Of a DNA stretch of 63,058 nucleotides, positions 1 to 63,058 are shown piece after piece. Where the stretch lies: the IMG/VR virus record IMGVR_UViG_3300043410_000540, positions 1 through 63,058 of that record. One strand, written 5' to 3'. The translations under genes and the position numbers were made by a program. The notes below the pieces were generated by a model. That model searched no databases and was not told the DNA's origin. It was given only the letters and a program-made list of their open reading frames with translations. Each line of letters starts with the position of its first letter. The stretch's first letter is position 1. The DNA is from a virus.

Positions 1-1
1 A

Positions 2-115
2 TTCAATGACGTAGATTTTGACCTGAATATTATCGAGAACGGTGAGACTAAAACAGTGAAAGAAAAGTACTTCTGTATCGTGGTTAGCAAGCAAAGTCCA
101 CTAGATATTAAGTAA
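2..115 (+). CDS. C-terminal fragment of an unidentified protein
   Basis: The window opens inside this gene. Reading from base 2 gives 37 residues ending at TAA 113-115, with an acidic stretch and a hydrophobic YFCIVV segment near the end. It lies directly before a strong hairpin, so it is probably the last gene of a preceding transcript. Too little remains to assign a family; the late-gene surroundings suggest a virion component, but that is only inference. Confidence 0.6.
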   Translation, partial: FNDVDFDLNIIENGETKTVKEKYFCIVVSKQSPLDIK

Positions 116-118
116 AAT

Positions 119-140
119 AAGACGGTCCTAAGACCGTCTT
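119..140 (+). terminator. hairpin terminator after the first partial gene
   Basis: AAGACGGTC (119-127) pairs perfectly with GACCGTCTT (132-140) around a CTAA loop. The 9-bp stem follows the stop codon by 3 nt and ends in TT then CC, so the U-tract is weak. It separates the partial gene from the next late promoter. Confidence 0.65.
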
Positions 141-152
141 CCTACATCTGTG

Positions 153-160
153 CATAAATA
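153..160 (+). promoter_or_regulatory. T4-type late promoter box, CATAAATA
   Basis: CATAAATA lies 5 nt before the ATG at 166, so the transcript would be nearly leaderless. A perfect TATAAATA at 159-166 overlaps the start codon and cannot drive this gene. Confidence 0.6.
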
Positions 161-165
161 TAAAT

Positions 166-426
166 ATGAGAGCAACCGAATTTATCAGAAGTCTTTTAGA
201 CATTATAGACCAAGTCGATGGTCAAGGTGAAGAAACAACAAACGACTATGAAGACGAGATCGTTGAACCTAGTCCTGAAAAGCAATTCTCTAATAGTCCG
301 GACGAAATGTACACGGATGAGAAAGTACTTTTCTCTATGGGCAATGACGTAAATAAACCCAAGCATCCAGCAGACATTAGAGTTTCAACGGTAGCATTGT
401 ATCCAGATACTGCGTATAAGGGCTAA
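166..426 (+). CDS. small virion-associated protein with capsid-targeting-like N terminus
   Basis: An 86-residue, strongly acidic protein. The first residues, MRATEFIRSLL, resemble the capsid-targeting peptide of T4 internal proteins (MKTYQEFIAE) and the starts of several other late genes here. The rest is low complexity and rich in D, E and P, with no recognisable domain. It follows a late box at once and precedes the ILEI-domain gene by 2 nt. A minor internal or structural protein is likely; no specific function can be given. Confidence 0.6.
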   Translation: MRATEFIRSLLDIIDQVDGQGEETTNDYEDEIVEPSPEKQFSNSPDEMYTDEKVLFSMGNDVNKPKHPADIRVSTVALYPDTAYKG

Positions 427-428
427 TA

Positions 429-1289
429 ATGGCTAATATCACTATCACCGTTCAGAGTTTGATTAATGCGGCAGAATACGATAGCTATACTGTTGCTGAC
501 ACTACTACTATAGGCACGTTCAAAACAACAATCCAAACTACTACAGGTTGTAGTGTTGATTGGTTTGATTTGGTGTTTAACAATGCTCTTTTAGATGTTT
601 CAGAGACATTGGCATTTTATTCTATTACAACTGGTTCTCAGTTAAGAACACACAATAAGATTTCTCGTCTTGCTACATTAGAACTTAGACAAAAAAGTAA
701 ATTAGATTTAGCAGCATTGGATAGAGAAAATTCAAGTAATCCTAGAAGCACATATGATATCACTGAGTTACCTACACAATATATAGACGATGATGTACAT
801 GACAATCCAAACACAGGTGGATTGACAGAAGGCCGTCCTTGGATAGATACAACAACTCCGTTTACTTTCTACGAAGCAATTGATGATACAGTTGCAATAT
901 ACACTACCCAATATGTAAGTGGTAACAAGATTTATGCTTACTCATCAAGTTATGACGTTCCAAGCTATCAAAATGCACGTGTAGTCGTCAATGACATTGA
1001 ACTAGCAAACACAGCTTTGCGTGGTCACACTATGGTTGTAACTAATAGTTACGGTGATTTAGTTAGTGTAACTAACTATGATACGTATATCAACCCTGCT
1101 AACCTAACAGCATTAGCAAATGCTCTTGGTGCAGTAACGAGTGGTAATATTGTTATATTAGTATCATATGATGCGTGTGCATTCAACTCTGCATGTCGTT
1201 CCGCATTGACTACTGGTTACGGAGACACTAACACTACCACTTGGGCTGCTATTCGTTACGACCATATCTTTATTGGGGTTAAAGTCTAA
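429..1289 (+). CDS. virion protein with ubiquitin-like and ILEI/PANDER-like domains
   Basis: 286 residues. Residues 1-75 read like a beta-grasp, ubiquitin-like fold: LVFNNALLDVSETLAFYSI aligns with the ubiquitin segment LIFAGKQLEDGRTLSDYNI. A linker with an STYDITELPTQYIDDD segment follows. Residues about 185-265 (ARVVVNDIELANTALRGH, then MVVTNSYGDLVSVTNYDTY) match the pattern of the ILEI/FAM3 domain, a fold also found in the sugar-binding stem domain of POMGnT1. It overlaps the fibre gene by 1 nt (TAATG), so a fibre or receptor-binding accessory role is inferred. Both domain calls are by eye. Confidence 0.65.
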   Translation: MANITITVQSLINAAEYDSYTVADTTTIGTFKTTIQTTTGCSVDWFDLVFNNALLDVSETLAFYSITTGSQLRTHNKISRLATLELRQKSKLDLAALDRENSSNPRSTYDITELPTQYIDDDVHDNPNTGGLTEGRPWIDTTTPFTFYEAIDDTVAIYTTQYVSGNKIYAYSSSYDVPSYQNARVVVNDIELANTALRGHTMVVTNSYGDLVSVTNYDTYINPANLTALANALGAVTSGNIVILVSYDACAFNSACRSALTTGYGDTNTTTWAAIRYDHIFIGVKV

Positions 1290-3304
1290 TGCCATCAGTT
1301 CCAGATCCAGACCACGTTAAGCCGTGGTATCTTAGAAACATAACAGAAGCACTAGCGTTAGATGAACCTAGTGGTAATGTTTATGTCCGAACCGGATTCC
1401 AAGGTAACATTATTATTAGCGGTAATGTTAATATTCCCGGCAATGTACAAGTTTTTAGTTCACCTGAAGATCCCGTTCATACACATATAAGTGAAGTAGG
1501 TACAAGCGGTATATTGGATGTACCATATTTGCCTATCGGCGGAAATGTAATAGTTAACTCAGGTAATATAGATGCTAATGTTCACGGTAATGTAGGTATA
1601 CTCACAATGCCAAATGTTAACGCAAGTGTCACTGGTAATGTTATTGTTTCTTCAGGTAATGTCAATGCCAATGTAAGTGGTAATGTTATTGTTTCTTCAG
1701 GTAACATTAATGCTAATGTTAGTGGCAATGTTATTGTTTCTTCAGGTAACATTAATGCTAATGTTAGTGGCAATGTAAATGCCAACGTTAGTGGTAATGT
1801 AGGAATAATAGGCAACGTAAACGTAACTCAAGGGACAGACCCATGGCATGTTGATGGCAATGTTGGCATCACTGGTACAGTAACAACAGTACCGGCATTA
1901 TCAGTTGGTGACTACTTTGGTGAACCTTATGCGGTTCCTATTACACCTGTAGTACAACTAGATGGTCGCTATGGCATTTATACCAAAGACGCCCAATCAA
2001 TCACAGCAGGTGGCGGCAATGCTACAACCGGCAGCGGCTCATATCAAGTATCATCTACGTCTACTTTAGGCAGTTATGGACTACTACGCAGTAGACGTTT
2101 CAACACATACAAGCCAGGACAAAGTCTAGTTGCTCGTTGGTATAGTAAGTTTGACGCTCCAGCGGCAGGCACTAGCCAACGCATGGGATTGAACAACCAA
2201 GAAAATAATTATTGGTTTGGTTATGACAACACCACTTTTGGTTTCCTACATGTACACGGCGGCAGAGGGGCTATATACAGAATAACAGTTAGCTCATATT
2301 CAGGTGCACAAAACGTAACAGTGACACTTAACGGTGTTGCTTATGTGATAGCAATCAGTGCAGGATTAACTACAGGACAAGTAGCACAACAAATTTCACA
2401 ATCAGCATTTGGTGGATTATGGTTAGCTAACCAACGTGATAACACAGTTGAGTTATTAAACTTTGGAACTGGACCAACAAATGGAACATTCAGTATCAGT
2501 GGTAGTGGAACATTTAGTGGTTCAATTGCACAAGTGCAAGCAGGTGTTGCGCCAACCAACGAATGGTGGTATGCGGGCACAGACTTTACGTTACCTGCGT
2601 GGTTCAATCCACAAGGGTTTAATCAGTATGAACTAAAATACAGTTGGGCAGGCGTCAGTTTCTTTATCTTGAATCCATCTAGCGGTCAGTTTGAATTAGT
2701 ATATCAGCACTTACAAACAGACGATGATGAATTAGAATTGAATAACCCAGCGTTCAAGATAGCTATATTAGCACTAAATCAAGGCGGGTCGACCCCGGTA
2801 ACTGTTAAAGCAGCCAGTATGATGATGGGTCTAGAAGGCATCACTAATCGTAACAGTTACACTGGATCAGCAACTACTACTGCCACGAGTTTGACACAAA
2901 ACATCTTATACCAAATTCTTTCAATTCAAAATCCATACACATACAGTGGAACAGTAAACGCACGAGAATTATTACTAGATGATATTACTGTAGCAACACA
3001 ATGTAATGATCCTAGCCAAGTATATGTTTTTGTTGAACCCGTTATTGCACTAGCAACAGGTGTAGATAACTATACTACACAGGATAGTCAATCGGTAACA
3101 GTTAGTTACACAAATGGAACGATAACACAAGGGCAATATTTCCCGGTGGTTACCTTTGTTGTAGGTAATACCGGATCAGTTACACAATTTGACCTAAGTG
3201 ACTATCGTGTAGTTGTTCCGCCTGGCTACCAAGCAACTATCGCTGTTATGTCAACCGCGGCAATACAAAAGGTCAGTGCCGCTATAGTTTGGTATAACGA
3301 CTAA
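1289..3304 (+). CDS. tail fibre protein with GNV repeats
   Basis: 671 residues. Residues about 30-195 are Gly-Asn-Val repeats typical of beta-helical fibre shafts, including three near-identical 15-residue units encoded at 1634-1768. The C-terminal two thirds is a non-repetitive, Ser/Thr/Gly-rich region with aromatic patches (WWYAGTDFTLPAWFNPQGF), plausible as a receptor-binding head. Start and previous stop overlap as TAATG, which couples it to the ILEI-like protein. It ends 21 nt before the terminase start. Fibre identity is well supported by composition; which fibre it is remains unknown. Confidence 0.75.
   Translation: MPSVPDPDHVKPWYLRNITEALALDEPSGNVYVRTGFQGNIIISGNVNIPGNVQVFSSPEDPVHTHISEVGTSGILDVPYLPIGGNVIVNSGNIDANVHGNVGILTMPNVNASVTGNVIVSSGNVNANVSGNVIVSSGNINANVSGNVIVSSGNINANVSGNVNANVSGNVGIIGNVNVTQGTDPWHVDGNVGITGTVTTVPALSVGDYFGEPYAVPITPVVQLDGRYGIYTKDAQSITAGGGNATTGSGSYQVSSTSTLGSYGLLRSRRFNTYKPGQSLVARWYSKFDAPAAGTSQRMGLNNQENNYWFGYDNTTFGFLHVHGGRGAIYRITVSSYSGAQNVTVTLNGVAYVIAISAGLTTGQVAQQISQSAFGGLWLANQRDNTVELLNFGTGPTNGTFSISGSGTFSGSIAQVQAGVAPTNEWWYAGTDFTLPAWFNPQGFNQYELKYSWAGVSFFILNPSSGQFELVYQHLQTDDDELELNNPAFKIAILALNQGGSTPVTVKAASMMMGLEGITNRNSYTGSATTTATSLTQNILYQILSIQNPYTYSGTVNARELLLDDITVATQCNDPSQVYVFVEPVIALATGVDNYTTQDSQSVTVSYTNGTITQGQYFPVVTFVVGNTGSVTQFDLSDYRVVVPPGYQATIAVMSTAAIQKVSAAIVWYND
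1634..1768 (+). repeat. three 45-bp tandem repeats in the fibre gene
   Basis: Units begin at 1634, 1679 and 1724 and each encodes GNVIVSSGN(V/I)NANVS. Units two and three are nearly identical in DNA, unit one differs at a few third positions. A shorter degenerate copy (GNVNANVS) starts at 1769. In-frame repeats like this lengthen or shorten a fibre shaft by recombination. Confidence 0.9.
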
Positions 3305-3312
3305 CGTTTCTT

Positions 3313-3320
3313 AATAAATA
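3313..3320 (+). promoter_or_regulatory. late promoter box, AATAAATA
   Basis: AATAAATA ends 5 nt before the terminase ATG at 3326 and no Shine-Dalgarno precedes that ATG, so expression from this box would be nearly leaderless. Confidence 0.55.
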
Positions 3321-3325
3321 AAATT

Positions 3326-4873
3326 ATGGCAAATACACCTACCTTAGTTAAAACTCCGTATGTAAAAACAAAATACGCAAACGACCAAGAATTAACAGAC
3401 TTCATCAAGTGCTGTGATCCTAACACGGGACCCATGTACTTCATGGACAACTTCTTTATGATTCAGCATCCTACAAAAGGATCAATGAATTATCATCCAT
3501 GGGATTATCAGAAACGATTGATTGAGAATTATCATCAGAATCGTTACTCAATCTCATTGATGCCTCGACAAACAGGTAAGTCAACAAGTGCTGCGGGTTA
3601 TCTATTATGGTACGCTATGTTCGTACCTGACTCTACGATTCTAATTGCAGCACACAAGTATACAGGTGCTCAAGAAATTATGCAACGTATTCGTTATGCG
3701 TATGAGAACTGTCCCGATCATATCAAAGCAGGTGTCACGACATATAACAAAGGTTCGTTAGACTTTGAGAACGGATCTCGTATTGTATCAGCTACAACAA
3801 CTGAAAACACAGGTCGTGGTATGTCTATTACACTCTTATACCTAGACGAATTTGCGTTCGTTCGACCTACGATTGCGACAGAGTTCTGGACAGCGATTAC
3901 ACCTACTCTAGCAACTGGTGGTAAAGCTATTATCACAAGTACTCCCAACTCAGACGAAGACCAATTTGCTTTAATTTGGAAAGGTGCCAACAAATGTGAA
4001 GATGAGTTTGGTAACAAGACAGAATTAGGAGTGAATGGCTTCAAAGCATATCGTGCTTTCTGGCAAGAACATCCTGAACGTGATGAAGCATGGGCAACTC
4101 AGATGAAGGCTCAGCTTGGTGAAGATAGATTCCGCCGAGAGATTGGTTGCGAGTTCATTATTGCTGACGAAACATTGATTGCTCCCACTACATTGATTGA
4201 CATGGAAGGAATCGAGCCTATTCATAGAGAAGGTCAAGTACGTTGGTATAAAAAACCTTCAAAAGATAAAATCTACACAGTTGCATTAGATCCTGCTGTG
4301 GGTACAGGTGGTGACTATGCTGCAATTCAAGTGTTTGAAGCAAACACTACAGAGCAGATAGGTGAGTGGAAACACAACAAAACTCCTATCCCTGAGCAAA
4401 TTAAACTGTTAGCTAATATTTGTAAACATATCTGTGATGCCACCGGACAATCTAACAATATCTACTATTCGGTAGAGAACAACTCGGTGGGTGAAGGTGC
4501 CCTAATTTCATTGCAAGAGTATGGTGAAACAAATATTCAGGGTATCTTTCTATGTGAGCCTGGAAAGAAGCGTAAGGGCTTTACTACTACCCACAAAACA
4601 AAGATGGCTGCATGCACTAAGTTCAAACATCTACTAGAATCCAAGAGAATGAAGATTTATAGTCACAGTCTTATCTCAGAATTAAAGAACTATATTGCTT
4701 CAAAAGACAGTTTTGCGGCGAAATTAGGAGAAACTGATGACTTAGTAGCTGCTACGTTGCTTACAACCCGCATGATCCAGGACTTAGGAGACTATCATTA
4801 CAACTTGGAAGAGCAAATCCGTGACCATGAGGATATTGTATTGCCCCTTCCCTTCTATGCTATCCTGGGATAA
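3326..4873 (+). CDS. 17: terminase large subunit (T4 gp17-like)
   Basis: 515 residues; T4 gp17 has 610. The N-terminal ATPase has Walker A RQTGKS at 81-86, preceded by LMP, and Walker B LLYLDE at 170-175, with a TSTPN coupling motif near 205. The C-terminal RNase H-like nuclease shows VALDPAVGTGGDYAA (Asp 322) and ETDDLVAATLL near the end. The enzyme translocates DNA into the prohead through the portal and cuts concatemers at headful. The small subunit candidate lies far away at 56239. No ribosome-binding site is evident, consistent with the adjacent late box. Confidence 0.95.
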   Translation: MANTPTLVKTPYVKTKYANDQELTDFIKCCDPNTGPMYFMDNFFMIQHPTKGSMNYHPWDYQKRLIENYHQNRYSISLMPRQTGKSTSAAGYLLWYAMFVPDSTILIAAHKYTGAQEIMQRIRYAYENCPDHIKAGVTTYNKGSLDFENGSRIVSATTTENTGRGMSITLLYLDEFAFVRPTIATEFWTAITPTLATGGKAIITSTPNSDEDQFALIWKGANKCEDEFGNKTELGVNGFKAYRAFWQEHPERDEAWATQMKAQLGEDRFRREIGCEFIIADETLIAPTTLIDMEGIEPIHREGQVRWYKKPSKDKIYTVALDPAVGTGGDYAAIQVFEANTTEQIGEWKHNKTPIPEQIKLLANICKHICDATGQSNNIYYSVENNSVGEGALISLQEYGETNIQGIFLCEPGKKRKGFTTTHKTKMAACTKFKHLLESKRMKIYSHSLISELKNYIASKDSFAAKLGETDDLVAATLLTTRMIQDLGDYHYNLEEQIRDHEDIVLPLPFYAILG

Positions 4874-4875
4874 TT

Positions 4876-4883
4876 GATAAATA
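4876..4883 (+). promoter_or_regulatory. late promoter box, GATAAATA
   Basis: GATAAATA starts 2 nt after the terminase stop codon and 27 nt before the ATG at 4903. The leader contains AGAGAC as a weak ribosome-binding site. Confidence 0.7.
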
Positions 4884-4902
4884 ATTAATTAGAGACAAAA
4901 TT

Positions 4903-6297
4903 ATGCCAATTAACACCGATTCATTAAACAGAGAACTATACGGACTATTAAAAAGCAGAGGATATCGCCCTGACATGTTTACTAGTTCAGGTAAGAAAGT
5001 AGCTATCCCAGACGAAGCAGAAGTATTCCAATTCGACTTCATTCAAGATGACGTAGAATATGGAAAAGTCACTGTAACAGTCGACGGCTTGCATAGAATG
5101 ATTGTGTATTATGGAGATGACGTTGAATCTGCACCAAAAGCAAGTTCACATGACAGCGAATCATTCACACACTTGTTAGGGCATTTAAAGCGTTTCGCAA
5201 AGAATAGACAATTGGGCTTTGAACTAAGCGACCAAGATGATCTGGAACCAGATATGGCTAAAAGAGAACACAACAAAAGAGAAGGTTTACGTGAGGGTTA
5301 TTACCCAATGGGCAAGAAGTCTAGCTATAGCGACAATGTACCTACTACAAAGATTATTTTGCAACATTCTCGTCAAATCGAAGAAGGTGAACAACGTTAT
5401 CGCAACATCGCAAAGATTTTCGTAGAAAATGCAAATGGCGAACGATTCTTAGTTCCAACAACAAAACCCGGCATCGCACGTGTGTATGCCAGACACATTG
5501 CTGAAGGTGGCACACCGTATGATGAACGTGGTGGTCATATCACTAGCCTTGTAGAAGAATATTCTAAGATGGCAGGATTTGTTCGTGCAACACGTGGTCA
5601 ACAGTTCAATGAATCAACCCAAAAATTAGTAGCTGAAGGTATCAATCACTATCAGAAATTACGTGAGACCTTACATAAGATGTCAGGTAAAAAGGGATAT
5701 ACTGCATACTTCGAAAGTTATACTCCTGCATTGATGGAAGACGAAGATGTAGACTTGAGTGAAATGTTCATGCAATCTAGTTTAGATCCACGCATCGAAT
5801 CAGTGATGCCAATCTTAGGTAAGTTGAGCAAGAACATCACTGAATCAGATATTTCAGAAGTTAAAGAACTTGAAGAATGGGCTGATAATCTAATGGATGG
5901 TAAGATGAGTTCATTAGCTTCATTTGAAAAGGTTGATACTGACCGTGATGAAGATGACGAAGACGAAGAAGTTGACGTACAAGATTATCAAGATCCTGAA
6001 GAAGCCGACTATGGTGATGAATATCAGGACACCGTTAAACGTGCAGGTGATGCTGTAAAACGTATTGAGAAAAAGTTAGGCAAGGTAGACTTAGGTGCAC
6101 TAGCCAAGAAACTCAGCAGAGAAGAAACAACTGAGAACATTGATAGTGACCAACGTAAGGCAGGACAATTAGGTCCCACTAATAAAGTAAGTACAGGCCC
6201 TGTCTTAGGAAACAAACCACAATCACAAAAAGGATTACGTGGTAAATTAGTTGCAGAAGATCCATTGAGCAAAATCAAAAAGTTGTCAGGTCTATGA
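4903..6297 (+). CDS. conserved T4-like virion protein, unknown function
   Basis: 464 residues. The first 290 (LKSRGYRP, VYYGDDV, SDQDDLEPDMAKRE, EGYYPMGKKSSYSD, PTTKPGIARVYARHIAEGG) resemble, from memory, a conserved family of marine T4-like phages found among structural genes. The remainder is very acidic and helical and ends DPLSKIKKLSGL, close to the end of the 792-residue protein at 57576 (WKKLSGIKK). A KELEEWADNL segment near residue 325 resembles motifs in the next gene. It overlaps that gene by 4 nt (ATGA). Internal head or scaffold protein is my inference. Confidence 0.6.
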   Translation: MPINTDSLNRELYGLLKSRGYRPDMFTSSGKKVAIPDEAEVFQFDFIQDDVEYGKVTVTVDGLHRMIVYYGDDVESAPKASSHDSESFTHLLGHLKRFAKNRQLGFELSDQDDLEPDMAKREHNKREGLREGYYPMGKKSSYSDNVPTTKIILQHSRQIEEGEQRYRNIAKIFVENANGERFLVPTTKPGIARVYARHIAEGGTPYDERGGHITSLVEEYSKMAGFVRATRGQQFNESTQKLVAEGINHYQKLRETLHKMSGKKGYTAYFESYTPALMEDEDVDLSEMFMQSSLDPRIESVMPILGKLSKNITESDISEVKELEEWADNLMDGKMSSLASFEKVDTDRDEDDEDEEVDVQDYQDPEEADYGDEYQDTVKRAGDAVKRIEKKLGKVDLGALAKKLSREETTENIDSDQRKAGQLGPTNKVSTGPVLGNKPQSQKGLRGKLVAEDPLSKIKKLSGL

Positions 6298-7847
6298 AAG
6301 AAATAAAGCTATTAGAATCATGGGCTGATGACATAACAGAATTCAAGCAGCCTACTAGAATGGGCACGCCTATGACTGCTAAGGCTGATAGACCTTTACC
6401 AAGAAATATCGACATTCAATATAAAGCACAACGTGCCCATCCTGAACTAAGTCCAGAACAAGCACTAGCATTGTATATGAACGATGAACTTGTTGACAAA
6501 GAAAAAATGGACTTTGCTCAGAACAAGTTAATCAACACAGTAAAGCGTGAAAACGAAAAACTACGTAAGAACGTAACTGATATTGGCAATGAATTACATG
6601 ACTTAGAACGTCAAGAAGCAGAGACAGATAAAGAAGTTGCAAGACTACGTGACCTAAGTGCTAAGTTAAGACCAGCTGGTGAAGTTCAACAAATGGCTGC
6701 TAAGGCAAGTGCTGATAAAGTACAAAACATGCTTTCTGACTTAGAGAAGTTACAAAACAAGCCAGGCGTCGATGACGCAAAATATCAAGAACTAGTCGAT
6801 AAGGTTAACAGAATTAAATCTGGTCCAGTGGACAACACTGACGTTCAAAAAGTTCAAGCTGCATTAGCTGCATTAGGTCAACGCCAGAACGTAGATGACG
6901 AGTTATTCAACAAAGTGATGGGTAGACTTGAGACTACTGAAAAAGAATTGGCTGCAAAAGAAAAACGTTTCCAAAAGAGTATTACCAAGAATGCTGAAAA
7001 GATTGGTCAGTGGGGGAATAAGTTCGGTGATCTAGACGACAAGGTCAAGAAAATTGAAGTTCGAGCTAAAGAAGTCTTAGATAACGTTGAAAAAGAGAAC
7101 GACAATCTACAGGACAAGTTCAACCGTCTAGCCGATTTGATTTATAAAATCAATCCTGATATTCTGCAACAAGCAGGTATTACTGCTGGAAGTGTTGCTA
7201 GTAGTGTCGCTGATAGACAAGAAAAGGATGAGGCGGATTTAGCCAAGATCCAACCAGAGCCAGTGGATCCAGAAGAAATCGCAGCGGCTAAACTGCAAGC
7301 TGCTAGTGGATCATCTCAAGTTGACATAGACGATACGTTAGATGATGAGCCGTTCGACAAAGACAAAGTAGTATCCATATTCAAGAATCAAGGCAAACAA
7401 TCATCAACTATGCCAGATGATATGAAGGATGCAATGAAACAAGAACCTCGCAAAGTTAACGAACAAGATTTGCCTATCACTATGGTAGACAAACCAGAAA
7501 CAAATCAAAAAGTTACACCTGACTACATCGAAGATACTGTTATTCCAAATCTAGTTCGTTGGTATAGAAATCAATATCCAATTGATTTAAAACAATACAC
7601 AGTTCAACAACTAATGGAAATCATTCGTAGAACAGTTACTGGCGGATTATTAATATATGGTGATGACATAACAGACAAGACAGTAGAAGAATATCTAGCC
7701 AGAGTGCGTGGATGGTTACGTAAGTCTAGACCCGTAGCACCTGAGTTACCCGGTATACCTAGTGAGCCTCCATCACAAGGTGGACTACAAGAATCCATGT
7801 TTAGGAACTTCACTGACGAATTAGACCGTTTAACAGGCGGATATTAA
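6294..7847 (+). CDS. coiled-coil late protein, probably internal virion protein
   Basis: 517 residues. It begins MKEIKLLESWADDITEF, one of the tag-like N termini seen on late genes here. Residues about 70-275 are highly charged heptad-rich helix (LINTVKRENEKLRKNV; EKENDNLQDKFNRLADLIY). An acidic linker follows, then a folded-looking C-terminal segment of about 100 residues (VIPNLVRWYRNQYPIDL). The start overlaps the previous stop as ATGA. Candidates are a prohead core component or another structural protein; nothing decides between them. Confidence 0.55.
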   Translation: MKEIKLLESWADDITEFKQPTRMGTPMTAKADRPLPRNIDIQYKAQRAHPELSPEQALALYMNDELVDKEKMDFAQNKLINTVKRENEKLRKNVTDIGNELHDLERQEAETDKEVARLRDLSAKLRPAGEVQQMAAKASADKVQNMLSDLEKLQNKPGVDDAKYQELVDKVNRIKSGPVDNTDVQKVQAALAALGQRQNVDDELFNKVMGRLETTEKELAAKEKRFQKSITKNAEKIGQWGNKFGDLDDKVKKIEVRAKEVLDNVEKENDNLQDKFNRLADLIYKINPDILQQAGITAGSVASSVADRQEKDEADLAKIQPEPVDPEEIAAAKLQAASGSSQVDIDDTLDDEPFDKDKVVSIFKNQGKQSSTMPDDMKDAMKQEPRKVNEQDLPITMVDKPETNQKVTPDYIEDTVIPNLVRWYRNQYPIDLKQYTVQQLMEIIRRTVTGGLLIYGDDITDKTVEEYLARVRGWLRKSRPVAPELPGIPSEPPSQGGLQESMFRNFTDELDRLTGGY

Positions 7848-7859
7848 TTCTCCCAAAAG

Positions 7860-7877
7860 CCTCACATAAAAGTGAGG
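7860..7877 (+). terminator. hairpin after the coiled-coil gene
   Basis: CCTCAC (7860-7865) pairs with GTGAGG (7872-7877) around ATAAAA. Six base pairs and only TT downstream make this a weak or factor-assisted terminator, or a 3' stabilising hairpin. Confidence 0.45.
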
Positions 7878-7891
7878 TTAGCCATATCTGG

Positions 7892-7899
7892 GATAAATA
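7892..7899 (+). promoter_or_regulatory. late promoter box upstream of gp32
   Basis: GATAAATA lies 111 nt before the gp32 ATG and just upstream of a sigma-70-like promoter, suggesting that gp32 is expressed both early and late, as in T4. Confidence 0.55.
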
Positions 7900-7902
7900 C
7901 TA

Positions 7903-7931
7903 TTGACACTGCTTGATAGTAATGCTAAACT
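7903..7931 (+). promoter_or_regulatory. sigma-70-like promoter for gp32
   Basis: TTGACA (7903-7908), a 17-nt spacer and TAAACT (7926-7931). The roughly 70-nt leader ends with AAGGA near 7998, well placed for the ATG at 8010. gp32 leaders carry autoregulatory structures in T4; I see no clear pseudoknot here. Confidence 0.6.
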
Positions 7932-8009
7932 ATCATCTGTGTTAGTCACTAATAGGTAGTGGCGAATATTAAAACAGAGACCATCTCAATTTATTAAGGA
8001 AATATTATT

Positions 8010-9017
8010 ATGGCATCATTAGCAGAAATTCGTGCCCGTATCGCGGCACAAGAAAACAAGTCTACTGGCGGCGAACGTCAGCAATCAGACAACGCAATCT
8101 ACCCCCACTGGAACATGGACGAAGGCACAACAGCTACAATTCGTTTCTTGCCAGACGCAAATCCAAACAACACATTCTTCTGGGTAGAACGTCAAATCAT
8201 CAAACTACCATTCAACGGTGTTAAGGGTGATACTAATATGAAACAAGTTATCGTTCAAGTTCCATGTATGGAAATGTACGGTGAGGCTTGTCCAGTATTG
8301 GCAGAAGTTCGTCCTTGGTACAAAGACGAAACATTGAAAGAAATGGCAAACAAATACTGGAAGAAGCGTAGTTACTTGTTCCAAGGTTTTGTTCGTCAAA
8401 ACCCACTTGGTGATGACAAGACACCAGCGAACCCAATTCGCCGTTTCGTTATCAGCCCACAAATCTTTACAGTCATCAAATCTAGTTTGATGGATCCTGA
8501 AATGGAAGAATTGCCAACAGACTACATGCGTGGTCTTGACTTCAACGTTAAGAAAACAAGCAAGGGTGGTTATGCTGACTACTCAACTAGTAACTGGGCA
8601 CGTAAAGAATCTGCATTGACCGAAGCAGAAGCATCAGCAGTTGATGCACATGGTCTATTTGACTTGGCTGAGTTCTTACCTAAGAAGCCAGGTGAAGCAG
8701 AATTGCGTATCATCAAAGAAATGTTTGAAGCATCAGTTGATGGTCGCCCATTCGACAACGAGCGTTGGGGCAATTACTACCGTCCATTCGGTGTAGAAGC
8801 ACCTGCAGGTTCGACCGCGGAAAAACAAGCAGCGCCAGCACAAGAAGCAAGCGCACCCGCAACAGCACCCGTAGCAGAAGCTAAACAACCTTGGGAAGGT
8901 GATGACGAGCCATCATCAGCAAGCACCCCAGTTGAAGTTCCAAAAGCAACTCCTAGTAGCGATAAAGCACAAGACATTTTAGCAATGATTCGTGCCCGTC
9001 AAAACAAGCCTGCTTAA
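8010..9017 (+). CDS. 32: single-stranded DNA-binding protein (gp32-like)
   Basis: 335 residues against 301 in T4. The core (YPHWNMDEGTTATIRFLPD, FFWVERQIIKLPFNGV) is the OB-fold region of phage gp32. CMEMYGEAC at about residues 89-97 supplies cysteines where T4 gp32 binds zinc. The C terminus is a flexible Ala/Pro/Glu-rich tail followed by DKAQDILAMIRARQN, which echoes the N-terminal LAEIRARIAAQEN; the T4 N terminus mediates cooperativity and the acidic tail recruits replication proteins. It coats single-stranded DNA during replication, recombination and repair and stands immediately upstream of UvsX and UvsY, its partners in T4. Confidence 0.9.
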   Translation: MASLAEIRARIAAQENKSTGGERQQSDNAIYPHWNMDEGTTATIRFLPDANPNNTFFWVERQIIKLPFNGVKGDTNMKQVIVQVPCMEMYGEACPVLAEVRPWYKDETLKEMANKYWKKRSYLFQGFVRQNPLGDDKTPANPIRRFVISPQIFTVIKSSLMDPEMEELPTDYMRGLDFNVKKTSKGGYADYSTSNWARKESALTEAEASAVDAHGLFDLAEFLPKKPGEAELRIIKEMFEASVDGRPFDNERWGNYYRPFGVEAPAGSTAEKQAAPAQEASAPATAPVAEAKQPWEGDDEPSSASTPVEVPKATPSSDKAQDILAMIRARQNKPA

Positions 9018-9024
9018 TCAAAAC

Positions 9025-9044
9025 GGGGAAGGTTAACCTTCCCC
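9025..9044 (+). terminator. perfect hairpin between gp32 and the next gene
   Basis: GGGGAAGG (9025-9032) pairs with CCTTCCCC (9037-9044) around TTAA. No U-tract follows, so it may attenuate rather than end transcription, keeping gp32 in excess over the recombination genes. Confidence 0.6.
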
Positions 9045-9060
9045 TATTAAGGAGTATGTT

Positions 9061-9294
9061 ATGACAATGCCTGATGAAAGATACCGTGCCCTAAAGCAAG
9101 GTAGAAAACTATTAGAAGAACTATGCGATCCAGGTAAGACACCTAGAGTACCTAGCATAGTACGTGACCGAGCACGAGGCGCATTGAGACACTTTCCATC
9201 TGATTATGAATTAGATTGCATGGCAGACAAATGCCCAGACATGCTTGATAAGCAACCGTTTAGTGCGTATACTAACGGTACAAATAGACAATAA
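9061..9294 (+). CDS. BPSL0761-family-like small protein
   Basis: 77 residues. MTMPDERYRALKQGRKLLEEL and ARGALRHFPSDYEL match the pattern I know from the BPSL0761 family of small proteins, common in Burkholderiales genomes and prophages and of unknown function. TAAGGAG at 9048-9054 is an excellent ribosome-binding site. It sits between gp32 and UvsX; a link to replication or repair is possible only by position. Confidence 0.65.
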   Translation: MTMPDERYRALKQGRKLLEELCDPGKTPRVPSIVRDRARGALRHFPSDYELDCMADKCPDMLDKQPFSAYTNGTNRQ

Positions 9295-9313
9295 GTATAT
9301 ATAAGGAGTAGAA

Positions 9314-10387
9314 ATGGTAAAACCATTTGACGTAAGTAAGTTCCGCAAGGACATTACAAAAAGTATTGAAGGATTATCAATTGGATTTAATGACCCCACT
9401 GATTGGATTAGCACAGGAAACTATGCACTTAATTATCTCATTAGCGGTGATTTTAATAAAGGTATACCTCTTGGCAAAGTTACTGTATTCGCTGGAGAGT
9501 CTGGTTCGGGAAAGAGTTACATCTGTTCCGGGAACCTGGTTCGCCACGCTCAAGAGCAAGGTATCTTTGTTGTCCTCATTGATTCAGAGAATGCACTAGA
9601 CGAAACATGGTTGCATAACTTAGGAGTTGACACAAGTGAAGCTAAACTTCTAAAATTGAACATGGCTATGATTGATGACGTGGCTAAAACAATTAGTAAG
9701 TTCGTAGCTGATTACAAAACATTACCTACAGAAGATAGACCAAAAGTCTTGTTCGTTGTTGATTCACTTGGTATGTTGTTGACTCCAACTGACGTTAATC
9801 AGTTTGAAGCAGGTGATATGAAAGGTGACATGGGTCGTAAGCCTAAAGCACTTACAGCACTTGTTCGTAACACAGTTAACATGTTTGGTTCACTCGGCAT
9901 CGGCTTGGTAGCAACGAACCACACATACGCATCGCAAGATATGTTTGATCCAGATGATAAAATCTCTGGTGGTCAAGGTTTCATTTATGCAAGTTCTATC
10001 GTTGTTGCGATGAAGAAGTTGAAGTTGAAAGAAGACGAAGACGGTAACAAAGTTACAGACGTTCGTGGTATTCGTAGTGCTTGTAAGATTATGAAAACTC
10101 GCTATGCAAAACCATTCGAAGGTGTGCAAGTTAAGATTCCATATGACACAGGTATGAGTCCATATTCAGGTCTTGTTGATATGATTGAGAAAGATGAATT
10201 GTTGAAGAAAGAAGGCAACAGTTTAGTGTACACGGGCATTGACGGAGTTATCATTAAGAAGTTCCGCAAAGCATGGGAATCAAACACTGACGGTTGTTTG
10301 GATACAGTTATGTCAGAATATTCAACTAAGATGGCAAAGATAAGTAATGTAGATTTAACAAATGAAGAAGGAGAATCTACAGAATGA
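9314..10387 (+). CDS. uvsX: UvsX RecA-like recombinase
   Basis: 357 residues; T4 UvsX has 391. Walker A GESGSGKS lies at 61-68 and Walker B is in VLFVVDSLGML near residue 150; ATNHTY and GGQGFIYASSIVVAMKK follow the RecA-core order. The C terminus is acidic, as in T4. It forms filaments on single-stranded DNA and drives strand exchange and recombination-dependent replication, displacing gp32 with help from UvsY (encoded at 10633). AAGGAG precedes the ATG. Confidence 0.93.
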   Translation: MVKPFDVSKFRKDITKSIEGLSIGFNDPTDWISTGNYALNYLISGDFNKGIPLGKVTVFAGESGSGKSYICSGNLVRHAQEQGIFVVLIDSENALDETWLHNLGVDTSEAKLLKLNMAMIDDVAKTISKFVADYKTLPTEDRPKVLFVVDSLGMLLTPTDVNQFEAGDMKGDMGRKPKALTALVRNTVNMFGSLGIGLVATNHTYASQDMFDPDDKISGGQGFIYASSIVVAMKKLKLKEDEDGNKVTDVRGIRSACKIMKTRYAKPFEGVQVKIPYDTGMSPYSGLVDMIEKDELLKKEGNSLVYTGIDGVIIKKFRKAWESNTDGCLDTVMSEYSTKMAKISNVDLTNEEGESTE

Positions 10388-10632
10388 GTTTAAGTATCGT
10401 ATCAGAAGTTTGGGAAATATTGCGTGAGCATATTGACTTTAATGAACGCAGTGAAGCAGCCGACACCCTAGTGAATTATTTGATGGACAACAATTATGAA
10501 GTTGATGATATCAAAGACGAATTCAAGGACAAGGATATTACTAAGGCTTTGAAAGGTTATGCTGAACAGCATTTCCAAGAAGAAGAATACGAAGAATATG
10601 AAGACGAAGACCAAGACGAAGAATGGGATTAA
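10384..10632 (+). CDS. small acidic protein between UvsX and UvsY
   Basis: 82 residues. An N-terminal helical part (EVWEILREHIDF, EAADTLVNYLMDNNYEVDDI) is followed by an extreme acidic tail of D, E and Y. The start overlaps the UvsX stop as ATGA, with AAGGAG upstream inside UvsX. Similar acidic small proteins occur at this spot in other T4-like phages, from memory. The acidic tail could mimic DNA or bind UvsX; this is speculation. Confidence 0.6.
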   Translation: MSLSIVSEVWEILREHIDFNERSEAADTLVNYLMDNNYEVDDIKDEFKDKDITKALKGYAEQHFQEEEYEEYEDEDQDEEWD

Positions 10633-11091
10633 ATGGCAAACTGGTATACCCGAGTATCACAAGACTTATCAGTAATACCCGATTTCATTAACCATTACGA
10701 AGCCGAACTTGGTTCGGCTAGAAATGATGTGAAGATTTACGGCAATGTTGAAAAGAACATTGCCGCTTTACCCGGAGTTACTGAACACCGTTTCAACCAG
10801 CTTCAAGAGATTGAGGCTGTGTTGAATTATCTCAATATTCAATTACGGAAAATTCGCCGAAAACATTTTCAAAAGTATTTAGAAGCGTATAATAGAGCTT
10901 TAACAAGTCGTGATGCCGAGAAGTATGTCGATGGTGAACAAGAAGTTATTGACTTTGAAACCATTATTAACGAAGTAGCATTGTTACGTAATCGTTGGTT
11001 AGGTATACTTAAAGGCATTGAAGCAAAACAATGGCAGATGGGACATATTGTTCGTTTGCGTACTAGTGGAATGGAAGATATTTCAATATGA
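10633..11091 (+). CDS. uvsY: UvsY-like recombination mediator
   Basis: 152 residues against 137 in T4. Helical throughout, with NDVKIYGNVEKNIAALPG near the start matching the conserved N-terminal pattern (NVKLYSKW in T4), then RRKHFQKYLEAYNRAL and LRNRWLGILKGIEAKQWQMGHI at the end. UvsY loads UvsX onto gp32-coated single strands. The position one gene after UvsX strongly supports the assignment, which sequence alone would leave moderate. The ATG directly abuts the previous stop. Confidence 0.75.
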   Translation: MANWYTRVSQDLSVIPDFINHYEAELGSARNDVKIYGNVEKNIAALPGVTEHRFNQLQEIEAVLNYLNIQLRKIRRKHFQKYLEAYNRALTSRDAEKYVDGEQEVIDFETIINEVALLRNRWLGILKGIEAKQWQMGHIVRLRTSGMEDISI

Positions 11092-11873
11092 GTTTAAGTA
11101 ACGTTTCTTGGTCACCTACTATCACAATAGGTTCAGCCGCAAGTCAGCACACTATCAACATTTTAGATTCACTCAGTGGCTTGAATAGTGATTATCACAA
11201 AGTCAAAAGATACGAGGTGTGCGAATCACCCGAAGACACTCTTGCATTAAGCGTAACATGGAAGCGGTTACGTGATGCAGGCAAAAGCACTTCCGGTAAA
11301 ATATTGGATAGACAATTATTCGATGAAGTTACAGATGCTGACCGAGAAGAAGCTAAAGTAATTCGTGATTACTATAGCAAGAAGATTATGATGTGGAAAC
11401 TTAAGGGGGATAAACCCTTCACTCCGTATCGTGAAGACTTAAACAAGTTTGTCCATAGTGACGGTACGATTGTTCGCAATGACATGATGGGTTTAATTTA
11501 CTATCTTCCTATCTTCCATCAATATGACACTGAACTTGATGTAGTCAAGGACTTAGTAACTACGAATCAATCATTCAAGAAAATGGATGAGTCACATACA
11601 CCTAAGGTGATGACACTAACTGCATCATTGGAACCTCTCAAAAAGATTGCTAAGAAACGTAAACGTGCCACAACGATTGAGTATTGGTTCAAGGACAATA
11701 AAGTTAACTCAGCAGTTGTAATGACCCTTGACAAAAAGAACCCTCTAGAGCATATCTGGGAGAACGTTTTTAATACTGAAAAAGTATTACAAATTAAGGG
11801 TGCCTATTGCAGACGCAAACAAGACGAATTTGAATACTATAGTATTGATAACTGGACGCTCGAAAAGGCTTGA
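11088..11873 (+). CDS. unknown protein downstream of UvsY
   Basis: 261 residues, soluble, with no motif I recognise. Notable segments are KAKVIRDYYSKK-like helix near 95, GTIVRNDMMGLIYYLPIFHQY in the middle, and a basic KKIAKKRKRATTIEYWF stretch near 200 that could contact nucleic acid. It overlaps the UvsY gene by 4 nt (ATGA), so it belongs to the recombination operon. The TGA stop is embedded in the -35 element of the next promoter. Confidence 0.6.
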   Translation: MSLSNVSWSPTITIGSAASQHTINILDSLSGLNSDYHKVKRYEVCESPEDTLALSVTWKRLRDAGKSTSGKILDRQLFDEVTDADREEAKVIRDYYSKKIMMWKLKGDKPFTPYREDLNKFVHSDGTIVRNDMMGLIYYLPIFHQYDTELDVVKDLVTTNQSFKKMDESHTPKVMTLTASLEPLKKIAKKRKRATTIEYWFKDNKVNSAVVMTLDKKNPLEHIWENVFNTEKVLQIKGAYCRRKQDEFEYYSIDNWTLEKA

Positions 11874-11898
11874 CAAATAATCATTTTGGGCATATAAT
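11870..11898 (+). promoter_or_regulatory. consensus sigma-70 promoter
   Basis: TTGACA (11870-11875), 17-nt spacer, TATAAT (11893-11898): an exact consensus match in all three respects. The stop codon of the upstream gene is the TGA inside TTGACA. Drives the small gene at 11928. Confidence 0.9.
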
Positions 11899-11927
11899 AC
11901 ATGTATTGATTGATTAAAGGAGCATGT

Positions 11928-12134
11928 ATGTCGTTCGAAAAAGAAGTCCTCGCTAAAGTTGCTAAGATTCTCAAAGACGAAAATTCTGCTAGTTTTTTCT
12001 ATGGTACATTGTCGGTCGTTTGCTCCGAAGACGAAGCCCGCAAAGTCTATCACAAACTAGCTAAAGATTATAAGAATAAAGTACTCATTTCCAAGGATGG
12101 TTCTTACGGTTATTTGTTCGACTTTACGGCTTGA
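11928..12134 (+). CDS. small unknown protein under a consensus promoter
   Basis: 68 residues, starting MSFEKEVLAKVAKIL. AAAGGAG at 11916-11922 fixes this ATG rather than the upstream in-frame codon at 11910. The pattern, an N-terminal helix then SEDEARKVYHKLAKDY and two beta-like strands ending GYLFDF, suggests a compact alpha/beta fold. Flanked by two perfect sigma-70 promoters, it is probably abundant early, typical of host-takeover proteins. No family recognised. Confidence 0.7.
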   Translation: MSFEKEVLAKVAKILKDENSASFFYGTLSVVCSEDEARKVYHKLAKDYKNKVLISKDGSYGYLFDFTA

Positions 12135-12159
12135 CAATAAACCCAAAACATAGTATAAT
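12131..12159 (+). promoter_or_regulatory. second consensus sigma-70 promoter
   Basis: TTGACA (12131-12136), 17 nt, TATAAT (12154-12159). As at 11870, the -35 contains the previous gene's TGA stop, preceded by the same GGC. Drives the ATPase at 12186. Confidence 0.9.
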
Positions 12160-12185
12160 AACATCTTTACACACGAAAGGTTTCA

Positions 12186-13184
12186 ATGACTACAGTTCGC
12201 ATCGTTTCTGGCTCTTATCGCAACACCCCAGTTTCTAATCAAGTTTTCACATTAGTGAAAGGTTACCAACTAGGTGCTAAAGGTGGTTTCGTTACTGTGA
12301 AGAATGAGGGTCAGTTCCCGGGTCGTAGTGACGAATTGCGTATTCAAATTGATAATCAACAATGTATTGAATTTGGTGCAAGTATGCCTGAGGTAGTTGA
12401 GACTGTTAAAGAAACTGAGACAGAAGCAATGGATCGTATTGCCTCACGATTCGCAGTGCTTGATGAAATGTCTCGTGCCTGTATCGCAGGCGATATTCGT
12501 GCTATGATTGTGACAGGTCCTGCAGGTATCGGTAAGTCACACGGTGTTATCACACAGATGGAGAAAGCATCTATGTTTGACAAGATTCAAGGCAAGCGTC
12601 CTCGCTTTGAGATTGTCAAAGGTGCAATGTCAGGCATCGGCTTGTTCGCTAAGTTGTACAAATTCAGTGACAAGAAAAATGTCTTGGTGTTTGATGACTG
12701 TGACATTTGGGATGACCAAGATGCTGTTAACGTACTGAAGGGCGCTTTGGATTCAGGTAAGACTCGCCGTATCTCTTGGAACAAAGATAGTCGTTTGTTG
12801 CGTGACGAAGGTGTGCCAAACACTTTCAACTTTGAGGGTTCAATCATCTTCATTACAAACAAAACTTTCGATAGCAAAAAAGCAAGCAAGATGACACCTC
12901 ACTTGGATGCTCTCCAATCACGTAGTCACTTCTTAGACCTGACTGTTGATACTGAGCGTGACAAAATGTTGCGTATCAAGCAAGTTCACCGTGATGCTGA
13001 TGGTGGTTTGTTTGCTGACTATGACTTTACTCAGGAACAAACTGACGAAGTTATGGCATTCATTGAGGCTAATCATTCTAAATTGCGTGAAGTGTCTTTG
13101 CGTATGTGTTTGAAAGTTGCTGACCTCGTGAAGATTAGTGGTAACTGGCGTGAACTCGCTAAAGCAACTTGTATGAAAGGTTAA
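12186..13184 (+). CDS. AAA+ ATPase
   Basis: 332 residues. An N-terminal beta-rich segment of about 65 residues precedes an AAA+ module: Walker A GPAGIGKS at 111-118, Walker B VLVFDD ending at 171, sensor-1-like SIIFITN near 218, and an arginine candidate in ALQSRSHFLDL near 238. The C-terminal helical lid is present. GAAAGG precedes the ATG. Such single-domain AAA+ proteins are widespread in tailed phages without an agreed role; motor or remodelling activity on nucleic acid or protein is likely. It is not the clamp-loader ATPase gp44, which is not in the window. Confidence 0.8.
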   Translation: MTTVRIVSGSYRNTPVSNQVFTLVKGYQLGAKGGFVTVKNEGQFPGRSDELRIQIDNQQCIEFGASMPEVVETVKETETEAMDRIASRFAVLDEMSRACIAGDIRAMIVTGPAGIGKSHGVITQMEKASMFDKIQGKRPRFEIVKGAMSGIGLFAKLYKFSDKKNVLVFDDCDIWDDQDAVNVLKGALDSGKTRRISWNKDSRLLRDEGVPNTFNFEGSIIFITNKTFDSKKASKMTPHLDALQSRSHFLDLTVDTERDKMLRIKQVHRDADGGLFADYDFTQEQTDEVMAFIEANHSKLREVSLRMCLKVADLVKISGNWRELAKATCMKG

Positions 13185-13185
13185 T

Positions 13186-13437
13186 ATGAGAGAACGTATC
13201 AACGAACTTGCCATCAAAGCTGGCGGAATCTGGCAGGGTGGCTATGTTGAGCAGGCTAACGGTGATAGTGTCTACACTGACCGGAAGTTTGTGAGTGGTG
13301 GCGACATGGATGTAGAACAATTCGCCCGGTTGCTGGTGAAAGAATGTGCCATAATTGCTAATCGTGCAGATAATACTGAAACTGAGATACGGTGTATGTA
13401 TGATGTGATTACTGAACATTTCGGAGTTGAAGAATGA
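13186..13437 (+). CDS. FGVEE-family small protein 1
   Basis: 83 residues. Pattern: MRERINELAIKAGG at the start, EQFARLLVKECAII in the middle, ITEHFGVEE at the end. Paralogues lie at 13628, 13897 and 46431, and two unrelated proteins (13434, 46658) share only the end. The C-terminal codons GGA GTT GAA GAA TGA form the ribosome-binding site and overlapping start of the next gene. I recall this helical type from other phages; function unknown. Confidence 0.75.
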   Translation: MRERINELAIKAGGIWQGGYVEQANGDSVYTDRKFVSGGDMDVEQFARLLVKECAIIANRADNTETEIRCMYDVITEHFGVEE

Positions 13438-13631
13438 CTAAACTAACATACACTGAATGGTTTGAAAAATACGGCGGTAAGTTAAAAGACGGCGAATTTC
13501 AGACTGCACAAGAAATGATATCCGATTTTCAAAAATTACACGGACTATCTTTACAAAATGAAATTGATAAAATAAACCAATCGGAATATCAGTTATACCT
13601 AGAGCGGTTTGCCGCAGGAGTTGAAGAATGA
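13434..13631 (+). CDS. small protein ending in AGVEE
   Basis: 65 residues, helical and charged (TYTEWFEKYGGKL; QTAQEMISDFQKLHGL). Unlike its neighbours it lacks the FAELIVKEC core, yet ends AAGVEE, encoded by the same GGAGTTGAAGAATGA cassette. This points to exchange or convergence of the 3' end. Start is an ATGA overlap. Confidence 0.65.
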   Translation: MTKLTYTEWFEKYGGKLKDGEFQTAQEMISDFQKLHGLSLQNEIDKINQSEYQLYLERFAAGVEE

Positions 13632-13900
13632 ATGAACGAATTAAAGAACTTGCTGAACAGGCTGCGATAAGTTGTGGTTATTTTATTGGACCCAGGTTGT
13701 ACATGACACACGAAGAAGAAATGGAAAAGTTCGCCGAGTTGATGATCGTTGAGTTTACCGAGGCTGTAAAAGAAACTGCTACTCGTGTTGCTCAAACTGC
13801 ATTCAATGATGGTGAAGACGCAGTTGCAGTCCAAAAGCGAGTTGCTGGTGCGTTGCGGGTGTTGGATGTTATGCGTGAGCGTTTCGGAGTTGAAGAATGA
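13628..13900 (+). CDS. FGVEE-family small protein 2
   Basis: 90 residues: MNERIKELAEQAAIS, then EEMEKFAELMIVEFTEAVKE, then DVMRERFGVEE. The usual cysteine in the central KEC motif is absent, replaced by EFTE. Starts on an ATGA overlap with GGAG upstream within the previous gene. Confidence 0.75.
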   Translation: MNERIKELAEQAAISCGYFIGPRLYMTHEEEMEKFAELMIVEFTEAVKETATRVAQTAFNDGEDAVAVQKRVAGALRVLDVMRERFGVEE

Positions 13901-14145
13901 ACCACCGACTAGATGAACTTTATGAACAATCATTGTTATCTATCCCATACAGGATATGCCCCAACTCATACAAAGAGATAGATGATCCAGCGGGTGACCG
14001 CATTAGGAAAGTGTTTGATCCCGAAACATTCGCCGAGTTGATTGTCAAGGAATGCCATAGTGTTATTGTTAAATCTCACAGGGGGCACATGAATCCCGAT
14101 TTATCTTGGAATGCGGTTAAAGAACATTTTGGAGTTGAAGAATGA
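13897..14145 (+). CDS. FGVEE-family small protein 3
   Basis: 82 residues: MNHRLDELYEQSLLS, PETFAELIVKECHSVI, NAVKEHFGVEE. The middle is an insertion rich in P, R and D compared with its paralogues. Same overlapping ATGA arrangement with both neighbours. Confidence 0.75.
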   Translation: MNHRLDELYEQSLLSIPYRICPNSYKEIDDPAGDRIRKVFDPETFAELIVKECHSVIVKSHRGHMNPDLSWNAVKEHFGVEE

Positions 14146-14345
14146 CAGACTTTGAATTGGTACAACGTTTTCAATCATGGGAACGTGAACTTAATCAATT
14201 AGGCTACAAAGTGTCTGCAATTAATATGGGCTTTTATATTCATAATAACAAAGGTACGATTGTTGCTGACGTTTCTAGTGTAGATGGCTTGCGAGGATTC
14301 GCACAGGGTATTGAGTATATGAATTCATTAAAGGATAAAGAATGA
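14142..14345 (+). CDS. small unknown protein
   Basis: 67 residues. SWERELNQLGYKVSAI followed by short beta-like strands GFYIHNN and TIVADVSSVDGL suggests a small alpha/beta domain. ATGA overlaps link it to both neighbours. No family recognised. Confidence 0.6.
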   Translation: MTDFELVQRFQSWERELNQLGYKVSAINMGFYIHNNKGTIVADVSSVDGLRGFAQGIEYMNSLKDKE

Positions 14346-14662
14346 ACTTTGGATTATGGCTACTCAAGCGCATGAAGCGTAAAGTCTTCGGTGGTGAGTG
14401 GGGCTGGCTATACAAGTATCGTCAATTCATTCAAGAGGAAATGGCATTGTCTATTCTGATGACTGTCATCCTCGGCGCTATATGGACAATAGTAGTGGGC
14501 GTGATTTGTGCTTGGTTAATTGACAGCGGAGACACATTGCGAACAGTAATGAAGTGTGTGGTTGCTTGTCCTCCCTTGTTCTTTGTGTATAATTGGATCT
14601 ATGGGTTATATCAGATTTATGATACTGAACGAATGGCTACTTGGAATAGGCTTAAAGAATGA
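14342..14662 (+). CDS. small inner-membrane protein
   Basis: 106 residues. After a basic N-terminal segment (LLKRMKRKVF) come two membrane helices: about 33-61 (MALSILMTVILGAIWTIVVG onward) and about 70-92 (VMKCVVACPPLFFVYNWIYG). Positive residues before helix 1 suggest the N terminus is cytoplasmic. No lysis-gene context, and holin size is only loosely matched; a membrane role in takeover or exclusion is equally possible. Confidence 0.65.
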   Translation: MNFGLWLLKRMKRKVFGGEWGWLYKYRQFIQEEMALSILMTVILGAIWTIVVGVICAWLIDSGDTLRTVMKCVVACPPLFFVYNWIYGLYQIYDTERMATWNRLKE

Positions 14663-14892
14663 ATGAAAAAGAAAATACATTCAGAATCTTAAAGGATGAA
14701 ACACCTCTTATGAAAAGTTTTTGGTGTCGCATTGGCATTCATAACTGGACAATGTGGGGTGAACCTCAACAAGGTGTACATGAAAATGTGTTCCTTTCAA
14801 CTAAGCGTAAAGCGTTGTTCCAGTTTCGTCATTGCGGCAACTGTAATAAGATTAACAGAGGCAAGACGTTACTAGGTTCTATCTATCATTAA
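14659..14892 (+). CDS. small zinc-binding protein
   Basis: 77 residues. WCRIGIHNWTMW near 22-33 and FRHCGNCNKINRG near 55-67 give a Cys-x4-His...His-Cys-x2-Cys arrangement suited to one zinc. The protein at 26023 has the same layout (CRFGWHRWTSY then CHCADC), so they are paralogues in two separate small-gene clusters. Last gene of its operon; a strong terminator follows. Confidence 0.65.
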   Translation: MNEKENTFRILKDETPLMKSFWCRIGIHNWTMWGEPQQGVHENVFLSTKRKALFQFRHCGNCNKINRGKTLLGSIYH

Positions 14893-14908
14893 ATTTCAAT
14901 CACTTTCT

Positions 14909-14930
14909 GGGGACTTCGGTCCCCTTTTTT
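14909..14930 (+). terminator. rho-independent terminator with UUCG loop
   Basis: GGGGAC (14909-14914), TTCG, GTCCCC (14919-14924), then six T residues. Textbook form. Ends the operon running from 11870 or 12131. Confidence 0.95.
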
Positions 14931-14941
14931 CACCTCTAGTG

Positions 14942-14971
14942 TTGACTTCTGTGTACTAAAAGCTATATACT
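14942..14971 (+). promoter_or_regulatory. sigma-70-like promoter giving a leaderless mRNA
   Basis: TTGACT (14942-14947), 18 nt, TATACT (14966-14971). The ATG at 14978 sits at the expected +1, seven bases after the -10 end, and no ribosome-binding site exists between them. Confidence 0.65.
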
Positions 14972-14977
14972 AAGAGA

Positions 14978-16021
14978 ATGAAAAAAGTGAAACCTACAAC
15001 AAAAGAACAGTTAATATACTTTTTTATAACCAACGTAAGTTTAGGAACTTACGATAAAAGATTCTTGTCTAATATAGAATCAATGAGCCTCATTGAAGGA
15101 AAACCATTGACCTCTAACCAAGTAGCATTGTTAGATAAGATAATCGCTAGGTATAGTAGACAGTTATCTAAAATGGAAATCAACGTAGATGAAATGTTGG
15201 CACTGCCATGGAACCTACAACCGATTGAAAGTCTACCACAATTCACTGAGGCTCACTTGAATCTCATGGAGGATGTATTTCTACTACATAGTCCATATAA
15301 GAAAGAATTCATCGATGAATTCAAACAAGCTGACATTGATGGTAAGTGGAACAAAGAAGACCGGTGCTGGACATTCCCTGCGTGTACTCATTCATTAAGT
15401 ATAGCTACCTTTCTGATTGAAAAACATTATAACAAAGTAAACTACTGCGACCAAACTAAAGAGTTTATAAATACAGCTAGTGAGTACAAGGATATGAAAT
15501 ATTGGAATCCTACTTACAAGTATATCAACGGTTCATTCTATGTTGTAGCAACAAATCCATATCTTGAATCTGCAATTACAGATTTAGAATTTAACTTAGA
15601 CCTTTCAGTCTTAGCTAGATTAGTAAGATATGGTGTCACTATTGATGACACAGTATTGATGAAGTTCAGTGAAACGTATTCGGTTGATGAAATAGCCTTT
15701 GCTATAGATCCTAAACCCAAAGTAGAAATAAACGATGATTCTATCATAGACAAGTTACAATCAATTAAAACAGATTGTGTTGCTTTTATGGAACTCACCG
15801 GCAGTTCTAGTAATTTTTTCAAAGGGTTGAAAGAGCAACTAAACGACACTGACATGAAGCAATTAACACTATCAACCCGAGAGCCAGTCAATGATGCTTT
15901 CGTAGATAGTGAATACCCCGTGCTACTTGTATCTGGCTTTTGGACTAAATCCATGATGGATTCTCGTCAAGCTGCCAAAGTTATACACGTAGTAAACAGT
16001 AAACCAATTTTTATTAAATGA
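14978..16021 (+). CDS. unknown protein coupled to UvsW, with a HARP-like segment
   Basis: 347 residues. Most of it is unrecognised. Residues about 105-145 (SPYKKEFIDEF, GKWNKEDRCWTFPACTHSL) read like the HARP or SMARCAL1-type motif, where PYNPELV...KWDPEKKTWxFP is typical; that motif binds structured DNA next to SNF2 helicases. Here it stands beside, and overlaps by 4 nt, the SF2 helicase UvsW. I infer a DNA-binding partner of UvsW. Translation must begin leaderless if the promoter above is correct. Confidence 0.6.
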   Translation: MKKVKPTTKEQLIYFFITNVSLGTYDKRFLSNIESMSLIEGKPLTSNQVALLDKIIARYSRQLSKMEINVDEMLALPWNLQPIESLPQFTEAHLNLMEDVFLLHSPYKKEFIDEFKQADIDGKWNKEDRCWTFPACTHSLSIATFLIEKHYNKVNYCDQTKEFINTASEYKDMKYWNPTYKYINGSFYVVATNPYLESAITDLEFNLDLSVLARLVRYGVTIDDTVLMKFSETYSVDEIAFAIDPKPKVEINDDSIIDKLQSIKTDCVAFMELTGSSSNFFKGLKEQLNDTDMKQLTLSTREPVNDAFVDSEYPVLLVSGFWTKSMMDSRQAAKVIHVVNSKPIFIK

Positions 16022-17505
16022 AACAATGCAAAATAATCGTTAAGGATGAAGTTAACGTAAAAATAGAAGGACTCGAACTAACAGAGCGCAAGGCTCTGAT
16101 GAAGAAGTTTGAGTATGAGAAGCCGGGTGCGAGGTATTTACCAAGTGTCCGGCTTGGTCGTTGGAATGGCAAGATTAGCTATTTCAGTCTAGGTGGTTCT
16201 AGTTTTGTAAACTTATTACCTGACATCCTTCCCTTCATTGACCAAGCAGGTTATGATATTGAGCTAGAAGACTTGCGTGAGTATTCTACTACGTTCAACT
16301 TCACCGAGTTCAAAGAAGATAGCTTCGCCGCGCACGTGTGGCCTGACAAGCATCCAATGGCAGGTTCTCCTGTTATGATTCGTGACTATCAGATTGAGAT
16401 TATCAACAACTTCTTAAAGAATCCGCAATCACTACAAGAAGTTGCGACTGGTGCTGGCAAAACAATTATGACTGCCGCACTGAGTTATTCAGTAGAGGGT
16501 TATGGACGTTCAATCGTTATCGTTCCTAACAAGGACTTGGTTACACAAACAGAACGTGATTACATTAACGTGGGATTAGACGTAGGTGTATACTTCGGTG
16601 ACAGAAAAGACTACGGTAAGACTCACACAATTTGTACGTGGCAAAGTCTTGGCAACATGTTAAAGAAAACTAAAGCAGATGAAGCAGAGATTACAATAGG
16701 TGAATTCATTGAAGGTGTATGCTGTGTTATCGTTGACGAAGTTCACATGGCTAAAGCTGACGTATTGAAAGAACTATTGACAGGGGTAATGTCACACATT
16801 CCAATTCGTTGGGGATTGACTGGAACTATCCCTAAGAGTGAGTTTGATTATAAAGCTATCATGGTCTCACTTGGACCTGTTATCGGTAAACTATCAGCAA
16901 AAGAATTACAAGACAAAGGCGTGTTATCAAACTGTCACGTTAACATCGTACAATTACAAGATAAAGTAGAGTTCAGTAACTACCAAACTGAATTGAAATA
17001 TCTTCTTGAAGATGACAAACGATTGACTTCTATTTGTCAGTTACTTGAGAAGATTAAAGAGACTGGCAACACATTAATTCTTGTTGATAGAGTGTCAGCA
17101 GGTAGAGCAATTCAAACAAGATTGAGTGAGGCATTCACTAAAGAAAGACTTGATTACGAAGTTAGTTTTGTGTCAGGTGAGACAGGATTAACTGAGAGGA
17201 AAGAACAGTATGATGAAGTGGCTACAGCTACTAACAAGGTTATTGTGGCGACTTATGGTGTGGCCGCTGTGGGTATTAATATTCCTAGGATTTTCAATCT
17301 GGTTCTTGTGGAACCCGGAAAGAGCTTTGTTCGAGTTATCCAATCTATTGGACGAGGTATTAGAAAGGCAGAAGATAAGGACTTTGTACAAATCTGGGAT
17401 ATTACGAGTTCCTGTAAATTCGCCAAACGACATTTGACACAACGTAAGACGTTCTACAAAGAGGCGTCGTACCCGTTTTCGATTGAAAAACTAGACTATA
17501 AGTGA
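16018..17505 (+). CDS. uvsW: UvsW DNA/RNA helicase
   Basis: 495 residues, close to T4 UvsW (503). An N-terminal domain (about 1-115) precedes SF2 motifs: I ATGAGKT at 143-149, II DEVH at 240-243, III GLTGT near 266, then LVDRVSAGRAIQ and VIQSIGRGIRKAE (motif VI) in the C-terminal RecA fold. UvsW unwinds R-loops and branched DNA, moving replication from origins to recombination intermediates. It starts inside the stop of the preceding gene (ATGA). Confidence 0.92.
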   Translation: MKQCKIIVKDEVNVKIEGLELTERKALMKKFEYEKPGARYLPSVRLGRWNGKISYFSLGGSSFVNLLPDILPFIDQAGYDIELEDLREYSTTFNFTEFKEDSFAAHVWPDKHPMAGSPVMIRDYQIEIINNFLKNPQSLQEVATGAGKTIMTAALSYSVEGYGRSIVIVPNKDLVTQTERDYINVGLDVGVYFGDRKDYGKTHTICTWQSLGNMLKKTKADEAEITIGEFIEGVCCVIVDEVHMAKADVLKELLTGVMSHIPIRWGLTGTIPKSEFDYKAIMVSLGPVIGKLSAKELQDKGVLSNCHVNIVQLQDKVEFSNYQTELKYLLEDDKRLTSICQLLEKIKETGNTLILVDRVSAGRAIQTRLSEAFTKERLDYEVSFVSGETGLTERKEQYDEVATATNKVIVATYGVAAVGINIPRIFNLVLVEPGKSFVRVIQSIGRGIRKAEDKDFVQIWDITSSCKFAKRHLTQRKTFYKEASYPFSIEKLDYK

Positions 17506-17511
17506 TACAAT
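17483..17511 (+). promoter_or_regulatory. leaderless-type promoter inside the uvsW 3' end
   Basis: TTGAAA (17483-17488), 17 nt, TACAAT (17506-17511), followed by ATG at 17518. An overlapping TATAAT at 17511-17516 is too close to the ATG to use. Predicted +1 coincides with the start codon. Confidence 0.6.
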
Positions 17512-17517
17512 ATAATT

Positions 17518-18018
17518 ATGCGAATTTTAACTTTAGACAACCAATACTATAACTTAGAGACACTACCAGAAGAAGTAGATGACTTACGCTTTGCTATCTT
17601 AGATAACAGCACACCAACAAACGTAGACTATCATTACATTCCATTAATCTTCTTAGAATCGTTTAACTCACCTGCTCTCGTATTGAGAGTGGGAGACAAG
17701 ACTATAAAGATGCCGGTTGATTGGCAAATATTAATAGGCGAACCTGAAATGGGTGACTTAGAAACGTTACCATTAACAAGTATCAATGATCGGGGATTCA
17801 AAGCATTTGAGTTTAATCCATTGTCAGCATTCAGACCCAGCTTTCAAGACATTGAGATTGTAGACATATATCACGATGTAACATGGTATGCACCTCGATT
17901 GAAGAACGGACAGTTCTTATGTGTACCGATAGATGATACAGATAAACCCCGATGTGTTTACTTTGTAAAAGAGATTAGTAGAAACTGTGAAATCGTAGAC
18001 TATCAACAGGCTTGGTAA
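17518..18018 (+). CDS. conserved T4-like protein upstream of gp62
   Basis: 166 residues. Beta-rich, with LETLPLTSINDRGFKAFEFN, FRPSFQDIEIVDIYHDVTWY and LKNGQFLCVPI segments that I associate with a conserved unnamed protein of marine T4-like phages. It follows uvsW and overlaps the gp62 candidate by 1 nt. A replication-accessory role is inferred from position only. Confidence 0.65.
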   Translation: MRILTLDNQYYNLETLPEEVDDLRFAILDNSTPTNVDYHYIPLIFLESFNSPALVLRVGDKTIKMPVDWQILIGEPEMGDLETLPLTSINDRGFKAFEFNPLSAFRPSFQDIEIVDIYHDVTWYAPRLKNGQFLCVPIDDTDKPRCVYFVKEISRNCEIVDYQQAW

Positions 18019-18614
18019 TGGCAACTAAAAAACCCGCAATAGCAAAAGACGAAAAGTTTGAAAAGCAAGACCTTGATTTGTTTGAGGCACTAGGTGCATT
18101 AGACAAGAAGGACTATGGATATTATTCTAGGCTCACGGAAGACCAGAAGAAGAAATTCTCTCACTATATGATGACTACTTGGATGAGTATGGTAGATTCA
18201 CGCAACAGTGAATTGCAAGGATACTATATTCGTGCCACTGATATGGCAGCGAACAAGCACATGTTCAACGAAAACGTTCAACGTCATCCTGAATTGCAAT
18301 GGTTGATGCTATGTGCTATTAGTCCTGGCATGGGTGCTCAACGTAGAAAGTGGATCCCGCATCTATCACCTAAAGTTGCGATGTTAAAAGAAACACCCAA
18401 GGCTAAAGACATAAAAGAATATTACAGCAAAATCTATCCTGGAACTAAAGACAGTGACTTGACTATGATTAGTGATGTGTTTGTTAAAGAACACAAGAAG
18501 AAAGTATATCTAGCAAGTGTATACCCACTGATGAAACAGACTGACATTGAACTACTAGCACAAATGGTTACTGATGAAGATATTGAACAATATGAGCGAG
18601 ACCGAGGAAACTAA
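18018..18614 (+). CDS. 62: clamp-loader small subunit (gp62-like)
   Basis: 198 residues; T4 gp62 has 187. All-helical. LQWLMLCAISPGMGAQRRKWIPHL matches in order the T4 segment NYLMAAVPRGKRYGKWAKL, and KDIKEYYSKIYPG fits the region after it. gp62 forms a clamp loader with four gp44 subunits and loads the gp45 clamp. Neither gp44 nor gp45 lies in this window. I start at the ATG overlapping the previous stop (TAATG) rather than the TTG at 18012. Moderate certainty. Confidence 0.6.
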   Translation: MATKKPAIAKDEKFEKQDLDLFEALGALDKKDYGYYSRLTEDQKKKFSHYMMTTWMSMVDSRNSELQGYYIRATDMAANKHMFNENVQRHPELQWLMLCAISPGMGAQRRKWIPHLSPKVAMLKETPKAKDIKEYYSKIYPGTKDSDLTMISDVFVKEHKKKVYLASVYPLMKQTDIELLAQMVTDEDIEQYERDRGN

Positions 18615-19290
18615 ACCAATATATGGTTGTGAATTTTGTAATCGTAAATTTGCAAGAGAACGCACATTAGTTTCCCACATCTGTGAAACAAAATCTAGAT
18701 GGCTTAGTAGAGATACCGCAGGCAATCGTTTGGGATATCAATGCTTCTTGCAATTCTATAAAAAGAATACAACAGCAAAGAAACCCAAGCCATACGAGGA
18801 GTATATTCGTAGCCCGTACTATACTGCGTTTGCTAAGTTCGGTAGTTACTGTGTTGATGTGCAAGTTATCAACGTAAGTAGATATGTTGATTGGCTATTG
18901 AAAGATAGTATCAAGCTAGATAATTGGGCAACTGACGCAAACTACACAAAGTTCTTGTGTGAGTATCTTAGAATAGAAGACCCATTTGATGCTATTTACC
19001 GAAGCGTTGAGAAGTGTGTTGAATTGGGTGAGGCCCAAAATATATTACCAAATGATGTGTTGAGATTTGGGAATGTGAACAAAATCTGTTACGCCATAAC
19101 AACGGGCAAAATCTCCCCCTGGATGTTGTATTGTAGCGACAGTGGTACCCAATTTCTAGCTAACTTAAATGAAGATCATGTTAGAATAGTCATAGATTAT
19201 ATAAATCCACAACAATGGGCATTGAAGTTTAACCGTGACGAAAATCTTAAACAACAAATCAGAGACACGCTCCAAGCCGCAGGGTACTAA
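18592..19290 (+). CDS. conserved protein with N-terminal C2H2 zinc finger
   Basis: 232 residues. CEFCNRKFARERTLVSHIC near residues 13-31 is a zinc-finger-like Cys-x2-Cys...His-x1-Cys knuckle, followed by a helical domain (LGYQCFLQFYKK; SRYVDWLLKDS; CEYLRIEDPFDAIY). From memory this architecture is conserved beside replication genes of T4-like phages. The start overlaps gp62 by 23 nt; an alternative ATG at 18574 adds six residues. Likely nucleic-acid binding. Confidence 0.65.
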   Translation: MSETEETKPIYGCEFCNRKFARERTLVSHICETKSRWLSRDTAGNRLGYQCFLQFYKKNTTAKKPKPYEEYIRSPYYTAFAKFGSYCVDVQVINVSRYVDWLLKDSIKLDNWATDANYTKFLCEYLRIEDPFDAIYRSVEKCVELGEAQNILPNDVLRFGNVNKICYAITTGKISPWMLYCSDSGTQFLANLNEDHVRIVIDYINPQQWALKFNRDENLKQQIRDTLQAAGY

Positions 19291-19474
19291 AGTAACACTT
19301 GATTGGCGGCACGGGCGTGATGGGACAGAATCATGGAATGAGATTTGTGCTTGGGTAATTGAGCAATATGGTATGCCAGGCACACTTTACACATGGCACC
19401 CAACGGAAGACTACATGCAGTTCTACTTTCATAGAGAAAAGGATGCTATTCATTTTAGTTTGAGGTGGTTATGA
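19235..19474 (+). CDS. LRW-array protein 1
   Basis: 79 residues from a GTG inside the previous gene; the exact start is uncertain because no good ribosome-binding site is visible. The core ICAWVIEQYGMPG, WHPTEDYMQFYFHREKDA and FSLRWL gives the family pattern: W, five or so residues, (F/Y)G, a W, then an acidic-aromatic F-x-L-(R/K)-W ending. First member of the array. Its last codons TTGAGGTGGTTATGA carry the next gene's AGG ribosome-binding site. Confidence 0.65.
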   Translation: MTKILNNKSETRSKPQGTKVTLDWRHGRDGTESWNEICAWVIEQYGMPGTLYTWHPTEDYMQFYFHREKDAIHFSLRWL

Positions 19475-19734
19475 AAGAACCCTATTTTGTTAGAGAAAGA
19501 TACATTGTTAATGTATGTAGAGGTCTATGGATAGAGCCTTGGCCCAAATACTTTGATAACTTTTGGAATCATTGTCTTGCTATTGGTCATGAAAATGAAT
19601 GGCAAACTATCACTGTTGCTAACCATGAACTTAAACCATTAGGTGGTAAACTGATTATAACTAAAACACAAGGGTGGTACTTACGTTGGGATGATGAAAA
19701 AACTCACGCATTTTTTATATTAAAGTGGTCATGA
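19471..19734 (+). CDS. LRW-array protein 2
   Basis: 87 residues. Contains YFDNFWNHCLAIGHENEW and ends WDDEKTHAFFILKWS. GAGGTGG in the previous gene's LRW codons lies 3-9 nt before this ATG. Aromatic-rich, lacks the (F/Y)G turn of member 1. Confidence 0.65.
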   Translation: MKEPYFVRERYIVNVCRGLWIEPWPKYFDNFWNHCLAIGHENEWQTITVANHELKPLGGKLIITKTQGWYLRWDDEKTHAFFILKWS

Positions 19735-19913
19735 ATCAACATAGTATCGCTATCGAAAGATGGACTTGGAAACATAGAAATGAAGTGAGAATGTGGCTAG
19801 TTGAGAACTTCGGTGTTCATGGTGGTCGCTGGTTTGAAGATCCTGACTACGGATTAGATAATCTAGTTATGGATGAAGATGTTTATATGATGTATAGGTT
19901 GAGGTGGGAATAA
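19731..19913 (+). CDS. LRW-array protein 3
   Basis: 60 residues, close to the minimal form of the family: NEVRMWLVENFGVHGGRWFED then DEDVYMMYRLRWE. ATGA start overlap and TAATG stop overlap. The GAGGTGGGAATAATG end supplies the next gene's ribosome-binding site. Confidence 0.65.
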   Translation: MNQHSIAIERWTWKHRNEVRMWLVENFGVHGGRWFEDPDYGLDNLVMDEDVYMMYRLRWE

Positions 19914-20086
19914 TGGATCTTACTGAAGAACAATGTGACAAAATTTTTACTCCAAGTGAGGCAGAGCAAACTTGGCTAGTGTTACAAGGTAAATGCCCGC
20001 ACAACGGCGGCTGGCGTCATGTGGGTCACGGTCATAACGATGACTGCTATGAATGTAAATTATGCAGCGAATCAAGATGGTGGTAA
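19913..20086 (+). CDS. small zinc-ribbon-like protein in the LRW array
   Basis: 57 residues. CPHNGGWRHVGHGHNDDCYECKLC offers Cys, several His and Cys-x2-Cys-x2-Cys ligands for at least one zinc. It is not an LRW paralogue, although it ends SRWW. TAATG start overlap with the previous gene. Confidence 0.6.
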   Translation: MDLTEEQCDKIFTPSEAEQTWLVLQGKCPHNGGWRHVGHGHNDDCYECKLCSESRWW

Positions 20087-20087
20087 C

Positions 20088-20333
20088 ATGAGACTGAAAG
20101 CGTTCAGAGGCAATCTGATGGCGCACAAACATCGCGGTAATCGCTGGACAGTGAGAGTTGCTGGCAAGATTGATGATGAAGTGTGGTGTTGGTTAAGTGA
20201 TAATTATGGCGAAGAAGATTTTGAAAATGGTCCCTGGGCTAGAATGTATGCTTCATGGGACTATTATAGTCACGCTACTTATGATGTAACAGACCCTAAA
20301 ATTATTACTATGTTGAAATTGAGGTTTGAATGA
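20088..20333 (+). CDS. LRW-array protein 4
   Basis: 81 residues. DDEVWCWLSDNYGEEDF matches the W...(F/Y)G core and the end is ITMLKLRFE, a conservative variant of LRW. The ATG at 20088 follows the previous stop by 1 nt; a longer in-frame opening into the zinc gene is rejected. Confidence 0.65.
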   Translation: MRLKAFRGNLMAHKHRGNRWTVRVAGKIDDEVWCWLSDNYGEEDFENGPWARMYASWDYYSHATYDVTDPKIITMLKLRFE

Positions 20334-20647
20334 TTACAAGTGTATGGTACTCTACGGACGATCATAGACCTTCTGTAGAGGGTTATTACCTAGCATACAA
20401 ATTGCCTACTTTAGGTGATGATGAAGAAGGCTACGGGGTATACTACTGGGATGAGTTTTATAGAGACTGGAGAGAATCGAGTTCCCCTCAGTCACACGGC
20501 GTTAGAGTTAGCTTATGGTCAGAATTGCCACCACACGACCCTCGTGATAATACTGTACATCCACCCTCAGTAGCAGAAATTGACGCTTGGAATAATGTGA
20601 TGAATGCCATTGACAAATTTAACATGGTGAAAGAGTTGAGTAGATAA
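20330..20647 (+). CDS. DUF551-like protein
   Basis: 105 residues. WYSTDDHRPSVEGYYLAYK, YYWDEFYRDWRESS and LWSELPPHDP follow the DUF551 pattern (W-x-S near the start, P-x2-G-x-Y/V-L, aromatic strand, W-x-x-LP-x-PP). Such proteins are frequent in phages and prophages and have no known function. Interrupts the LRW series; ATGA overlap upstream and 1-nt overlap downstream. Confidence 0.6.
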   Translation: MITSVWYSTDDHRPSVEGYYLAYKLPTLGDDEEGYGVYYWDEFYRDWRESSSPQSHGVRVSLWSELPPHDPRDNTVHPPSVAEIDAWNNVMNAIDKFNMVKELSR

Positions 20648-20991
20648 TGTTAGAAGTTGTGAACAAGATTCTCGGAATGTTTGGTAAAGACATTCAAGCG
20701 AAAGCTACCCGAAAGATAGCAAACCCCGGTGACCAATTTAGCCCATTTAAGATAGTAGATGGGTATATTGGGTTTAAACCTTTCCTAATTATTGAGAATC
20801 AAAACGAAACTATGTTATACTCACATGACTGTGTAGCAATTGATACCCGGTCAGAAGTTGAATTATGGATACTTGACCAACCAGTTCACATGTGGAAGTA
20901 TGCAGAAGAATGTGATGATTGTCACCCTGCAATGACAAGATTTTTAGTAAACAAAGAATTATTAACTTGGATGGAGTTAAAATGGAATTGA
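20647..20991 (+). CDS. LRW-array protein 5
   Basis: 114 residues. N-terminal half is unrelated to other members (LEVVNKILGMFGKDI; DGYIGFKPFLIIENQ). The C-terminal half has ELWILDQPVHMWKYAEEC and ends LLTWMELKWN, the family ending. Cys-rich ECDDCHP near residue 92 may bind metal. The ATG of the next gene lies inside its last codons. Confidence 0.6.
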   Translation: MLEVVNKILGMFGKDIQAKATRKIANPGDQFSPFKIVDGYIGFKPFLIIENQNETMLYSHDCVAIDTRSEVELWILDQPVHMWKYAEECDDCHPAMTRFLVNKELLTWMELKWN

Positions 20992-21419
20992 ATCACTTAT
21001 CAGATAATGAATTGATTGAGCATATCATTAGATATGATAATGACCCTGTGAGGGTTCGTCTTGCCACTCACATGCAACGAGTTAGTGGTGCTATCATTGA
21101 TGACTTGCTTGATGCTGGTATGGATGACACATGGTGTAATTTTGATAGTGTTGTGAATGGTGCTCAATATCACCCCGGTCGATATATTACGCACCTTGAG
21201 AATGAAGTTGAATATCTTAACGACAAATTATCCGACGCCCTCAAAGAAATCAAAGAACTTCAAGCACGAACTATCATGGACTTTATCGGTGAACTTAAAC
21301 AAGAGATTAAGACTGTAGAATGGTGCAGAGATGAGGCTTACAGAGATAGAGACAAAGCACAAGAGAATGAAAAGTTGATGAAAAGTAAACTTAGCATGTG
21401 GGCTGAGTTGAACAGATGA
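20982..21419 (+). CDS. coiled-coil protein in the LRW array
   Basis: 145 residues. HLSDNELIEHIIRYDNDPV at the start is a pattern I know from small phage proteins; residues 70-145 form a long heptad coiled coil (LENEVEYLNDKLSDALKEI). It begins 10 nt inside the preceding gene after GGAG and is not an LRW paralogue. Confidence 0.65.
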   Translation: MELNHLSDNELIEHIIRYDNDPVRVRLATHMQRVSGAIIDDLLDAGMDDTWCNFDSVVNGAQYHPGRYITHLENEVEYLNDKLSDALKEIKELQARTIMDFIGELKQEIKTVEWCRDEAYRDRDKAQENEKLMKSKLSMWAELNR

Positions 21420-21640
21420 ACGATAAAGTGAAAAGTTTTATGGAACAATGGTTCGGTGAAGAAGAACTCAATGACAAGTACTGGCCCTATCAGTTTACTA
21501 TCAATGACTGGCAACGTATTCGTGAAACTGAACGATTTTGCTATAACAGTTTTAAAAGTGGTAACTGGCGCAATCGTGGAAGATACTTTGGATTCAAACG
21601 TAAGCAAGATTACGAATGGTTCTTATTAAGGTGGCTATGA
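21416..21640 (+). CDS. LRW-array protein 6
   Basis: 74 residues: SFMEQWFGEEELN, YWPYQFTINDW, then FGFKRKQDYEWFLLRWL. The last 13 residues are close to the consensus ending of the family. Its TTAAGGTGGCTATGA end is both coding sequence and ribosome-binding site. Confidence 0.7.
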   Translation: MNDKVKSFMEQWFGEEELNDKYWPYQFTINDWQRIRETERFCYNSFKSGNWRNRGRYFGFKRKQDYEWFLLRWL

Positions 21641-21894
21641 GAGTAGAGTTTAATCAAGGCGTACCCGAAGGATGTAAGCAATGGCTTTGGGATAATGTCG
21701 GACCCGGCAATATAACATTGACTAGACCTGGTATCATTGACACAAAAGATAGTCCCGAGTATGCTTGGTTCTTTGAGCGTATTAAGAAACCAACAACCCC
21801 GGAATCGTTTTATGACGACCCATTTTATTTTGTCCCTACTATCACAGTGAAAGATGAAAAGATGGCAACAATATTTGCTTTGAGGTGGCTATGA
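21637..21894 (+). CDS. LRW-array protein 7
   Basis: 85 residues. CKQWLWDNVGPGNITL resembles the same region of member 18 (QWLAKNVGPRMHYL), and the end is VKDEKMATIFALRWL. Starts on ATGA after AAGGTGG. Confidence 0.7.
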   Translation: MRVEFNQGVPEGCKQWLWDNVGPGNITLTRPGIIDTKDSPEYAWFFERIKKPTTPESFYDDPFYFVPTITVKDEKMATIFALRWL

Positions 21895-22139
21895 TGGATT
21901 TAGAACTTGTAAAAAAGATTGTGGCTAGACAAGGGCAGAATGAGTTTCTCAAAAAACCTATCGTATTGCCACCCGAAGCAAAAGTTGTCACTGGTCAAAT
22001 GAAGGAAGATGCTTACTTACATTTCCTAGAAACTAACTGCGGGGTAGAGATACATTTGTCAGAATATCATAACGAGATAGTTGGGTACAATGTCATTGAT
22101 GAAAAGAAATTTTCTTGGTTTGTATTGAAATGGTCATGA
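21891..22139 (+). CDS. LRW-array protein 8
   Basis: 82 residues. LVKKIVARQGQNEFLKKP, HFLETNCGVEIHLSEYHNEI, then VIDEKKFSWFVLKWS. Two ATG codons (21891, 21894) are both possible starts; the first overlaps the previous stop. Followed by an 11-nt gap, the longest between members so far. Confidence 0.7.
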   Translation: MMDLELVKKIVARQGQNEFLKKPIVLPPEAKVVTGQMKEDAYLHFLETNCGVEIHLSEYHNEIVGYNVIDEKKFSWFVLKWS

Positions 22140-22150
22140 AGGGACAATAA

Positions 22151-22489
22151 ATGGCACAGCCAATCATCATGCCAATAATTAGACAGGTGACACCCACTTT
22201 ACTAGCTAATAGTATCTTAGGTGTACAACCCATGACGGGCCCGGTGGGTGAAATCTTTACTATGAAGGCTAACTACGCTCCGCTCAAATATAAATTTAGC
22301 CGTGCTAAATGGTACTATGCAGACCATCGTTATGAAGATTATGATGCTATCATAGCATGGTGTACTGAACAGTTTGGTCCGCGACCCAAACGCCCTGATG
22401 CATGGACACGATGGGTTGATGAACACATTGACCGTATTAAATTCCGTGACGAAAAAGATTATGCTTGGTTTGTGTTGAGATGGTCATGA
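22151..22489 (+). CDS. LRW-array protein 9, with a major-capsid-like N-terminal segment
   Basis: 112 residues in two parts. Residues 1-42 (IIMPIIRQVTPTLLANSI, GVQPMTGPVGEIFTMKANY) closely follow the conserved motif near the mature N terminus of T4-like gp23 capsid proteins (PMVRRAVPNLIAFDICGVQP, then MNSPTGQVFALRAVYG in T4). Residues 55-112 are an ordinary array domain (AIIAWCTEQFGPRP; RDEKDYAWFVLRWS). The gene looks like a fusion of a capsid-gene fragment to an array member. AAGGGA precedes the ATG. Function unknown. Confidence 0.7.
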   Translation: MAQPIIMPIIRQVTPTLLANSILGVQPMTGPVGEIFTMKANYAPLKYKFSRAKWYYADHRYEDYDAIIAWCTEQFGPRPKRPDAWTRWVDEHIDRIKFRDEKDYAWFVLRWS

Positions 22490-22764
22490 CAGATACAGTC
22501 AAACTAGAGTGGACAGATATTTGTCGCCACGAGCATAGGTGTGAGAGCGGGAAAATGTTCCATCACACTGTGCCCAGCTATAGTGTATACGTTCAAGCAT
22601 ACCAATGGTTGCGGGTAGAGCGTGGGTATAAGTTTATATGTGCTGCAGCCGAGATATCAGAGGAAGAATACCCGGAAAGGGGTGGTAAAATTCACACCGG
22701 CAGATTCATATTCAAGTTCTTATGTGAGCAAGAGTATATGTGGTTTAAGTTGAGGTGGAGTTAA
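22486..22764 (+). CDS. LRW-array protein 10
   Basis: 92 residues. CRHEHRCESGKMFHH near the start is rich in Cys and His; QAYQWLRVERGYKFICAA and FIFKFLCEQEYMWFKLRWS follow. ATGA start. The end GAGGTGGAGTTAATG contains two overlapping Shine-Dalgarno cores. Confidence 0.65.
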   Translation: MTDTVKLEWTDICRHEHRCESGKMFHHTVPSYSVYVQAYQWLRVERGYKFICAAAEISEEEYPERGGKIHTGRFIFKFLCEQEYMWFKLRWS

Positions 22765-23042
22765 TGGAATATTTTTACGGTGGCGGCGGCAACAATCGCC
22801 CTGTCTTTTTATACAGATTTAAAGTCAACCCTTGTACTACTGAAATGTATAAGTGGGCACAAGCATATCCTGAGAAAGGTCCCTTCAGTCGGTTTCATGT
22901 TGAATGGCGAGGGGCTTATAGCAAAATGGATAGACCCTTAGAATATGATGTAATTCAGTTTGAACATAGTGAAGCCGCTAAAGTATTCAGAATCGCATTT
23001 GCGGGTGAGTATGAAGAAACCACTTTCAAAGAATACAGATGA
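22764..23042 (+). CDS. LRW-array protein 11 (diverged ending)
   Basis: 92 residues. Begins MEYFYGGGGNNRPVFLYRF; the ending QFEHSEAAKVFRIAFAGEYE aligns with the acidic-aromatic motif but has RIAF in place of LRW and an added tail. TAATG start overlap, ATGA stop overlap. Confidence 0.6.
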   Translation: MEYFYGGGGNNRPVFLYRFKVNPCTTEMYKWAQAYPEKGPFSRFHVEWRGAYSKMDRPLEYDVIQFEHSEAAKVFRIAFAGEYEETTFKEYR

Positions 23043-23269
23043 ACAAGTACGATTACTGGAGATTGTTAAGAATTCTTAAAACAGAATATGATAAACAGTA
23101 TACTGGTTACTATGAACCGACATATACTGGTTTCACAGATTCGTTTGACAAGTACATACAAGAACAGTACGGAATAAAAATGTGGATTCATAATGACGGT
23201 AATATTGATGGTACTTTTGAAATTCTAGACGAAGGTAAGTATGCATGGTGCCTACTTAAACATAAATGA
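23039..23269 (+). CDS. LRW-array protein 12
   Basis: 76 residues. FDKYIQEQYGIKMWIHNDGN matches the (F/Y)G-W core and the end is ILDEGKYAWCLLKHK. The final tryptophan is replaced by HK, consistent with a weaker downstream ribosome-binding site. Confidence 0.65.
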   Translation: MNKYDYWRLLRILKTEYDKQYTGYYEPTYTGFTDSFDKYIQEQYGIKMWIHNDGNIDGTFEILDEGKYAWCLLKHK

Positions 23270-23706
23270 AAATACTTAGACGAATCAAAGCCTACGTTAG
23301 ACTCAAAAAGAGCAGAAATTTTCTAAAGAAACATAAGTGTTTATCTTATAAACAATACAAGCTCCAGTATGACGATGATATAATTAAGTACGCTACTTTG
23401 GTTAGCCACTTCTATCACGGTTACCCATATACATGTTACTTTGAGAAAGTACCCGACGGTGAGTTGTTGATGCCTTGGTTAGAGAAAATGGACGATTGGT
23501 GTCATACTAATTGTTCGGGTAAAGTCAGACATGATATCCATAGAGTTATTCGGGAAAAGGGCTTGATTCACAATCAATATGATGATACAATGATATGGAG
23601 TGATATAGAAGATTTTTCCATGAATGATATCGGTGGACATGACTTGTTATTCTATGCGTTTAAAAGTGAAAAGGATTATGCGTGGTTCAAACTAAGATGG
23701 CAGTAA
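23266..23706 (+). CDS. LRW-array protein 13 (largest member)
   Basis: 146 residues. A basic helix (KILRRIKAYVRLKKSRNFLKK) precedes a Tyr-rich region and the usual ending FKSEKDYAWFKLRWQ. The positive N terminus may bind RNA or DNA. The ATG of the next gene lies in the AGATGG of its LRW codons. Confidence 0.65.
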   Translation: MKILRRIKAYVRLKKSRNFLKKHKCLSYKQYKLQYDDDIIKYATLVSHFYHGYPYTCYFEKVPDGELLMPWLEKMDDWCHTNCSGKVRHDIHRVIREKGLIHNQYDDTMIWSDIEDFSMNDIGGHDLLFYAFKSEKDYAWFKLRWQ

Positions 23707-23960
23707 AAACCAAAGAAGAAGAAATGATGGATATCTTGGCTGAAGAAATTCGCAAAGAAATTGATGAGGGTATCATATCAAATATATTAGTTGAGACTGG
23801 ATGGACACCTGTACAGTTTTATTTTAAGAACGGTGAGCAAGCAGTTGATGTACAGATTTGGTTAGCCGGAACATGTACTGATGACTATCGTAGATTGGGC
23901 AGTGACTACTTGTTTAAAAGTAAGCAAGATGCTGAATGGTTTATTCTACGATGGCTATGA
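23697..23960 (+). CDS. LRW-array protein 14
   Basis: 87 residues, starting MAVKTKEEEMM 10 nt inside member 13. VQIWLAGTCTDDYRRLG and LFKSKQDAEWFILRWL follow. An acidic helix forms the first 30 residues. Confidence 0.65.
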   Translation: MAVKTKEEEMMDILAEEIRKEIDEGIISNILVETGWTPVQFYFKNGEQAVDVQIWLAGTCTDDYRRLGSDYLFKSKQDAEWFILRWL

Positions 23961-24214
23961 CATTCAAAATTGATGAGGGCAGAGTGTATGGAGCACGATA
24001 CTATACCGCAAAACCTCATTGTGATGATTGGGATGAAGCAGTCCCATGGTACATACTACAAGACTGGGTAGAAGAAATGTTCGGAGAAAGTAAGGGTTCT
24101 ATATGGTTTGATAAGGGAATACCTCAACCAGGTGAAAGATGGTATGTGAACAATGCGAAATTTTGGTTTCGCAACAAAGAAGATTTAGAATGGTTTTTAT
24201 TAAGATGGCAATGA
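23957..24214 (+). CDS. LRW-array protein 15
   Basis: 85 residues. WYILQDWVEEMFGESKGSIW is a very clear version of the W...FG...W core and WFRNKEDLEWFLLRWQ a clear ending. ATG codons at 23951 and 23957 are both possible; the second overlaps the previous stop. Confidence 0.7.
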   Translation: MTFKIDEGRVYGARYYTAKPHCDDWDEAVPWYILQDWVEEMFGESKGSIWFDKGIPQPGERWYVNNAKFWFRNKEDLEWFLLRWQ

Positions 24215-24456
24215 AAATAGAAGCAACAAAAGAGTTAGTCCAAATGATTGAACGTTCCGCACGTGAGTGGAAGAGGATCAAACCAATCCTAGAAGAAAAA
24301 CATCGTCATTATGATACCTACGCTGAAGATATGTTCGGGATCAATGTCGATTTTGGTGTGTTTGATAACAAGGTAGCTATCATTGGTGCCCAAATAATAG
24401 ATGATGAAAAGTACGTCAACTTTCTATTAAGGTACGGAGACATGCCAAATGAGTAA
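24211..24456 (+). CDS. LRW-array protein 16
   Basis: 81 residues. DTYAEDMFGINVDFGVFDNK and IIDDEKYVNFLLRYGDMPNE; the ending runs seven residues past the motif because the next start lies at 24449. ATG at 24205 is an alternative start. Confidence 0.65.
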   Translation: MKIEATKELVQMIERSAREWKRIKPILEEKHRHYDTYAEDMFGINVDFGVFDNKVAIIGAQIIDDEKYVNFLLRYGDMPNE

Positions 24457-24733
24457 TATGCACAAAGCAGTAAAAGAAATTAAAGAATTAGGCTCCTTCA
24501 GATATTGGGATGAACACTACTACGGCAGTAAACGAACTATTACTACTATTACTTGGAAAGGCAGGGGCGAAGTTGACTCTGATGAAATACAAGATTGGTG
24601 TTTAACCTCATTTGGTAAGAGCGGCTATCAAGAAGAAATCGAAGATAGTCTTTGGGTTGATAATTGTCAGTACGGTGAGCTTATGTTATGTAGACCCGAA
24701 CTACTCACAGCGTTTTTATTAAGATGGACATGA
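24449..24733 (+). CDS. LRW-array protein 17
   Basis: 94 residues. DEIQDWCLTSFGKSGYQEE gives the core; the ending CRPELLTAFLLRWT keeps LLRW but has lost the acidic pair. Overlaps member 16 by 8 nt. Confidence 0.65.
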   Translation: MSNMHKAVKEIKELGSFRYWDEHYYGSKRTITTITWKGRGEVDSDEIQDWCLTSFGKSGYQEEIEDSLWVDNCQYGELMLCRPELLTAFLLRWT

Positions 24734-24996
24734 AATTTGACATAAACAGAAGCATAGGCTGGAACATAGATAGAAGAATTGTGAAGCGTACTGACATTAT
24801 CACAGACGGCGCAGATTGCTATCCATGGACTGAAACGTTTGTCATTTGGCCCAGACGAAGTATTTCGGGTGCTCCGTTGTTCTGGACTAAAGCATACAAG
24901 CGTAGAGTTTGGGTAGTATGGGGTACGGGGTTTCATATGGAACCAGAAGTTCAATATGCTACAGCATTTGATTTGTTGACACATGGTAACGATTAA
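24730..24996 (+). CDS. LRW-array relative lacking the LRW tail
   Basis: 88 residues. The tail MEPEVQYATAFDLLTHGND aligns with the family's acidic-aromatic ending but lacks LRW. The middle is Trp- and Arg-rich (FVIWPRRSISGAPLFWTKAY). ATG at 24724 is an alternative start. The next gene begins 14 nt before its stop. Confidence 0.6.
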   Translation: MKFDINRSIGWNIDRRIVKRTDIITDGADCYPWTETFVIWPRRSISGAPLFWTKAYKRRVWVVWGTGFHMEPEVQYATAFDLLTHGND

Positions 24997-25234
24997 ACTT
25001 AAACGAGGGCTAGAGCCACAAGCAGAACAATGGCTTGCTAAGAATGTGGGGCCAAGAATGCACTACCTCCATAATTCAATCGGTGGAGAAGGCTGGATCG
25101 CTAAGAAAGGTACCGAACCATTTGAGTATACCGATCAACAAGGTAATACGAGACAAATGACTGTTATAGTATGGAACCTCACATTCCAAGAAGATAAGTA
25201 TGCTACTTGGTTTAGGATAATGTTTCCAGAATGA
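24983..25234 (+). CDS. LRW-array protein 18
   Basis: 83 residues. QAEQWLAKNVGPRMHYLHN parallels member 7; ends FQEDKYATWFRIMFPE. No ribosome-binding site is obvious, so coupling to the previous gene is likely. Confidence 0.6.
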   Translation: MVTIKLKRGLEPQAEQWLAKNVGPRMHYLHNSIGGEGWIAKKGTEPFEYTDQQGNTRQMTVIVWNLTFQEDKYATWFRIMFPE

Positions 25235-25449
25235 TAGAGGTTAAACTCATAGATTTGATGCCCAATGAGATTATGGACATCGTAAAAGAACTAAGAAAGA
25301 ACGGGTGTGTACAGGGTTTGGACTTTGATTTTGAGTATCATAAGCCCAAATATGATGACTTCGGCCATGAACCAGTGTATAATAGACATACAATATTCAA
25401 GTTTTACAAAGAAGAATTAGCGACTTGGTTCGCATTGAGGTATCAATAG
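25231..25449 (+). CDS. LRW-array protein 19
   Basis: 72 residues. IMDIVKELRKNGCVQGLDF and FKFYKEELATWFALRYQ. GAGGTATCAATAGTG at its end offers a ribosome-binding site for a GTG start in the next gene. Confidence 0.65.
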   Translation: MIEVKLIDLMPNEIMDIVKELRKNGCVQGLDFDFEYHKPKYDDFGHEPVYNRHTIFKFYKEELATWFALRYQ

Positions 25450-25733
25450 TGGCAATATCAGGTATAGGTAATAGCACAGGCACATTCATGCCCTACACAG
25501 GGACTCGTCCGCCTGAGGATCAAAGTAAATATGAAATTCATCACATGGGTAAAATCTTTCATCAGATTGATTTGAAATTTAGTAAAATTGATCCAGTAGA
25601 CTATATTAAATGGTGCCGTAGAAATCTAGGTGATCGCGGTTCTACATGGGAGTTCTGGATGGCAGGTGGAATGTTGTATATTGAAGTCTGGGGCGAGAAG
25701 GCAAAGTTTACTTATGAAATGTGGAAGAACTAA
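25449..25733 (+). CDS. array protein 20, GTG start, partial family match
   Basis: 94 residues from GTG overlapping the previous TAG by 1 nt, 9 nt after GAGG. DYIKWCRRNLGDRGSTWEFW is the core; the ending GEKAKFTYEMWKN has only the aromatic trace of the motif. The first 35 residues are Gly/Thr/Pro-rich and unmatched. Confidence 0.6.
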   Translation: MAISGIGNSTGTFMPYTGTRPPEDQSKYEIHHMGKIFHQIDLKFSKIDPVDYIKWCRRNLGDRGSTWEFWMAGGMLYIEVWGEKAKFTYEMWKN

Positions 25734-26026
25734 TGAGTGAGCTAGTAGCAATCAATGGAATTGTACAAGCACGTAGCCAATACATGGTATCCGGGGATAA
25801 CATCGTGTTTCACATCGCACCGCCGTGCGGCTCAAGAATCTGTATTCTGTCAGAAGATGGTAGGTCTGACTATGAAGGCACCGGCGACACGTATGTGTAC
25901 CCAGGGGCTTCTAATGAAAGAACAAAATACAAACAGTTTATGGAAGATGTTTATGACAAACGTTATAACCCAACAGTCAAAGACGCATTAGAGAAATTAA
26001 AAGTAGTAATGGAATTAGTACGATGA
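25733..26026 (+). CDS. small unknown protein in the array
   Basis: 97 residues. Beta-rich with GDNIVFHIAPPCGSRICIL and a C-terminal helix (VKDALEKLKVVMELV). No LRW motif. TAATG overlap upstream, ATGA overlap downstream. Confidence 0.6.
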   Translation: MSELVAINGIVQARSQYMVSGDNIVFHIAPPCGSRICILSEDGRSDYEGTGDTYVYPGASNERTKYKQFMEDVYDKRYNPTVKDALEKLKVVMELVR

Positions 26027-26223
26027 GTGCCGAGAATACATGGCGTGTAGTTGCAGGACTTAAACCCATCCAATCATTTCGTTGCCGCTTTGGTTGGCAT
26101 CGCTGGACTAGTTATGAAGTTGTAGAGCGACATGAATTCTCCATGCCATACGCCAAGTGTCATTGTGCAGACTGTGGATTACCTAGAATAGAACAACCCT
26201 ACTCAAGCAAGAAAGAAAAGTAA
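26023..26223 (+). CDS. small zinc-binding protein, paralogue of 14659
   Basis: 66 residues. FRCRFGWHRWTSY and AKCHCADCGLPR reproduce the Cys-x4-His...Cys-x-Cys-x2-Cys layout of the protein at 14659, and both open with a K-P/T-P-x2-x-F-W/R-C-R stretch. Single structural zinc expected. ATGA overlap at its start. Confidence 0.65.
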   Translation: MSAENTWRVVAGLKPIQSFRCRFGWHRWTSYEVVERHEFSMPYAKCHCADCGLPRIEQPYSSKKEK

Positions 26224-26468
26224 TGGCTAATGCTTCACGCACTTGGCAAGAAAATCTAAAACAGTGGCAAAATTCAGATTTACCGGGTCTTTCAAATAGT
26301 CTCAATGAAATTGATATGCTCGTATTAGTACATGGTAAGATGCAAGAGTTATACCCGGGCAATTATTCACTTGATTGGAAGTTTGATTCAGTAACCGGGG
26401 CTTTCAAGTTGTATCCGAAATTTAACACACCAGAAGACGAGACTTGGTTCATATTAAAATATAGTTAA
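26223..26468 (+). CDS. LRW-array protein 21 (last member)
   Basis: 81 residues. RTWQENLKQWQNSDLPG, GNYSLDWKFDSVTGAFKLYP, then FNTPEDETWFILKYS. It is the last gene of the array; a gap with a late promoter and the HNH gene follow. Confidence 0.65.
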   Translation: MANASRTWQENLKQWQNSDLPGLSNSLNEIDMLVLVHGKMQELYPGNYSLDWKFDSVTGAFKLYPKFNTPEDETWFILKYS

Positions 26469-26497
26469 GGAAACAAACGACATTATGATTGACGAAT

Positions 26498-26505
26498 GAT
26501 AAATA
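26498..26505 (+). promoter_or_regulatory. late promoter box before the HNH gene
   Basis: GATAAATA, 20 nt before the ATG at 26526, with CAGGAG between them. Late promoters in front of free-standing homing endonucleases are known from T4. Confidence 0.65.
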
Positions 26506-26525
26506 CTTTATCAGGAGTTAAAACA

Positions 26526-27143
26526 ATGGATTACAGGAAACTTTGGGAATCGCACAACGGACCTATACCAAAAGATAAAGATGGTAGAAGTTATGAAATA
26601 CATCACATTGATGGTAACCATCAAAATAATGTCATTGAAAATTTGAAATTAGTAACTATTCAAGAACACTATGATGTACATTATTCGCAAGGTGACTACG
26701 GGGCATGTCTGGCTATCATTATGAGAATGAATGTTCCGGTTGAGGTGTCAAAGAAATTACAAAGCAAACTAAGTAAAGCAGTTGCCGCAAAACGCATTGC
26801 CGAAGGCACCCATAACTTTTCATCCGAACTTAGTAAGCGAGTTCAGAAAGAAAGATTAGATAATGGAACACACAACTTTCAAGGTGAACAAGGTAGCCTT
26901 AATGCTGTACAACGCAATAATAAACTAGTAGAATTAGGAAAGCATCCGTGGGCAGGTGAGTTAGGAAAGATTCATAATAAGAAAGTAGCTACTGAAAGAA
27001 TTGCTAATGGTACGCATAACTTTCAAGGAGAGATGAACCCTAATAAAAACATGCCTAAGGTAACATGCCCACATTGTGGTAAAGTAGGTGGTCGTAATTC
27101 AATGAAACGATACCATTTTGATAATTGTAAGAATAAGGAATAA
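26526..27143 (+). CDS. HNH homing endonuclease
   Basis: 205 residues. YEIHHIDGNHQNNVIENLKL at about 23-42 is the HNH active site (His pair, Asn, His, then Asn). The middle carries repeated modules containing GTHNF (three copies near residues 95, 117 and 168) typical of DNA-binding repeats in phage endonucleases. CPHCGKVGGRNSMKRYHFDNC near the C terminus is a zinc finger. GGAG fixes the ATG at 26526; an upstream ATG at 26496 overlaps the promoter. Probably a selfish insertion between the array and dexA. Confidence 0.88.
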   Translation: MDYRKLWESHNGPIPKDKDGRSYEIHHIDGNHQNNVIENLKLVTIQEHYDVHYSQGDYGACLAIIMRMNVPVEVSKKLQSKLSKAVAAKRIAEGTHNFSSELSKRVQKERLDNGTHNFQGEQGSLNAVQRNNKLVELGKHPWAGELGKIHNKKVATERIANGTHNFQGEMNPNKNMPKVTCPHCGKVGGRNSMKRYHFDNCKNKE

Positions 27144-27145
27144 GT

Positions 27146-27706
27146 ATGGCGGCGGACATTATGATAGATATTGAGAGTTTAGACACAACACCTGATTGTG
27201 CTATTCTTACGATTGGTGCAGTAAGATTTGATCCTAAGGGTTCAGGTGTTGTTGAAAAACTTGAACTTAGACCTACATTAGAAGACCAAACAGAAAAATA
27301 TAATAGGAGAATTAGTGATGATACACTTCGTTGGTGGTCCGAGCAGTCCCCAGAAGCCCTCGAGGAAGCGATGGGCGACAGAGGCCGTGTCCCGTTTGCT
27401 GAATGCATGGAGACGCTATATAAGTTTTGTTGGAATCGCCGTGCTGTTTGGAGTAACGGTGCTCCATTCGACTTGGTCGTTATGGAGCACGCCTGGCGAC
27501 AAACAAGTGATAAACCAAATCCTATCCCTTGGCCGTTCTGGACAATGAGAGATACTAGAACTCTCTTTGAAATAGCAGGTGTTAAACTAAGTGATGGCGG
27601 CCATTCTACGAGTCACAAGGCTGTGGAAGATGCTGAACGACAAGCCATTGTCGTACAAAAAGCATATATGAAACTAATCAAAGCAGAATTGGTAGCACCA
27701 CGATGA
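27146..27706 (+). CDS. dexA: DexA-like 3'-5' exonuclease
   Basis: 186 residues; T4 DexA has 227. DEDDh exonuclease: MIDIESLDT (Asp 8, Glu 10) is ExoI, SNGAPFDLVVMEHAW near 104-118 is ExoII, and SHKAVEDAERQA near 158-169 gives the His and Asp of ExoIII. In T4 DexA degrades 3' ends of DNA; related phage enzymes trim RNA. It overlaps the endonuclease VII reading frame by 4 nt. Confidence 0.85.
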   Translation: MAADIMIDIESLDTTPDCAILTIGAVRFDPKGSGVVEKLELRPTLEDQTEKYNRRISDDTLRWWSEQSPEALEEAMGDRGRVPFAECMETLYKFCWNRRAVWSNGAPFDLVVMEHAWRQTSDKPNPIPWPFWTMRDTRTLFEIAGVKLSDGGHSTSHKAVEDAERQAIVVQKAYMKLIKAELVAPR

Positions 27707-27747
27707 GTATTTTTTCTGATCTGTTTCACACACAGGAGAACGATATC

Positions 27748-28125
27748 ATGCACACAAAGATGTGTAGCATGTGCAATCGAACTTTGCCCGCGAACGGTGC
27801 TCATTTTGCAAAAGAAGGTAGCAAGGGATATTTGCGATATGAGTGCAGGGATTGTGCTAAGAAACACAGCAAACTATTAGCAAAGATTAAAAAGTCAGCA
27901 CCTAAAGTTGCAGTTGACCACAAATGTCCTGTGTGTTTAAGAGGTGCAGCCGATCTCAAAACTTATGGAAAAAACAAAAAATCAGTTTGGGTCGCTGACC
28001 ATGACCATGCTACTGAAAAGTTTCGAGGGTGGCTGTGTCACAAGTGTAACTTAGGTCTAGGTAATTTAGGTGATGATGCAGAACGATGTATTAGAGCCGC
28101 GGAGTATTTAAAAAATGAAGTTTAA
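27748..28125 (+). CDS. 49: recombination endonuclease VII (gp49-like)
   Basis: 125 residues from this ATG, which follows CAGGAG at 27735-27740; an in-frame ATG at 27703 that overlaps the dexA stop as ATGA adds 15 residues and cannot be excluded. An N-terminal zinc ribbon (CSMCNRTL...CRDC) and CPVC precede the His-Me active site VADHDHATEKFRGWLCHKCN. The enzyme resolves Holliday junctions and cuts branched DNA before packaging. Confidence 0.85.
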   Translation: MHTKMCSMCNRTLPANGAHFAKEGSKGYLRYECRDCAKKHSKLLAKIKKSAPKVAVDHKCPVCLRGAADLKTYGKNKKSVWVADHDHATEKFRGWLCHKCNLGLGNLGDDAERCIRAAEYLKNEV

Positions 28126-28711
28126 TTCAGATATTGATATTGACTTTGGTAACAGAGAAAATATACTACAGCATATCAAGCATACGCCGGCGGCGATGCG
28201 TAATGTAACTCCCATACGAAAACATGCTACTGGAGTATATGTAACTGATGTTCCATATGATGCTGTAAATGATATGGCTAATATTGATTACACTGTAGCA
28301 GAAGATAGAGGGTATGTTAAGCTAGACTTTTTGAACGTACACATTTATGAGCATGTTCGTGATGAGGATCACTTAAAAAGTCTAATGAAAGAACCTGATT
28401 GGGCTAAGTTGAAAGACAAAGATTTTGTTGAAAAGTTAATTCACTTGTCTAATCATTACAACAGCCTTCAGCGTATGCCTGAGCCGGTAGATAGTATTCC
28501 TCGTCTTGCTATGTTTCTTGCGATAATCCGCCCAGCGAAGAAACACCTCATTGGTCTCCCATGGAAGAAAGTCTCTGAATCTGTGTGGGAAAAAGAATCT
28601 GATGGTTATCATTTCAAGAAAAGTCATAGTGTCGCCTACGCAAATCTTGTTGTTGTTCATATGAATCTGTTGAAAGAGGGTCTAGGGCATACGCTTGACG
28701 AGAGTAATTGA
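28115..28711 (+). CDS. miniature DNA polymerase III alpha-like protein
   Basis: 198 residues. DIDIDFGNRE (Asp 6, 8, 10), RKHATGVYVTD (36-45) and RGYVKLDFLNV (65-75, Asp 71) follow in order the catalytic-site blocks of bacterial DnaE: PDFDVDF, KxAGGVVI and KFDFLGL. DnaE exceeds 1100 residues; here the blocks lie within 75 residues, and the C-terminal 120 residues (RLAMFLAIIRPAKKHLIGLP) recall the DnaE region after the third aspartate. Polymerase, primer-handling or decoy roles are open. GGAG precedes the ATG; it overlaps endonuclease VII by 11 nt. Confidence 0.65.
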   Translation: MKFNSDIDIDFGNRENILQHIKHTPAAMRNVTPIRKHATGVYVTDVPYDAVNDMANIDYTVAEDRGYVKLDFLNVHIYEHVRDEDHLKSLMKEPDWAKLKDKDFVEKLIHLSNHYNSLQRMPEPVDSIPRLAMFLAIIRPAKKHLIGLPWKKVSESVWEKESDGYHFKKSHSVAYANLVVVHMNLLKEGLGHTLDESN

Positions 28712-29062
28712 TTTGCGTTTACTCTTACGCTTATTGAGTTCTAACATAGAGCATATGGGCCCATGCATGATTGTTAGACTCTTGTTATTGAATGTTCTAA
28801 GATAGGGTTTGAACACTACCCAATCTTCTTTTAAGAACATATTGATGGGAACTAAGCGATTTGATTCCCACCACCACGTGTCTCCCAATTCTAGGAACTT
28901 TTCTCTAAGTTCAGGGTGTTGGATTGACCCGTAGTCGTATATAGTGGTGACAATATCATCCCTGTTCTGCACGATTCCCACATAGTCTTGACCAGCATAG
29001 GAGCATACAGTAATAAAGGGATGATTCTCGGTCAATTTTTTGAAGAATTCGTTGTGAAACAT
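28682..29062 (-). CDS. conserved T4-like protein on the opposite strand
   Basis: 126 residues: MFHNEFFKKLTENHPFITV, SYAGQDYVGIVQNRD, ELGDTWWWESNRLVPINMFL and a basic end KRKSKRKSITLVKRMP. I recall a conserved unnamed protein of marine T4-like phages with this pattern. Its 3' end overlaps the convergent DnaE-like gene by 30 nt. A late box lies 18 nt before the ATG; no Shine-Dalgarno is visible. Confidence 0.7.
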   Translation of the reverse strand: MFHNEFFKKLTENHPFITVCSYAGQDYVGIVQNRDDIVTTIYDYGSIQHPELREKFLELGDTWWWESNRLVPINMFLKEDWVVFKPYLRTFNNKSLTIMHGPICSMLELNKRKSKRKSITLVKRMP

Positions 29063-29080
29063 TATAATATATTACGGATA

Positions 29081-29088
29081 TATTTATC
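29081..29088 (-). promoter_or_regulatory. late promoter box, minus strand
   Basis: GATAAATA on the minus strand serves the gene ending at 28682. It is divergent from the box at 29117, with a 6-bp hairpin (ATTGGG...CCCAAT, 29089-29105) between. Confidence 0.6.
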
Positions 29089-29116
29089 ATTGGGCAAAAC
29101 CCAATATATTATTTGT

Positions 29117-29124
29117 CATAAATA
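29117..29124 (+). promoter_or_regulatory. late promoter box, CATAAATA
   Basis: CATAAATA, 19 nt before the GTG at 29144; TAAGGAG lies between them. Confidence 0.65.
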
Positions 29125-29143
29125 GATTATAAGGAGCCAATCT

Positions 29144-29935
29144 GTGTACTCAACAAACGTTTATCTAATAACTGGAAGAAACTATCTTCTAACTCAAAAG
29201 CATACGGTTGTGGTTTACAGTGGGAACTCGACCAGGAGGTATAGTCTAGTGTACGCAAAGAATCTAAAATTACATAAGGGCGTTGAAAATCGCATTCAAT
29301 TCCAATTTTTAAACCAGGAACAGAAACCAGTGGATATCACTGGAAAGACCTTTACTTTTAGACTTATCAGCTACGACGGCACAGAAGTATTGTTACAAGT
29401 TCCGTTAGTTACAACACTAGCATTGACTGGTATTGCAGAGTTGAGAACTAAAGCAGGTCAGTTGGAAGGAATCGATCCTCAGAACGCATCTTATAGTTTG
29501 GAAGTTATTGACCCAGATGGTGATGCATCCGAGTATACCGGGCATCCTCATTATCCTGTGTTCACTAATAGTGATGCAGGTGGTCGTGGTTTATGTCAAG
29601 TAGTATCAAGTATCATGCCAGACTTTGTTTCGGCAACTAACGTTACCATTCCTAGTCATTCTATTCCAAACTCAAATACGGTTACTTATACCAGCAGTGT
29701 ACTAACATCAAATGATACGGGTGTGACTACTATACAAACATTCTATGACAACTATAGCGGTACTGCTACTATTCAAGGGTCAACGTTGAATGATACAGAT
29801 TGGTATGATATTAGCACATCAACATATCTGGAAACCACCGCAAGTGATGGATACACTGTCACTGGGTTTCACCCATATCTGAGACTAAGTTTCACTAGTA
29901 CTCAGGGCAATGTCACTCAAATTTTAGCCAGATAA
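29144..29935 (+). CDS. virion structural protein, probably baseplate or fibre-associated
   Basis: 263 residues starting at GTG, 7 nt after AAGGAGCC. NLKLHKGVENRIQFQFLNQ, QKPVDITGKTFTFRLI and AELRTKAGQLEGIDPQ give an immunoglobulin-like N-terminal domain common in baseplate upper proteins and fibre attachment proteins. The C-terminal 100 residues (TTIQTFYDNYSGTATIQGS; GFHPYLRLSF) form a second beta domain. A late box upstream fits a virion role. Confidence 0.6.
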   Translation: MYSTNVYLITGRNYLLTQKHTVVVYSGNSTRRYSLVYAKNLKLHKGVENRIQFQFLNQEQKPVDITGKTFTFRLISYDGTEVLLQVPLVTTLALTGIAELRTKAGQLEGIDPQNASYSLEVIDPDGDASEYTGHPHYPVFTNSDAGGRGLCQVVSSIMPDFVSATNVTIPSHSIPNSNTVTYTSSVLTSNDTGVTTIQTFYDNYSGTATIQGSTLNDTDWYDISTSTYLETTASDGYTVTGFHPYLRLSFTSTQGNVTQILAR

Positions 29936-29937
29936 GA

Positions 29938-29966
29938 TTGCATCAACATATATACTATGTTACAAT
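29938..29966 (+). promoter_or_regulatory. leaderless-type promoter for primase
   Basis: TTGCAT (29938-29943), 17 nt, TACAAT (29961-29966). The ATG at 29973 is at the expected +1. TACAAT with a 17-nt spacer recurs at 17506 and 37194. Confidence 0.65.
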
Positions 29967-29972
29967 AGTATT

Positions 29973-30947
29973 ATGTTTGATATCCTTTCGTTAATTCCCG
30001 GTAAGAAAAAGAGCACAAGTAGTGGTTGGACTAGTTTCAATGCTATTTGCTGCGGGCACCGCGGTCATAAAGCTGACCGGCGCGGTAGAGGTGGTATTAA
30101 ATTTGATGGCCAAGCAAACTGGGTCATGCACTGCTTTAATTGCAGTTTCAGTTGTAGCTTTACATTGGGCAAGACTATTGCCCCTAAAACTCGACAATTC
30201 TTAACATGGTGTGGCGTTGATACTGAACAAGTACAACGATGGAGTTTAGAAAGTTTACAGCACAAAGATTTCTTGGATTTCACTATCCAACAAAAACGAT
30301 TAACACAAATCAAGTTCAAGACTAAGAAACTGCCTTTGGGTGAACCACTTGACAGTTCTAATCCAAGACACAAATTCTACGTAGATTATCTGAACAAGCG
30401 CAAGATAAATTATAATACATATTCTTTCTATGTGAATCCAGATGGAAAGAGTAGAAATCAGTTCGGTATAATCGTACCATACACTTACAAGGCAAAACTT
30501 GTAGGCAGCACTATTCGCTTCATTGACAATAAAATCCCCAAGTTCATTAATGACCAACAACCGGGATATGTATTCAATGTTGACGCACAAAAATCTGAAT
30601 CGACTGTTTGTATTGTTACTGAAGGTATCTTTGACGCCCTGGCTATTGATGGGGTAGCATTGATGCACGATGATATCAGCAATGAGCAAGCAATGCTACT
30701 AGCACAAATGAATAAGAGAATAATCGTAGTGCCCGACTTTGATGCAACGGGTTTGAAGATATGTGATAGAGCCCTTGAATTAGGATACAGTGTAAGTTTA
30801 CCCCCATGGGATGTAGGGATAAAGGATGTTAATGACGCAGTGGTTAAGTACGGAAAACTACCTACTCTGTTGAGCATTTTAGAGAATGCTACGATGAGCA
30901 AAATTAAAATAGAATTAAGGAAGAAACAAATTGCTAAAGGAATATAA
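29973..30947 (+). CDS. 61: DNA primase (gp61-like)
   Basis: 324 residues; T4 gp61 has 342. N-terminal zinc-binding domain with Cys 26/27, His 29 and CFNC at 54-57, preceded by a basic stretch HKADRRGRGG. The Toprim fold follows: CIVTEGIFDALAID (catalytic Glu) near 215 and VVPDFDATGL near 250. It makes RNA primers with gp41 helicase, encoded next. The 3' end contains the ribosome-binding site and TTG start of that gene. Confidence 0.9.
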   Translation: MFDILSLIPGKKKSTSSGWTSFNAICCGHRGHKADRRGRGGIKFDGQANWVMHCFNCSFSCSFTLGKTIAPKTRQFLTWCGVDTEQVQRWSLESLQHKDFLDFTIQQKRLTQIKFKTKKLPLGEPLDSSNPRHKFYVDYLNKRKINYNTYSFYVNPDGKSRNQFGIIVPYTYKAKLVGSTIRFIDNKIPKFINDQQPGYVFNVDAQKSESTVCIVTEGIFDALAIDGVALMHDDISNEQAMLLAQMNKRIIVVPDFDATGLKICDRALELGYSVSLPPWDVGIKDVNDAVVKYGKLPTLLSILENATMSKIKIELRKKQIAKGI

Positions 30948-32367
30948 TAAAGACGTACAATCATTGTTCTTGCGAATGATGTTAACTAACTCCGAGTTGT
31001 ATACTCGTGTTATGAACATTATGAACGCAGACAACTTTGATAAAGGGTTGAGACCAGTTGCTGAGTTTGTCAAGGAATACAGTGCAAAATATAATGTGTT
31101 ACCTGATGTATCACAAATCAAAGCAACAACTGGCACAGACATTGAACTTGTTGAAGACATGGGTGACAAGCACACCGAATGGTTTTTGACTGAGTTTGAG
31201 GGTTTTACTAAACGTCAAGAGTTAGAACGTGCAATTCTTAAAGCAGCCGATTTGCTTGAGAAGGGTGAATTCGGCCCGGTTGAGAAACTAATCAAAGACG
31301 CAGTTCAAATCAGCTTACAGAAAGACATGGGTACAGATTACTTTCTAGACCCAAAGACTCGTATCAACAAATACTTTAACGCAGGTGGACAACAATCTAC
31401 GGGTTGGCCTCAACTTGATAAACTACTATATGGTGGTTTCAGTCGTGGTGAATTGAACATCTTTGCAGGTGGTTCAGGTTCAGGTAAATCATTGGTTATG
31501 ATGAACATTGCGTTGAACTGGTTAGAGATGGGATTGAACGGAGTGTATGTCTCACTTGAATTGTCAGAAGAATTAACAAGTTTGCGTACTGATGCTATGT
31601 TAACTAGCATGAGTACCAGAGACATTCGCAAGGACATTGATAGCACAGAACTTAGAGTTAAGATGTTTGCTAAGAAAGCAGGACAGTATCGTGTCAAGGG
31701 GATGCCAGCGCAAAGTAACGTTAACGACATTCGTTCATATCTAAAAGAAGTGCAAATTCAAACAGGAATGAGAGTTGACTTTGTTATGATTGACTACTTG
31801 GATCTTGTTATGCCAGTTTCAGTCAAAGTGAACCCAAATGACCAGTTTATCAAGGATAAGTATGTTTCAGAAGAACTACGTAACTTAGCTAAAGAACTAG
31901 GAATTTTGATGGTTACAGCGTCACAGTTGAACCGTAGTGCGGTTGAAGAAATCGAATTCGACCATAGTCACATTGCTGGTGGTATTTCAAAGATTAACAC
32001 AGCAGATAACGTATTTGGTATCTTTACAAGTCGCTCAATGAGAGAGCGCGGACAGTATCAGATTCAATGTATGAAGTCACGTAGTTCTACGGGTGTGGGT
32101 CAAAAGATAGAATTATCGTATAATATCGAAACCATGCGTATTACAGATGATGATCCAGATGGATATGCTGACCAACAAGCAAAATACAAGTCTGCTCCTA
32201 GTCCGAATGACATTATGAGTCAGTTAAAACCACAGTCAAGTTTAAGTTCGTCTGAACCAGTAATCGACCAGAAAACAGGGGAAATCATCGAACCTGTACA
32301 GAAAAAAGTCGTTGCAGACGTTAGAGGATCACAACTCAAATCTCTACTCAACAATCTGAAAAAGTGA
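30931..32367 (+). CDS. 41: replicative DnaB-like helicase (gp41-like)
   Basis: 478 residues, like T4 gp41 (475). TTG start, 9 nt after AAGGA and 17 nt inside the primase gene. The N-terminal domain (about 1-130) is helical; Walker A GGSGSGKS lies at 180-187, and DFVMIDYLDL, TASQLNRSAVEE and the late QCMKSRSSTG complete the RecA-type helicase motifs. It unwinds the fork as a hexamer and stimulates gp61. The TGA stop is inside the next late box. Confidence 0.93.
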   Translation: MLKEYNKDVQSLFLRMMLTNSELYTRVMNIMNADNFDKGLRPVAEFVKEYSAKYNVLPDVSQIKATTGTDIELVEDMGDKHTEWFLTEFEGFTKRQELERAILKAADLLEKGEFGPVEKLIKDAVQISLQKDMGTDYFLDPKTRINKYFNAGGQQSTGWPQLDKLLYGGFSRGELNIFAGGSGSGKSLVMMNIALNWLEMGLNGVYVSLELSEELTSLRTDAMLTSMSTRDIRKDIDSTELRVKMFAKKAGQYRVKGMPAQSNVNDIRSYLKEVQIQTGMRVDFVMIDYLDLVMPVSVKVNPNDQFIKDKYVSEELRNLAKELGILMVTASQLNRSAVEEIEFDHSHIAGGISKINTADNVFGIFTSRSMRERGQYQIQCMKSRSSTGVGQKIELSYNIETMRITDDDPDGYADQQAKYKSAPSPNDIMSQLKPQSSLSSSEPVIDQKTGEIIEPVQKKVVADVRGSQLKSLLNNLKK

Positions 32368-32373
32368 TAAATA
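32366..32373 (+). promoter_or_regulatory. late promoter box overlapping the gp41 stop
   Basis: GATAAATA shares its first two bases with the helicase stop codon and lies 18 nt before the ATG at 32392. Confidence 0.7.
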
Positions 32374-32391
32374 CAATTAGGATATCTACAT

Positions 32392-32640
32392 ATGCAAAAG
32401 AAAACTCGCAGCTTGTTAGAGGAATTAGAGGCTATTGGTCAAAATCGTGATACTAAGCATATCATTGAAAGCCGTGCCCACAACATCATTACCAGTGCAA
32501 TTAATCTAATAGAAATGATTAATAAACACTATGATTCAGAAAAAGCGCAAGTTTTAGAGCGCAAACTCCTCAGTGCAATCAAAGCCCGAGACCAGGGTAG
32601 ATTCTCCAAAAGTCTGAGGAAGAATAATGAAGGCGAATGA
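32392..32640 (+). CDS. conserved small helical protein
   Basis: 82 residues. ESRAHNIITSAINLIEMINKHYD and QVLERKLLSAIKARDQGRF match, from memory, an unnamed small protein of marine T4-like phages located near late genes. Entirely helical, basic C terminus. It overlaps the next gene by 14 nt. Confidence 0.65.
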   Translation: MQKKTRSLLEELEAIGQNRDTKHIIESRAHNIITSAINLIEMINKHYDSEKAQVLERKLLSAIKARDQGRFSKSLRKNNEGE

Positions 32641-33421
32641 GTTTATCGTAGAGGGACCAGTAGACCAGATACGTACAAGTATGTACCGTAATTTGGGCAT
32701 TGGTGGTGACGCGGCAAATGAAGTGGCTGCAAAACAAAACTTTGTAGACCGCTTTATGCAACAAGTGAAGCAGAATCAAAAAGCATCAGCTACATCAGGA
32801 ATGCCACTAGATGTGAACCAAATGGTTCAATCTTATCTAGGTCAATATGGCTGGGTAGTATCACCTGCACAACAAGCAAAACTATCTCAGATGGCTGACG
32901 CCGTGGGTGGAGAACGAGGTTTAATGGGCGGCGCATCTATGTACGCTCCTAAGTTAAAACAGTTAGCTAATGCTATGTACATGATCGGTAGTCAACAGCT
33001 ACGTGATCCTAAAACAGGATTAACGATTCAAGGTGCAGGTGGCCAAGGTGGTGGATCTGCCGGTGGACAAGCTAGTGCGGCAGCAGAACCAGAGCAATTA
33101 TCACCTGCGACAGAACAAATCGTACAAAGAATTCAAAAATTACTAGGTTCTGAGAACAACGATGACCTAGAAATAATCGCAAAAACTGCTATGCAAGTAT
33201 TGTATAAGCAAAACCCAACTGCATATACTGAGTTGTACAAAGAGATTATGACCGGTGAGACTAAGAAGAAAGCTCGTTCTCCTGAAGATATCCGCAAAGT
33301 TAAACAAGCACGTGCGGCTAGAGTAGCAAATCGTTCAGCAGTACCCGGTTCTAAACCAGTAGCTGATACCGGTGAAAACCCTAACATTGTTCAGGGTTAC
33401 AATGAGTCTAGAAGAAGATAA
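32627..33421 (+). CDS. late protein with clear capsid-targeting-like tag
   Basis: 264 residues. The start MKANEFIVEGP is the best match here to the T4 capsid-targeting peptide MKTYQEFIAE, whose glutamate is the gp21 protease cut site. A helical body (FVDRFMQQVKQNQKA; QMADAVGGERGLMGGASMY), a Gly/Ala linker near 145 and a basic C terminus (KKKARSPEDIRKVKQARAAR, ending NESRRR) suit an internal head protein contacting DNA. The TAATG end couples it to the ligase-like gene. Confidence 0.6.
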   Translation: MKANEFIVEGPVDQIRTSMYRNLGIGGDAANEVAAKQNFVDRFMQQVKQNQKASATSGMPLDVNQMVQSYLGQYGWVVSPAQQAKLSQMADAVGGERGLMGGASMYAPKLKQLANAMYMIGSQQLRDPKTGLTIQGAGGQGGGSAGGQASAAAEPEQLSPATEQIVQRIQKLLGSENNDDLEIIAKTAMQVLYKQNPTAYTELYKEIMTGETKKKARSPEDIRKVKQARAARVANRSAVPGSKPVADTGENPNIVQGYNESRRR

Positions 33422-34593
33422 TGTTTTCCCTACGTGAACTAACTGATAAGCTAAATGAACTTTCTATCGTTGAAGACGAAGAAGTTCTAGTAGAAGATAA
33501 GGGTCATTTGGATCATCCAGAAGACTTAATCTTTCTCGGTGGAAGCGCCGGCGCAACTAAAGCAGTAAATGCAATTGTTGACACTGTAAAGAATCCAAAG
33601 AACGTTACTATCAAGTGGGATGGATATCCTGCGTTGATATTCGGTCGTGATGTTGAAGGTAAGTTTAGCATCATGGATAAGCACATGTTCAACAAGAAAG
33701 ATGGTTCAGGACGTGTAGCATATAGCCCGCAAGCATTTAGAAAGTATGACTTGGCTCGTGGGGTAGACCGATCAGACTTACATCGTTTGATTGCTATGAT
33801 TTGGCCTGGTCTAGAAAAAGAAGCACAAGGCAAGGGATACTATTGGGGCGACTTGCTATTCAGTAATCCATTGCAAAACGACAATGGCTTATATAAGTTT
33901 AAAGCTAACCCTAACGGAATCACATATACAGTTGACGTAAATAGCGATGTGGGTAAGTTGCTTACTAGTAAGCAAGCTGGAATCGCTGTACATCAATATA
34001 TCGATCCAAGTGCCCCTACGACAGACCAAGCAGTTCCGTTAAACGGTACTATTGGTCAACTTAGAAACGATAGCAACGTTGCTATTGTGCCTAGCAAGAT
34101 GCCGTTAACTCCCAAGTTAACACTATCTCAAGCGCAAGTAGCAAGATGTCAACAAGCTATTCAAAAGTACGGTCCTGCAGTAGATAAAATGTTAAGTACT
34201 GCACCTCAAGCAAGATCAGGATTCGTGGGTTTGTTTACTGTCTATATCAATAGAAAAGTTGTATCTCGTAATCTCACTGGCTTGATGAAAGACTTCATGG
34301 CTTTCTTTAATACTCGTCCTATGACTGAATCAATGAAAGCTAAGTTAACTGAGCACTTCCGTCAGAATAGAGAAGGATTAGCCGGCGCATTTGTCATCTG
34401 GAGTGAGATTTATAAGCTAAAAATGTCAGTTGTTAAACAACTAGACAAAGCAAGTAAAGCAAGTCCAGTGAAGGGCTATCTACAAGATGGTTCAGAGACA
34501 CATGAAGGATTTGTTGCATACGGATTGAAGTTTGTTGATAGAATGGGCTTTTCTGCTCAGAATTTGGCTGCTAGAGCACCCGCAACTCCATGA
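33421..34593 (+). CDS. nucleotidyltransferase-like (DNA/RNA ligase fold) late protein
   Basis: 390 residues. VTIKWDGYPALIFG (63-75) fits ligase motif I, K-x-D-G, with Lys 65 as the candidate nucleotide acceptor. GYYWGDLLF (139-147) is motif III-like with Asp for Glu, and THEGFVAYGLKF (360-371) resembles motifs IV and V. The long gap between III and IV is unusual. The family is conserved in marine T4-like phages without a known activity, as far as I recall. The N terminus (MFSLRELTDKLNEL) is tag-like, so packaging in the head is possible. Confidence 0.55.
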   Translation: MFSLRELTDKLNELSIVEDEEVLVEDKGHLDHPEDLIFLGGSAGATKAVNAIVDTVKNPKNVTIKWDGYPALIFGRDVEGKFSIMDKHMFNKKDGSGRVAYSPQAFRKYDLARGVDRSDLHRLIAMIWPGLEKEAQGKGYYWGDLLFSNPLQNDNGLYKFKANPNGITYTVDVNSDVGKLLTSKQAGIAVHQYIDPSAPTTDQAVPLNGTIGQLRNDSNVAIVPSKMPLTPKLTLSQAQVARCQQAIQKYGPAVDKMLSTAPQARSGFVGLFTVYINRKVVSRNLTGLMKDFMAFFNTRPMTESMKAKLTEHFRQNREGLAGAFVIWSEIYKLKMSVVKQLDKASKASPVKGYLQDGSETHEGFVAYGLKFVDRMGFSAQNLAARAPATP

Positions 34594-34607
34594 TTTTTTC
34601 TTCCTGG

Positions 34608-34615
34608 CATAAATA
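34608..34615 (+). promoter_or_regulatory. late promoter box, CATAAATA
   Basis: CATAAATA, 46 nt before the ATG at 34662. The leader ends in AAAGGA at 34648-34653. Confidence 0.65.
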
Positions 34616-34661
34616 ATAGTATGAATCTATATGATTCAAACATTATAAAGGAAATTATATC

Positions 34662-35054
34662 ATGGCATATACAGCACGTACACACGGTGACTTGAAACAA
34701 GTTGCTAACTTTGACACTCCAGACTACACAGTTGGTTCAGTTGACGCAGTAACTTCAGCAGTTACAGTTCAACCACAAGGTCCTAAGCTAGATTATTGCA
34801 CTATCACTTCTGAAGTCGGTCACTTGACTGGTGCTGAAGTTAACGCTATCATCCAGACTTTGACTCAATTGGCTACTGTTCACATCTATGAATTCACTAC
34901 TGGTGGTACATACGATTCATTAGCAGTTGCATTCTACCCAACACAAGCATGGGGTGCAGACGTTACAGCTACTGGCGCTGGTACACTTGACGCTGCTGTT
35001 ACAGCAGTTGCTGGTGCAGTTGCTATCACAGCTTCAGCTACATTCACAAACTAA
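34662..35054 (+). CDS. small abundant virion protein, unknown
   Basis: 130 residues, Ala/Thr/Val-rich, no charged clusters, beta-strand pattern throughout (VDAVTSAVTVQPQGPKLDY; GTLDAAVTAVAGAVAITAS). It is a single-gene unit: own late box, strong ribosome-binding site and own terminator, an arrangement suited to high copy number such as a capsid decoration protein or small tail protein. No family recognised. Confidence 0.6.
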   Translation: MAYTARTHGDLKQVANFDTPDYTVGSVDAVTSAVTVQPQGPKLDYCTITSEVGHLTGAEVNAIIQTLTQLATVHIYEFTTGGTYDSLAVAFYPTQAWGADVTATGAGTLDAAVTAVAGAVAITASATFTN

Positions 35055-35075
35055 TTCAAACTTAGTGTGATTAAG

Positions 35076-35101
35076 AGCCCAAGAATTTCTTGGGCTTTTT
35101 T
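35076..35101 (+). terminator. rho-independent terminator
   Basis: AGCCCAAGA (35076-35084) pairs with TCTTGGGCT (35088-35096), then five further T residues. It ends the single-gene unit at 34662 and directly precedes the next late box. Confidence 0.92.
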
Positions 35102-35106
35102 ACCTC

Positions 35107-35114
35107 TATAAATA
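35107..35114 (+). promoter_or_regulatory. late promoter, exact T4 consensus TATAAATA
   Basis: The only usable exact T4 consensus copy noted in the window. ATG follows after GTAC at 35119, another near-leaderless late gene. Confidence 0.7.
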
Positions 35115-35118
35115 GTAC

Positions 35119-35583
35119 ATGACATTTATGATTAGGTGCTATACGTTATTTGATACAGTGAATACAGGCGTCACTAGCCGTAGACCACCAGTTAACGGTG
35201 CCCCTTCTGAGATAGCACAATGGCAACTTGACCGCAATAGACAAGTAAACTATGATACAATTCTGCAAGTAGTATCACTCAGAGCACAACCGGAGAATAT
35301 GTCTTCTGTTGTAACAACAAAGATAAATTTTAGAGATTTTGATAATTTTGGATTCTTATTTGAAGATGAGAAAGATCAATTATGTTATCAGTTTGACTTC
35401 ACCATCAATCACAAAAACGTATTTTATGACGGTGTAACAGAATTGGGAGCATTGTACAATGATTGCATTGACGTTCCCATGATAAAGACTGGAAATGAAT
35501 GGGAAAAATTACCGTCATTTCTAGATATTAGTCCAGAGTTAAAAAATATCCATTTTGAGGTAGTAAGTTATGAAGAAGAATGA
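35119..35583 (+). CDS. conserved T4-like late protein
   Basis: 154 residues. MIRCYTLFDTVNTGVTSRRPP, QWQLDRNRQVNYDTILQVVSL and DEKDQLCYQFDFTI are segments I associate with an unnamed conserved protein of marine T4-like phages. Second ATG at 35128 (MIRC) is an alternative start. It overlaps the next gene by 14 nt. Confidence 0.65.
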   Translation: MTFMIRCYTLFDTVNTGVTSRRPPVNGAPSEIAQWQLDRNRQVNYDTILQVVSLRAQPENMSSVVTTKINFRDFDNFGFLFEDEKDQLCYQFDFTINHKNVFYDGVTELGALYNDCIDVPMIKTGNEWEKLPSFLDISPELKNIHFEVVSYEEE

Positions 35584-36049
35584 ACGTGACATGTTTCAGA
35601 TCCTAAAACGGATCTTGAGCAAAAATGAGATTGAACAACTATCCAACAAGCTAGTCATTGAAGACGGCAAGGGATATGAATTGTACGGTGAATACAGCAT
35701 AAGACCGTCAGGTAATATGTATAAGACTATCAAATTTACTACGTTCACTGAACATAAGTTCTATAGCTTGAGAAATGCAGCAGTTTGGGTGTCACTAGAC
35801 AAGACCAATCAGATAATAGACGCACAGCGAGTTTTGGAACTAGATAAAGTACTTGAGGGTGCTTTAATCAATGCTGAAATTCACAGAAAATTGTATAAAA
35901 ATACGAAAAGTTTAGAGGCAAAATCATTGTACTATGCTAAATTGCAAGAGGACAATACTAAGCGTCAGTACGTAGTTAACCAACTAGAAACTTACGTGAG
36001 CAAAGTCAAAGCGTGGCAGGAAAAATGCTTTAAAGAAGCCGCTAAATAA
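35570..36049 (+). CDS. unknown late protein coupled to 35119
   Basis: 159 residues. A short N-terminal helix, a beta region (GKGYELYGEYSIRPSGNMYKT), then two long helices (DAQRVLELDKVLEGALINAE; AKLQEDNTKRQYVVNQLETY). It starts inside the previous gene, near its end, after GAGG at about 35559. No family recognised; probably virion-associated. Confidence 0.6.
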   Translation: MKKNERDMFQILKRILSKNEIEQLSNKLVIEDGKGYELYGEYSIRPSGNMYKTIKFTTFTEHKFYSLRNAAVWVSLDKTNQIIDAQRVLELDKVLEGALINAEIHRKLYKNTKSLEAKSLYYAKLQEDNTKRQYVVNQLETYVSKVKAWQEKCFKEAAK

Positions 36050-36059
36050 TTTAATCAAT

Positions 36060-36067
36060 GATAAATA
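36060..36067 (+). promoter_or_regulatory. late promoter box, GATAAATA
   Basis: GATAAATA, 25 nt before the ATG at 36093, with TTAGGA between. Confidence 0.7.
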
Positions 36068-36092
36068 CTATATCAGTTCTTTAGGAAAAACC

Positions 36093-36824
36093 ATGAAACT
36101 AACCGAATTTAATTTAAGACCAACCACAGTTGCTAAAAAGGCACTGAAGGAGCATTTCAACACAAACCTCAATGTAGACAATATGAGTCTATATGACACA
36201 CAGCGCATGATGCGTAAAGTTAGTGGCTTGATGAACGAAATGCGTCAAAAAAGCAATGGTCATGCTACTGAGCAAAATCCAGCATACTTGAAACTAGTAT
36301 TCATGGAGCAAGCTCTATCTCACCACTATGGTGAATTGAAAGCTCTTCCAATGTACAACACACGCATGGTTGTAGAAAACGAGCAAGTTGAGAAATCACA
36401 AGTTATCTTGGCTGCACAAGAAATGGTAGATGCTATGCAAAAGATGATTGAGCAAGTATCTGACATGTTAGTTAAGGAACTTCCAGCTGTCGTTGACGGA
36501 GTTAACTCAGAAGTTGGCACAAACGAAGGTGAACAATTCCAACAACAAGTTTCAGAAGCACTAACATCATTGCAAGCTGCATTGAGCCAATCACAAGGCA
36601 CTATGAAATCTGCTTTAGGTACAATCACTGGTCAAGGCGGTGGTATGGAAGGTGGTATGGACATGGGCGGCGATATGGCCGGTGGCATGGGTGACGAAAT
36701 GGGCGACATGGGCGGTATGGGTGATGAGCTAGGTGGCGAACAACCAGACACAGAGTTACCAGAGCTTCCATCTGAGCCAGACGAATCATTGCCAGTAGGC
36801 GGTGCAGGACGTTCAGTACGTTAA
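36093..36824 (+). CDS. internal virion or core protein with Met/Gly-rich tail
   Basis: 243 residues. Starts MKLTEFNLRPTTVAKK, tag-like. A helical core (DTQRMMRKVSGLMNEMRQK; QEMVDAMQKMIEQVSDMLV) is followed by a Gly/Met/Asp repeat tail (MGGDMAGGMGDEMGDMGGM) and a Pro/Glu-rich end. The composition resembles prohead core components; scaffold role is inferred. The next gene follows after 1 nt. Confidence 0.6.
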   Translation: MKLTEFNLRPTTVAKKALKEHFNTNLNVDNMSLYDTQRMMRKVSGLMNEMRQKSNGHATEQNPAYLKLVFMEQALSHHYGELKALPMYNTRMVVENEQVEKSQVILAAQEMVDAMQKMIEQVSDMLVKELPAVVDGVNSEVGTNEGEQFQQQVSEALTSLQAALSQSQGTMKSALGTITGQGGGMEGGMDMGGDMAGGMGDEMGDMGGMGDELGGEQPDTELPELPSEPDESLPVGGAGRSVR

Positions 36825-36825
36825 T

Positions 36826-37161
36826 ATGAAACTGTTCGAATTTGCCGATAATGATCCGTTGCGTGTTAAGCTGGTTGCAGTAACTAACCAGCTCAAAGAA
36901 CGTCTTGCAGGTCAGTCGGCTACAATGAGTACAGATGAGTTGTTAAACTTCTTAAAGCAAAACAACGTTGTACTTGACAAATCAGATTTATTTGATATCG
37001 TAAAAAAAGATCCGTTGAAAAACATTATTCACAATGTTAATAAAGATGAAGTAGTCTTTAAGGGTCAAGAAGGCGCAGAAGAAATGGGTTCAGAGCCCGG
37101 GGCTGACGAAAATGAAAAGATTCGACAGCAGTTAGCAAGTAAGCAAACTTCTAAACTTTAA
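36826..37161 (+). CDS. small late protein with tag-like N terminus
   Basis: 111 residues. MKLFEFADNDPLRVKLVAV resembles the beginning of the preceding protein. STDELLNFLKQNNVVLDKSDL and DIVKKDPLKNIIHN form a small helical domain; the C-terminal 40 residues are acidic and disordered. The ATG at 36826 follows the stop by 1 nt; an upstream ATG within the previous gene is rejected. Confidence 0.65.
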   Translation: MKLFEFADNDPLRVKLVAVTNQLKERLAGQSATMSTDELLNFLKQNNVVLDKSDLFDIVKKDPLKNIIHNVNKDEVVFKGQEGAEEMGSEPGADENEKIRQQLASKQTSKL

Positions 37162-37170
37162 CCAAAAGAG

Positions 37171-37199
37171 TTGTACTACGAAGAAATTTGTAGTACAAT
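37171..37199 (+). promoter_or_regulatory. leaderless-type promoter within an inverted repeat
   Basis: TTGTAC (37171-37176), 17 nt, TACAAT (37194-37199), with ATG at 37206 on the predicted +1. TTGTACTAC (37171-37179) and GTAGTACAA (37190-37198) form a perfect 9-bp inverted repeat spanning -35 to -10. It could be a repressor operator, or a hairpin ending the upstream late transcript. Confidence 0.6.
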
Positions 37200-37205
37200 T
37201 TCCAT

Positions 37206-37892
37206 ATGTACAATCCCACTAAATTTAACTATGTCCCAATGTCTCGTGTAGAGATTGATGGGAAACGAAGATATGCCACACCCGATGGTGAAAAACTCCC
37301 GAGTGTAACTACTATCTTAGATGCAACTAAATCAGAAGATTCTAAGAAAGCTCTTATGGAATGGCGAAAGCGTGTTGGTCATCAGAAAGCGCAAGAGATA
37401 ACAACAGAAGCCGCAGGACGAGGAACTCGTATGCACAAGTGGCTTGAGGATTATATCAAGACAGGAGTCTTAGGTGAACCAGGATCAAACCCATACTCAG
37501 TACAAAGTCATCGAATGGCTTATTCAATTATCAAGCAAGGTCTTAGCAACTGCGCTGAGTTCTGGGGTACAGAAGTACCTCTTTATTTCCCTAAAGTCTA
37601 TGCTGGAACGACTGATTTGGTCGGTGTGCATGATGGTAGTGAATGTATTATGGACCATAAACAGACTAATAAGCCCAAGAAACGTGAGTGGATTGATGAC
37701 TATTTTGTTCAACTTGCGGCTTACGCAACAGCACATAACGAGCTACATGGAACCAAAATCCGTAAAGGAGTCATTTTTATGTGTGATCCAAACGCTGTAT
37801 ATCAAGAGTTCATACTAGAAGGTGAAGAGTTTGACAAGTATGTTGACTTGTGGTTTCGTAAAGTAGAACAGTACTATATGCAGTTCATCTAA
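37206..37892 (+). CDS. PD-(D/E)XK exonuclease (Cas4/RecB-like)
   Basis: 228 residues. PSVTTILDATKSE (32-44), RGTRMHKWLEDY (72-83), GTTDLVGVHDG (134-144, Asp 137) and CIMDHKQTNK (147-156, Asp 150, Lys 152) are the motifs of the Cas4/RecB exonuclease group, followed by QLAAYATAHNEL with its Gln-x3-Tyr. Such enzymes process DNA ends in recombination. No [Fe-S] cysteine cluster is apparent. Start is set by the promoter; no ribosome-binding site. Confidence 0.85.
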   Translation: MYNPTKFNYVPMSRVEIDGKRRYATPDGEKLPSVTTILDATKSEDSKKALMEWRKRVGHQKAQEITTEAAGRGTRMHKWLEDYIKTGVLGEPGSNPYSVQSHRMAYSIIKQGLSNCAEFWGTEVPLYFPKVYAGTTDLVGVHDGSECIMDHKQTNKPKKREWIDDYFVQLAAYATAHNELHGTKIRKGVIFMCDPNAVYQEFILEGEEFDKYVDLWFRKVEQYYMQFI

Positions 37893-37897
37893 AACAT

Positions 37898-37905
37898 GAT
37901 AAATA
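37898..37905 (+). promoter_or_regulatory. late promoter box, GATAAATA
   Basis: GATAAATA, 5 nt after the exonuclease stop and 21 nt before the ATG at 37927. Confidence 0.7.
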
Positions 37906-37926
37906 GTATAATTAACGGATTATACT

Positions 37927-39255
37927 ATGGCAATCGTACAAATATCAAAAATCATTCACCGCACTGGCGCAAACGTAGACTTACCTCAACTAGATATCGG
38001 TGAGATAGGTTTTGCAACAGATGAGCAACGAGTCTTTATCGGCAATGATCCTGAGATTGTTCCCCCAGTCGCAGTTGGGGCAACTACACAAACAGAAATT
38101 TTAACTCAAGCATCATCGCTTGACTTCTCACGTTTAAATGGTTCTAGCAACGCTACATTAGAATTAGCGGATGTAGCTACTGGTCAACTATTAGGAATCA
38201 ACGTAACAGGTGACGTTACTAAAGTAATTAACGTTGGTGGTAATGTCGGTGGTCAAATCACATTAGGCAACATCAGTGATGTTAAGGCTACAGGTGGTGT
38301 CAATGGTTTTGTATTACAGACTGACGGTACGGGCAACTTGTCTTGGACAACTAACGGAACATTAGCATACAAGATTCAGGGTTTCTCTGAGGCTTATTCA
38401 GGTAATCTAGTAGTAACAACAAGCACCCCTCATTACTTCGGTACTGGTACATTAGTAACTATTTCAGATGTGTTACCGACAGGTACAATTAAGAATTACA
38501 TTGATAGTGCGGGTGTTGGTGGTACCAATCAATACTATACATACCGTCGTTCGAGTACAACTTTTACTATCCATGATGATGCTGCATATAGTGTTGTGGC
38601 ATATGAATCTTATTTGTCAGGATATACTGCTAACAGTGCAACTATCGTAGGTCAAATTAGTCCTACAGGCAATGCAGTACCGGGTGGCGCAAATACACAA
38701 GTTCAATTCCAAGACACTAGCGGTGCGTTTGGTGGTGATGCCAATCTTACTTTTAATAAGTCAACATCAGTGTTAGCAGTTACAGGTAACGTTAACGCTA
38801 CATACTTTAACGGTAGCTTTCGTGGCCCATTGAATGGTGTTATCGGTGCAACTACTGCAAACGTGGCGACATTCTCTAGTGTCACGATTAACAACACACT
38901 ATCAGTTACCGGTAATGTAACTGCTAATAATGTTATCGCAGGATCTAATGGTTCTGGTACTAATTATAAAGTCGGTGATGATGCTTATATTGGTGATATC
39001 AACATATCAAATACCATTCGTATTAAAGGTGTAGAAGATTCTGCAAACGCATATATCGTATTCGGTACAGGTGATACTAGTGCATTGGGTAGAGCAGGTA
39101 CAGGCCCATTAACGTATGAGGGTGATTTCGAAGCTGATAACGTAACAACCGGCAATGTTAATTTAAACACATGGTCAATCTTTGGAAACGTTGATGGCTT
39201 GTATGCCACTGACGGTGTTGATACATACCCAATCACACTTGGTCCTGCAGTTTAA
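37927..39255 (+). CDS. tail fibre or tropism-type structural protein
   Basis: 442 residues. MAIVQISKIIHRTGANVDLPQ and DIGEIGFATDEQRVFIGNDPE form the N-terminal module found on many phage fibre and tropism proteins (QISKIQ-x-RRG, LPQL-x2-GE-x-G, FIGN). The rest is Gly/Asn/Thr-rich fibre shaft (GNVTANNVIAGSNGSGTNY). It may join virion attachment to variable receptor binding. Confidence 0.75.
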   Translation: MAIVQISKIIHRTGANVDLPQLDIGEIGFATDEQRVFIGNDPEIVPPVAVGATTQTEILTQASSLDFSRLNGSSNATLELADVATGQLLGINVTGDVTKVINVGGNVGGQITLGNISDVKATGGVNGFVLQTDGTGNLSWTTNGTLAYKIQGFSEAYSGNLVVTTSTPHYFGTGTLVTISDVLPTGTIKNYIDSAGVGGTNQYYTYRRSSTTFTIHDDAAYSVVAYESYLSGYTANSATIVGQISPTGNAVPGGANTQVQFQDTSGAFGGDANLTFNKSTSVLAVTGNVNATYFNGSFRGPLNGVIGATTANVATFSSVTINNTLSVTGNVTANNVIAGSNGSGTNYKVGDDAYIGDINISNTIRIKGVEDSANAYIVFGTGDTSALGRAGTGPLTYEGDFEADNVTTGNVNLNTWSIFGNVDGLYATDGVDTYPITLGPAV

Positions 39256-39257
39256 TT

Positions 39258-39265
39258 GATAAATA
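39258..39265 (+). promoter_or_regulatory. late promoter box, GATAAATA
   Basis: GATAAATA, 2 nt after the fibre stop codon, at the head of an unusually long structured leader. Confidence 0.7.
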
Positions 39266-39277
39266 CTTATTCGATAC

Positions 39278-39314
39278 ACTCTCATAGTGAGAGTTTACGC
39301 GGTAAACCACCGCG
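39278..39314 (+). promoter_or_regulatory. double hairpin in a late mRNA leader
   Basis: ACTCTC...GAGAGT (39278-39294) and CGCGGT...ACCGCG (39298-39314), each a 6-bp perfect stem with a 5-nt loop, lie near the predicted 5' end of the mRNA. CAGGAGAAATAAAATG follows farther down. The structure may protect the transcript from 5'-dependent decay or regulate translation. Confidence 0.55.
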
Positions 39315-39350
39315 CAGTGGCTAGAACCCACAAATTACAGGAGAAATAAA

Positions 39351-40469
39351 ATGGTTGGAAAATTAAAAATAGTTAAAGTCAATGCAGCCGCTGATCCATC
39401 AGGTTTAGTTGACTCTGGATTCAATAATCCAATTGGTTCAAGCAACACATACGGTGTTGTTGGTGGAACAACTGGTACAACTGGTCAACAAGTGTTGCCT
39501 GTAGTTGCTATCGGTAAACCAGCTGCTGGTACAATTTACACCACTAGTGGTAGCAATGTAGCATATGGTATGGTAACTAGCATGTCAGATTTGAGTGCAA
39601 ACAGTGCGCTTGCAACTCGCGGCAATGGCTCTAACGTAGACATTGGTCTTGTTGACGCAGTTGAATCTGGTATTTTGTTAGCCATTACTAACACAATAGC
39701 TACTGGTTCATTTATCAAAACATCAGGTAATATTGAAACTTCAGGTGGCGAAGGTACACCAGTATGGTTCGATACAGCATTCAGTACGATTGCAGTCAAT
39801 ACACCATACTACATCAAGAGTATTGCTAACGCAACACACTTTACAGTATCTACTTCATTAGGTGGAGCAAATGTTGCAGTTGGCACTGTTAACGGTATTA
39901 CTGCTAACTTGAATCAACAGGCTGTTACTTTAGTTGCAGATGCTACAGCAACTTACACAAATCAAGATTTCCAATACGCTGATGGCGCAGCTGGATATAT
40001 CTTGCGTCAAAAAGGCAAGCGTAAGTTCTTAGTTGCAGATAGCACTACACTTCAAGACGAAGATATCGTTGCAGGATTAACATATAGAATCACTTCAGTA
40101 AGCGGTACTGACTGGACACAGTATGGTGCAGGTCCAGATGCTGCTGTTGGTAAAATCTTTACTGCAACTATCAATGGTTCAGATGCAGTACTAGACGACG
40201 GTACTGTAAACTTAGTTGGAACATGTAAGACTGCTAACTTGGCTAACACTAGCTTGACAGTTAACACTATGAACTTGGTAGCAACTAAGGATCCTTCTGG
40301 TACAGTAAACTTGGATAGCATGACAAGTAAACACGCTATTGACTTTACTGCTGCTGCAGGTGTTAATGATAACGCAGGAACACACTACTATGCATCTACT
40401 AACGGTGCTGTAGCTGCTGATGCTTCTGCTGGTATCAAGTACATGGTTGTAGACGTAAGAACATCTTAA
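39351..40469 (+). CDS. virion structural protein, beta-rich
   Basis: 372 residues, low in charge and rich in Ala, Thr, Gly and Val (GVVGGTTGTTGQQVLPVV; TVNGITANLNQQAVTLVAD). One basic patch (LRQKGKRKFLVADS) lies near 222. It has its own late box, a structured leader, a very strong ribosome-binding site and its own terminator, implying high expression. Decoration protein, tail or fibre component are possible; no family recognised. Confidence 0.6.
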   Translation: MVGKLKIVKVNAAADPSGLVDSGFNNPIGSSNTYGVVGGTTGTTGQQVLPVVAIGKPAAGTIYTTSGSNVAYGMVTSMSDLSANSALATRGNGSNVDIGLVDAVESGILLAITNTIATGSFIKTSGNIETSGGEGTPVWFDTAFSTIAVNTPYYIKSIANATHFTVSTSLGGANVAVGTVNGITANLNQQAVTLVADATATYTNQDFQYADGAAGYILRQKGKRKFLVADSTTLQDEDIVAGLTYRITSVSGTDWTQYGAGPDAAVGKIFTATINGSDAVLDDGTVNLVGTCKTANLANTSLTVNTMNLVATKDPSGTVNLDSMTSKHAIDFTAAAGVNDNAGTHYYASTNGAVAADASAGIKYMVVDVRTS

Positions 40470-40490
40470 TATTAAATTAAGTAACAAAAA

Positions 40491-40513
40491 AGCCGCTTTA
40501 TGCGGCTTTTTTT
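40491..40513 (+). terminator. bidirectional terminator
   Basis: AGCCGC (40491-40496), TTTAT, GCGGCT (40502-40507), with T residues to 40513 and, on the other strand, a run from the A tract at 40485-40491. It ends the plus-strand gene at 39351 and lies in the last codons of the minus-strand Nudix gene. Confidence 0.93.
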
Positions 40514-40923
40514 ATGAGGTCTTGAAGTTTACTTTGAACTACATCAAAGTTGATTGTGTTAAACAATCCGGGATGAAGAGGTTTGGGGTAATGGTTGTAT
40601 TCTACCCAACAATACCCTGAATGTTCTTCATTTAGCTTCGGTATGAACTCATTCTCAATGAAACAGAAGAACGTATGATAAGTGAAGGTATTGTTGATAA
40701 ACTTCTGTATAGGAATTAACTTAGCATTTGTTGGAAAGAAATTTAATTCTTCTATACATTCACGTTCTATCCCTTCAAATAATGTTTCATTCGATTCAAC
40801 TTTACCACCAGGGATCCCCCAGTTACCTGGGTTCCTATCATCATTCCGTAGCAAATATAAGAATCTTTTAGTGTCTTGTGCATAGAAGAAAACCCCGGCA
40901 CTAGTATTAGGAATAGTGTTCAT
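40498..40923 (-). CDS. Nudix hydrolase
   Basis: 141 residues. The Nudix box runs from GGKVESNETLFEGIERECIE to about residue 62 (G-x5-E-x7-RE-x2-EE), with Asn where the last Gly is usual. A WVEYNHYPKPLHPG segment near 105 may set specificity. T4 carries a Nudix enzyme (NudE) acting on dinucleoside polyphosphates, and phage relatives clean nucleotide pools or decap RNA. A GATAAATG box lies 5 nt before its ATG. Confidence 0.85.
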   Translation of the reverse strand: MNTIPNTSAGVFFYAQDTKRFLYLLRNDDRNPGNWGIPGGKVESNETLFEGIERECIEELNFFPTNAKLIPIQKFINNTFTYHTFFCFIENEFIPKLNEEHSGYCWVEYNHYPKPLHPGLFNTINFDVVQSKLQDLIKKAA

Positions 40924-40928
40924 ACAAT

Positions 40929-40936
40929 CATTTATC
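40929..40936 (-). promoter_or_regulatory. late-type box, GATAAATG, minus strand
   Basis: GATAAATG reads toward the Nudix gene, 5 nt from its ATG. It deviates from the others in the last base and gives another near-leaderless arrangement. Confidence 0.45.
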
Positions 40937-40953
40937 TGAGTACGAACACAGTA

Positions 40954-42489
40954 TTAAATTACAATAGAGTAATCACCCTGGTCGTACCAACCTTCATAAC
41001 TCTTCATCCAAACACCTTCAGCGTAACGATATTGAACACCGGATGTTAGATTAGTTACGTATTGTACATCAGTTAATAGTGTGCTGTCAAATGCAACTAC
41101 CCAGATTCCGGCTAATGCAAATGTGTCATCTGGTAACTTGATAACTTGTAAGTCTACACACTCAATGATATCGTTAGCGACTGCAACAACATCTCCCCAT
41201 GCCATTGATGGGTCGGTGTTAGTTTCGCTACCGATACCTTCCACTAACAAATAACGTTGACCCACTTCTGCTTCTGATAAGCCATGTGTTATCAAACCAT
41301 TTGCACCTGCGATGGGCTCGTAATTGTTAATATCATACTCGTCATAACCTAAAGGTAAGTCAGGTAATGGAGTTAATAATCTAGTAGATGGTCCCTTTAA
41401 CAATGGGTTGATGATACTGTCTACTTTAGTCAACGAATCTTCTGGCAATGTATCGGGATCGATGTTAAAAATCAACAATCTATCATCAGTTGGGTTGAAT
41501 GCCACAGACCCTACAATTTCAGTATTCATGTATGGGTTTTGCAACCAAATCTGACTCACACCAGGGGTGAATGATGATGAGCTACCTTCTCTTACTGTAC
41601 CATATACGTTTAACACAGCTTGCCAATACACATCAGTGTTTGGATTCTCTGGTAAATCTAATGAGGGATTGCGAGGACTAAAATCTTGATTAGCCGGTAA
41701 TATTTGTAGACTGTTACCTACTAGTAACAACTTGTATCCGTAAGGTGTAATCTTTTGTCTAGTACCCAACAACAAGTCATCATCTTTCATATCTGTAAGA
41801 GCATTGCCTTGGAAGATACTTGCAATAATCTTGTGAATAACACCCAGCTTTTTAATCTTAGCACTAGAACTAATCCAGATAGGCATGTAGAACTTCCATG
41901 ACATGATATCAATTGGATTACCTGATCCCATTGGAATAGTTCTACTAGAGAATGTAAGACCGTCTTGATATACAACAGACAATGATGTCCAATCAACGAA
42001 GTTATCGGTGCTTTGGATTTCCATAGATGGGTTAAACAAGACACCGAGTTGTTCAATCAATTCTAATTTTTGATTGTAGTTAGTTGTCCAGAAGTCAACG
42101 GTGATTCTTAAAGTGTAGGGTACTGGCATTACACGTTCTACTGTAAATGCTTGTCCTTGTGTTTGTTGATATGTACCCGTGTTCTGGTCAAATGAACGTT
42201 GACGTACAGAAAGTTTATCAATGAAGTATGGATCCTGTGTTCTCTTTTGGTCGTATTCCAATCCACTGATATAATATGTAATCATCGGTGCACTAGGTAA
42301 ACTACTAGCACTGTTGTTCGCAATGATACTACTAGCCATACGAGAACCGTCACCGTATTGAATAGGCACACGGATAATAATGTCGTTACCTGCAGGATCT
42401 TTACCTTTAGTTACTTCCCAGTTACTAAAGATTCTAGCAAATTGTATAAGAAATCTGCGTATCTGATTGTCATAGAAGAATTTTGCCAT
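40954..42489 (-). CDS. 15: tail sheath stabiliser / tail terminator (gp15-like), enlarged
   Basis: 511 residues; T4 gp15 has 272. The N-terminal half matches gp15: MAKFFYDNQIRRFLIQFARIF and IRVPIQYGDGSRM (T4: YFYNSSFRRY...FIRVPITYAS), then PYTLRITVDFWTTNYNQKLE. gp15 caps the tail tube and sheath and joins the head. The C-terminal 230 residues (SFTPGVSQIWLQNPYMN; EGVWMKSYEGWYDQGD) have no T4 counterpart and may be an added surface domain. SD-like AAGGTAA precedes the ATG; it is 8 nt downstream of the gp14-like gene. Confidence 0.75.
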   Translation of the reverse strand: MAKFFYDNQIRRFLIQFARIFSNWEVTKGKDPAGNDIIIRVPIQYGDGSRMASSIIANNSASSLPSAPMITYYISGLEYDQKRTQDPYFIDKLSVRQRSFDQNTGTYQQTQGQAFTVERVMPVPYTLRITVDFWTTNYNQKLELIEQLGVLFNPSMEIQSTDNFVDWTSLSVVYQDGLTFSSRTIPMGSGNPIDIMSWKFYMPIWISSSAKIKKLGVIHKIIASIFQGNALTDMKDDDLLLGTRQKITPYGYKLLLVGNSLQILPANQDFSPRNPSLDLPENPNTDVYWQAVLNVYGTVREGSSSSFTPGVSQIWLQNPYMNTEIVGSVAFNPTDDRLLIFNIDPDTLPEDSLTKVDSIINPLLKGPSTRLLTPLPDLPLGYDEYDINNYEPIAGANGLITHGLSEAEVGQRYLLVEGIGSETNTDPSMAWGDVVAVANDIIECVDLQVIKLPDDTFALAGIWVVAFDSTLLTDVQYVTNLTSGVQYRYAEGVWMKSYEGWYDQGDYSIVI

Positions 42490-42497
42490 TGTTTACC

Positions 42498-44399
42498 TTA
42501 ATCTGGTTGAATTGTCAACAATGTTGACAATGGTTGTTGTTGCGGAATAACTGTTCCATCAGTCAATGTAGTTGTTTCAGTGTTATTGATGAACGAACCT
42601 AGTAGTGTCTGATCGGAAGATGTTACATCACCTTCTGCTCTTACGTTAGCACTGATTCTGACCCATAAGCTGCCATCCCAACGATACAATAGCTGCGGTA
42701 GATAGTCTGTGCGTAAGAAGTAATCACCCACACTCGGTGCAGATGGGAATACAATTCCTGATCCTACTGGTAATCCATTAGGTGCAGTGCCATCGCCGAT
42801 CATGTAACCATCAGTGTATCCAAATCCTTGAGGAGTAGTACGTGTGATGAATTGGAATCTTGGGTCACAGTCAGCACGGAAATCCATTTGCTGTGTAACT
42901 GTGCCGGTGAAACTAGGAGCGACTGTAATTCCTGTACCAATTGGCATACTCGCTAACGTTGGACGATCCACGACAAATGTGTTGTTAATTCTATCTACTG
43001 AAACAACTAATGTACCGGATGCAAAGACTTCAAATCTAGTGCCACTTTGTGATATAACATGTGCACCTACATCGATACCTGGAACTAAATCCTGTGTCAC
43101 ATCAACTACGCTAATAGTAGTGACACCCGCTTGTACTTCAAGCGAAGTGATAGTAAATGATGGGAACTGGTCAGCAGTAGAGTATGTGTTGTCAGCAGTA
43201 CCATATGGCCCTGTGATAGCTCCTACGGCTTTAGCAGTCAATACTAAAGTACCATCTACTTGTCCTGAACCTGATTCAGTTCTTTGAGGAGCAAGTTTTG
43301 CAGTTTGCAAACTCATTGAAATATACTGACGTAACGCATCAGCATCAGATGAAGTTAATTCAAATAGTTTCTTTCTAGCTTGTGCACCAATTCTAATCAC
43401 CGGACTAGGGTTTCTATAGTTAGCACTTTGAAATAGTTGTACTACTGCACGAGTGGGTACAGGGTTTCCAGGTGGCACAAGTACGTTGACTGGCAATGCA
43501 GGTTCACCGTCGAATGTAGGCACAACATACAGTTGACTTCTATCGTAACCTGTCTTAGGTACAAGTCTAGCAGCCTCTTCAATTGCTTTATCATTGATTG
43601 CAATGTTAGTGTTGTATCTACTAAGAACATCTTGCAATGTATCAAGTTTGTCATTGTCTGGATCAGACAGTTCCCAATATGCTGGATCTGTTGGAGCTAT
43701 ACCTGCAGGTACATCTTGTATTGGGGTGTATAGTTTATTACCGTACATGACCGTATAGCCAGGAACATACGTTTTACTTTGATCCCAATCTCCTAGATAG
43801 TTTTCTTGTTCTAACGGTGCAGAAAGGATGTTACTGAATTCTTGACTATCTACTAATGGCTCACACTTGATACGCCACAAGTGCGGGTACCATGTTTGAC
43901 TGAAACCCTCACTCGCAAAGTTAGCGTCAGTGATTTGATAGTATCTACGAAGTCCTACTGGAATCTTATCATTCAATGGATGATAGTCAGTTAAGTGAGG
44001 TAACTCAAATACGTCACCAACCATCAATTTTCTACCTATCAATTCTATCATTTCATTATAATGAACAGTGACGAAAATAATGTCATTGTTTAAGAATAGA
44101 CCAAACTGACTTAGGTCAAAGTCTAAATTTTGTACGTTATAATGCCCACGGATTCTATAGATGGAAGTGTCGTATTTTCTATCTCTGTTTTCCAAGAATA
44201 ATATGTCTTGGATGTTTGTTGGGTCTAAACTGTCATAGACGGGTAATGTCTTGTCCTTAGTTCCAGTTGGGTTGTTTACACCGACGTATTTGTGAATGTA
44301 CAAATCGGTTCCACCGACGGAAAACAATTCCTTGATGTTTCTATCTAAGAATTTGTAATCGTTTGTCTTTTCGGAACGATATAATGAGAGTCTTGCCAT
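42498..44399 (-). CDS. 14: neck protein (gp14-like), enlarged
   Basis: 633 residues; T4 gp14 has 256. LFLENRDRKYDTSIYRIRGH, FGLFLNNDIIFVTVHYNEM, GRKLMVGDVFELPHL and WYPHLWRIKCEPLVDSQEF follow the order of the T4 gp14 segment from FGMQVQDEVTLSIN through EGDLIYFPM to the C terminus. The long remainder contains GDWDQSKTYVPGYTVMYGNK, a carbohydrate-binding-module-like stretch, and beta repeats. It sits with gp15 on the minus strand while gp13 is on the plus strand at 48000. Confidence 0.65.
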   Translation of the reverse strand: MARLSLYRSEKTNDYKFLDRNIKELFSVGGTDLYIHKYVGVNNPTGTKDKTLPVYDSLDPTNIQDILFLENRDRKYDTSIYRIRGHYNVQNLDFDLSQFGLFLNNDIIFVTVHYNEMIELIGRKLMVGDVFELPHLTDYHPLNDKIPVGLRRYYQITDANFASEGFSQTWYPHLWRIKCEPLVDSQEFSNILSAPLEQENYLGDWDQSKTYVPGYTVMYGNKLYTPIQDVPAGIAPTDPAYWELSDPDNDKLDTLQDVLSRYNTNIAINDKAIEEAARLVPKTGYDRSQLYVVPTFDGEPALPVNVLVPPGNPVPTRAVVQLFQSANYRNPSPVIRIGAQARKKLFELTSSDADALRQYISMSLQTAKLAPQRTESGSGQVDGTLVLTAKAVGAITGPYGTADNTYSTADQFPSFTITSLEVQAGVTTISVVDVTQDLVPGIDVGAHVISQSGTRFEVFASGTLVVSVDRINNTFVVDRPTLASMPIGTGITVAPSFTGTVTQQMDFRADCDPRFQFITRTTPQGFGYTDGYMIGDGTAPNGLPVGSGIVFPSAPSVGDYFLRTDYLPQLLYRWDGSLWVRISANVRAEGDVTSSDQTLLGSFINNTETTTLTDGTVIPQQQPLSTLLTIQPD

Positions 44400-44420
44400 A
44401 TTTAAATCCGTTTTATCTAG

Positions 44421-44428
44421 TATTTAGT
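44421..44428 (-). promoter_or_regulatory. possible late promoter, minus strand
   Basis: ACTAAATA on the minus strand, 21 nt before the gp14-like ATG. It keeps only the TAAATA core, so the call is tentative; it would serve both neck genes. Confidence 0.4.
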
Positions 44429-44451
44429 ACAAAAGTTTTACCTTTCATCTA

Positions 44452-44480
44452 TTGACAATAAATGGGTTATGTTATATAAT
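44452..44480 (+). promoter_or_regulatory. consensus sigma-70 promoter
   Basis: TTGACA (44452-44457), 17 nt, TATAAT (44475-44480). The leader to 44504 contains AATAGGAGAAAAC, a strong ribosome-binding site. Divergent from the neck genes. Confidence 0.9.
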
Positions 44481-44503
44481 AATGACTGTTAATAGGAGAA
44501 AAC

Positions 44504-45691
44504 ATGGCCACACGTAAACCGAAGCGCACAGACGATCACTTTGTAAAAGCACTGAATCCACGTGACGCAGACACTAAGTATTTGGGTGAAGAACCCTTCT
44601 TCCCATTGCAACCAGACAGCGACCAGCGCACAGTTGCGTTGACCCGAGGCTTTACTTGGTATAATCGTTTCTATGGCAAGAAGGATGCCCGTGAGCTTTT
44701 GTGTCAATATCTTGACCATTACAATCGCACTGACGAAGCAAAAGCCTTACGTAAACTCCCTGAATCTGAATTTTTGATGACATTGTGCTGGTTGGCACGT
44801 ATGAATTTGCGAGGTCTTGAGTTGACTGAGCATGAGGAACTGACATTAGAAAACGAAATTTCACGACTGCATGTAGCATTGGCAAAGCCCGAAATTACAG
44901 TAAGCCAAACTGCGGGCGAACAAAAGACAGAGCCTGAAGTTACACGTCCTAACATTCAAGAAATCATGCGTGACAAAGCACGTGAAGCCGCCGGTGAACT
45001 TGAGGGTATGTTCGATGAATTCATTTTAGAGGGTGCAAAAGCATCTACTAAGTTGAAGCCAATGGATGAAGTTGCTAAGAAAAACGTTCTGCCCGGACAT
45101 ATCAGTATGCTAACTGATGTGTGGAAGAAAAAGCAACGTGAGTTTGAGGAAGTGTTAGAAGCCAAAGATAGCCAATTAGTTCAAGCATATCAACACTTGA
45201 CTAAGACACAAATTAAGAATATACTTAAGTTTATTGATGTTGTGATCGGTGACTTGAACGCATACGTTTCAGTCAAGAAAGCCTCAAAAGCACCACGTAA
45301 GCATAAGCCTGTACCAGTCGAGAAGATTGTCAAGAATCTCAAGTACATGAAAGAATTCAAAGATGCAGTCAACAAAATTGATTTGGTATCAGTACACCCA
45401 ACAAAACTTCATGGTGCAAGCGAGGCGTGGGTCTACGATACTGCCAAACGAAAACTACATCACTACATTGCGGATGAGTACTCAAAATCGTTCACAGTTA
45501 AAGGTAACACTATCTTGGGTTTTGATACAAATGCTTCCGAAATTAAAACTCTACGTAAGCCCGGAGAACAAATTAAAGAGGTTATGGGTAGTAAGCCAGC
45601 CGCACGTAAGTATTTCAAAGACATTAAAGCGGTCGCTACAACACCTAATGGACGATTCAACGAAAATATGCTAATCCTGCGATGCTTTTGA
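44504..45691 (+). CDS. unknown early protein
   Basis: 395 residues. FTWYNRFYGKKDARELLCQYL near 48-68 is a distinctive segment; residues 140-250 are helical and charged (VWKKKQREFEEVLEAKDSQL), and the C-terminal part is beta-rich (LHGASEAWVYDTAKRKLHHY; GNTILGFDTNASEIKTL). I have seen similar unnamed proteins in other large phages but cannot name the family. A perfect sigma-70 promoter implies early expression. The last 21 nt overlap the convergent GIY-YIG gene. Confidence 0.65.
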   Translation: MATRKPKRTDDHFVKALNPRDADTKYLGEEPFFPLQPDSDQRTVALTRGFTWYNRFYGKKDARELLCQYLDHYNRTDEAKALRKLPESEFLMTLCWLARMNLRGLELTEHEELTLENEISRLHVALAKPEITVSQTAGEQKTEPEVTRPNIQEIMRDKAREAAGELEGMFDEFILEGAKASTKLKPMDEVAKKNVLPGHISMLTDVWKKKQREFEEVLEAKDSQLVQAYQHLTKTQIKNILKFIDVVIGDLNAYVSVKKASKAPRKHKPVPVEKIVKNLKYMKEFKDAVNKIDLVSVHPTKLHGASEAWVYDTAKRKLHHYIADEYSKSFTVKGNTILGFDTNASEIKTLRKPGEQIKEVMGSKPAARKYFKDIKAVATTPNGRFNENMLILRCF

Positions 45692-46297
45692 TTTGTGTGG
45701 TCCTCTAGGACCCCTCATCTTAGCTAGAGATTCTTCACTATGCTTGAATTTACCCTTCATCGGTGAGGGTCCTCTTTTAGGGCTAATTCGTTTAACTTTG
45801 AGAGGACCTCTTGGTCCTCTCATATTAGCTTTATGTTCCTCAGAGAGATTTTTTCCTAGCTTAGATTCACTAATTTTTTTTCGCCATTCCTCATCAAATA
45901 CCCTTCCGGTTAGTTTTTCACTGAGCAACTTCTTACTTTCTTCACTGCGCTTTTTACCTTTATTGAGTTGTTTTCCAAAGTGTCCGTTTTTAGAACCAGT
46001 GCAACCTGCATGTCCAACTGGAGCTCCGGCACTACCGTTTTCTTCAATCAAGTTAGCCCAGAGAGCCGAGGTTACAATATTGTTATCTTTTGAGAATTTT
46101 AATGCAAATGGAGTACATTCTTCTAATGTTTGAAATTCCCAAACCTTTAGAGTTTTTACATACTCAGTTCCGTGTTTCTTGATATGCTGTTGCCAGTATT
46201 TACCCGAACCGTGATATCGGTTAACATTACGAGTGGTTTTGCCAAAATATTTTAATTTGGTTTTAGTATGAATCTTGATATACAAGTAAATAGTCAT
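45671..46297 (-). CDS. GIY-YIG homing endonuclease with NUMOD3-like repeats
   Basis: 208 residues. TIYLYIKIHTKTKLKYFGKTT (2-22) is the GIY-YIG core with both motif blocks altered (IYLY, KYFG), then RNVNRYHGSGKYW. The C-terminal half holds repeats of the NUMOD3 type (SEESKKLLSEKLTGR; SEEHKANMRGPRGP; SEESLAKMRGPRGP) that bind DNA. AAGGAGC fixes the ATG at 46297; an upstream ATG at 46375 is rejected. Inserted in opposite orientation after the gene at 44504. Confidence 0.85.
   Translation of the reverse strand: MTIYLYIKIHTKTKLKYFGKTTRNVNRYHGSGKYWQQHIKKHGTEYVKTLKVWEFQTLEECTPFALKFSKDNNIVTSALWANLIEENGSAGAPVGHAGCTGSKNGHFGKQLNKGKKRSEESKKLLSEKLTGRVFDEEWRKKISESKLGKNLSEEHKANMRGPRGPLKVKRISPKRGPSPMKGKFKHSEESLAKMRGPRGPHKSKASQD
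45699..45820. repeat. inverted repeats in the endonuclease 3' end
   Basis: GGTCC-TCTA-GGACC (45699-45712) and AGAGGACC-TCTT-GGTCCTCT (45801-45820) encode the two RGPRGP stretches of the endonuclease on the minus strand. On the plus strand the first lies 8 nt after the stop of the gene at 44504 and might end that transcript. Confidence 0.6.
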
Positions 46298-46330
46298 GCT
46301 GATGCTCCTTTTCAAAATGACAGCATTAGA

Positions 46331-46367
46331 GTCCCTGGGTTTGTGGTGAACCGCGAGGGACATTTTT
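46331..46367 (+). terminator. possible displaced terminator upstream of 46369
   Basis: GTCCCT (46331-46336) pairs with AGGGAC (46356-46361), with an inner GGTT/AACC stem, and five T residues at 46363-46367. No plus-strand gene ends nearby except the one at 45691, so it may be that gene's terminator, separated by the endonuclease insertion. Confidence 0.5.
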
Positions 46368-46368
46368 G

Positions 46369-46397
46369 TTGACACAATAATCTATGTGTGCTATACT
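46369..46397 (+). promoter_or_regulatory. sigma-70 promoter
   Basis: TTGACA (46369-46374), 17 nt, TATACT (46392-46397). Drives the small-gene operon 46431-47465; AAAGG precedes the first ATG. Confidence 0.85.
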
Positions 46398-46430
46398 TAT
46401 TTATCTAAACATGATTATTTTAAAGGCTTT

Positions 46431-46661
46431 ATGAACGAACGAATTCAAAAACTTAAACAACAGGCTATAGACTATGCGTGGAATCTTCGTAATGAAGGCA
46501 ACTCGGCAAGTTTAGACAACCTCTTCCAAGAAAAGTTCGCCGAGTTGCTTGTGCAGGAATGTGCTAAGATTGTAGAGGACAGCACATGGAACCTTCCGCA
46601 TGGATATAAGGCAGTGGATCAGGCTAACTTGGTTAAGAAACATTTCGGAGTTGAAGAATGA
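46431..46661 (+). CDS. FGVEE-family small protein 4
   Basis: 76 residues: MNERIQKLKQQAIDYAWNLR, FQEKFAELLVQECAKIVED, LVKKHFGVEE. Same family as 13186, 13628 and 13897 although 33 kb away. ATG at 46431 follows AAAGG; the opening from 46386 has no ribosome-binding site. Confidence 0.75.
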   Translation: MNERIQKLKQQAIDYAWNLRNEGNSASLDNLFQEKFAELLVQECAKIVEDSTWNLPHGYKAVDQANLVKKHFGVEE

Positions 46662-46822
46662 ATGAGGAAGATGAAATCAAACTGTTAGAAGGTCGAGTTA
46701 AAAATCTATTGATTCTTAATGAATCTTTAGAAAGAGGCATTGCTCGGCGTGATGAACGGATTGAAACATTGGAATCATTATTGGCAAAATATAATCCAAA
46801 ACATTTCGGAGTTGAAGAATGA
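46658..46822 (+). CDS. 54-residue coiled-coil protein with FGVEE tail
   Basis: A short gene: ATG 46658 (ATGA overlap) to TGA 46820-46822. The product begins MNEEDEIKLLEGRVKNLLIL, continues as a leucine-heptad helix (RRDERIETLESLLAKY) and ends KHFGVEE. It shares only this last stretch with the FGVEE family. GGAG lies 10 nt before its ATG within the preceding gene, and its own tail provides the same for the next. Confidence 0.7.
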   Translation: MNEEDEIKLLEGRVKNLLILNESLERGIARRDERIETLESLLAKYNPKHFGVEE

Positions 46823-47061
46823 AAATTTTAGGTGTACGCTGGTTCGCAGGTAGAAACTGCATCGGCATTGTGCAATACATCGAGGATGAGGAAGTGTCAC
46901 TATATCGTCAAACAGGTGACGCCGATTACAAATACTACATTGGTATGGGTAAAGGACATGACGAAAAAGAAGATATGCAAACCATCGCTGATTGGGGCAG
47001 TACTTTTGACAAGGCTGCAGGCGATGTGTTATTTAAAGTTTATAAAGGAGAACCCATATGA
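46819..47061 (+). CDS. small unknown protein
   Basis: 80 residues, alpha/beta: ILGVRWFAGRNCIGIVQYIED, a Tyr-rich middle and MQTIADWGSTFDKAAGDVL. Small proteins with an IADWG motif occur in other tailed phages, from memory, with no function assigned. ATGA start. Confidence 0.65.
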   Translation: MKILGVRWFAGRNCIGIVQYIEDEEVSLYRQTGDADYKYYIGMGKGHDEKEDMQTIADWGSTFDKAAGDVLFKVYKGEPI

Positions 47062-47465
47062 GTAAAATTGATTTAAACAAGTATCAGGACTTTGTCCAAG
47101 CAGTTACTAGTCAGCCAAGTAATGACCTAGAAACATTGATTACCCGAATGCGTGAAGTAGAAGCACAGGGTGTTAATGTGTCATTATTATTAACCGGGGG
47201 AATTGGTCTAGCAAGTGAAGGTGGTGAGTTTAACGAAATCGTCAAAAAGATTTTGTTCCAAGGCAAGCCATTCAATGAAGAAAATCGCTTTCACATGAAG
47301 CGTGAGTTGGGTGACATTGGTTGGTACTGGATCAACAGTTGCCGAGCATTGAACTATGACCCCAATGAAGTCTTGCTAGAGAACGTTTCTAAGCTAGAAG
47401 CACGTTATCCTGGTGGCAGTTTTGATGCCCACTATTCAGAGAATCGCAAAGAAGGCGATCTATAA
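47058..47465 (+). CDS. MazG-like nucleotide pyrophosphohydrolase
   Basis: 135 residues. GLASEGGEFNEIVKKILF (69-86) and RELGDIGWYWINSCRAL (100-116) provide the E-x2-E...E-x2-D metal-binding helices of the MazG/all-alpha NTP pyrophosphohydrolases. They cleave NTPs or dNTPs to monophosphates; in phages they may lower ppGpp or clear modified nucleotides. AAAGGAG precedes the ATG. Last gene before the non-coding region. Confidence 0.78.
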   Translation: MSKIDLNKYQDFVQAVTSQPSNDLETLITRMREVEAQGVNVSLLLTGGIGLASEGGEFNEIVKKILFQGKPFNEENRFHMKRELGDIGWYWINSCRALNYDPNEVLLENVSKLEARYPGGSFDAHYSENRKEGDL

Positions 47466-47473
47466 TATAAATC

Positions 47474-47888
47474 CCCGCATTGTAGCGTAATTTTTAACGC
47501 ACCAATGCGGGTTAAGTAATAGATTATTGGTTTATAGGTGTCCCGCTACCTCAAAATGTGGCGATATCCCGTCCTCATTGTGGTGCGACGGTAGTAGTGA
47601 GACCAACACAAATTTATGGGACTACCCTTTGATGCTTAAACGTCTACCCTCTGCGTAGAAACGTTTCCCATATCTTAATAGTTGAAAGTTTGCCGGGTCA
47701 TAGTAATTGCGATAGAGGGCCCGGGCTGTGTGTAGAATCCTGATGAATATACCTACACTTTAACAGCGAATACGGAAAAGTCCCTTCATGGGTTAGTGAG
47801 ACATAGACAATCCTCCACTGTAATCTTTTAATTCATCATCGCCTCAGTTCCTCAAGAATGTTTTTTGGCTTGTAGATTTTATATCTAC
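47474..47888 (+). ncRNA. candidate large structured non-coding RNA
   Basis: No gene was found from 47466 to 47999. On the plus strand I find: CCCGCATTG/CAATGCGGG with inner GCGT/ACGC (47474-47511); CGCTAC/GTGGCG (47544-47563); CCGTC/GACGG (47569-47591); GGTAGT/ACTACC (47590-47626, alternative to the former); AAACGT-CTAC/GTAG-AA-ACGTTT (47638-47666); CCGGG/CCCGG (47693-47724); GTGTAG/CTACAC (47730-47758); GTAGAT/ATCTAC (47872-47888). 47889-47970 is A/C-rich and looks unstructured. Strand is assumed from the flanking genes. It may be transcribed from 46369 by read-through. Size recalls ornate phage RNAs such as GOLLD or ROOL, but I cannot show homology. Confidence 0.55.
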
Positions 47889-47970
47889 TCGCCATTGCCT
47901 AAGAATATCAATAACAGATACCAGCAAATAACCCACAGAAATCCCGAATACAAAACCCATAGACATTTCC

Positions 47971-47978
47971 GATAAATA
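47971..47978 (+). promoter_or_regulatory. late promoter box for gp13
   Basis: GATAAATA, 21 nt before the ATG at 48000, with TCCGGAGAT between. Confidence 0.7.
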
Positions 47979-47999
47979 ATATATCCGGAGATATTACAT

Positions 48000-48755
48000 A
48001 TGGCTAGTTTAGACGAATTGAAAGAAGATTTATTTGCGGGTTTAAGACTACGATTAGGCGATGGTATCGTTGATGTAGAATTAGATCCAGCGCATTACGA
48101 AGTGGCATACAGATATGCTATCAGAACATACCGCCAAAGAGCACAAAACGCTACCACTGAATCCTACACATTATTGACAATGCACAAGGATCAAAATTCA
48201 TATACTTTGCCTAGCGAATTTATCAATGTACGTCAAATATTTCGTAGAACTATCGGTCTTGACACAGGGCCAAGTTCTAGTTCATTTGACCCGTTCTCTA
48301 GTGCTATCCTAAACACATATTTGTTAAATTACAACTATGCAGGTGGTCTAGCAACTTATGATTTCTACGCAGGTTACATTGAATTGGCTGCACGTATGTT
48401 CGGCGGCTACGTAATCTATACATTCAATCCGGTGACTAAAGAGATTAAACTTGTTCGTAACCCTAAAGGTGATGGTGAACAAGTTTTAATATGGGCGGAC
48501 ATCCAACGCCCGGAAATTGAACTATTACAAGATCCATACGCTGGAGTTTGGATCGGTGACTGGACACTTGCGACTTTAAAGAACACTTTGGGTGAAGCAC
48601 GTGAAAAGTTTGCTAGTATTGCAGGCCCGGGTGGCGGCACCACGTTAAATGGAGCAGCATTGAAGGGCGAAGCTAAAGCAATGCAAGAACAATTGATTGA
48701 TGAATTGAAGCGTTATGTAGATGGTTCACAACCATTAACTTGGATCATTGGTTAA
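48000..48755 (+). CDS. 13: neck protein gp13-like
   Basis: 251 residues; T4 gp13 has 309. MASLDELKEDLF, ELDPAHYEVAYRYAIRTYRQR, LPSEFINVRQIFRRTIGLD, KNTLGEAREKFASIAGPGGG and DGSQPLTWIIG match the gp13 of marine T4-like phages almost block for block. gp13 forms the ring below the portal that joins the packaged head to gp14 and the tail. It is separated here from gp14 and gp15. Confidence 0.87.
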   Translation: MASLDELKEDLFAGLRLRLGDGIVDVELDPAHYEVAYRYAIRTYRQRAQNATTESYTLLTMHKDQNSYTLPSEFINVRQIFRRTIGLDTGPSSSSFDPFSSAILNTYLLNYNYAGGLATYDFYAGYIELAARMFGGYVIYTFNPVTKEIKLVRNPKGDGEQVLIWADIQRPEIELLQDPYAGVWIGDWTLATLKNTLGEAREKFASIAGPGGGTTLNGAALKGEAKAMQEQLIDELKRYVDGSQPLTWIIG

Positions 48756-48800
48756 TGAGAGCAACTGTCTGGGAAAATAGAAAATAACGGGTAGACTTTC

Positions 48801-49481
48801 ATGCAACTAAGTAGTTGTATGATTCTAGGCGTAACAGGACTGATAGGCTCCGGAAAAGACACTATCGCAGATTATTTGGTTACTGAGCATGGCTTCAAGC
48901 GAGTTTCATTCGCAGCCAGCTTAAAAGATGCTGTAGCAGCCGTATTTGGTTGGGACAGAGAAATGTTAGAAGGCACATCTAAACAAAGTCGTCAATGGCG
49001 TGAAGAAGTTGACACTTGGTGGGCTACTAGATTAAACATGCCTCAGTTGACACCAAGATGGGTATTGCAGAATTGGGGAACGGACGTTCTTAGAAACAAT
49101 TTTCATACTGATATATGGGTTGCATCATTTGAAAACAAACTTAGACAGACTGAGGATAATGTTGTTATCACTGATTGCCGTTTCGGTAACGAAGTAGACG
49201 CCATTAAAAACGCAGGTGGTACAACTTGTAGAGTATTCAGGGGTCAGCATCCCGACTGGTATCAGGCAGCAATTGACTACAACAGAGGGCCTAACGGAAA
49301 TGAAGTCTGGGCATTGAGTAAATTGAAACTAGACAGAGCAAACGTTCATGCTAGTGAATATAGCTCAGTAGGATTGAAGTATGACCACTTTGTTCAGAAT
49401 GACGGCACGATAGATGAGTTACATGTACAAGTCAATCGACTTCTAAATCTCCCCGGCGCCAAGTTACATTCTTTCGTTTAA
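48801..49481 (+). CDS. 1: deoxynucleoside monophosphate kinase (gp1-like)
   Basis: 226 residues; T4 gp1 has 241. P-loop GLIGSGKD at 13-20; LEGTSKQSRQWREEVDTWW near 57-75 and WVLQNWGTDVLRNNF are signature segments. The enzyme phosphorylates dNMPs for phage DNA synthesis. Two ATGs are possible (48801, 48819); neither has a strong ribosome-binding site. The 3' end overlaps the convergent zinc protein by 50 nt. Confidence 0.88.
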   Translation: MQLSSCMILGVTGLIGSGKDTIADYLVTEHGFKRVSFAASLKDAVAAVFGWDREMLEGTSKQSRQWREEVDTWWATRLNMPQLTPRWVLQNWGTDVLRNNFHTDIWVASFENKLRQTEDNVVITDCRFGNEVDAIKNAGGTTCRVFRGQHPDWYQAAIDYNRGPNGNEVWALSKLKLDRANVHASEYSSVGLKYDHFVQNDGTIDELHVQVNRLLNLPGAKLHSFV

Positions 49482-49776
49482 CAACCTCAACACAGTTTAA
49501 ACATATTGTCCTGAGATTCACATACTCATTGTTCTCTAAGTTCCCGTCTACATTATAGACCATCATTTGAGTAGGGAACAAACTCTTAAACCCACATATA
49601 TCACATGTGGGTTTTTTCTTGTATCCCGCAGCTTGCCAACTAGGAACTCTTGGCTTAGACCTTTTTTGCTTTTTACTTCCACAATCATCACATATCCTAC
49701 GATAGTATGTTTTTCCGTTGCGCTTGTAATTAACAGCACAGAAGTTTTTGTTGCATTCTTTGCATATAGGTCTCAT
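49432..49776 (-). CDS. conserved double zinc-ribbon protein
   Basis: 114 residues. CKECNKNFCAVNYKRNGKTYY with CDDC, and CDICGF with CLNC, give two Cys-x2-Cys pairs each for two zinc sites. The ending VVKRKNVTWRRGDLEVD is, from memory, near-invariant in marine T4-like phages. Role unknown; nucleic-acid binding is likely. Starts at ATG 49776, 4 nt after an ATTAAATA box. Confidence 0.75.
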   Translation of the reverse strand: MRPICKECNKNFCAVNYKRNGKTYYRRICDDCGSKKQKRSKPRVPSWQAAGYKKKPTCDICGFKSLFPTQMMVYNVDGNLENNEYVNLRTICLNCVEVVKRKNVTWRRGDLEVD

Positions 49777-49780
49777 CAAG

Positions 49781-49788
49781 TATTTAAT
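49781..49788 (-). promoter_or_regulatory. late-type box, ATTAAATA, minus strand
   Basis: ATTAAATA on the minus strand ends 4 nt before the ATG of the zinc-ribbon gene; no ribosome-binding site lies between. Confidence 0.45.
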
Positions 49789-49837
49789 CTATAAAAACCT
49801 TTAAAGGCATGCTTATTGGTGCTTTTTGTAAATTTTC

Positions 49838-49845
49838 GCTAAATA
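49838..49845 (+). promoter_or_regulatory. late promoter box for the tail sheath
   Basis: GCTAAATA, 53 nt before the sheath ATG at 49899. A small AGGG/CCCT hairpin (49858-49871) and AAAGGA lie in the leader. Confidence 0.5.
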
Positions 49846-49898
49846 TTAATACGAATTAGGGCGTTAACCCTCACAATCATAACATAAAGGAAAACAAA

Positions 49899-52800
49899 AT
49901 GGCATTAGTATCACCAGGCGTACAAGTAACGATCATCGACCAAAGTCAATATCTACCTGCAGCCTCAAACTCAGTTCCTCTAGTTGTATTAGCAACAGCA
50001 ACAAATAAAGCTAATGCTGCAGGAACTGGTGTAGCAGCGGCGACAACCGCAGCAAACGCAAACAAATTATATCAAGTAACAAGTCAACGTGACCTAGTTA
50101 ACTTGTTTGGTTCACCATTCTTCTACAAGACAACTAATGGTACAAGCATTCATGGATATGAATTAAACGAATACGGTCTATTGGCTGCTTATTCATTGTT
50201 AGGTGCAACAAATCGTTGCTATATCTTACGTGCTGATATCGACTTAGGTTCTTTAGTTGGTACATTGAGCCGCCCAGTAGGTGATCCAGAAGACGGTACA
50301 TACTGGTTGGATACTACCAATACATCTTGGGGTATCTATTCATTCAACTTAAGTACAGGTAAGTTCACGCAAGTTGAACCAACTGTAATCACCGACAGTC
50401 AGTATATCACTGGTGAATTGTCTGATAACTATCCAGTAGACAGCTTCGGCATAATTGGCTCATATGCAGTAATTGCTAACCCAATCGGTACTGATGGTGT
50501 TTACAATCAAGGTACATTCTTCTACAAGACATACGATAACGTATGGGTTAAGGTTGGTTCACCTGATTGGAAGAAAGCTATCCCTGCAGTAACAGGTACA
50601 GTTTCATTCCCAAGTTTAAACATCGGTGACAAGTTTACTATTAACGTCAACGGTGATTTCTCTCGTCAACTTAACATTGATACAGGTTCTATCACTGACG
50701 TTAAAGACAGTCTAATGTCATTGGGTATTTCTGATTTGAACGTTAGAGTAGTAGACGGTAAGTTGTCTATTGCATACGGTATGCCAGGTTCTGGTAAATA
50801 TATCGCATTGTCTAATGACGATGGTACTCCATTGACTGATATGGGTATTACAGCAGGTACATACTATGCTGCGGAAGTAGTATATGCACCAAGCTCTGGT
50901 ATGCCATTATGGTCTAGTCAACAACAAAAACCACATCCAACAGGCAGTATCTGGATCAAGACTAGTATTGCAGGTTCAGGTATGGACGTTAAAATGTCTT
51001 CATACAGCGCAACAACTGGTACTTGGGTCAGTTCTACTGTTTCTAAGTATAGCTCAGCCGTTGCTGCCATCGGTGATCTAGATAGTTCAGGTGGTAAGTC
51101 AATTCCTACTGGTACATTGTTTGCTCAAGTAGGCGATGCATCTGGATCTGTAGTTACTCCTGATTTAGGAATTCAACTATACAAGCGTACAGCAACTGGC
51201 ACAATGGTAAAAACTGGTGCAGTTTCTGATTTTGTAACATATCCTATCACTGTAGGTAAAGCATTAGTTATCACTGTTACTGTTCCAGGACAAGCAACAA
51301 CAACTTCTAATTACTACACATTAGTAACTGCAGGTACAACTGCTGAAAGTTTTGTCACTGAGTGGAACGGTTTAGATATTCCTAACACAGTTGCAACAAT
51401 CACAACTTCTGGTGCAATTCAACTAGAGCACACAGCAGGTGGCGACATTTATCTAACAGATATTCCACCAGGAACTTACACACCTGATTCAAATAACACA
51501 CCTGGTCAAAGTAACGGTTTGTTAGCTGAGATCGGTTTCTCTGCAACTGACGGCACAATGCAAGTTGGTGCAGTTGTTCCTTTCGTGGCAACTAACGTAA
51601 CTCAATCAGAGTCTAGCGGTTCAGGCACAGGCGCAGTATTGACAGTTACTAATCGTGGTACATGGTATGGCTTCTCCGTAACTACTAACGGTTCAGGCTA
51701 TGTAGTCGATGATACAATTACTATTGACGGTGCTGATATCGGTGGTGCAAGTGGTGCAAACGACTTAGTATTAACGGTTGAGTCATTATCTCCATTGAAA
51801 CTTGCTTACTTGTCAGGTACACCTAGAGTAAACTACTCAGTTGCGGCAAGTAACTGGGAAATCTTAGACTATGTTGCTAACGAAGGTGCTCCAGCAACTA
51901 ACCCAGCAAATGGTACAAACTGGTTCTTCTCAACAGCAACTCAAGTTGATATCATGGTTAACCAACAAGGTTCATGGAAAGGTTATAAGAACGTAAACTT
52001 TGACTCTGATGGTCACCCATCAGCAACAGGTGTTAACTCTACTGATCCATTAGGACCAATCATCGCAACTACTGCTCCAACAACTCAATCTGATGGAACA
52101 GCATTAGTAACTGGTGATTTGTGGTTAGATTCAAGTGACTTAGAAAACTATCCAAAACTAAGCCGTTGGCAATTAGTTGATGGTGCAGAACAATGGGTTG
52201 CAATTGATAACGCTGACCAAACAAGTCAAGCAGGTATCGTATTTGCTGATGCTCGTTGGGCCAACTCAGGTACAGTTGATCCAGTAAGTGATCCTCTAAC
52301 AAGTATCACTACATTGTTGACAAGCAACTACTTAGATTTAGATGCACCTGATCCAGCACTATATCCACAAGGTATGTTGTTGTTTAACACACGCCGTTCA
52401 GGTTATAACGTTAAACAGTTCACAACTAATTATTTCACAGCAGCTAAGTATCCAGATGCTTATCCAGCGAATGATTCAAACCCAGCACACGTGCCAAAAC
52501 TTCCAGCATACACATATACATGGGTATCTGTAAGCGGTTTGCAATCTAACGGTGCAGCATACATGGGTCGTAAAGCACAACGTAATTTAGTTGTTCAAGC
52601 GATGAAGGCAGCAATTGGTACTAATCAAAGTATCCGTGAAGAAGATACATTCTTCAACTTGATTTCTGCTCCTAATTACCCAGAGCTACAACCTGATATG
52701 GTTACATTGAATAATGACCGTAACAACACAGCTTACATCATTGGTGACACCCCATTGCGCTTACCAGATCAAGCAACTGACTTGACTAACTGGGCTACAA

Positions 52801-53510
52801 ACGCAGCAGGTGCAACAAGCACAGGTGAAGCAGGTTGGGTCACACGTGACGAATACATGGGCGTATTCTACCCAAGCGGTATTACTACTGATTTGACAGG
52901 TGCAGAAGTAGTTGTTCCAGCATCACATATGATGTTGCGTACATTCTTACGTAATGATACTGTTGCTTATCCTTGGTTAGCACCAGCTGGTACACGCCGT
53001 GGTACTATCGACAATGCTACAAACATTGGTTACTTAAACGGTGCAACTGGTGAATTCCAAACAGTTAAGAATCGTATGAGCATCCGTGATGTATTGTATA
53101 CAAACCAAATCAACCCACTAGCATACTTCACAGGTATCGGTTTGTTGAACTATGGTAACAAGAACAGTAAAGATACACAAAGCGCATTGGATCGCATCAA
53201 CGTTGCAAGACTTGTTTGCTACATCCGTGAACGTCTACAAGTTTCTTCTCGTCCGTTCGTATTTGAACCAAACGATGCATTAACTCGTGGTGAGATTACT
53301 GGTGTAGTTCAATCATTGTTTATCGACTTAGTTGCTAAACGTGGTTTGTATGACTACTTGGTGGTTTGTGACGAAAGTAACAACACACCAGCTCGTATTG
53401 ACCGTAATGAATTATGGATTGACGTTGCTATTGAACCAGTCAAGGCAGCTGAATTCATCTACATCCCGGTTCGTGTTATGAACACAGGCGAGTTGGCAGC
53501 AACGAAGTAA
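49899..53510 (+). CDS. 18: tail sheath protein (gp18-like), greatly enlarged
   Basis: 1203 residues; T4 gp18 has 659. The N terminus (MALVSPGVQVTIIDQSQY) and C-terminal third are sheath: KAQRNLVVQAMKAAIGTNQ, NNDRNNTAYIIGD, then SRPFVFEPNDALTRGEI, LVAKRGLYDYLVVCDESNNT and EPVKAAEFIYIPVRV. The middle, about 120-800, consists of beta-rich, Ser/Thr/Gly-rich inserted domains (GDKFTINVNGDFSRQLN; AVLTVTNRGTWYGFSV) likely to project from the sheath surface. The sheath contracts to drive the tube into the cell. It has its own late box and terminator. Confidence 0.93.
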   Translation: MALVSPGVQVTIIDQSQYLPAASNSVPLVVLATATNKANAAGTGVAAATTAANANKLYQVTSQRDLVNLFGSPFFYKTTNGTSIHGYELNEYGLLAAYSLLGATNRCYILRADIDLGSLVGTLSRPVGDPEDGTYWLDTTNTSWGIYSFNLSTGKFTQVEPTVITDSQYITGELSDNYPVDSFGIIGSYAVIANPIGTDGVYNQGTFFYKTYDNVWVKVGSPDWKKAIPAVTGTVSFPSLNIGDKFTINVNGDFSRQLNIDTGSITDVKDSLMSLGISDLNVRVVDGKLSIAYGMPGSGKYIALSNDDGTPLTDMGITAGTYYAAEVVYAPSSGMPLWSSQQQKPHPTGSIWIKTSIAGSGMDVKMSSYSATTGTWVSSTVSKYSSAVAAIGDLDSSGGKSIPTGTLFAQVGDASGSVVTPDLGIQLYKRTATGTMVKTGAVSDFVTYPITVGKALVITVTVPGQATTTSNYYTLVTAGTTAESFVTEWNGLDIPNTVATITTSGAIQLEHTAGGDIYLTDIPPGTYTPDSNNTPGQSNGLLAEIGFSATDGTMQVGAVVPFVATNVTQSESSGSGTGAVLTVTNRGTWYGFSVTTNGSGYVVDDTITIDGADIGGASGANDLVLTVESLSPLKLAYLSGTPRVNYSVAASNWEILDYVANEGAPATNPANGTNWFFSTATQVDIMVNQQGSWKGYKNVNFDSDGHPSATGVNSTDPLGPIIATTAPTTQSDGTALVTGDLWLDSSDLENYPKLSRWQLVDGAEQWVAIDNADQTSQAGIVFADARWANSGTVDPVSDPLTSITTLLTSNYLDLDAPDPALYPQGMLLFNTRRSGYNVKQFTTNYFTAAKYPDAYPANDSNPAHVPKLPAYTYTWVSVSGLQSNGAAYMGRKAQRNLVVQAMKAAIGTNQSIREEDTFFNLISAPNYPELQPDMVTLNNDRNNTAYIIGDTPLRLPDQATDLTNWATNAAGATSTGEAGWVTRDEYMGVFYPSGITTDLTGAEVVVPASHMMLRTFLRNDTVAYPWLAPAGTRRGTIDNATNIGYLNGATGEFQTVKNRMSIRDVLYTNQINPLAYFTGIGLLNYGNKNSKDTQSALDRINVARLVCYIRERLQVSSRPFVFEPNDALTRGEITGVVQSLFIDLVAKRGLYDYLVVCDESNNTPARIDRNELWIDVAIEPVKAAEFIYIPVRVMNTGELAATK

Positions 53511-53518
53511 AAATAACT

Positions 53519-53534
53519 CCCCCGGCAACGGGGG
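53519..53534 (+). terminator. hairpin with GCAA tetraloop after the sheath gene
   Basis: CCCCCG (53519-53524), GCAA, CGGGGG (53529-53534), then ATTATTT. Very stable stem with an interrupted T tract; it lowers read-through into the tube gene or protects the 3' end of the sheath mRNA. Confidence 0.8.
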
Positions 53535-53543
53535 ATTATTTAA

Positions 53544-53551
53544 GATAAATA
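53544..53551 (+). promoter_or_regulatory. late promoter box for the tail tube
   Basis: GATAAATA, 19 nt before the ATG at 53571, with ATAGGAG between. Confidence 0.72.
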
Positions 53552-53570
53552 ATATATAGGAGAATAAAAT

Positions 53571-54200
53571 ATGGCAACAGCCTCACAATCACTGTTTAAT
53601 ATGACCGTAGCAGCGGACAATGGTACCAATGCACAAGGTCTATTAATGCCTAAACTACAATATCGTTTCAGAGCTTTGTTCTTGAACTTTGGTGTAGGTG
53701 GTTCTACACAAGAACTTACAAAACAAGTTATGGACATCACACGTCCTCAAGTTTCATTCGATGAAGTTACATTAGACGTTTATAACTCACGTGTGTATCT
53801 AGCAGGTAAGCACTCATGGTCTGAAACAACTATCAACCTACGTGACGATGCACAAGGTAATGTTACTAAGTTGGTTGGTCAACAAATTCAGAAACAAATG
53901 GACTTCGTTGAACAAGCATCAGCAGCTACAGGACAAGATTACAAATTCCAAATCAATTACGAAGTACTTGATGGTGGCAATGGTGTATTGACTCCTACTG
54001 TATTAGAAACATGGGAACTTTATGGTTGCTTCATTAAGACAGTTAACTATAATAACATGGACTATAAGACAAGTGATCCAGCAACTATCCAGTTGCAAGT
54101 TCGCTTTGATAACGCAGTTCAGTCCCCATTGACTTCTGGTATCGGTACTAACGTCGGTCGTGCATTCGGCGGCGCGGCAGTAACTGGCATCGGCGGCTAA
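53571..54200 (+). CDS. 19: tail tube protein (gp19-like)
   Basis: 209 residues; T4 gp19 has 163. LQYRFRALFLNFGVGGSTQEL, ITRPQVSFDEVTLDVYNSRVY, WSETTINLRDD and WELYGCFIKTVNYNNMDYKT follow the tube-protein pattern. Hexameric rings stack inside the sheath. It sits directly after gp18 as in T4, and its TAATG end couples it to the next gene. Confidence 0.9.
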   Translation: MATASQSLFNMTVAADNGTNAQGLLMPKLQYRFRALFLNFGVGGSTQELTKQVMDITRPQVSFDEVTLDVYNSRVYLAGKHSWSETTINLRDDAQGNVTKLVGQQIQKQMDFVEQASAATGQDYKFQINYEVLDGGNGVLTPTVLETWELYGCFIKTVNYNNMDYKTSDPATIQLQVRFDNAVQSPLTSGIGTNVGRAFGGAAVTGIGG

Positions 54201-55381
54201 TGTCAGGATTCTTCCAGAATCTTTTATCAGACGCTGGAAAAGCATTTTTCGGCAATGAATACTTGCGTGATTACACTCACGCAAGTAAAACCTTTGTTAC
54301 TAATGCGTATAGTTACGCTCCCAAATATAAGTTCTTATTTCATGTCTATTTTGACATTAATAAGGACTTAATCGGTGCTACAAAAAATTGGCCAACTGAC
54401 CAAAACTTCGGTCTGGCTGTAAAGAACATTCAACTACCCAAATATTCATTTGATGTGCATACATTGAATCAATACAATCGTAAGCGTGTAGTTCAAACAA
54501 AATTAAAATACGATCCTATTAACATTGCATTCCATGATGATAATAGTAATTTGATTCGTAAAATGTGGTATACATATTATACCTACTATTACAAAGATGC
54601 AACTCAACAAGACAGTAACTCAGGATTACCAGCAGATACGTTTGGTGACGGTGGTTACGGTAATCGTTATAACTTGAATCATAGAAACATATATGATGCT
54701 AGTATCAACGGTAGCGATGATTGGGGTTATATCGGTGAAACAGGTAAATCCCCTGCAACTAATACAGCGGCATCATTGGGCGTTTCTAAAGCTCCATTCT
54801 TTAAAGCGATCAACATTTATGGTTTCAATCAACACAATTTTGCATTGTATAGATTGATAAATCCCATGATTGAAAGTTTCTCACACGATACATATGACTA
54901 TGCTCAGGGTAACGGCGTGATGGAAAATCAAATGACACTTCAGTATGAAACAGTAAAGTACTATGAAGGTGCATTGAATGGTAAGAAGCCAGACGACTTA
55001 GTTAAGATGTTTGGTACAGAAGACCATTATGATAGAACTCTAAGTCCTATAGCTCGCCCGGGCTCAAACGCATCAATTCTTGGTCAAGGTGGTCTTGTTG
55101 ATGCAGCCGGTGGTATCTTCAGCGATTTAGAATCAGGTAATATCTTGGGTGCGATTCAAAAAGCTGGCGCAGCTAAGAACACATTCAAAAACCCACAGAA
55201 CATTTTGCAAATTGCTAAAGGTGAAGCACTTGGTGCTGCAACCAACGCATTAGCCGGCACCCCAAACAGAAACACAATGTTCGGCTTTCCAGTAAATGCG
55301 GCAACTGTGATTAAGAACACTTCGGATTCAATCAACGGCGCATTTAAGGGTGTCGTGTCTGGTCCTAAGAAGGTCGGATAA
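54200..55381 (+). CDS. T4-like virion protein, probably tube-end or baseplate
   Basis: 393 residues. NEYLRDYTHASKTFVTNAYSY and APKYKFLFHVYFDIN begin a tube-like beta fold (KNIQLPKYSFDVHTLNQYNR, then VQTKLKYDPINIAFHDD) comparable in pattern to gp19. The C-terminal 130 residues are Gly/Ala-rich. Tube-folded baseplate proteins of T4 (gp48, gp54) are possible equivalents, but I cannot decide. TAATG coupling to gp19. Confidence 0.65.
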   Translation: MSGFFQNLLSDAGKAFFGNEYLRDYTHASKTFVTNAYSYAPKYKFLFHVYFDINKDLIGATKNWPTDQNFGLAVKNIQLPKYSFDVHTLNQYNRKRVVQTKLKYDPINIAFHDDNSNLIRKMWYTYYTYYYKDATQQDSNSGLPADTFGDGGYGNRYNLNHRNIYDASINGSDDWGYIGETGKSPATNTAASLGVSKAPFFKAINIYGFNQHNFALYRLINPMIESFSHDTYDYAQGNGVMENQMTLQYETVKYYEGALNGKKPDDLVKMFGTEDHYDRTLSPIARPGSNASILGQGGLVDAAGGIFSDLESGNILGAIQKAGAAKNTFKNPQNILQIAKGEALGAATNALAGTPNRNTMFGFPVNAATVIKNTSDSINGAFKGVVSGPKKVG

Positions 55382-55386
55382 CCAAA

Positions 55387-55394
55387 CATAAATA
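55387..55394 (+). promoter_or_regulatory. late promoter box, CATAAATA
   Basis: CATAAATA, 17 nt before the ATG at 55412, with AGAGGTAG between. Confidence 0.7.
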
Positions 55395-55411
55395 CTTCAA
55401 AGAGGTAGCTT

Positions 55412-55774
55412 ATGGCACAATCACTAGACCAACCAAGATCCAATTTAGATAGTACAGTAAGAGTATTTGATAGATTCTATGACTTTGACTTAGTTGTAGA
55501 CGCAAATCAATATGAGATTGTATATTCTTATTTTTATGACATGTCAAAGAGTAAAGTTATTGCTAGAAACTTTACAACAATTATTTTCAGAATCGCCAAC
55601 ATCACCGGTGAAAGTGCAATGCGTGTCATGGAAGACGTAAAAGGAACAACAAAGTTTGAAACCAATGCGATTCTTACATACTATTTGAATAGTATCAGAA
55701 GTAAGAGTACATTGTTCGGCATAGGCGTTATCCCATCGCCTAATCAAAGCATACAACGAAACGTGGTAATCTAA
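55412..55774 (+). CDS. conserved small virion-region protein
   Basis: 120 residues. VRVFDRFYDFDLVVDANQYE and ETNAILTYYLNSIRSKSTLFG, together with position before gp4, recall an unnamed protein of marine T4-like phages. Helical C terminus. One-nt overlap with gp4 (TAATG). Confidence 0.65.
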   Translation: MAQSLDQPRSNLDSTVRVFDRFYDFDLVVDANQYEIVYSYFYDMSKSKVIARNFTTIIFRIANITGESAMRVMEDVKGTTKFETNAILTYYLNSIRSKSTLFGIGVIPSPNQSIQRNVVI

Positions 55775-56211
55775 TGGCTAATTGGGCTCAGGGGATATTC
55801 ACACCTAAAAATTCTGAGAAATATATAGGTAATCACAAGCCCAAGTATCGCAGTGGTTGGGAACTAACGTTCATGCAATTCTGCGACACTAACAAGAACG
55901 TATTGAAATGGGCTAGTGAATCTATTGTAATCCCCTACAGAAGCCCATTAGACGGCAAGATTCACAATTATATCCCAGACTTCTTTGTAGTGTATCAAAA
56001 CAAACACGGCAAGCAACTAGCTGAAATCGTAGAAATTAAACCCAAAAAACAAAGTCTAATCGAAAGTCGCACTGCTAGTGCCAGGGATAGAATAGTAGTG
56101 GCAGTCAACCACGCAAAGTGGGCTAGTGCAAAAGCATATTGTCAAGCTAATGGATTTACGTTTAGAGTTATCACAGAAGATGACCTTTTCTACAAGGCAA
56201 GTCGCAAGTAA
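55774..56211 (+). CDS. 4: head completion nuclease (gp4-like)
   Basis: 145 residues; T4 gp4 has 150. KYRSGWELTFMQFCDTNKNVL, IPYRSPLDGKIHNYIPDFFV and AEIVEIKPKKQ contain the PD-(D/E)XK-type active site (PDFFV then EIVEIKPKK). gp4 completes the head before tail joining and may trim DNA ends. Same gene order as in marine T4-like phages, from memory. Confidence 0.87.
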   Translation: MANWAQGIFTPKNSEKYIGNHKPKYRSGWELTFMQFCDTNKNVLKWASESIVIPYRSPLDGKIHNYIPDFFVVYQNKHGKQLAEIVEIKPKKQSLIESRTASARDRIVVAVNHAKWASAKAYCQANGFTFRVITEDDLFYKASRK

Positions 56212-56217
56212 TAAATA
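56210..56217 (+). promoter_or_regulatory. late promoter box, AATAAATA
   Basis: AATAAATA overlaps the gp4 stop codon and lies 21 nt before the ATG at 56239. Confidence 0.62.
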
Positions 56218-56238
56218 CTACTATTATAGGATAATAGT

Positions 56239-56724
56239 ATGACAAAGAAACTCAACGAATTGTTTGAACTACCTGAAGATGAAGATATTGGTAGTGATAA
56301 TGTTTCATTAGAGGAAGCACAAGAAGTTACGCAGGAAGCGTTTGAAACTCTAGATAAAATTGAGAACGCATTACCACAAGTGCGCGGACTTGAAGCCAGC
56401 GACAATGAAATGGACGAGTTAGCAAATCTAGCTACTGAGAGCTACAAAGACTTGATGGATTTGGGAATGCAAGTAGATAGTCGTTTTGCAAGCGAAATTT
56501 TCAATAGTGCTAGTTCATTCCTAGGTCATGCTATCACATCAAAGACTGCAAAAATCAACAAAAAATTAAAAATGCTAGACTTACAATTGAAGAAAGCTGC
56601 AATGGATCATAAGATTGCTACTAGCAAAGGACCAGAAGAAATCGAAAATACGCCATTAGGTGAAGGAAGTTTAGTAGATAGAAACGAACTTCTGAAACAG
56701 ATTCTTGGAAGTAAAAAAGAGTAA
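56239..56724 (+). CDS. 16: terminase small subunit (gp16-like)
   Basis: 161 residues; T4 gp16 has 164. An acidic N-terminal third precedes a helical core: DELANLATESYKDLMDLGMQ, RFASEIFNSASSFLGHAITS and AKINKKLKMLDLQLKKAAMD, the helix-turn-helix-like oligomer core of gp16. It recognises DNA and stimulates the gp17 ATPase. In T4 the gene is adjacent to 17; here they are 51 kb apart in the window. Assignment rests on pattern and neighbours. Confidence 0.65.
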   Translation: MTKKLNELFELPEDEDIGSDNVSLEEAQEVTQEAFETLDKIENALPQVRGLEASDNEMDELANLATESYKDLMDLGMQVDSRFASEIFNSASSFLGHAITSKTAKINKKLKMLDLQLKKAAMDHKIATSKGPEEIENTPLGEGSLVDRNELLKQILGSKKE

Positions 56725-56728
56725 AAAG

Positions 56729-56736
56729 CATAAATA
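56729..56736 (+). promoter_or_regulatory. late promoter box, CATAAATA
   Basis: CATAAATA, 19 nt before the ATG at 56756, with ATAGGAATAAC between. Confidence 0.68.
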
Positions 56737-56755
56737 ATATAATAGGAATAACATA

Positions 56756-57361
56756 ATGAAAAGCCTTCGTCACTACCTAACAGAATCAGTTAGAACATAT
56801 CGTTACACTATCAAAATCGCAGGCGATGTTGATAAGAACTTTTTAGATATGTTTAAACACAACCTTTCTAAATTCGATCCAGTAAAGATTGAAGAACCAA
56901 AGACTACTCCAATTCAAAAGAACCCATATGGTTTCCCTGACTTAGAGAATGAGTCGATTACAATTATCAATGCTGAATTCAAATATCCAGCAACAGAGCC
57001 AATGATTCAACAAATTGTTCAATTATTGGGCAAGAACATCAACAATGTACGTGTCGTTACTTCTGATTACAATGATACAATCAACGCAGAGAATGACAAG
57101 TATGCAAACGAAGCAGAACATTCACCAATCTTACTTAATAATGAGTTATCAGATGACGGTGGCAAAGCAGCTAAAGAATACGCAAATCAATACTTAGATA
57201 AAGTTCTTCCTAAGAAACCTAGTATTGATATTCCTTACGCAAGCAAACAAACTCCAACTGCTCCTAACAAGAGTAAAGAAGGTATTCAAACTAAGAGTCC
57301 TATGACTAAAATGACACGCCCTGATTTACCAGCTACAGGTGGCAAAGGATTTAGCAAATGA
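56756..57361 (+). CDS. conserved late protein with capsid-targeting-like N terminus
   Basis: 201 residues. MKSLRHYLTESVRTYRYTIKI opens with a tag-like segment. DVDKNFLDMFKHNLSKFDPVK, YPATEPMIQQIVQLLG and DYNDTINAENDKY are, from memory, conserved in unnamed proteins of marine T4-like phages. The C-terminal 50 residues are basic and Pro/Thr-rich. Possible head-interior or scaffold-associated protein. Overlaps the next gene as ATGA. Confidence 0.62.
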   Translation: MKSLRHYLTESVRTYRYTIKIAGDVDKNFLDMFKHNLSKFDPVKIEEPKTTPIQKNPYGFPDLENESITIINAEFKYPATEPMIQQIVQLLGKNINNVRVVTSDYNDTINAENDKYANEAEHSPILLNNELSDDGGKAAKEYANQYLDKVLPKKPSIDIPYASKQTPTAPNKSKEGIQTKSPMTKMTRPDLPATGGKGFSK

Positions 57362-57576
57362 TTGATTTTACAGCCAAACAATTAAGCTGGATTGTTATCA
57401 GTGCATGTGGAATTGGTGGTGGTGGCTACCTTACAATGGACAGTAAGATTAAAGAAGTTGATAACAAGCTAACTATCAACAGTGTAAGACAAGAAGCAAT
57501 GAACGATAAACTAGCTGAGTTGTCAAAACAACTAGGTCGAATCGAAGATAAATTAGATAAAAGAGGATCACGATAA
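57358..57576 (+). CDS. small membrane-anchored coiled-coil protein
   Basis: 72 residues. One hydrophobic helix at about 8-25 (LSWIVISACGIGGGGYLT) and a C-terminal coiled coil (MNDKLAELSKQLGRIEDKLD). Architecture suits a prohead-assembly membrane anchor or a spanin or holin-like accessory; late context without other lysis genes nearby favours assembly. One-nt overlap with the next gene. Confidence 0.6.
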   Translation: MIDFTAKQLSWIVISACGIGGGGYLTMDSKIKEVDNKLTINSVRQEAMNDKLAELSKQLGRIEDKLDKRGSR

Positions 57577-59954
57577 TGGATTTTAGAAGCCTATTACATT
57601 CACTCACTTCTCTAAGTGAAGGTGAAACAAAAGAAACCGGCAAAGGTCGTGTTCATAAAGGTACTTACGGTACTGAATATGACACTGACAAAGAAGGTAA
57701 CGAAAAGAAAAAAGAAAAGCCAAAGGCTGAGAAAAAAGGTCGCGGTCGCCCTAAGAAAGAAGAAAACGATGATACTAAAAAGTTTGATAGTTCAGCGTTA
57801 AATTCTGTATTCGGTGGCAAGAAGCCTAAGAAAGAAGTAGGTAAAGTATCTAAGAAGCACTCATTAAAAGAGTACATGGAATCTGTCGAAGATACTAAGA
57901 ATGCTGAAGCCGTAATGGAAGGCATGTTCGGTGGCGTTGACCACACAAACGTTGCAGCTAACTTAGGTAAATTAGCAAAAGTTATTAAGTCGGTACAAAC
58001 TCCAGAACAGTTCAAAGTTGCTCAAAAGTATGCTCAAAGAATGAGTGGTACTATTATGAAGCATCAACATGACAATTCAGGCTTTGGTTCAGGCTTGAGA
58101 GCTAACATCGCTGTTTCGAGAGCAATCCAAGACGACTTGAAGCGTAAGGCTGCTGAGTTAGGTATTGATTATCAATCACTAGAAGAAACAGGTGGAGATC
58201 AAATCGAAATCAAACCAGCTTCACAGACACAAACTCAAGTTATTCAACAAGGTAACAAGACATTAGGCACAGTTGACAATCCACAACTTGCACAACAGAT
58301 TAAACAATCCATTGGTAAGGGTGAAATGTCATTTGCATCTGACGAACAAGGTATGTCTGAAGGTAAAGACGAAGGTAAACCAGGTAAGAACTTTGCTAAG
58401 ATTGCTAAGTCAGCGGGTCAAAAGTATGGTTCAAAAGCTGCCGGCGAACGTGTAGCAGGTGCTGTACGTAACAAATTAAAAGCACAAGGTAAACTTGAAG
58501 AAGCTAAACCAGATTTCTTAGACGTTGACAAAGACGGTAACAAGAAAGAAACTTTTAAGAAAGCCGTTAAAGACAAGAAGAAAGTAGCAGAGAGCATTCA
58601 GTTAAATGAAGGTTCAATGAAAGAATTAATGTTACGTCTATTTGATGATTTGAATGTAGGAGCTCAAGGTTACAATATCAAACCAGCAGTAGAATTACAA
58701 GACAGAGCACTAGCTACTCGTGTTATCGATAAGACATTAGCACATGATGATAGATATAGACGTTTATCACACACTCTAAAGAGTCAATTACGAGATGCAG
58801 CATTAGAAGAATTCGGTTTTACTGATTTCGATTCTAGCTTAGAAGAAGCCAATGATGCGCCAGGTCCAGTTGATAGCATTAGACAGCATACTCAACATGG
58901 TTTAGATGCTAAGCCAAGTAGATTTGTAGCAGTAGATCCTAATCCACCGAAGACTCCGTGGAAAGTAGATCCAATTGAGCGCACTACGCAAGAAATTGGT
59001 GCAGGCGCACGTAGAGCATTTGATTTTATCAGAGGCACAAAAGAATCAACATTTGAAGGTAAAAATATGAAAGATATCCAAGTAGAAAGCTGGGAAAAGC
59101 AATTAAACGGTTTATTGACAGAAGGTATCACCGTATCTTCAAGTCAAGGTCAACAGGGTGCACCTGATTCAGTAAGCGTTACCGCTACTGAAAATGATGC
59201 ACAATCATTGATGTCAGTATTACGTAATGCAGGTATTGGTGGATTTGGTGCAGAACCAGCATCTCCTGAAATCGGCTACGGTGTAGCTCAAGGCGGTGAA
59301 GATGAACCAACAGGTACAGGTACAGAACCTCAACCGAGTCCAGACGTAGTTGGTGATGACGGTGATATGTTAGACATGATTAAGAAAATGGCTGGTTTGG
59401 GTGGTGGCGATGCCGAAGTAGTTGCTATTGGCGGCGAAGAAGGTGGTCAAGACTATGAAGATGAAGAAGGTTCTGATGACCAAGGTGGTGAAGAACAATC
59501 TCAAACTCTAGAGCCAGCAGACAGTGATGAAGAAGGTTCGGATGAAGAATCTGATGATGAAGAATCAGAAGATGACGAAACAGAAACAACTGACGAAGGT
59601 AATGCTTTTGGCCAAGAAGTTCGTCAAAAGAAATCTGATAATATCCCTGATAGTCAACAAAAAATCAAAACAGGTGGTCAAAATCTACCAGTTAAAGAAG
59701 GTGAGCATGAGTGTAATGAGTGCGGTATGATGGAATCATCATGTGAATGCGATTCAGAGCAAGTGAATGAGTTCGCAAATGACGCAGGTGGAAACGCTAT
59801 GGGCGACACTGAATTAATGAAGCTAAAGGCTTTATTGTCAATGGGCGGCGATATGCACAAGTTAAAGCGTGACCAGACAGTCGGCAATCCGACTCAAGTA
59901 TCAATGGCTGAGTCATTGGCACAATGGAAAAAGTTAAGCGGTATTAAAAAATAA
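57576..59954 (+). CDS. large internal virion protein with AT-hook
   Basis: 792 residues. N terminus MDFRSLLHSLTSLSEGE is tag-like. KKGRGRPKKEE near residues 53-63 is an AT-hook, a minor-groove DNA-binding motif. Later come LEEAKPDFLDVDKDGNKKETF near 308, MKDIQVESWEKQLNGLLTEG near 497 (a second tag-like segment), a strongly acidic region (EEGSDEESDDEESEDDE), a Cys motif CNECGMMESSCEC near 713, and the end SLAQWKKLSGIKK. The mosaic suggests a polyprotein-like head-interior protein with several protease sites. Confidence 0.6.
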   Translation: MDFRSLLHSLTSLSEGETKETGKGRVHKGTYGTEYDTDKEGNEKKKEKPKAEKKGRGRPKKEENDDTKKFDSSALNSVFGGKKPKKEVGKVSKKHSLKEYMESVEDTKNAEAVMEGMFGGVDHTNVAANLGKLAKVIKSVQTPEQFKVAQKYAQRMSGTIMKHQHDNSGFGSGLRANIAVSRAIQDDLKRKAAELGIDYQSLEETGGDQIEIKPASQTQTQVIQQGNKTLGTVDNPQLAQQIKQSIGKGEMSFASDEQGMSEGKDEGKPGKNFAKIAKSAGQKYGSKAAGERVAGAVRNKLKAQGKLEEAKPDFLDVDKDGNKKETFKKAVKDKKKVAESIQLNEGSMKELMLRLFDDLNVGAQGYNIKPAVELQDRALATRVIDKTLAHDDRYRRLSHTLKSQLRDAALEEFGFTDFDSSLEEANDAPGPVDSIRQHTQHGLDAKPSRFVAVDPNPPKTPWKVDPIERTTQEIGAGARRAFDFIRGTKESTFEGKNMKDIQVESWEKQLNGLLTEGITVSSSQGQQGAPDSVSVTATENDAQSLMSVLRNAGIGGFGAEPASPEIGYGVAQGGEDEPTGTGTEPQPSPDVVGDDGDMLDMIKKMAGLGGGDAEVVAIGGEEGGQDYEDEEGSDDQGGEEQSQTLEPADSDEEGSDEESDDEESEDDETETTDEGNAFGQEVRQKKSDNIPDSQQKIKTGGQNLPVKEGEHECNECGMMESSCECDSEQVNEFANDAGGNAMGDTELMKLKALLSMGGDMHKLKRDQTVGNPTQVSMAESLAQWKKLSGIKK

Positions 59955-59971
59955 TAAAACCGTATTTTAAA

Positions 59972-59998
59972 TAGCTCACTTCGGTGGGCTATTTTTTT
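59972..59998 (+). terminator. rho-independent terminator with UUCG loop
   Basis: TAGCTCAC (59972-59979), TTCG, GTGGGCTA (59984-59991), then seven T residues. Ends the operon that begins at 56729. Confidence 0.95.
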
Positions 59999-60011
59999 GG
60001 CTACTCGCTTT

Positions 60012-60019
60012 GATAAATA
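60012..60019 (+). promoter_or_regulatory. late promoter box for the long fibre
   Basis: GATAAATA, 21 nt before the ATG at 60041, with TAAGGTAG between. Confidence 0.72.
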
Positions 60020-60040
60020 CTCTATAAGGTAGATAGAAAC

Positions 60041-62890
60041 ATGTCCCAGCAATTTATTGATTTTGGTACTTTCCCTAATGATCCATCAGCGGATCCTATT
60101 AGAGCAGCGTTCCAGAAAATTCAAGATAACTTTAACGAGTTGTATAGCACTACGCTAGTATCCGGTGTAAGTAACGTTTACGTAGGTCCCGGTCTAGCAC
60201 AGAATGATAACAGCGGTAACATCTTTATTACTGCGAACATCCCATATATCAAAATGCAAACCGCTAATGGTTTGACAGTGGATCAAGGGTCATATAGTCC
60301 AACTAGCAACACTGCAAACGTTAGCGCAGCCGCAACACCTTTTGTTGTCGGTTTGTCTAATGCAATTTCGGCTAATAACGCTAACTTTTCCGGAAACGTA
60401 AGAATTGGTAGCTTGATTGCAACTAACGTAGGCTCTGGACTAACACCCAACGCTAACGTATCATACGATCTGGGCACCCCATCTAGTCGTTGGAGAGATT
60501 TATACTTAAGCGGAAGTACGTTAGCGTTAGGTCCTCAAACAATCAGCGCAAACAGTGCTGGTGTTATTATTTCTAACTTAATTGTATCTACAAACATTTC
60601 AGTGGGTAATGTTACTTTAACAGGTACATTGACGACTGCTAATATTTCTGCATCCGGTGTTGCTGCTGTCACTGGTACTGCAACAGTAGGTAATTTAACT
60701 ACAGGTGGAAACATTGATGCTACTGGTTTGTTGAGTGTGGGTAGTAATGCATCTGTTGGCGGTAAACTAACAGTTACTGCCAATGCTAACGTAACAGGTA
60801 ACGTAAACGTCACTGGTAACATTCGTTCTTCTGCTACTATATATGGTGAAATATCTGCTGGTAATATCGCAGCATCAGGTGATATAACTGGTACAGGTAA
60901 CATTACTATTGGCGGAACTGCTACCATCACAGGAAATATTAGTGGTGCAAACTTACGTGCAGTAGGCGCAGCAAATATTACAGGTAACGCAAATGTAGGA
61001 GCTCATTTGACTGTTGTAGCAAATGCTACAGTCGGTGGATTGAGTGTCACATCGTATGTAAACACTGACTTGTTACCGTATGGTAACGAGACCCAAGATT
61101 TAGGATCCCCAACACATAGATGGCGAGATTTGTTCCTAAGTGGCAATTCGTTGAAATTGGGAACCTCTACTATCACATCTACTGGTGATGGTGGTATCGC
61201 AATTGACAGCGCAACAATCACCGGTAACTTAGACGTAGGGAATGTCACTGCTACGTATGTTCAAGGAACATTGACTTCTTCTTCACAGCCAAATATCACT
61301 TCAGTGGGTATTTTAAGTAATCTTTCAGTTTCAGGGGATCTAAGTACAGGTAACATCTCGGTTGTAGGTGATTTAACTGCTGCAACTATGAATGTCACTG
61401 GCTCATTCAGTGCAACAACTATTACTGGTAACGTTGTAGTTCCCCCGGGTGGTGTAGTAGCTGCTCCAGGAAACACAACCCAACTATTATTCAATGATGA
61501 CGGTAACACTGCTGCGGTTGCCGGCATGACATTTGATAAAGTTTCTAATCTATTAACTATTACAGGTAACGTATCAGGTGGTAATATCGTAACATCAGGC
61601 GCAGTAGCGGCTGGTACAGGTGATATCACTACATTAAACTCTACAACTATCACTGCATCAGGTAATGTAACTGGTGCTAACTTGATTACTGCTGGTATCT
61701 TATCTGCATCAGGTAACGTATCAGGTGGCAACTTATCTACTAGTGGATTCTTGCAAGTAACCGGTAATGCAAGTATGGGCAACATTACTGCTGTTAATTC
61801 TATTACCGGTAACGTTGTTTCTATCGCAGGCAATATTAGCGGTGCAAACCTAGTAGCAAGTGGAATACTAAAAGTAGATGGTAATGCTAACGTTGGCAAT
61901 TTGACAACGAACGAAGTAATCTCTGTAAGTGTAACATCAAGCGGAAACGTATCGGGTGGTAATTTAACTACTGGTGGATTGATCTCAGCTACAGGTACTG
62001 TAACTGGTGGCAATTTAGTAACCAGCGGTGTATTGACAGCTACTGGAAACATTACAGGTGGTAACATTACAACTGGCGGCGTGTTAAATGTAACTGGTAA
62101 TGGTACATTTGGTAACGTATCAGGCGGAACATTCACTGCTACATTGTTTAGTGGTAATGGTTCTAGCATCACTGGATTGAATATCTTAAATGCTAGTACA
62201 GTCGTGGCAGTTACAAGTGTAGCAGGTACTGGTTCTGTAGCAACATTAGGATTTAGTACACGCACTTTTGCACCATACTCAATTGGACAATCTATCACGA
62301 TAGCAGGTGTCACACCTACTGGTTATAACGTAACTGCAACTGTAATAACATGTTCTGCATCAACTGTGACATTCTCATGTACTGCAACTGGGTCTACTGG
62401 ATTCGTTTCAGGTGTAGGTACTATTACTGGTGGAGCAAAGGCATCAGCGGCATTGCAAAGTGATACTGTAATATCAAGTAGTCAACCGAATATCACGAGT
62501 GTTGGTACGTTAACTGGACTAACATTGTCAGGTGGATTCACTGGTACTGATGTTACTTCAACTGGCTTCTTCTTAGCAAGTGTAGGTACTGGTGTCTCGG
62601 CAGCGGGTACTAATCAAGCCGGAGCGACACTATTGACTAAGCAGGTAAACGTGATTTCAACTGTTGCAACAGGTATCAATGATGGTATTAAGTTACCGGC
62701 CCCAACAATTGGTATGCAACTTATCATTGTTAACACAACTGCATTCCCAGTGAAGATTTACCCTTCAACTGGTGGAAATATTGATAGCTTGGCTACTAAT
62801 GGATCATTCTCATTGGGTGCAGGCGCAAGATTGATGATTGTTGCTGCTACTGTAACTCAGTGGTACACAATGGTCGGAGTTTATGGATAA
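60041..62890 (+). CDS. long tail fibre protein with GN-type repeats
   Basis: 949 residues. The N-terminal module FPNDPSADPIRAAFQKIQDN, with FNELYS following, is a virion-attachment module I know from fibre genes of T4-like phages. Most of the rest is short SGN and TGN beta repeats. Two larger duplications occur: YDLGTPSSRWRDLYLSGS near 147 and QDLGSPTHRWRDLFLSGN near 350; SSQPNITSVGILSNLSVSG near 412 and SSQPNITSVGTLTGLTLSG near 811. The last 90 residues form a non-repetitive tip domain. It precedes the lysin by 10 nt. Confidence 0.8.
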   Translation: MSQQFIDFGTFPNDPSADPIRAAFQKIQDNFNELYSTTLVSGVSNVYVGPGLAQNDNSGNIFITANIPYIKMQTANGLTVDQGSYSPTSNTANVSAAATPFVVGLSNAISANNANFSGNVRIGSLIATNVGSGLTPNANVSYDLGTPSSRWRDLYLSGSTLALGPQTISANSAGVIISNLIVSTNISVGNVTLTGTLTTANISASGVAAVTGTATVGNLTTGGNIDATGLLSVGSNASVGGKLTVTANANVTGNVNVTGNIRSSATIYGEISAGNIAASGDITGTGNITIGGTATITGNISGANLRAVGAANITGNANVGAHLTVVANATVGGLSVTSYVNTDLLPYGNETQDLGSPTHRWRDLFLSGNSLKLGTSTITSTGDGGIAIDSATITGNLDVGNVTATYVQGTLTSSSQPNITSVGILSNLSVSGDLSTGNISVVGDLTAATMNVTGSFSATTITGNVVVPPGGVVAAPGNTTQLLFNDDGNTAAVAGMTFDKVSNLLTITGNVSGGNIVTSGAVAAGTGDITTLNSTTITASGNVTGANLITAGILSASGNVSGGNLSTSGFLQVTGNASMGNITAVNSITGNVVSIAGNISGANLVASGILKVDGNANVGNLTTNEVISVSVTSSGNVSGGNLTTGGLISATGTVTGGNLVTSGVLTATGNITGGNITTGGVLNVTGNGTFGNVSGGTFTATLFSGNGSSITGLNILNASTVVAVTSVAGTGSVATLGFSTRTFAPYSIGQSITIAGVTPTGYNVTATVITCSASTVTFSCTATGSTGFVSGVGTITGGAKASAALQSDTVISSSQPNITSVGTLTGLTLSGGFTGTDVTSTGFFLASVGTGVSAAGTNQAGATLLTKQVNVISTVATGINDGIKLPAPTIGMQLIIVNTTAFPVKIYPSTGGNIDSLATNGSFSLGAGARLMIVAATVTQWYTMVGVYG

Positions 62891-62900
62891 AGGAAATTAA

Positions 62901-63058
62901 ATGATAACAGTAGATATTTTACAACAACTATGCCCTAAGACAAAACGTAGTGTCTTAGAACTATACGCAGTTCCATTACATGAGGTAGCTGAGTATTATG
63001 ACATGTACGATAATATGCATCGTGCAGCAGCTTTCATAGCGCAAACAGCACATGAGTC
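62901..63058 (+). CDS. endolysin, GH19 chitinase/lysozyme type (N-terminal part)
   Basis: 52 residues before the window ends. ITVDILQQLCPKTKRSVLELY and HRAAAFIAQTAHES are the start of the glycoside hydrolase 19 lysin domain; the glutamate of AHES is the expected catalytic acid. It cleaves peptidoglycan at lysis. AAAGGAAAT precedes the ATG, and no promoter of its own is seen, so it is likely transcribed with the fibre gene. Confidence 0.82.
   Translation, partial: MITVDILQQLCPKTKRSVLELYAVPLHEVAEYYDMYDNMHRAAAFIAQTAHE

Follow-up and report, generated by a model that had tools for sequence, protein, structure and literature searches.

The window analysed here is the whole 63,058-nucleotide stretch of a viral record (IMGVR_UViG_3300043410_000540). 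An ORF survey of the window located 27 small ORFs (60-146 aa) on the + strand between positions 19235 and 26468 (Table 1). Successive ORFs overlap at 24 of the 26 junctions and coding sequence makes up 99.8% of this region, in agreement with an earlier note on this DNA that had described about 26 genes overlapping head to tail. An HNH endonuclease gene lies directly after the array. The LRW family is defined here by a C-terminal L-[RK]-[WYF]-x preceded by an aromatic pair and an acidic residue. Such an ending is clear in 16 of the array ORFs and weaker in five, the other six being unrelated, so that the roughly 21 LRW paralogues of the earlier note are reached only if the weak ones are counted. 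On both strands of the whole window, the strict motif occurs in 13 array ORFs and in five other places, one of them inside the array and out of frame; 19235, 21637 and 24449 have an LRW ending with a different first residue and bring the total to 16. A profile made from these 16 ORFs (the seed HMM) added 24983 (E 0.0025) and, weakly, 24211, 23039, 25446 and 19904 (E 0.04-0.12), while the six non-members scored between 0.3 and 5, none better.

Table 1 ORFs of the array, with their positions in the window
Feature	Position	Strand	Evidence
LRW mini-protein, 79 aa, ends HFSLRWL	19235..19474	+	HMM seed; 15.8 bits vs best shuffle 12.1 without last 9 residues
LRW mini-protein, 87-89 aa (ATG at 19471), ends FFILKWS	19465..19734	+	motif; unconnected without its end
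LRW mini-protein, 60-62 aa (ATG at 19731)	19725..19913	+	motif; 16.1 bits
Doubtful member, 60 aa	19904..20086	+	seed HMM E 0.12
LRW mini-protein, 81 aa, ends LKLRFE	20088..20333	+	motif; 7.7 bits
LRW mini-protein, 114 aa	20647..20991	+	motif; same-type relative L038:13507-13854 has gp23 arm (matches gp23)
LRW mini-protein, 74 aa	21416..21640	+	motif
LRW mini-protein, 85 aa	21637..21894	+	seed member
LRW mini-protein, 82-83 aa, ends WFVLKWS	21891..22139	+	motif
Chimera: gp23 N-arm/E-loop piece (residues 4-42) + LRW domain (47-112)	22151..22489	+	Pfam Gp23, PHROG major head, pN/pS, AF2
LRW mini-protein, 92 aa	22486..22764	+	motif
Weak member, 76 aa, ends WCLLKHK	23039..23269	+	seed HMM E 0.09; 20 relatives among LRW proteins elsewhere
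LRW mini-protein, long N part, 146 aa	23266..23706	+	motif; 7.8 bits
Chimera: N-terminal gp23 helix piece (EIRKEIDEGII...) + LRW domain	23697..23960	+	Pfam Gp23, HMM of N-parts, AF2
LRW mini-protein, 85 aa	23957..24214	+	motif; 14.0 bits
Weak member, 81 aa, ends FLLRYGDMPNE	24211..24456	+	seed HMM E 0.04
LRW mini-protein, 94 aa	24449..24733	+	seed member; 16.7 bits
Member with degenerate end WFRIMFPE, 83 aa	24983..25234	+	seed HMM E 0.0025; 7.7 bits
LRW mini-protein, 72 aa, ends FALRYQ	25231..25449	+	motif; 34 relatives
Weak member, ~94 aa, GTG start (= ORF 25446)	25449..25733	+	seed HMM E 0.12; 9.0 bits
LRW mini-protein, 81 aa, ends FILKYS, last of the array	26223..26468	+	motif; unconnected without its end
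Non-members inside the array	20330..20647, 20982-21419, 22755-23042, 24730-24996, 25733-26026, 26023-26223	+	seed HMM E 0.3 to 5

Translation is coupled along the array of LRW genes. The codons of L-R-W double as the ribosome-binding site (Shine-Dalgarno, SD) of the next gene, a double use that explains why the motif is placed at the extreme C terminus; with a narrow pattern, an SD-like core at most 15 nt from the start is found in only 8 of the 27 window ORFs. The SD alone was rejected as the cause of the motif, since AGG is also used in 10 of the 13 Arg-ending members that have no detected downstream start and the residues upstream of LRW are conserved too. A role of the LRW codons as recombination sites was likewise discarded because the codon skew is limited to the SD-like part. 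The Phe at position -5 is encoded by TTT in 341 of 429 cases, against a background of 70%. The T4 late promoter TATAAATA shows no enrichment, with 3 occurrences against 5.3 expected.

The LRW domain and the spread of the family

The relationship among members was evaluated with models from other phages only, leaving out the near relatives of each query, removing the last 9 residues and comparing with 20 shuffles. In this stringent test, 12 of the 27 window ORFs scored above the best of their 20 shuffles, nine of them with at least 7.7 bits (19235, 19725, 20088, 22151, 23266, 23957, 24449, 24983 and 25446). The other three include 20982, which is counted as unrelated, so that a small excess over the shuffles means little. 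The connection beyond the C-terminal end, which the earlier note had proposed to check with an HMM, is clear for these nine ORFs (9/27); the remaining LRW members could be linked only through their last residues or through orthologues of their own. Leucine occupies position -3 in 178 of 180 seeds, which were chosen by that very motif. The LRW domain measures about 60 aa, and the AlphaFold2 models of two members with different N-terminal pieces (22151 and 23697) predict the same order of elements for it, strand-helix-strand-strand-helix. The proposal of strongly varying N termini on a common C-terminal fold was supported, and neither unrelated folds nor a general failure of the HMM beyond the end was found.

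The earlier note had not recognised the family, and none of the models of Pfam, PHROGs, NCBIfam or PADLOC fits the shared domain. PADLOC yielded a single weak match (DruL, 0.0071) among 148 LRW proteins, and one LRW member matched thymidylate synthase at 0.0056. Foldseek found no PDB relative at 0.001 or better, the LRW profile had no match among the PDB sequences at E<=1 and the best structural Z (VIA) was 5.5. The closest folds are YbjN (Z 4.8, 3.7 A, 59 aligned) and the designed binder 7lmx (Z 5.5, 2.1 A, 52 aligned). The general strand/helix order is like that of half ferredoxin-like PDB domains (YbjN, procarboxypeptidase prodomain designs, KH and pterin dehydratase folds), but these best Z values of 4.8 and 5.5 lie in the range of chance resemblance. 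The lack of PDB relatives is, however, no proof of a new fold.

A total of 580 non-redundant LRW copies came from 102 mined sequence sources, nearly all of them environmental phage contigs. Among cultured jumbo phages, the profile matched Phosso (31 matches), Atu_ph07 (4) and PA5oct (3); it had no match in seven other named phage records, and tblastn of single LRW members against named phages gave nothing convincing. One exact DNA pattern, which divergent copies could escape, had no match for LRW genes in bacterial genome contigs. For 18 of the 27 window ORFs, blastp (E 1e-5) finds from 1 to 69 relatives each among the LRW proteins of other contigs, which argues for an old family and against taking the local amplification of the earlier note as a recent event. 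LRW is an old, phage-specific family of mini-proteins.

Core protein pieces in front of the domain

The divergence of the N termini is real, but the earlier note missed that part of it corresponds to grafts: a minority of the LRW members carry short pieces of T4-type core proteins N-terminal to the domain. Within the window, residues 4-42 of gene 22151 align with the equivalent of T4 gp23 93-131. This gene matches Pfam Gp23 (PF07068) at 6.3e-13 (49.3 bits, above the curated cut-off of 24.4) and the PHROG major head at 1.5e-12. The Gp23 match is restricted to profile positions 5-48 (44/376); the product has 112 aa and its LRW domain starts at residue 47, hence the rest of the HK97-type capsid fold is missing. 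A true gp23 is present elsewhere in the related genome G006. Twelve of 16 related loci match gene 22151 over residues 9-112 or more, and in five pairs of this type pN/pS is 0.29 for the gp23 arm and 0.32 for the LRW part; the arm is under purifying selection. Between the window and L004, pS differs between graft and domain of the same gene (0.76 vs 0.25), and the history of the arm is partly separate from that of its domain. Since grafts share just 48-62% nucleotide identity with the gp23 of their own genome (4 usable cases), the arm is kept as protein and not as DNA; a DNA-level role of the grafts (homology arms, homing sites) was rejected on the same grounds. Gene 23697 matches Pfam Gp23 171-199 at 1.8e-3, alone below the cut-off, and an HMM of 37 LRW N-parts like its own has four gp23 proteins on top (2e-6 to 1.1e-5), followed by the next match at 0.053.

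Over the whole family, the sources of grafts are the gp23 arm (T4 93-131), a gp23 strand-plus-helix, a gp23 C-terminal piece, a TerL/DnaB-type P-loop, a GH19 endolysin and NrdA. The C-terminal piece (L008:7379) was seen by eye only, as was an exonuclease motif in L005, L008:7002 and G015 that a regular expression matched in L144 alone. A Walker A with TerL/gp41 homology is carried by 14 LRW relatives and by no window member (HMM: TerL 1.8e-4 to 5.9e-4, helicases 5e-4 to 4e-3), on pieces of about 30-50 residues, and two genes (L005:11612 and L144:3197) are mosaics of P-loop, NrdA and LRW. Some grafts are joined at common short motifs, as where the TGR of the endolysin signature passes directly into GRxxGKS. 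The LRW N-parts were compared with 98 core families, each present in three or more of seven genomes; at E<0.01, with rough E-values because the database size was set by hand, 17 matched gp23, four endolysin, two helicase and one NrdA. One more family matched and was taken for noise, the reversed control gave one match, and none of the 98 families yielded a portal graft. With phmmer, 16 of 431 LRW N-parts scored below 1e-3, against one reversed. A Gp23 match is present in only 14 of 148 LRW proteins of at least 93 aa, and the grafts account for a minority of the N termini.

The gp23 pieces also occur on other carriers. In G012 the arm and the helix are on adjacent small non-LRW ORFs, and such ORFs with gp23 pieces are found in G013 and G014 too; XacN1 has two (ORF451, 2e-7; ORF261, 4e-8) and Phosso one, upstream of ORF 276. 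An assembly artefact was rejected, as the gp23-LRW fusion recurs in contigs from several metagenomes and cultured phages too have gp23-LRW or gp23-piece ORFs. The arm appears dispensable in some lineages, because it is decayed in G015 and L014 and absent from L015:6051, a gene of the same LRW type. The terminase-like N part of XacN1 ORF261 is no more than a hint, with pairwise scores of 42-43 and its best alignment to the window terminase elsewhere. Among 11,958 small ORFs of seven genomes (reversed control 0), 14 of the 98 core families match partially, so that gp23 is not the sole core protein with partial copies. It has six, one being the cut end of contig G015 and the other five covering profile positions 52-102; another family has five, four of them at one conserved domain, and in several others the partial match is truncated where a contig or piece stops. 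A narrow search of the open literature found no papers on such core-protein grafts.

Possible roles of the grafts

T4-like and jumbo phages have clusters of small accessory host-takeover genes, which are short, overlapping and without an assigned function. The array is likewise a run of short overlapping genes, but here they mostly belong to one paralogous family and include core protein grafts. Our best but tentative guess is that the LRW proteins may serve host takeover or counter-defence as accessory proteins whose binding domain diversifies, with the grafts as bait. A graft would show a host protein the face that it otherwise contacts on the complete core protein, and would thereby occupy or mislead it. 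The gp23 arm is the best example: it aligns with T4 93-131 and probably lies in the region of the T4 Gol peptide (about residues 93-122), through which EF-Tu is bound and the Lit protease set off. Proteins of the gene 22151 type might attach early to EF-Tu or a different capsid sensor, and its use as an alarm would then be blocked once gp23 is made. PMC3014915 describes Gol as a 29-residue region of gp23, its most conserved part, that binds domains II and III of EF-Tu, and PMC9712102 and PMC12931631 report bacterial immune systems that sense capsid protein, terminase and portal. The arm of gene 22151 probably falls in this most conserved region of gp23, described in PMC3014915 as the site of Gol. 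In the T4 Gol/Lit/EF-Tu exclusion, Gol is within gp23 itself; here the region is on a separate small gene with another domain. NrdA, endolysin and helicase are, to our knowledge, not triggers of host immunity, which counts against bait, as does the fact that the most conserved part of gp23 is also the easiest piece to recognise. If the grafts are bait, the arrays would be a phage-written catalogue of the core protein parts read by hosts, and the phage surfaces seen by bacterial sensors and EF-Tu would become testable, with Phosso in Sinorhizobium as a cultured system. The broader idea that T4-type jumbo phages display immune-recognised core protein pieces on a common diversifying scaffold, as poly-epitope decoys jamming innate sensing and beginning with the capsid arm at the EF-Tu/Gol site, seems unlikely.

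Alternatively, a recombination-prone region could capture pieces of phage genes upstream of a ready-made, coupled LRW domain, producing grafts without a common function; conserved motifs would appear because diverged phages cross over in conserved stretches and only conserved pieces stay recognisable. This is somewhat unlikely, despite the mosaics, the joins at short shared motifs, the different histories of graft and domain, the HNH endonuclease behind the array and the partial copies of 14/98 core families, all of which it would accommodate. The purifying selection on the gp23 arm does not fit it, nor do the recurrence of an arm piece with similar borders on unrelated carriers and the small number of sources, gp23 foremost, when plenty of other genes just as conserved could have served. 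Were the grafts only by-products, the family would still be an unusual case of gene birth in action, having repeatedly incorporated conserved stretches of proteins for capsid, packaging, replication and lysis, with the gp23 piece retained under purifying selection.

Coming back to grafts that act through binding, their partner could be the phage's own machinery rather than the host. The graft might dock the LRW domain on whatever complex the parent protein belongs to, such as a capsid under construction, where it could help assembly, decorate the shell or be packaged as cargo. In favour, the N-arm and the helix are contact regions in shells of the HK97 type, and three regions of gp23 are in use (arm, helix, C-terminal piece). 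The endolysin, NrdA and helicase grafts nevertheless fit no single assembly role, and gp209 and gp210 of PA5oct have no MS note, unlike their neighbours; we regard such regulators as quite unlikely. Very unlikely are weapons against co-infecting T4-type phages, with grafts as dominant-negative fragments of a rival's core proteins. In G006 and Phosso the grafts do resemble gp23 in general, the best-scoring of 12 gp23 proteins not being clearly their own, but pieces of 20-40 residues with a P-loop or an NrdA motif would hardly poison an enzyme, and the helix piece of XacN1 scores best with its own gp23.

The LRW array and its family

In this T4-type phage, a virus record of 63,058 bases, 27 plus-strand ORFs of 60-146 aa fill positions 19235-26468, with a coding share of 99.8% and overlaps at 24 of the 26 junctions between them, which bears out the head-to-tail array of small genes described in an earlier note. 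That note counted about 21 members with a common C-terminal pattern ending in L-[RK]-[WYF] (the LRW family): 16 ORFs do have the LRW-type end motif, five are only weak members and six fall outside the family. The proposed connection of the members beyond this end held in part, as nine of the 27 ORFs, and not the others, stayed clearly above shuffles in a stringent profile test (last nine residues cut, near relatives excluded from the training set, shuffled controls). Amplification of anti-defence genes by a homing endonuclease is described in the accessible part of PMC13096335.

Annotated features of the window
Feature	Position	Strand	Remark
Terminase	3326-4873		PF03237, 6e-16
RecA-like gene	9314-10387
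UvsW-like helicase	16018-17505
Gene 22151	22151-22489	+	gp23 arm, LRW domain
Gene 23697	23697-23960	+	gp23 helix, LRW domain
HNH endonuclease (HNH_3)	26496-27143		directly after array
Endonuclease VII	27703-28125		after array

Gene 22151 as a query retrieved 16 loci, and a scan of viral contigs with one back-translated motif returned at least 120 stretches; with fetched genomes, these yielded 580 non-redundant LRW proteins from 102 sequence sources, several of which share a contig. Among related phage contigs, members number about 43 in G006 (364 kb), where they form three clusters, 41 in G015, 16 in G001, 15 in G016 and eight in G019; no acceptable member was found in G013. In ten named phage records, a profile gave 31 matches in Phosso (36 ORFs by a second scan), four in Atu_ph07, three in PA5oct and zero in T4, XacN1, XbC2, XaC1, 121Q, HTVC008M and LR756511. 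One exact LRW DNA pattern had no match among bacterial and archaeal genomes. The term 'paralog' is absent from the accessible text of the papers on the relatives Atu_ph07 (PMC6102473) and AP-J-162 (PMC11242549).

AlphaFold2 was run on 12 aligned relatives of gene 22151 and, separately, on 26 of gene 23697. The first predicts the domain as E55-58 H61-75 E88-92 E95-98 H101-111 (block means mostly 86-92) behind an N part of low confidence; the second reads H6-33 E37-40 H46-59 E64-67 E70-73 H76-86, and from position 31 onward its means are 88-95. Structural comparison with the PDB was weak for both (top Z 4.8 and 5.5). In a viral structure library, searched with the first model only, uncultured Caudovirales phages supplied 20 of the 21 top entries, all of them uncharacterised proteins (best E 1.5e-3).

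Of 389 LRW genes, 284 use AGG for their last Arg, a codon that makes up 155 of the 1942 other Arg codons in these genes, and the Leu just before it is encoded by TTG in 268 of 470 cases, against a background of 20%, so that TTG AGG TGG NNA TGA combines a Shine-Dalgarno core with an ATGA stop-start overlap. By our own overlap criterion, 419 of 476 LRW genes have an overlapping downstream start; AGG is still used by 10 of the 13 Arg-ending genes that have none.

Core-protein pieces on small ORFs

The first 46 residues of gene 22151 match gp23, the T4-type major capsid protein (Pfam 6e-13, PHROG 1.5e-12), residues 4-42 aligning with T4 gp23 93-131, the arm; the Gol region of gp23 presumably comprises residues 93-122. 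The gp23 helix on gene 23697 is weak by itself (1.8e-3), and an HMM from 37 N-parts of this type (segments N-terminal to the LRW domain, chosen by motif) has as its top matches all four gp23 proteins in the test set, at 2e-6 to 1.1e-5, the next match lying at 0.053. A longer strand-plus-helix piece is found in L155:4900 (4.7e-5) and a C-terminal piece in Phosso gp170 (9e-6). Among 148 LRW proteins of at least 93 aa, Pfam (E<=0.05) matched Gp23 in 14 and DnaB_C in two; 15 further families, with one member each, look like noise. Other relatives carry a GH19 endolysin signature (four; best 1.4e-5, PHROG endolysin 0.0028), a P-loop resembling TerL as well as DnaB-type helicase (14) or the NrdA motif SNLCxE[IL] (three); the NrdA match of L144 reaches 5.9e-4 with core-family HMMs, 0.0099 with phmmer and 0.0021 with PHROG.

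When 431 N-parts were compared with 1155 core proteins by phmmer, 16 real and one reversed matched below 1e-3, and 29 and nine below 1e-2. Against 98 core-family HMMs, 25 matches fell below 1e-2 (reversed control, one), E-values being rough because the database size was set by hand; they came from gp23 (17), endolysin (four), helicase (two), NrdA (one) and another family (one). Partial copies are not limited to gp23, since 14 of the 98 families had partial matches in 11,958 small ORFs of seven genomes; gp23 had most (six, one being a contig end), the second family five, and all five internal gp23 pieces span one segment.

Small ORFs lacking the LRW domain also bear gp23 pieces in G012, G013, G014, XacN1 and Phosso. 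Two neighbouring G012 ORFs (L033:1495-1779 and 1899-2435, minus strand), one with the arm and one with the helix, share the N-terminal motif EEEADEI. An 82-aa ORF of G013 (L036:1462-1710, minus strand) ends just past the arm, its start resembling a twin-arginine signal, and the piece of G014 lies on a 165-aa ORF. In XacN1, ORF451 (74 aa) matches at 2e-7, and ORF261 (261 aa; L292:798-1583, minus strand) has a C-terminal arm (4e-8) after an N part with weak likeness to the terminase ATPase, a good Walker A missing. The Phosso ORF upstream of 276 (L290:723-1356; 4.6e-10), whose open frame exceeds the annotated gene, has the arm and then a short collagen-like GxP stretch. In four cases, graft and own gp23 were 38-62% identical in residues and 48-62% in nucleotides. 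G013 also encodes, besides its full gp23, a second gp23-like protein (369 aa; L032:1159-2268) matching profile positions 131-368 only.

Evolution and possible roles of the grafts

Five independent pairs drawn from gene 22151 and ten relatives, several of them near synonymous saturation, gave a pN/pS of 0.29 over the 39 codons of the gp23 piece and of 0.32 over the LRW part (at least 66 codons). The two halves of one gene pair can diverge strongly in pS: 0.76 for the gp23 piece and 0.25 for the LRW part between the window and L004, and 0.37 and 0.65 between L006 and L077. One LRW type is found with the gp23 arm, with an NrdA piece (L005:11612, L144 and L008:7379, 43-44% identical to gene 22151) or with nothing (L015:6051, 53%). 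A decayed arm is present in G015 and L014.

The anatomy of the array and its grafts is solid. A common scaffold with core-protein grafts kept as protein fits proteins that would meet the partners of the parent protein. We tentatively favour the reading of the graft-bearing LRW proteins as putative decoys or competitors, since the Gol region of T4 gp23 binds EF-Tu, triggers Lit and is described as the best conserved stretch of that capsid protein (accessible text of PMC3014915), and since bacterial immune systems are known to sense capsid protein, terminase and portal (accessible parts of PMC9712102 and PMC12931631). The array could also be a gene nursery, a somewhat doubtful alternative; it seems unlikely that its products regulate the phage's own machines, and quite improbable that they are weapons against rival phages.

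Within the array, a 145-aa ORF (20982-21419) lacks the LRW domain; its 52% identical relative in G006 (55700-56134) likewise lies inside an LRW array.
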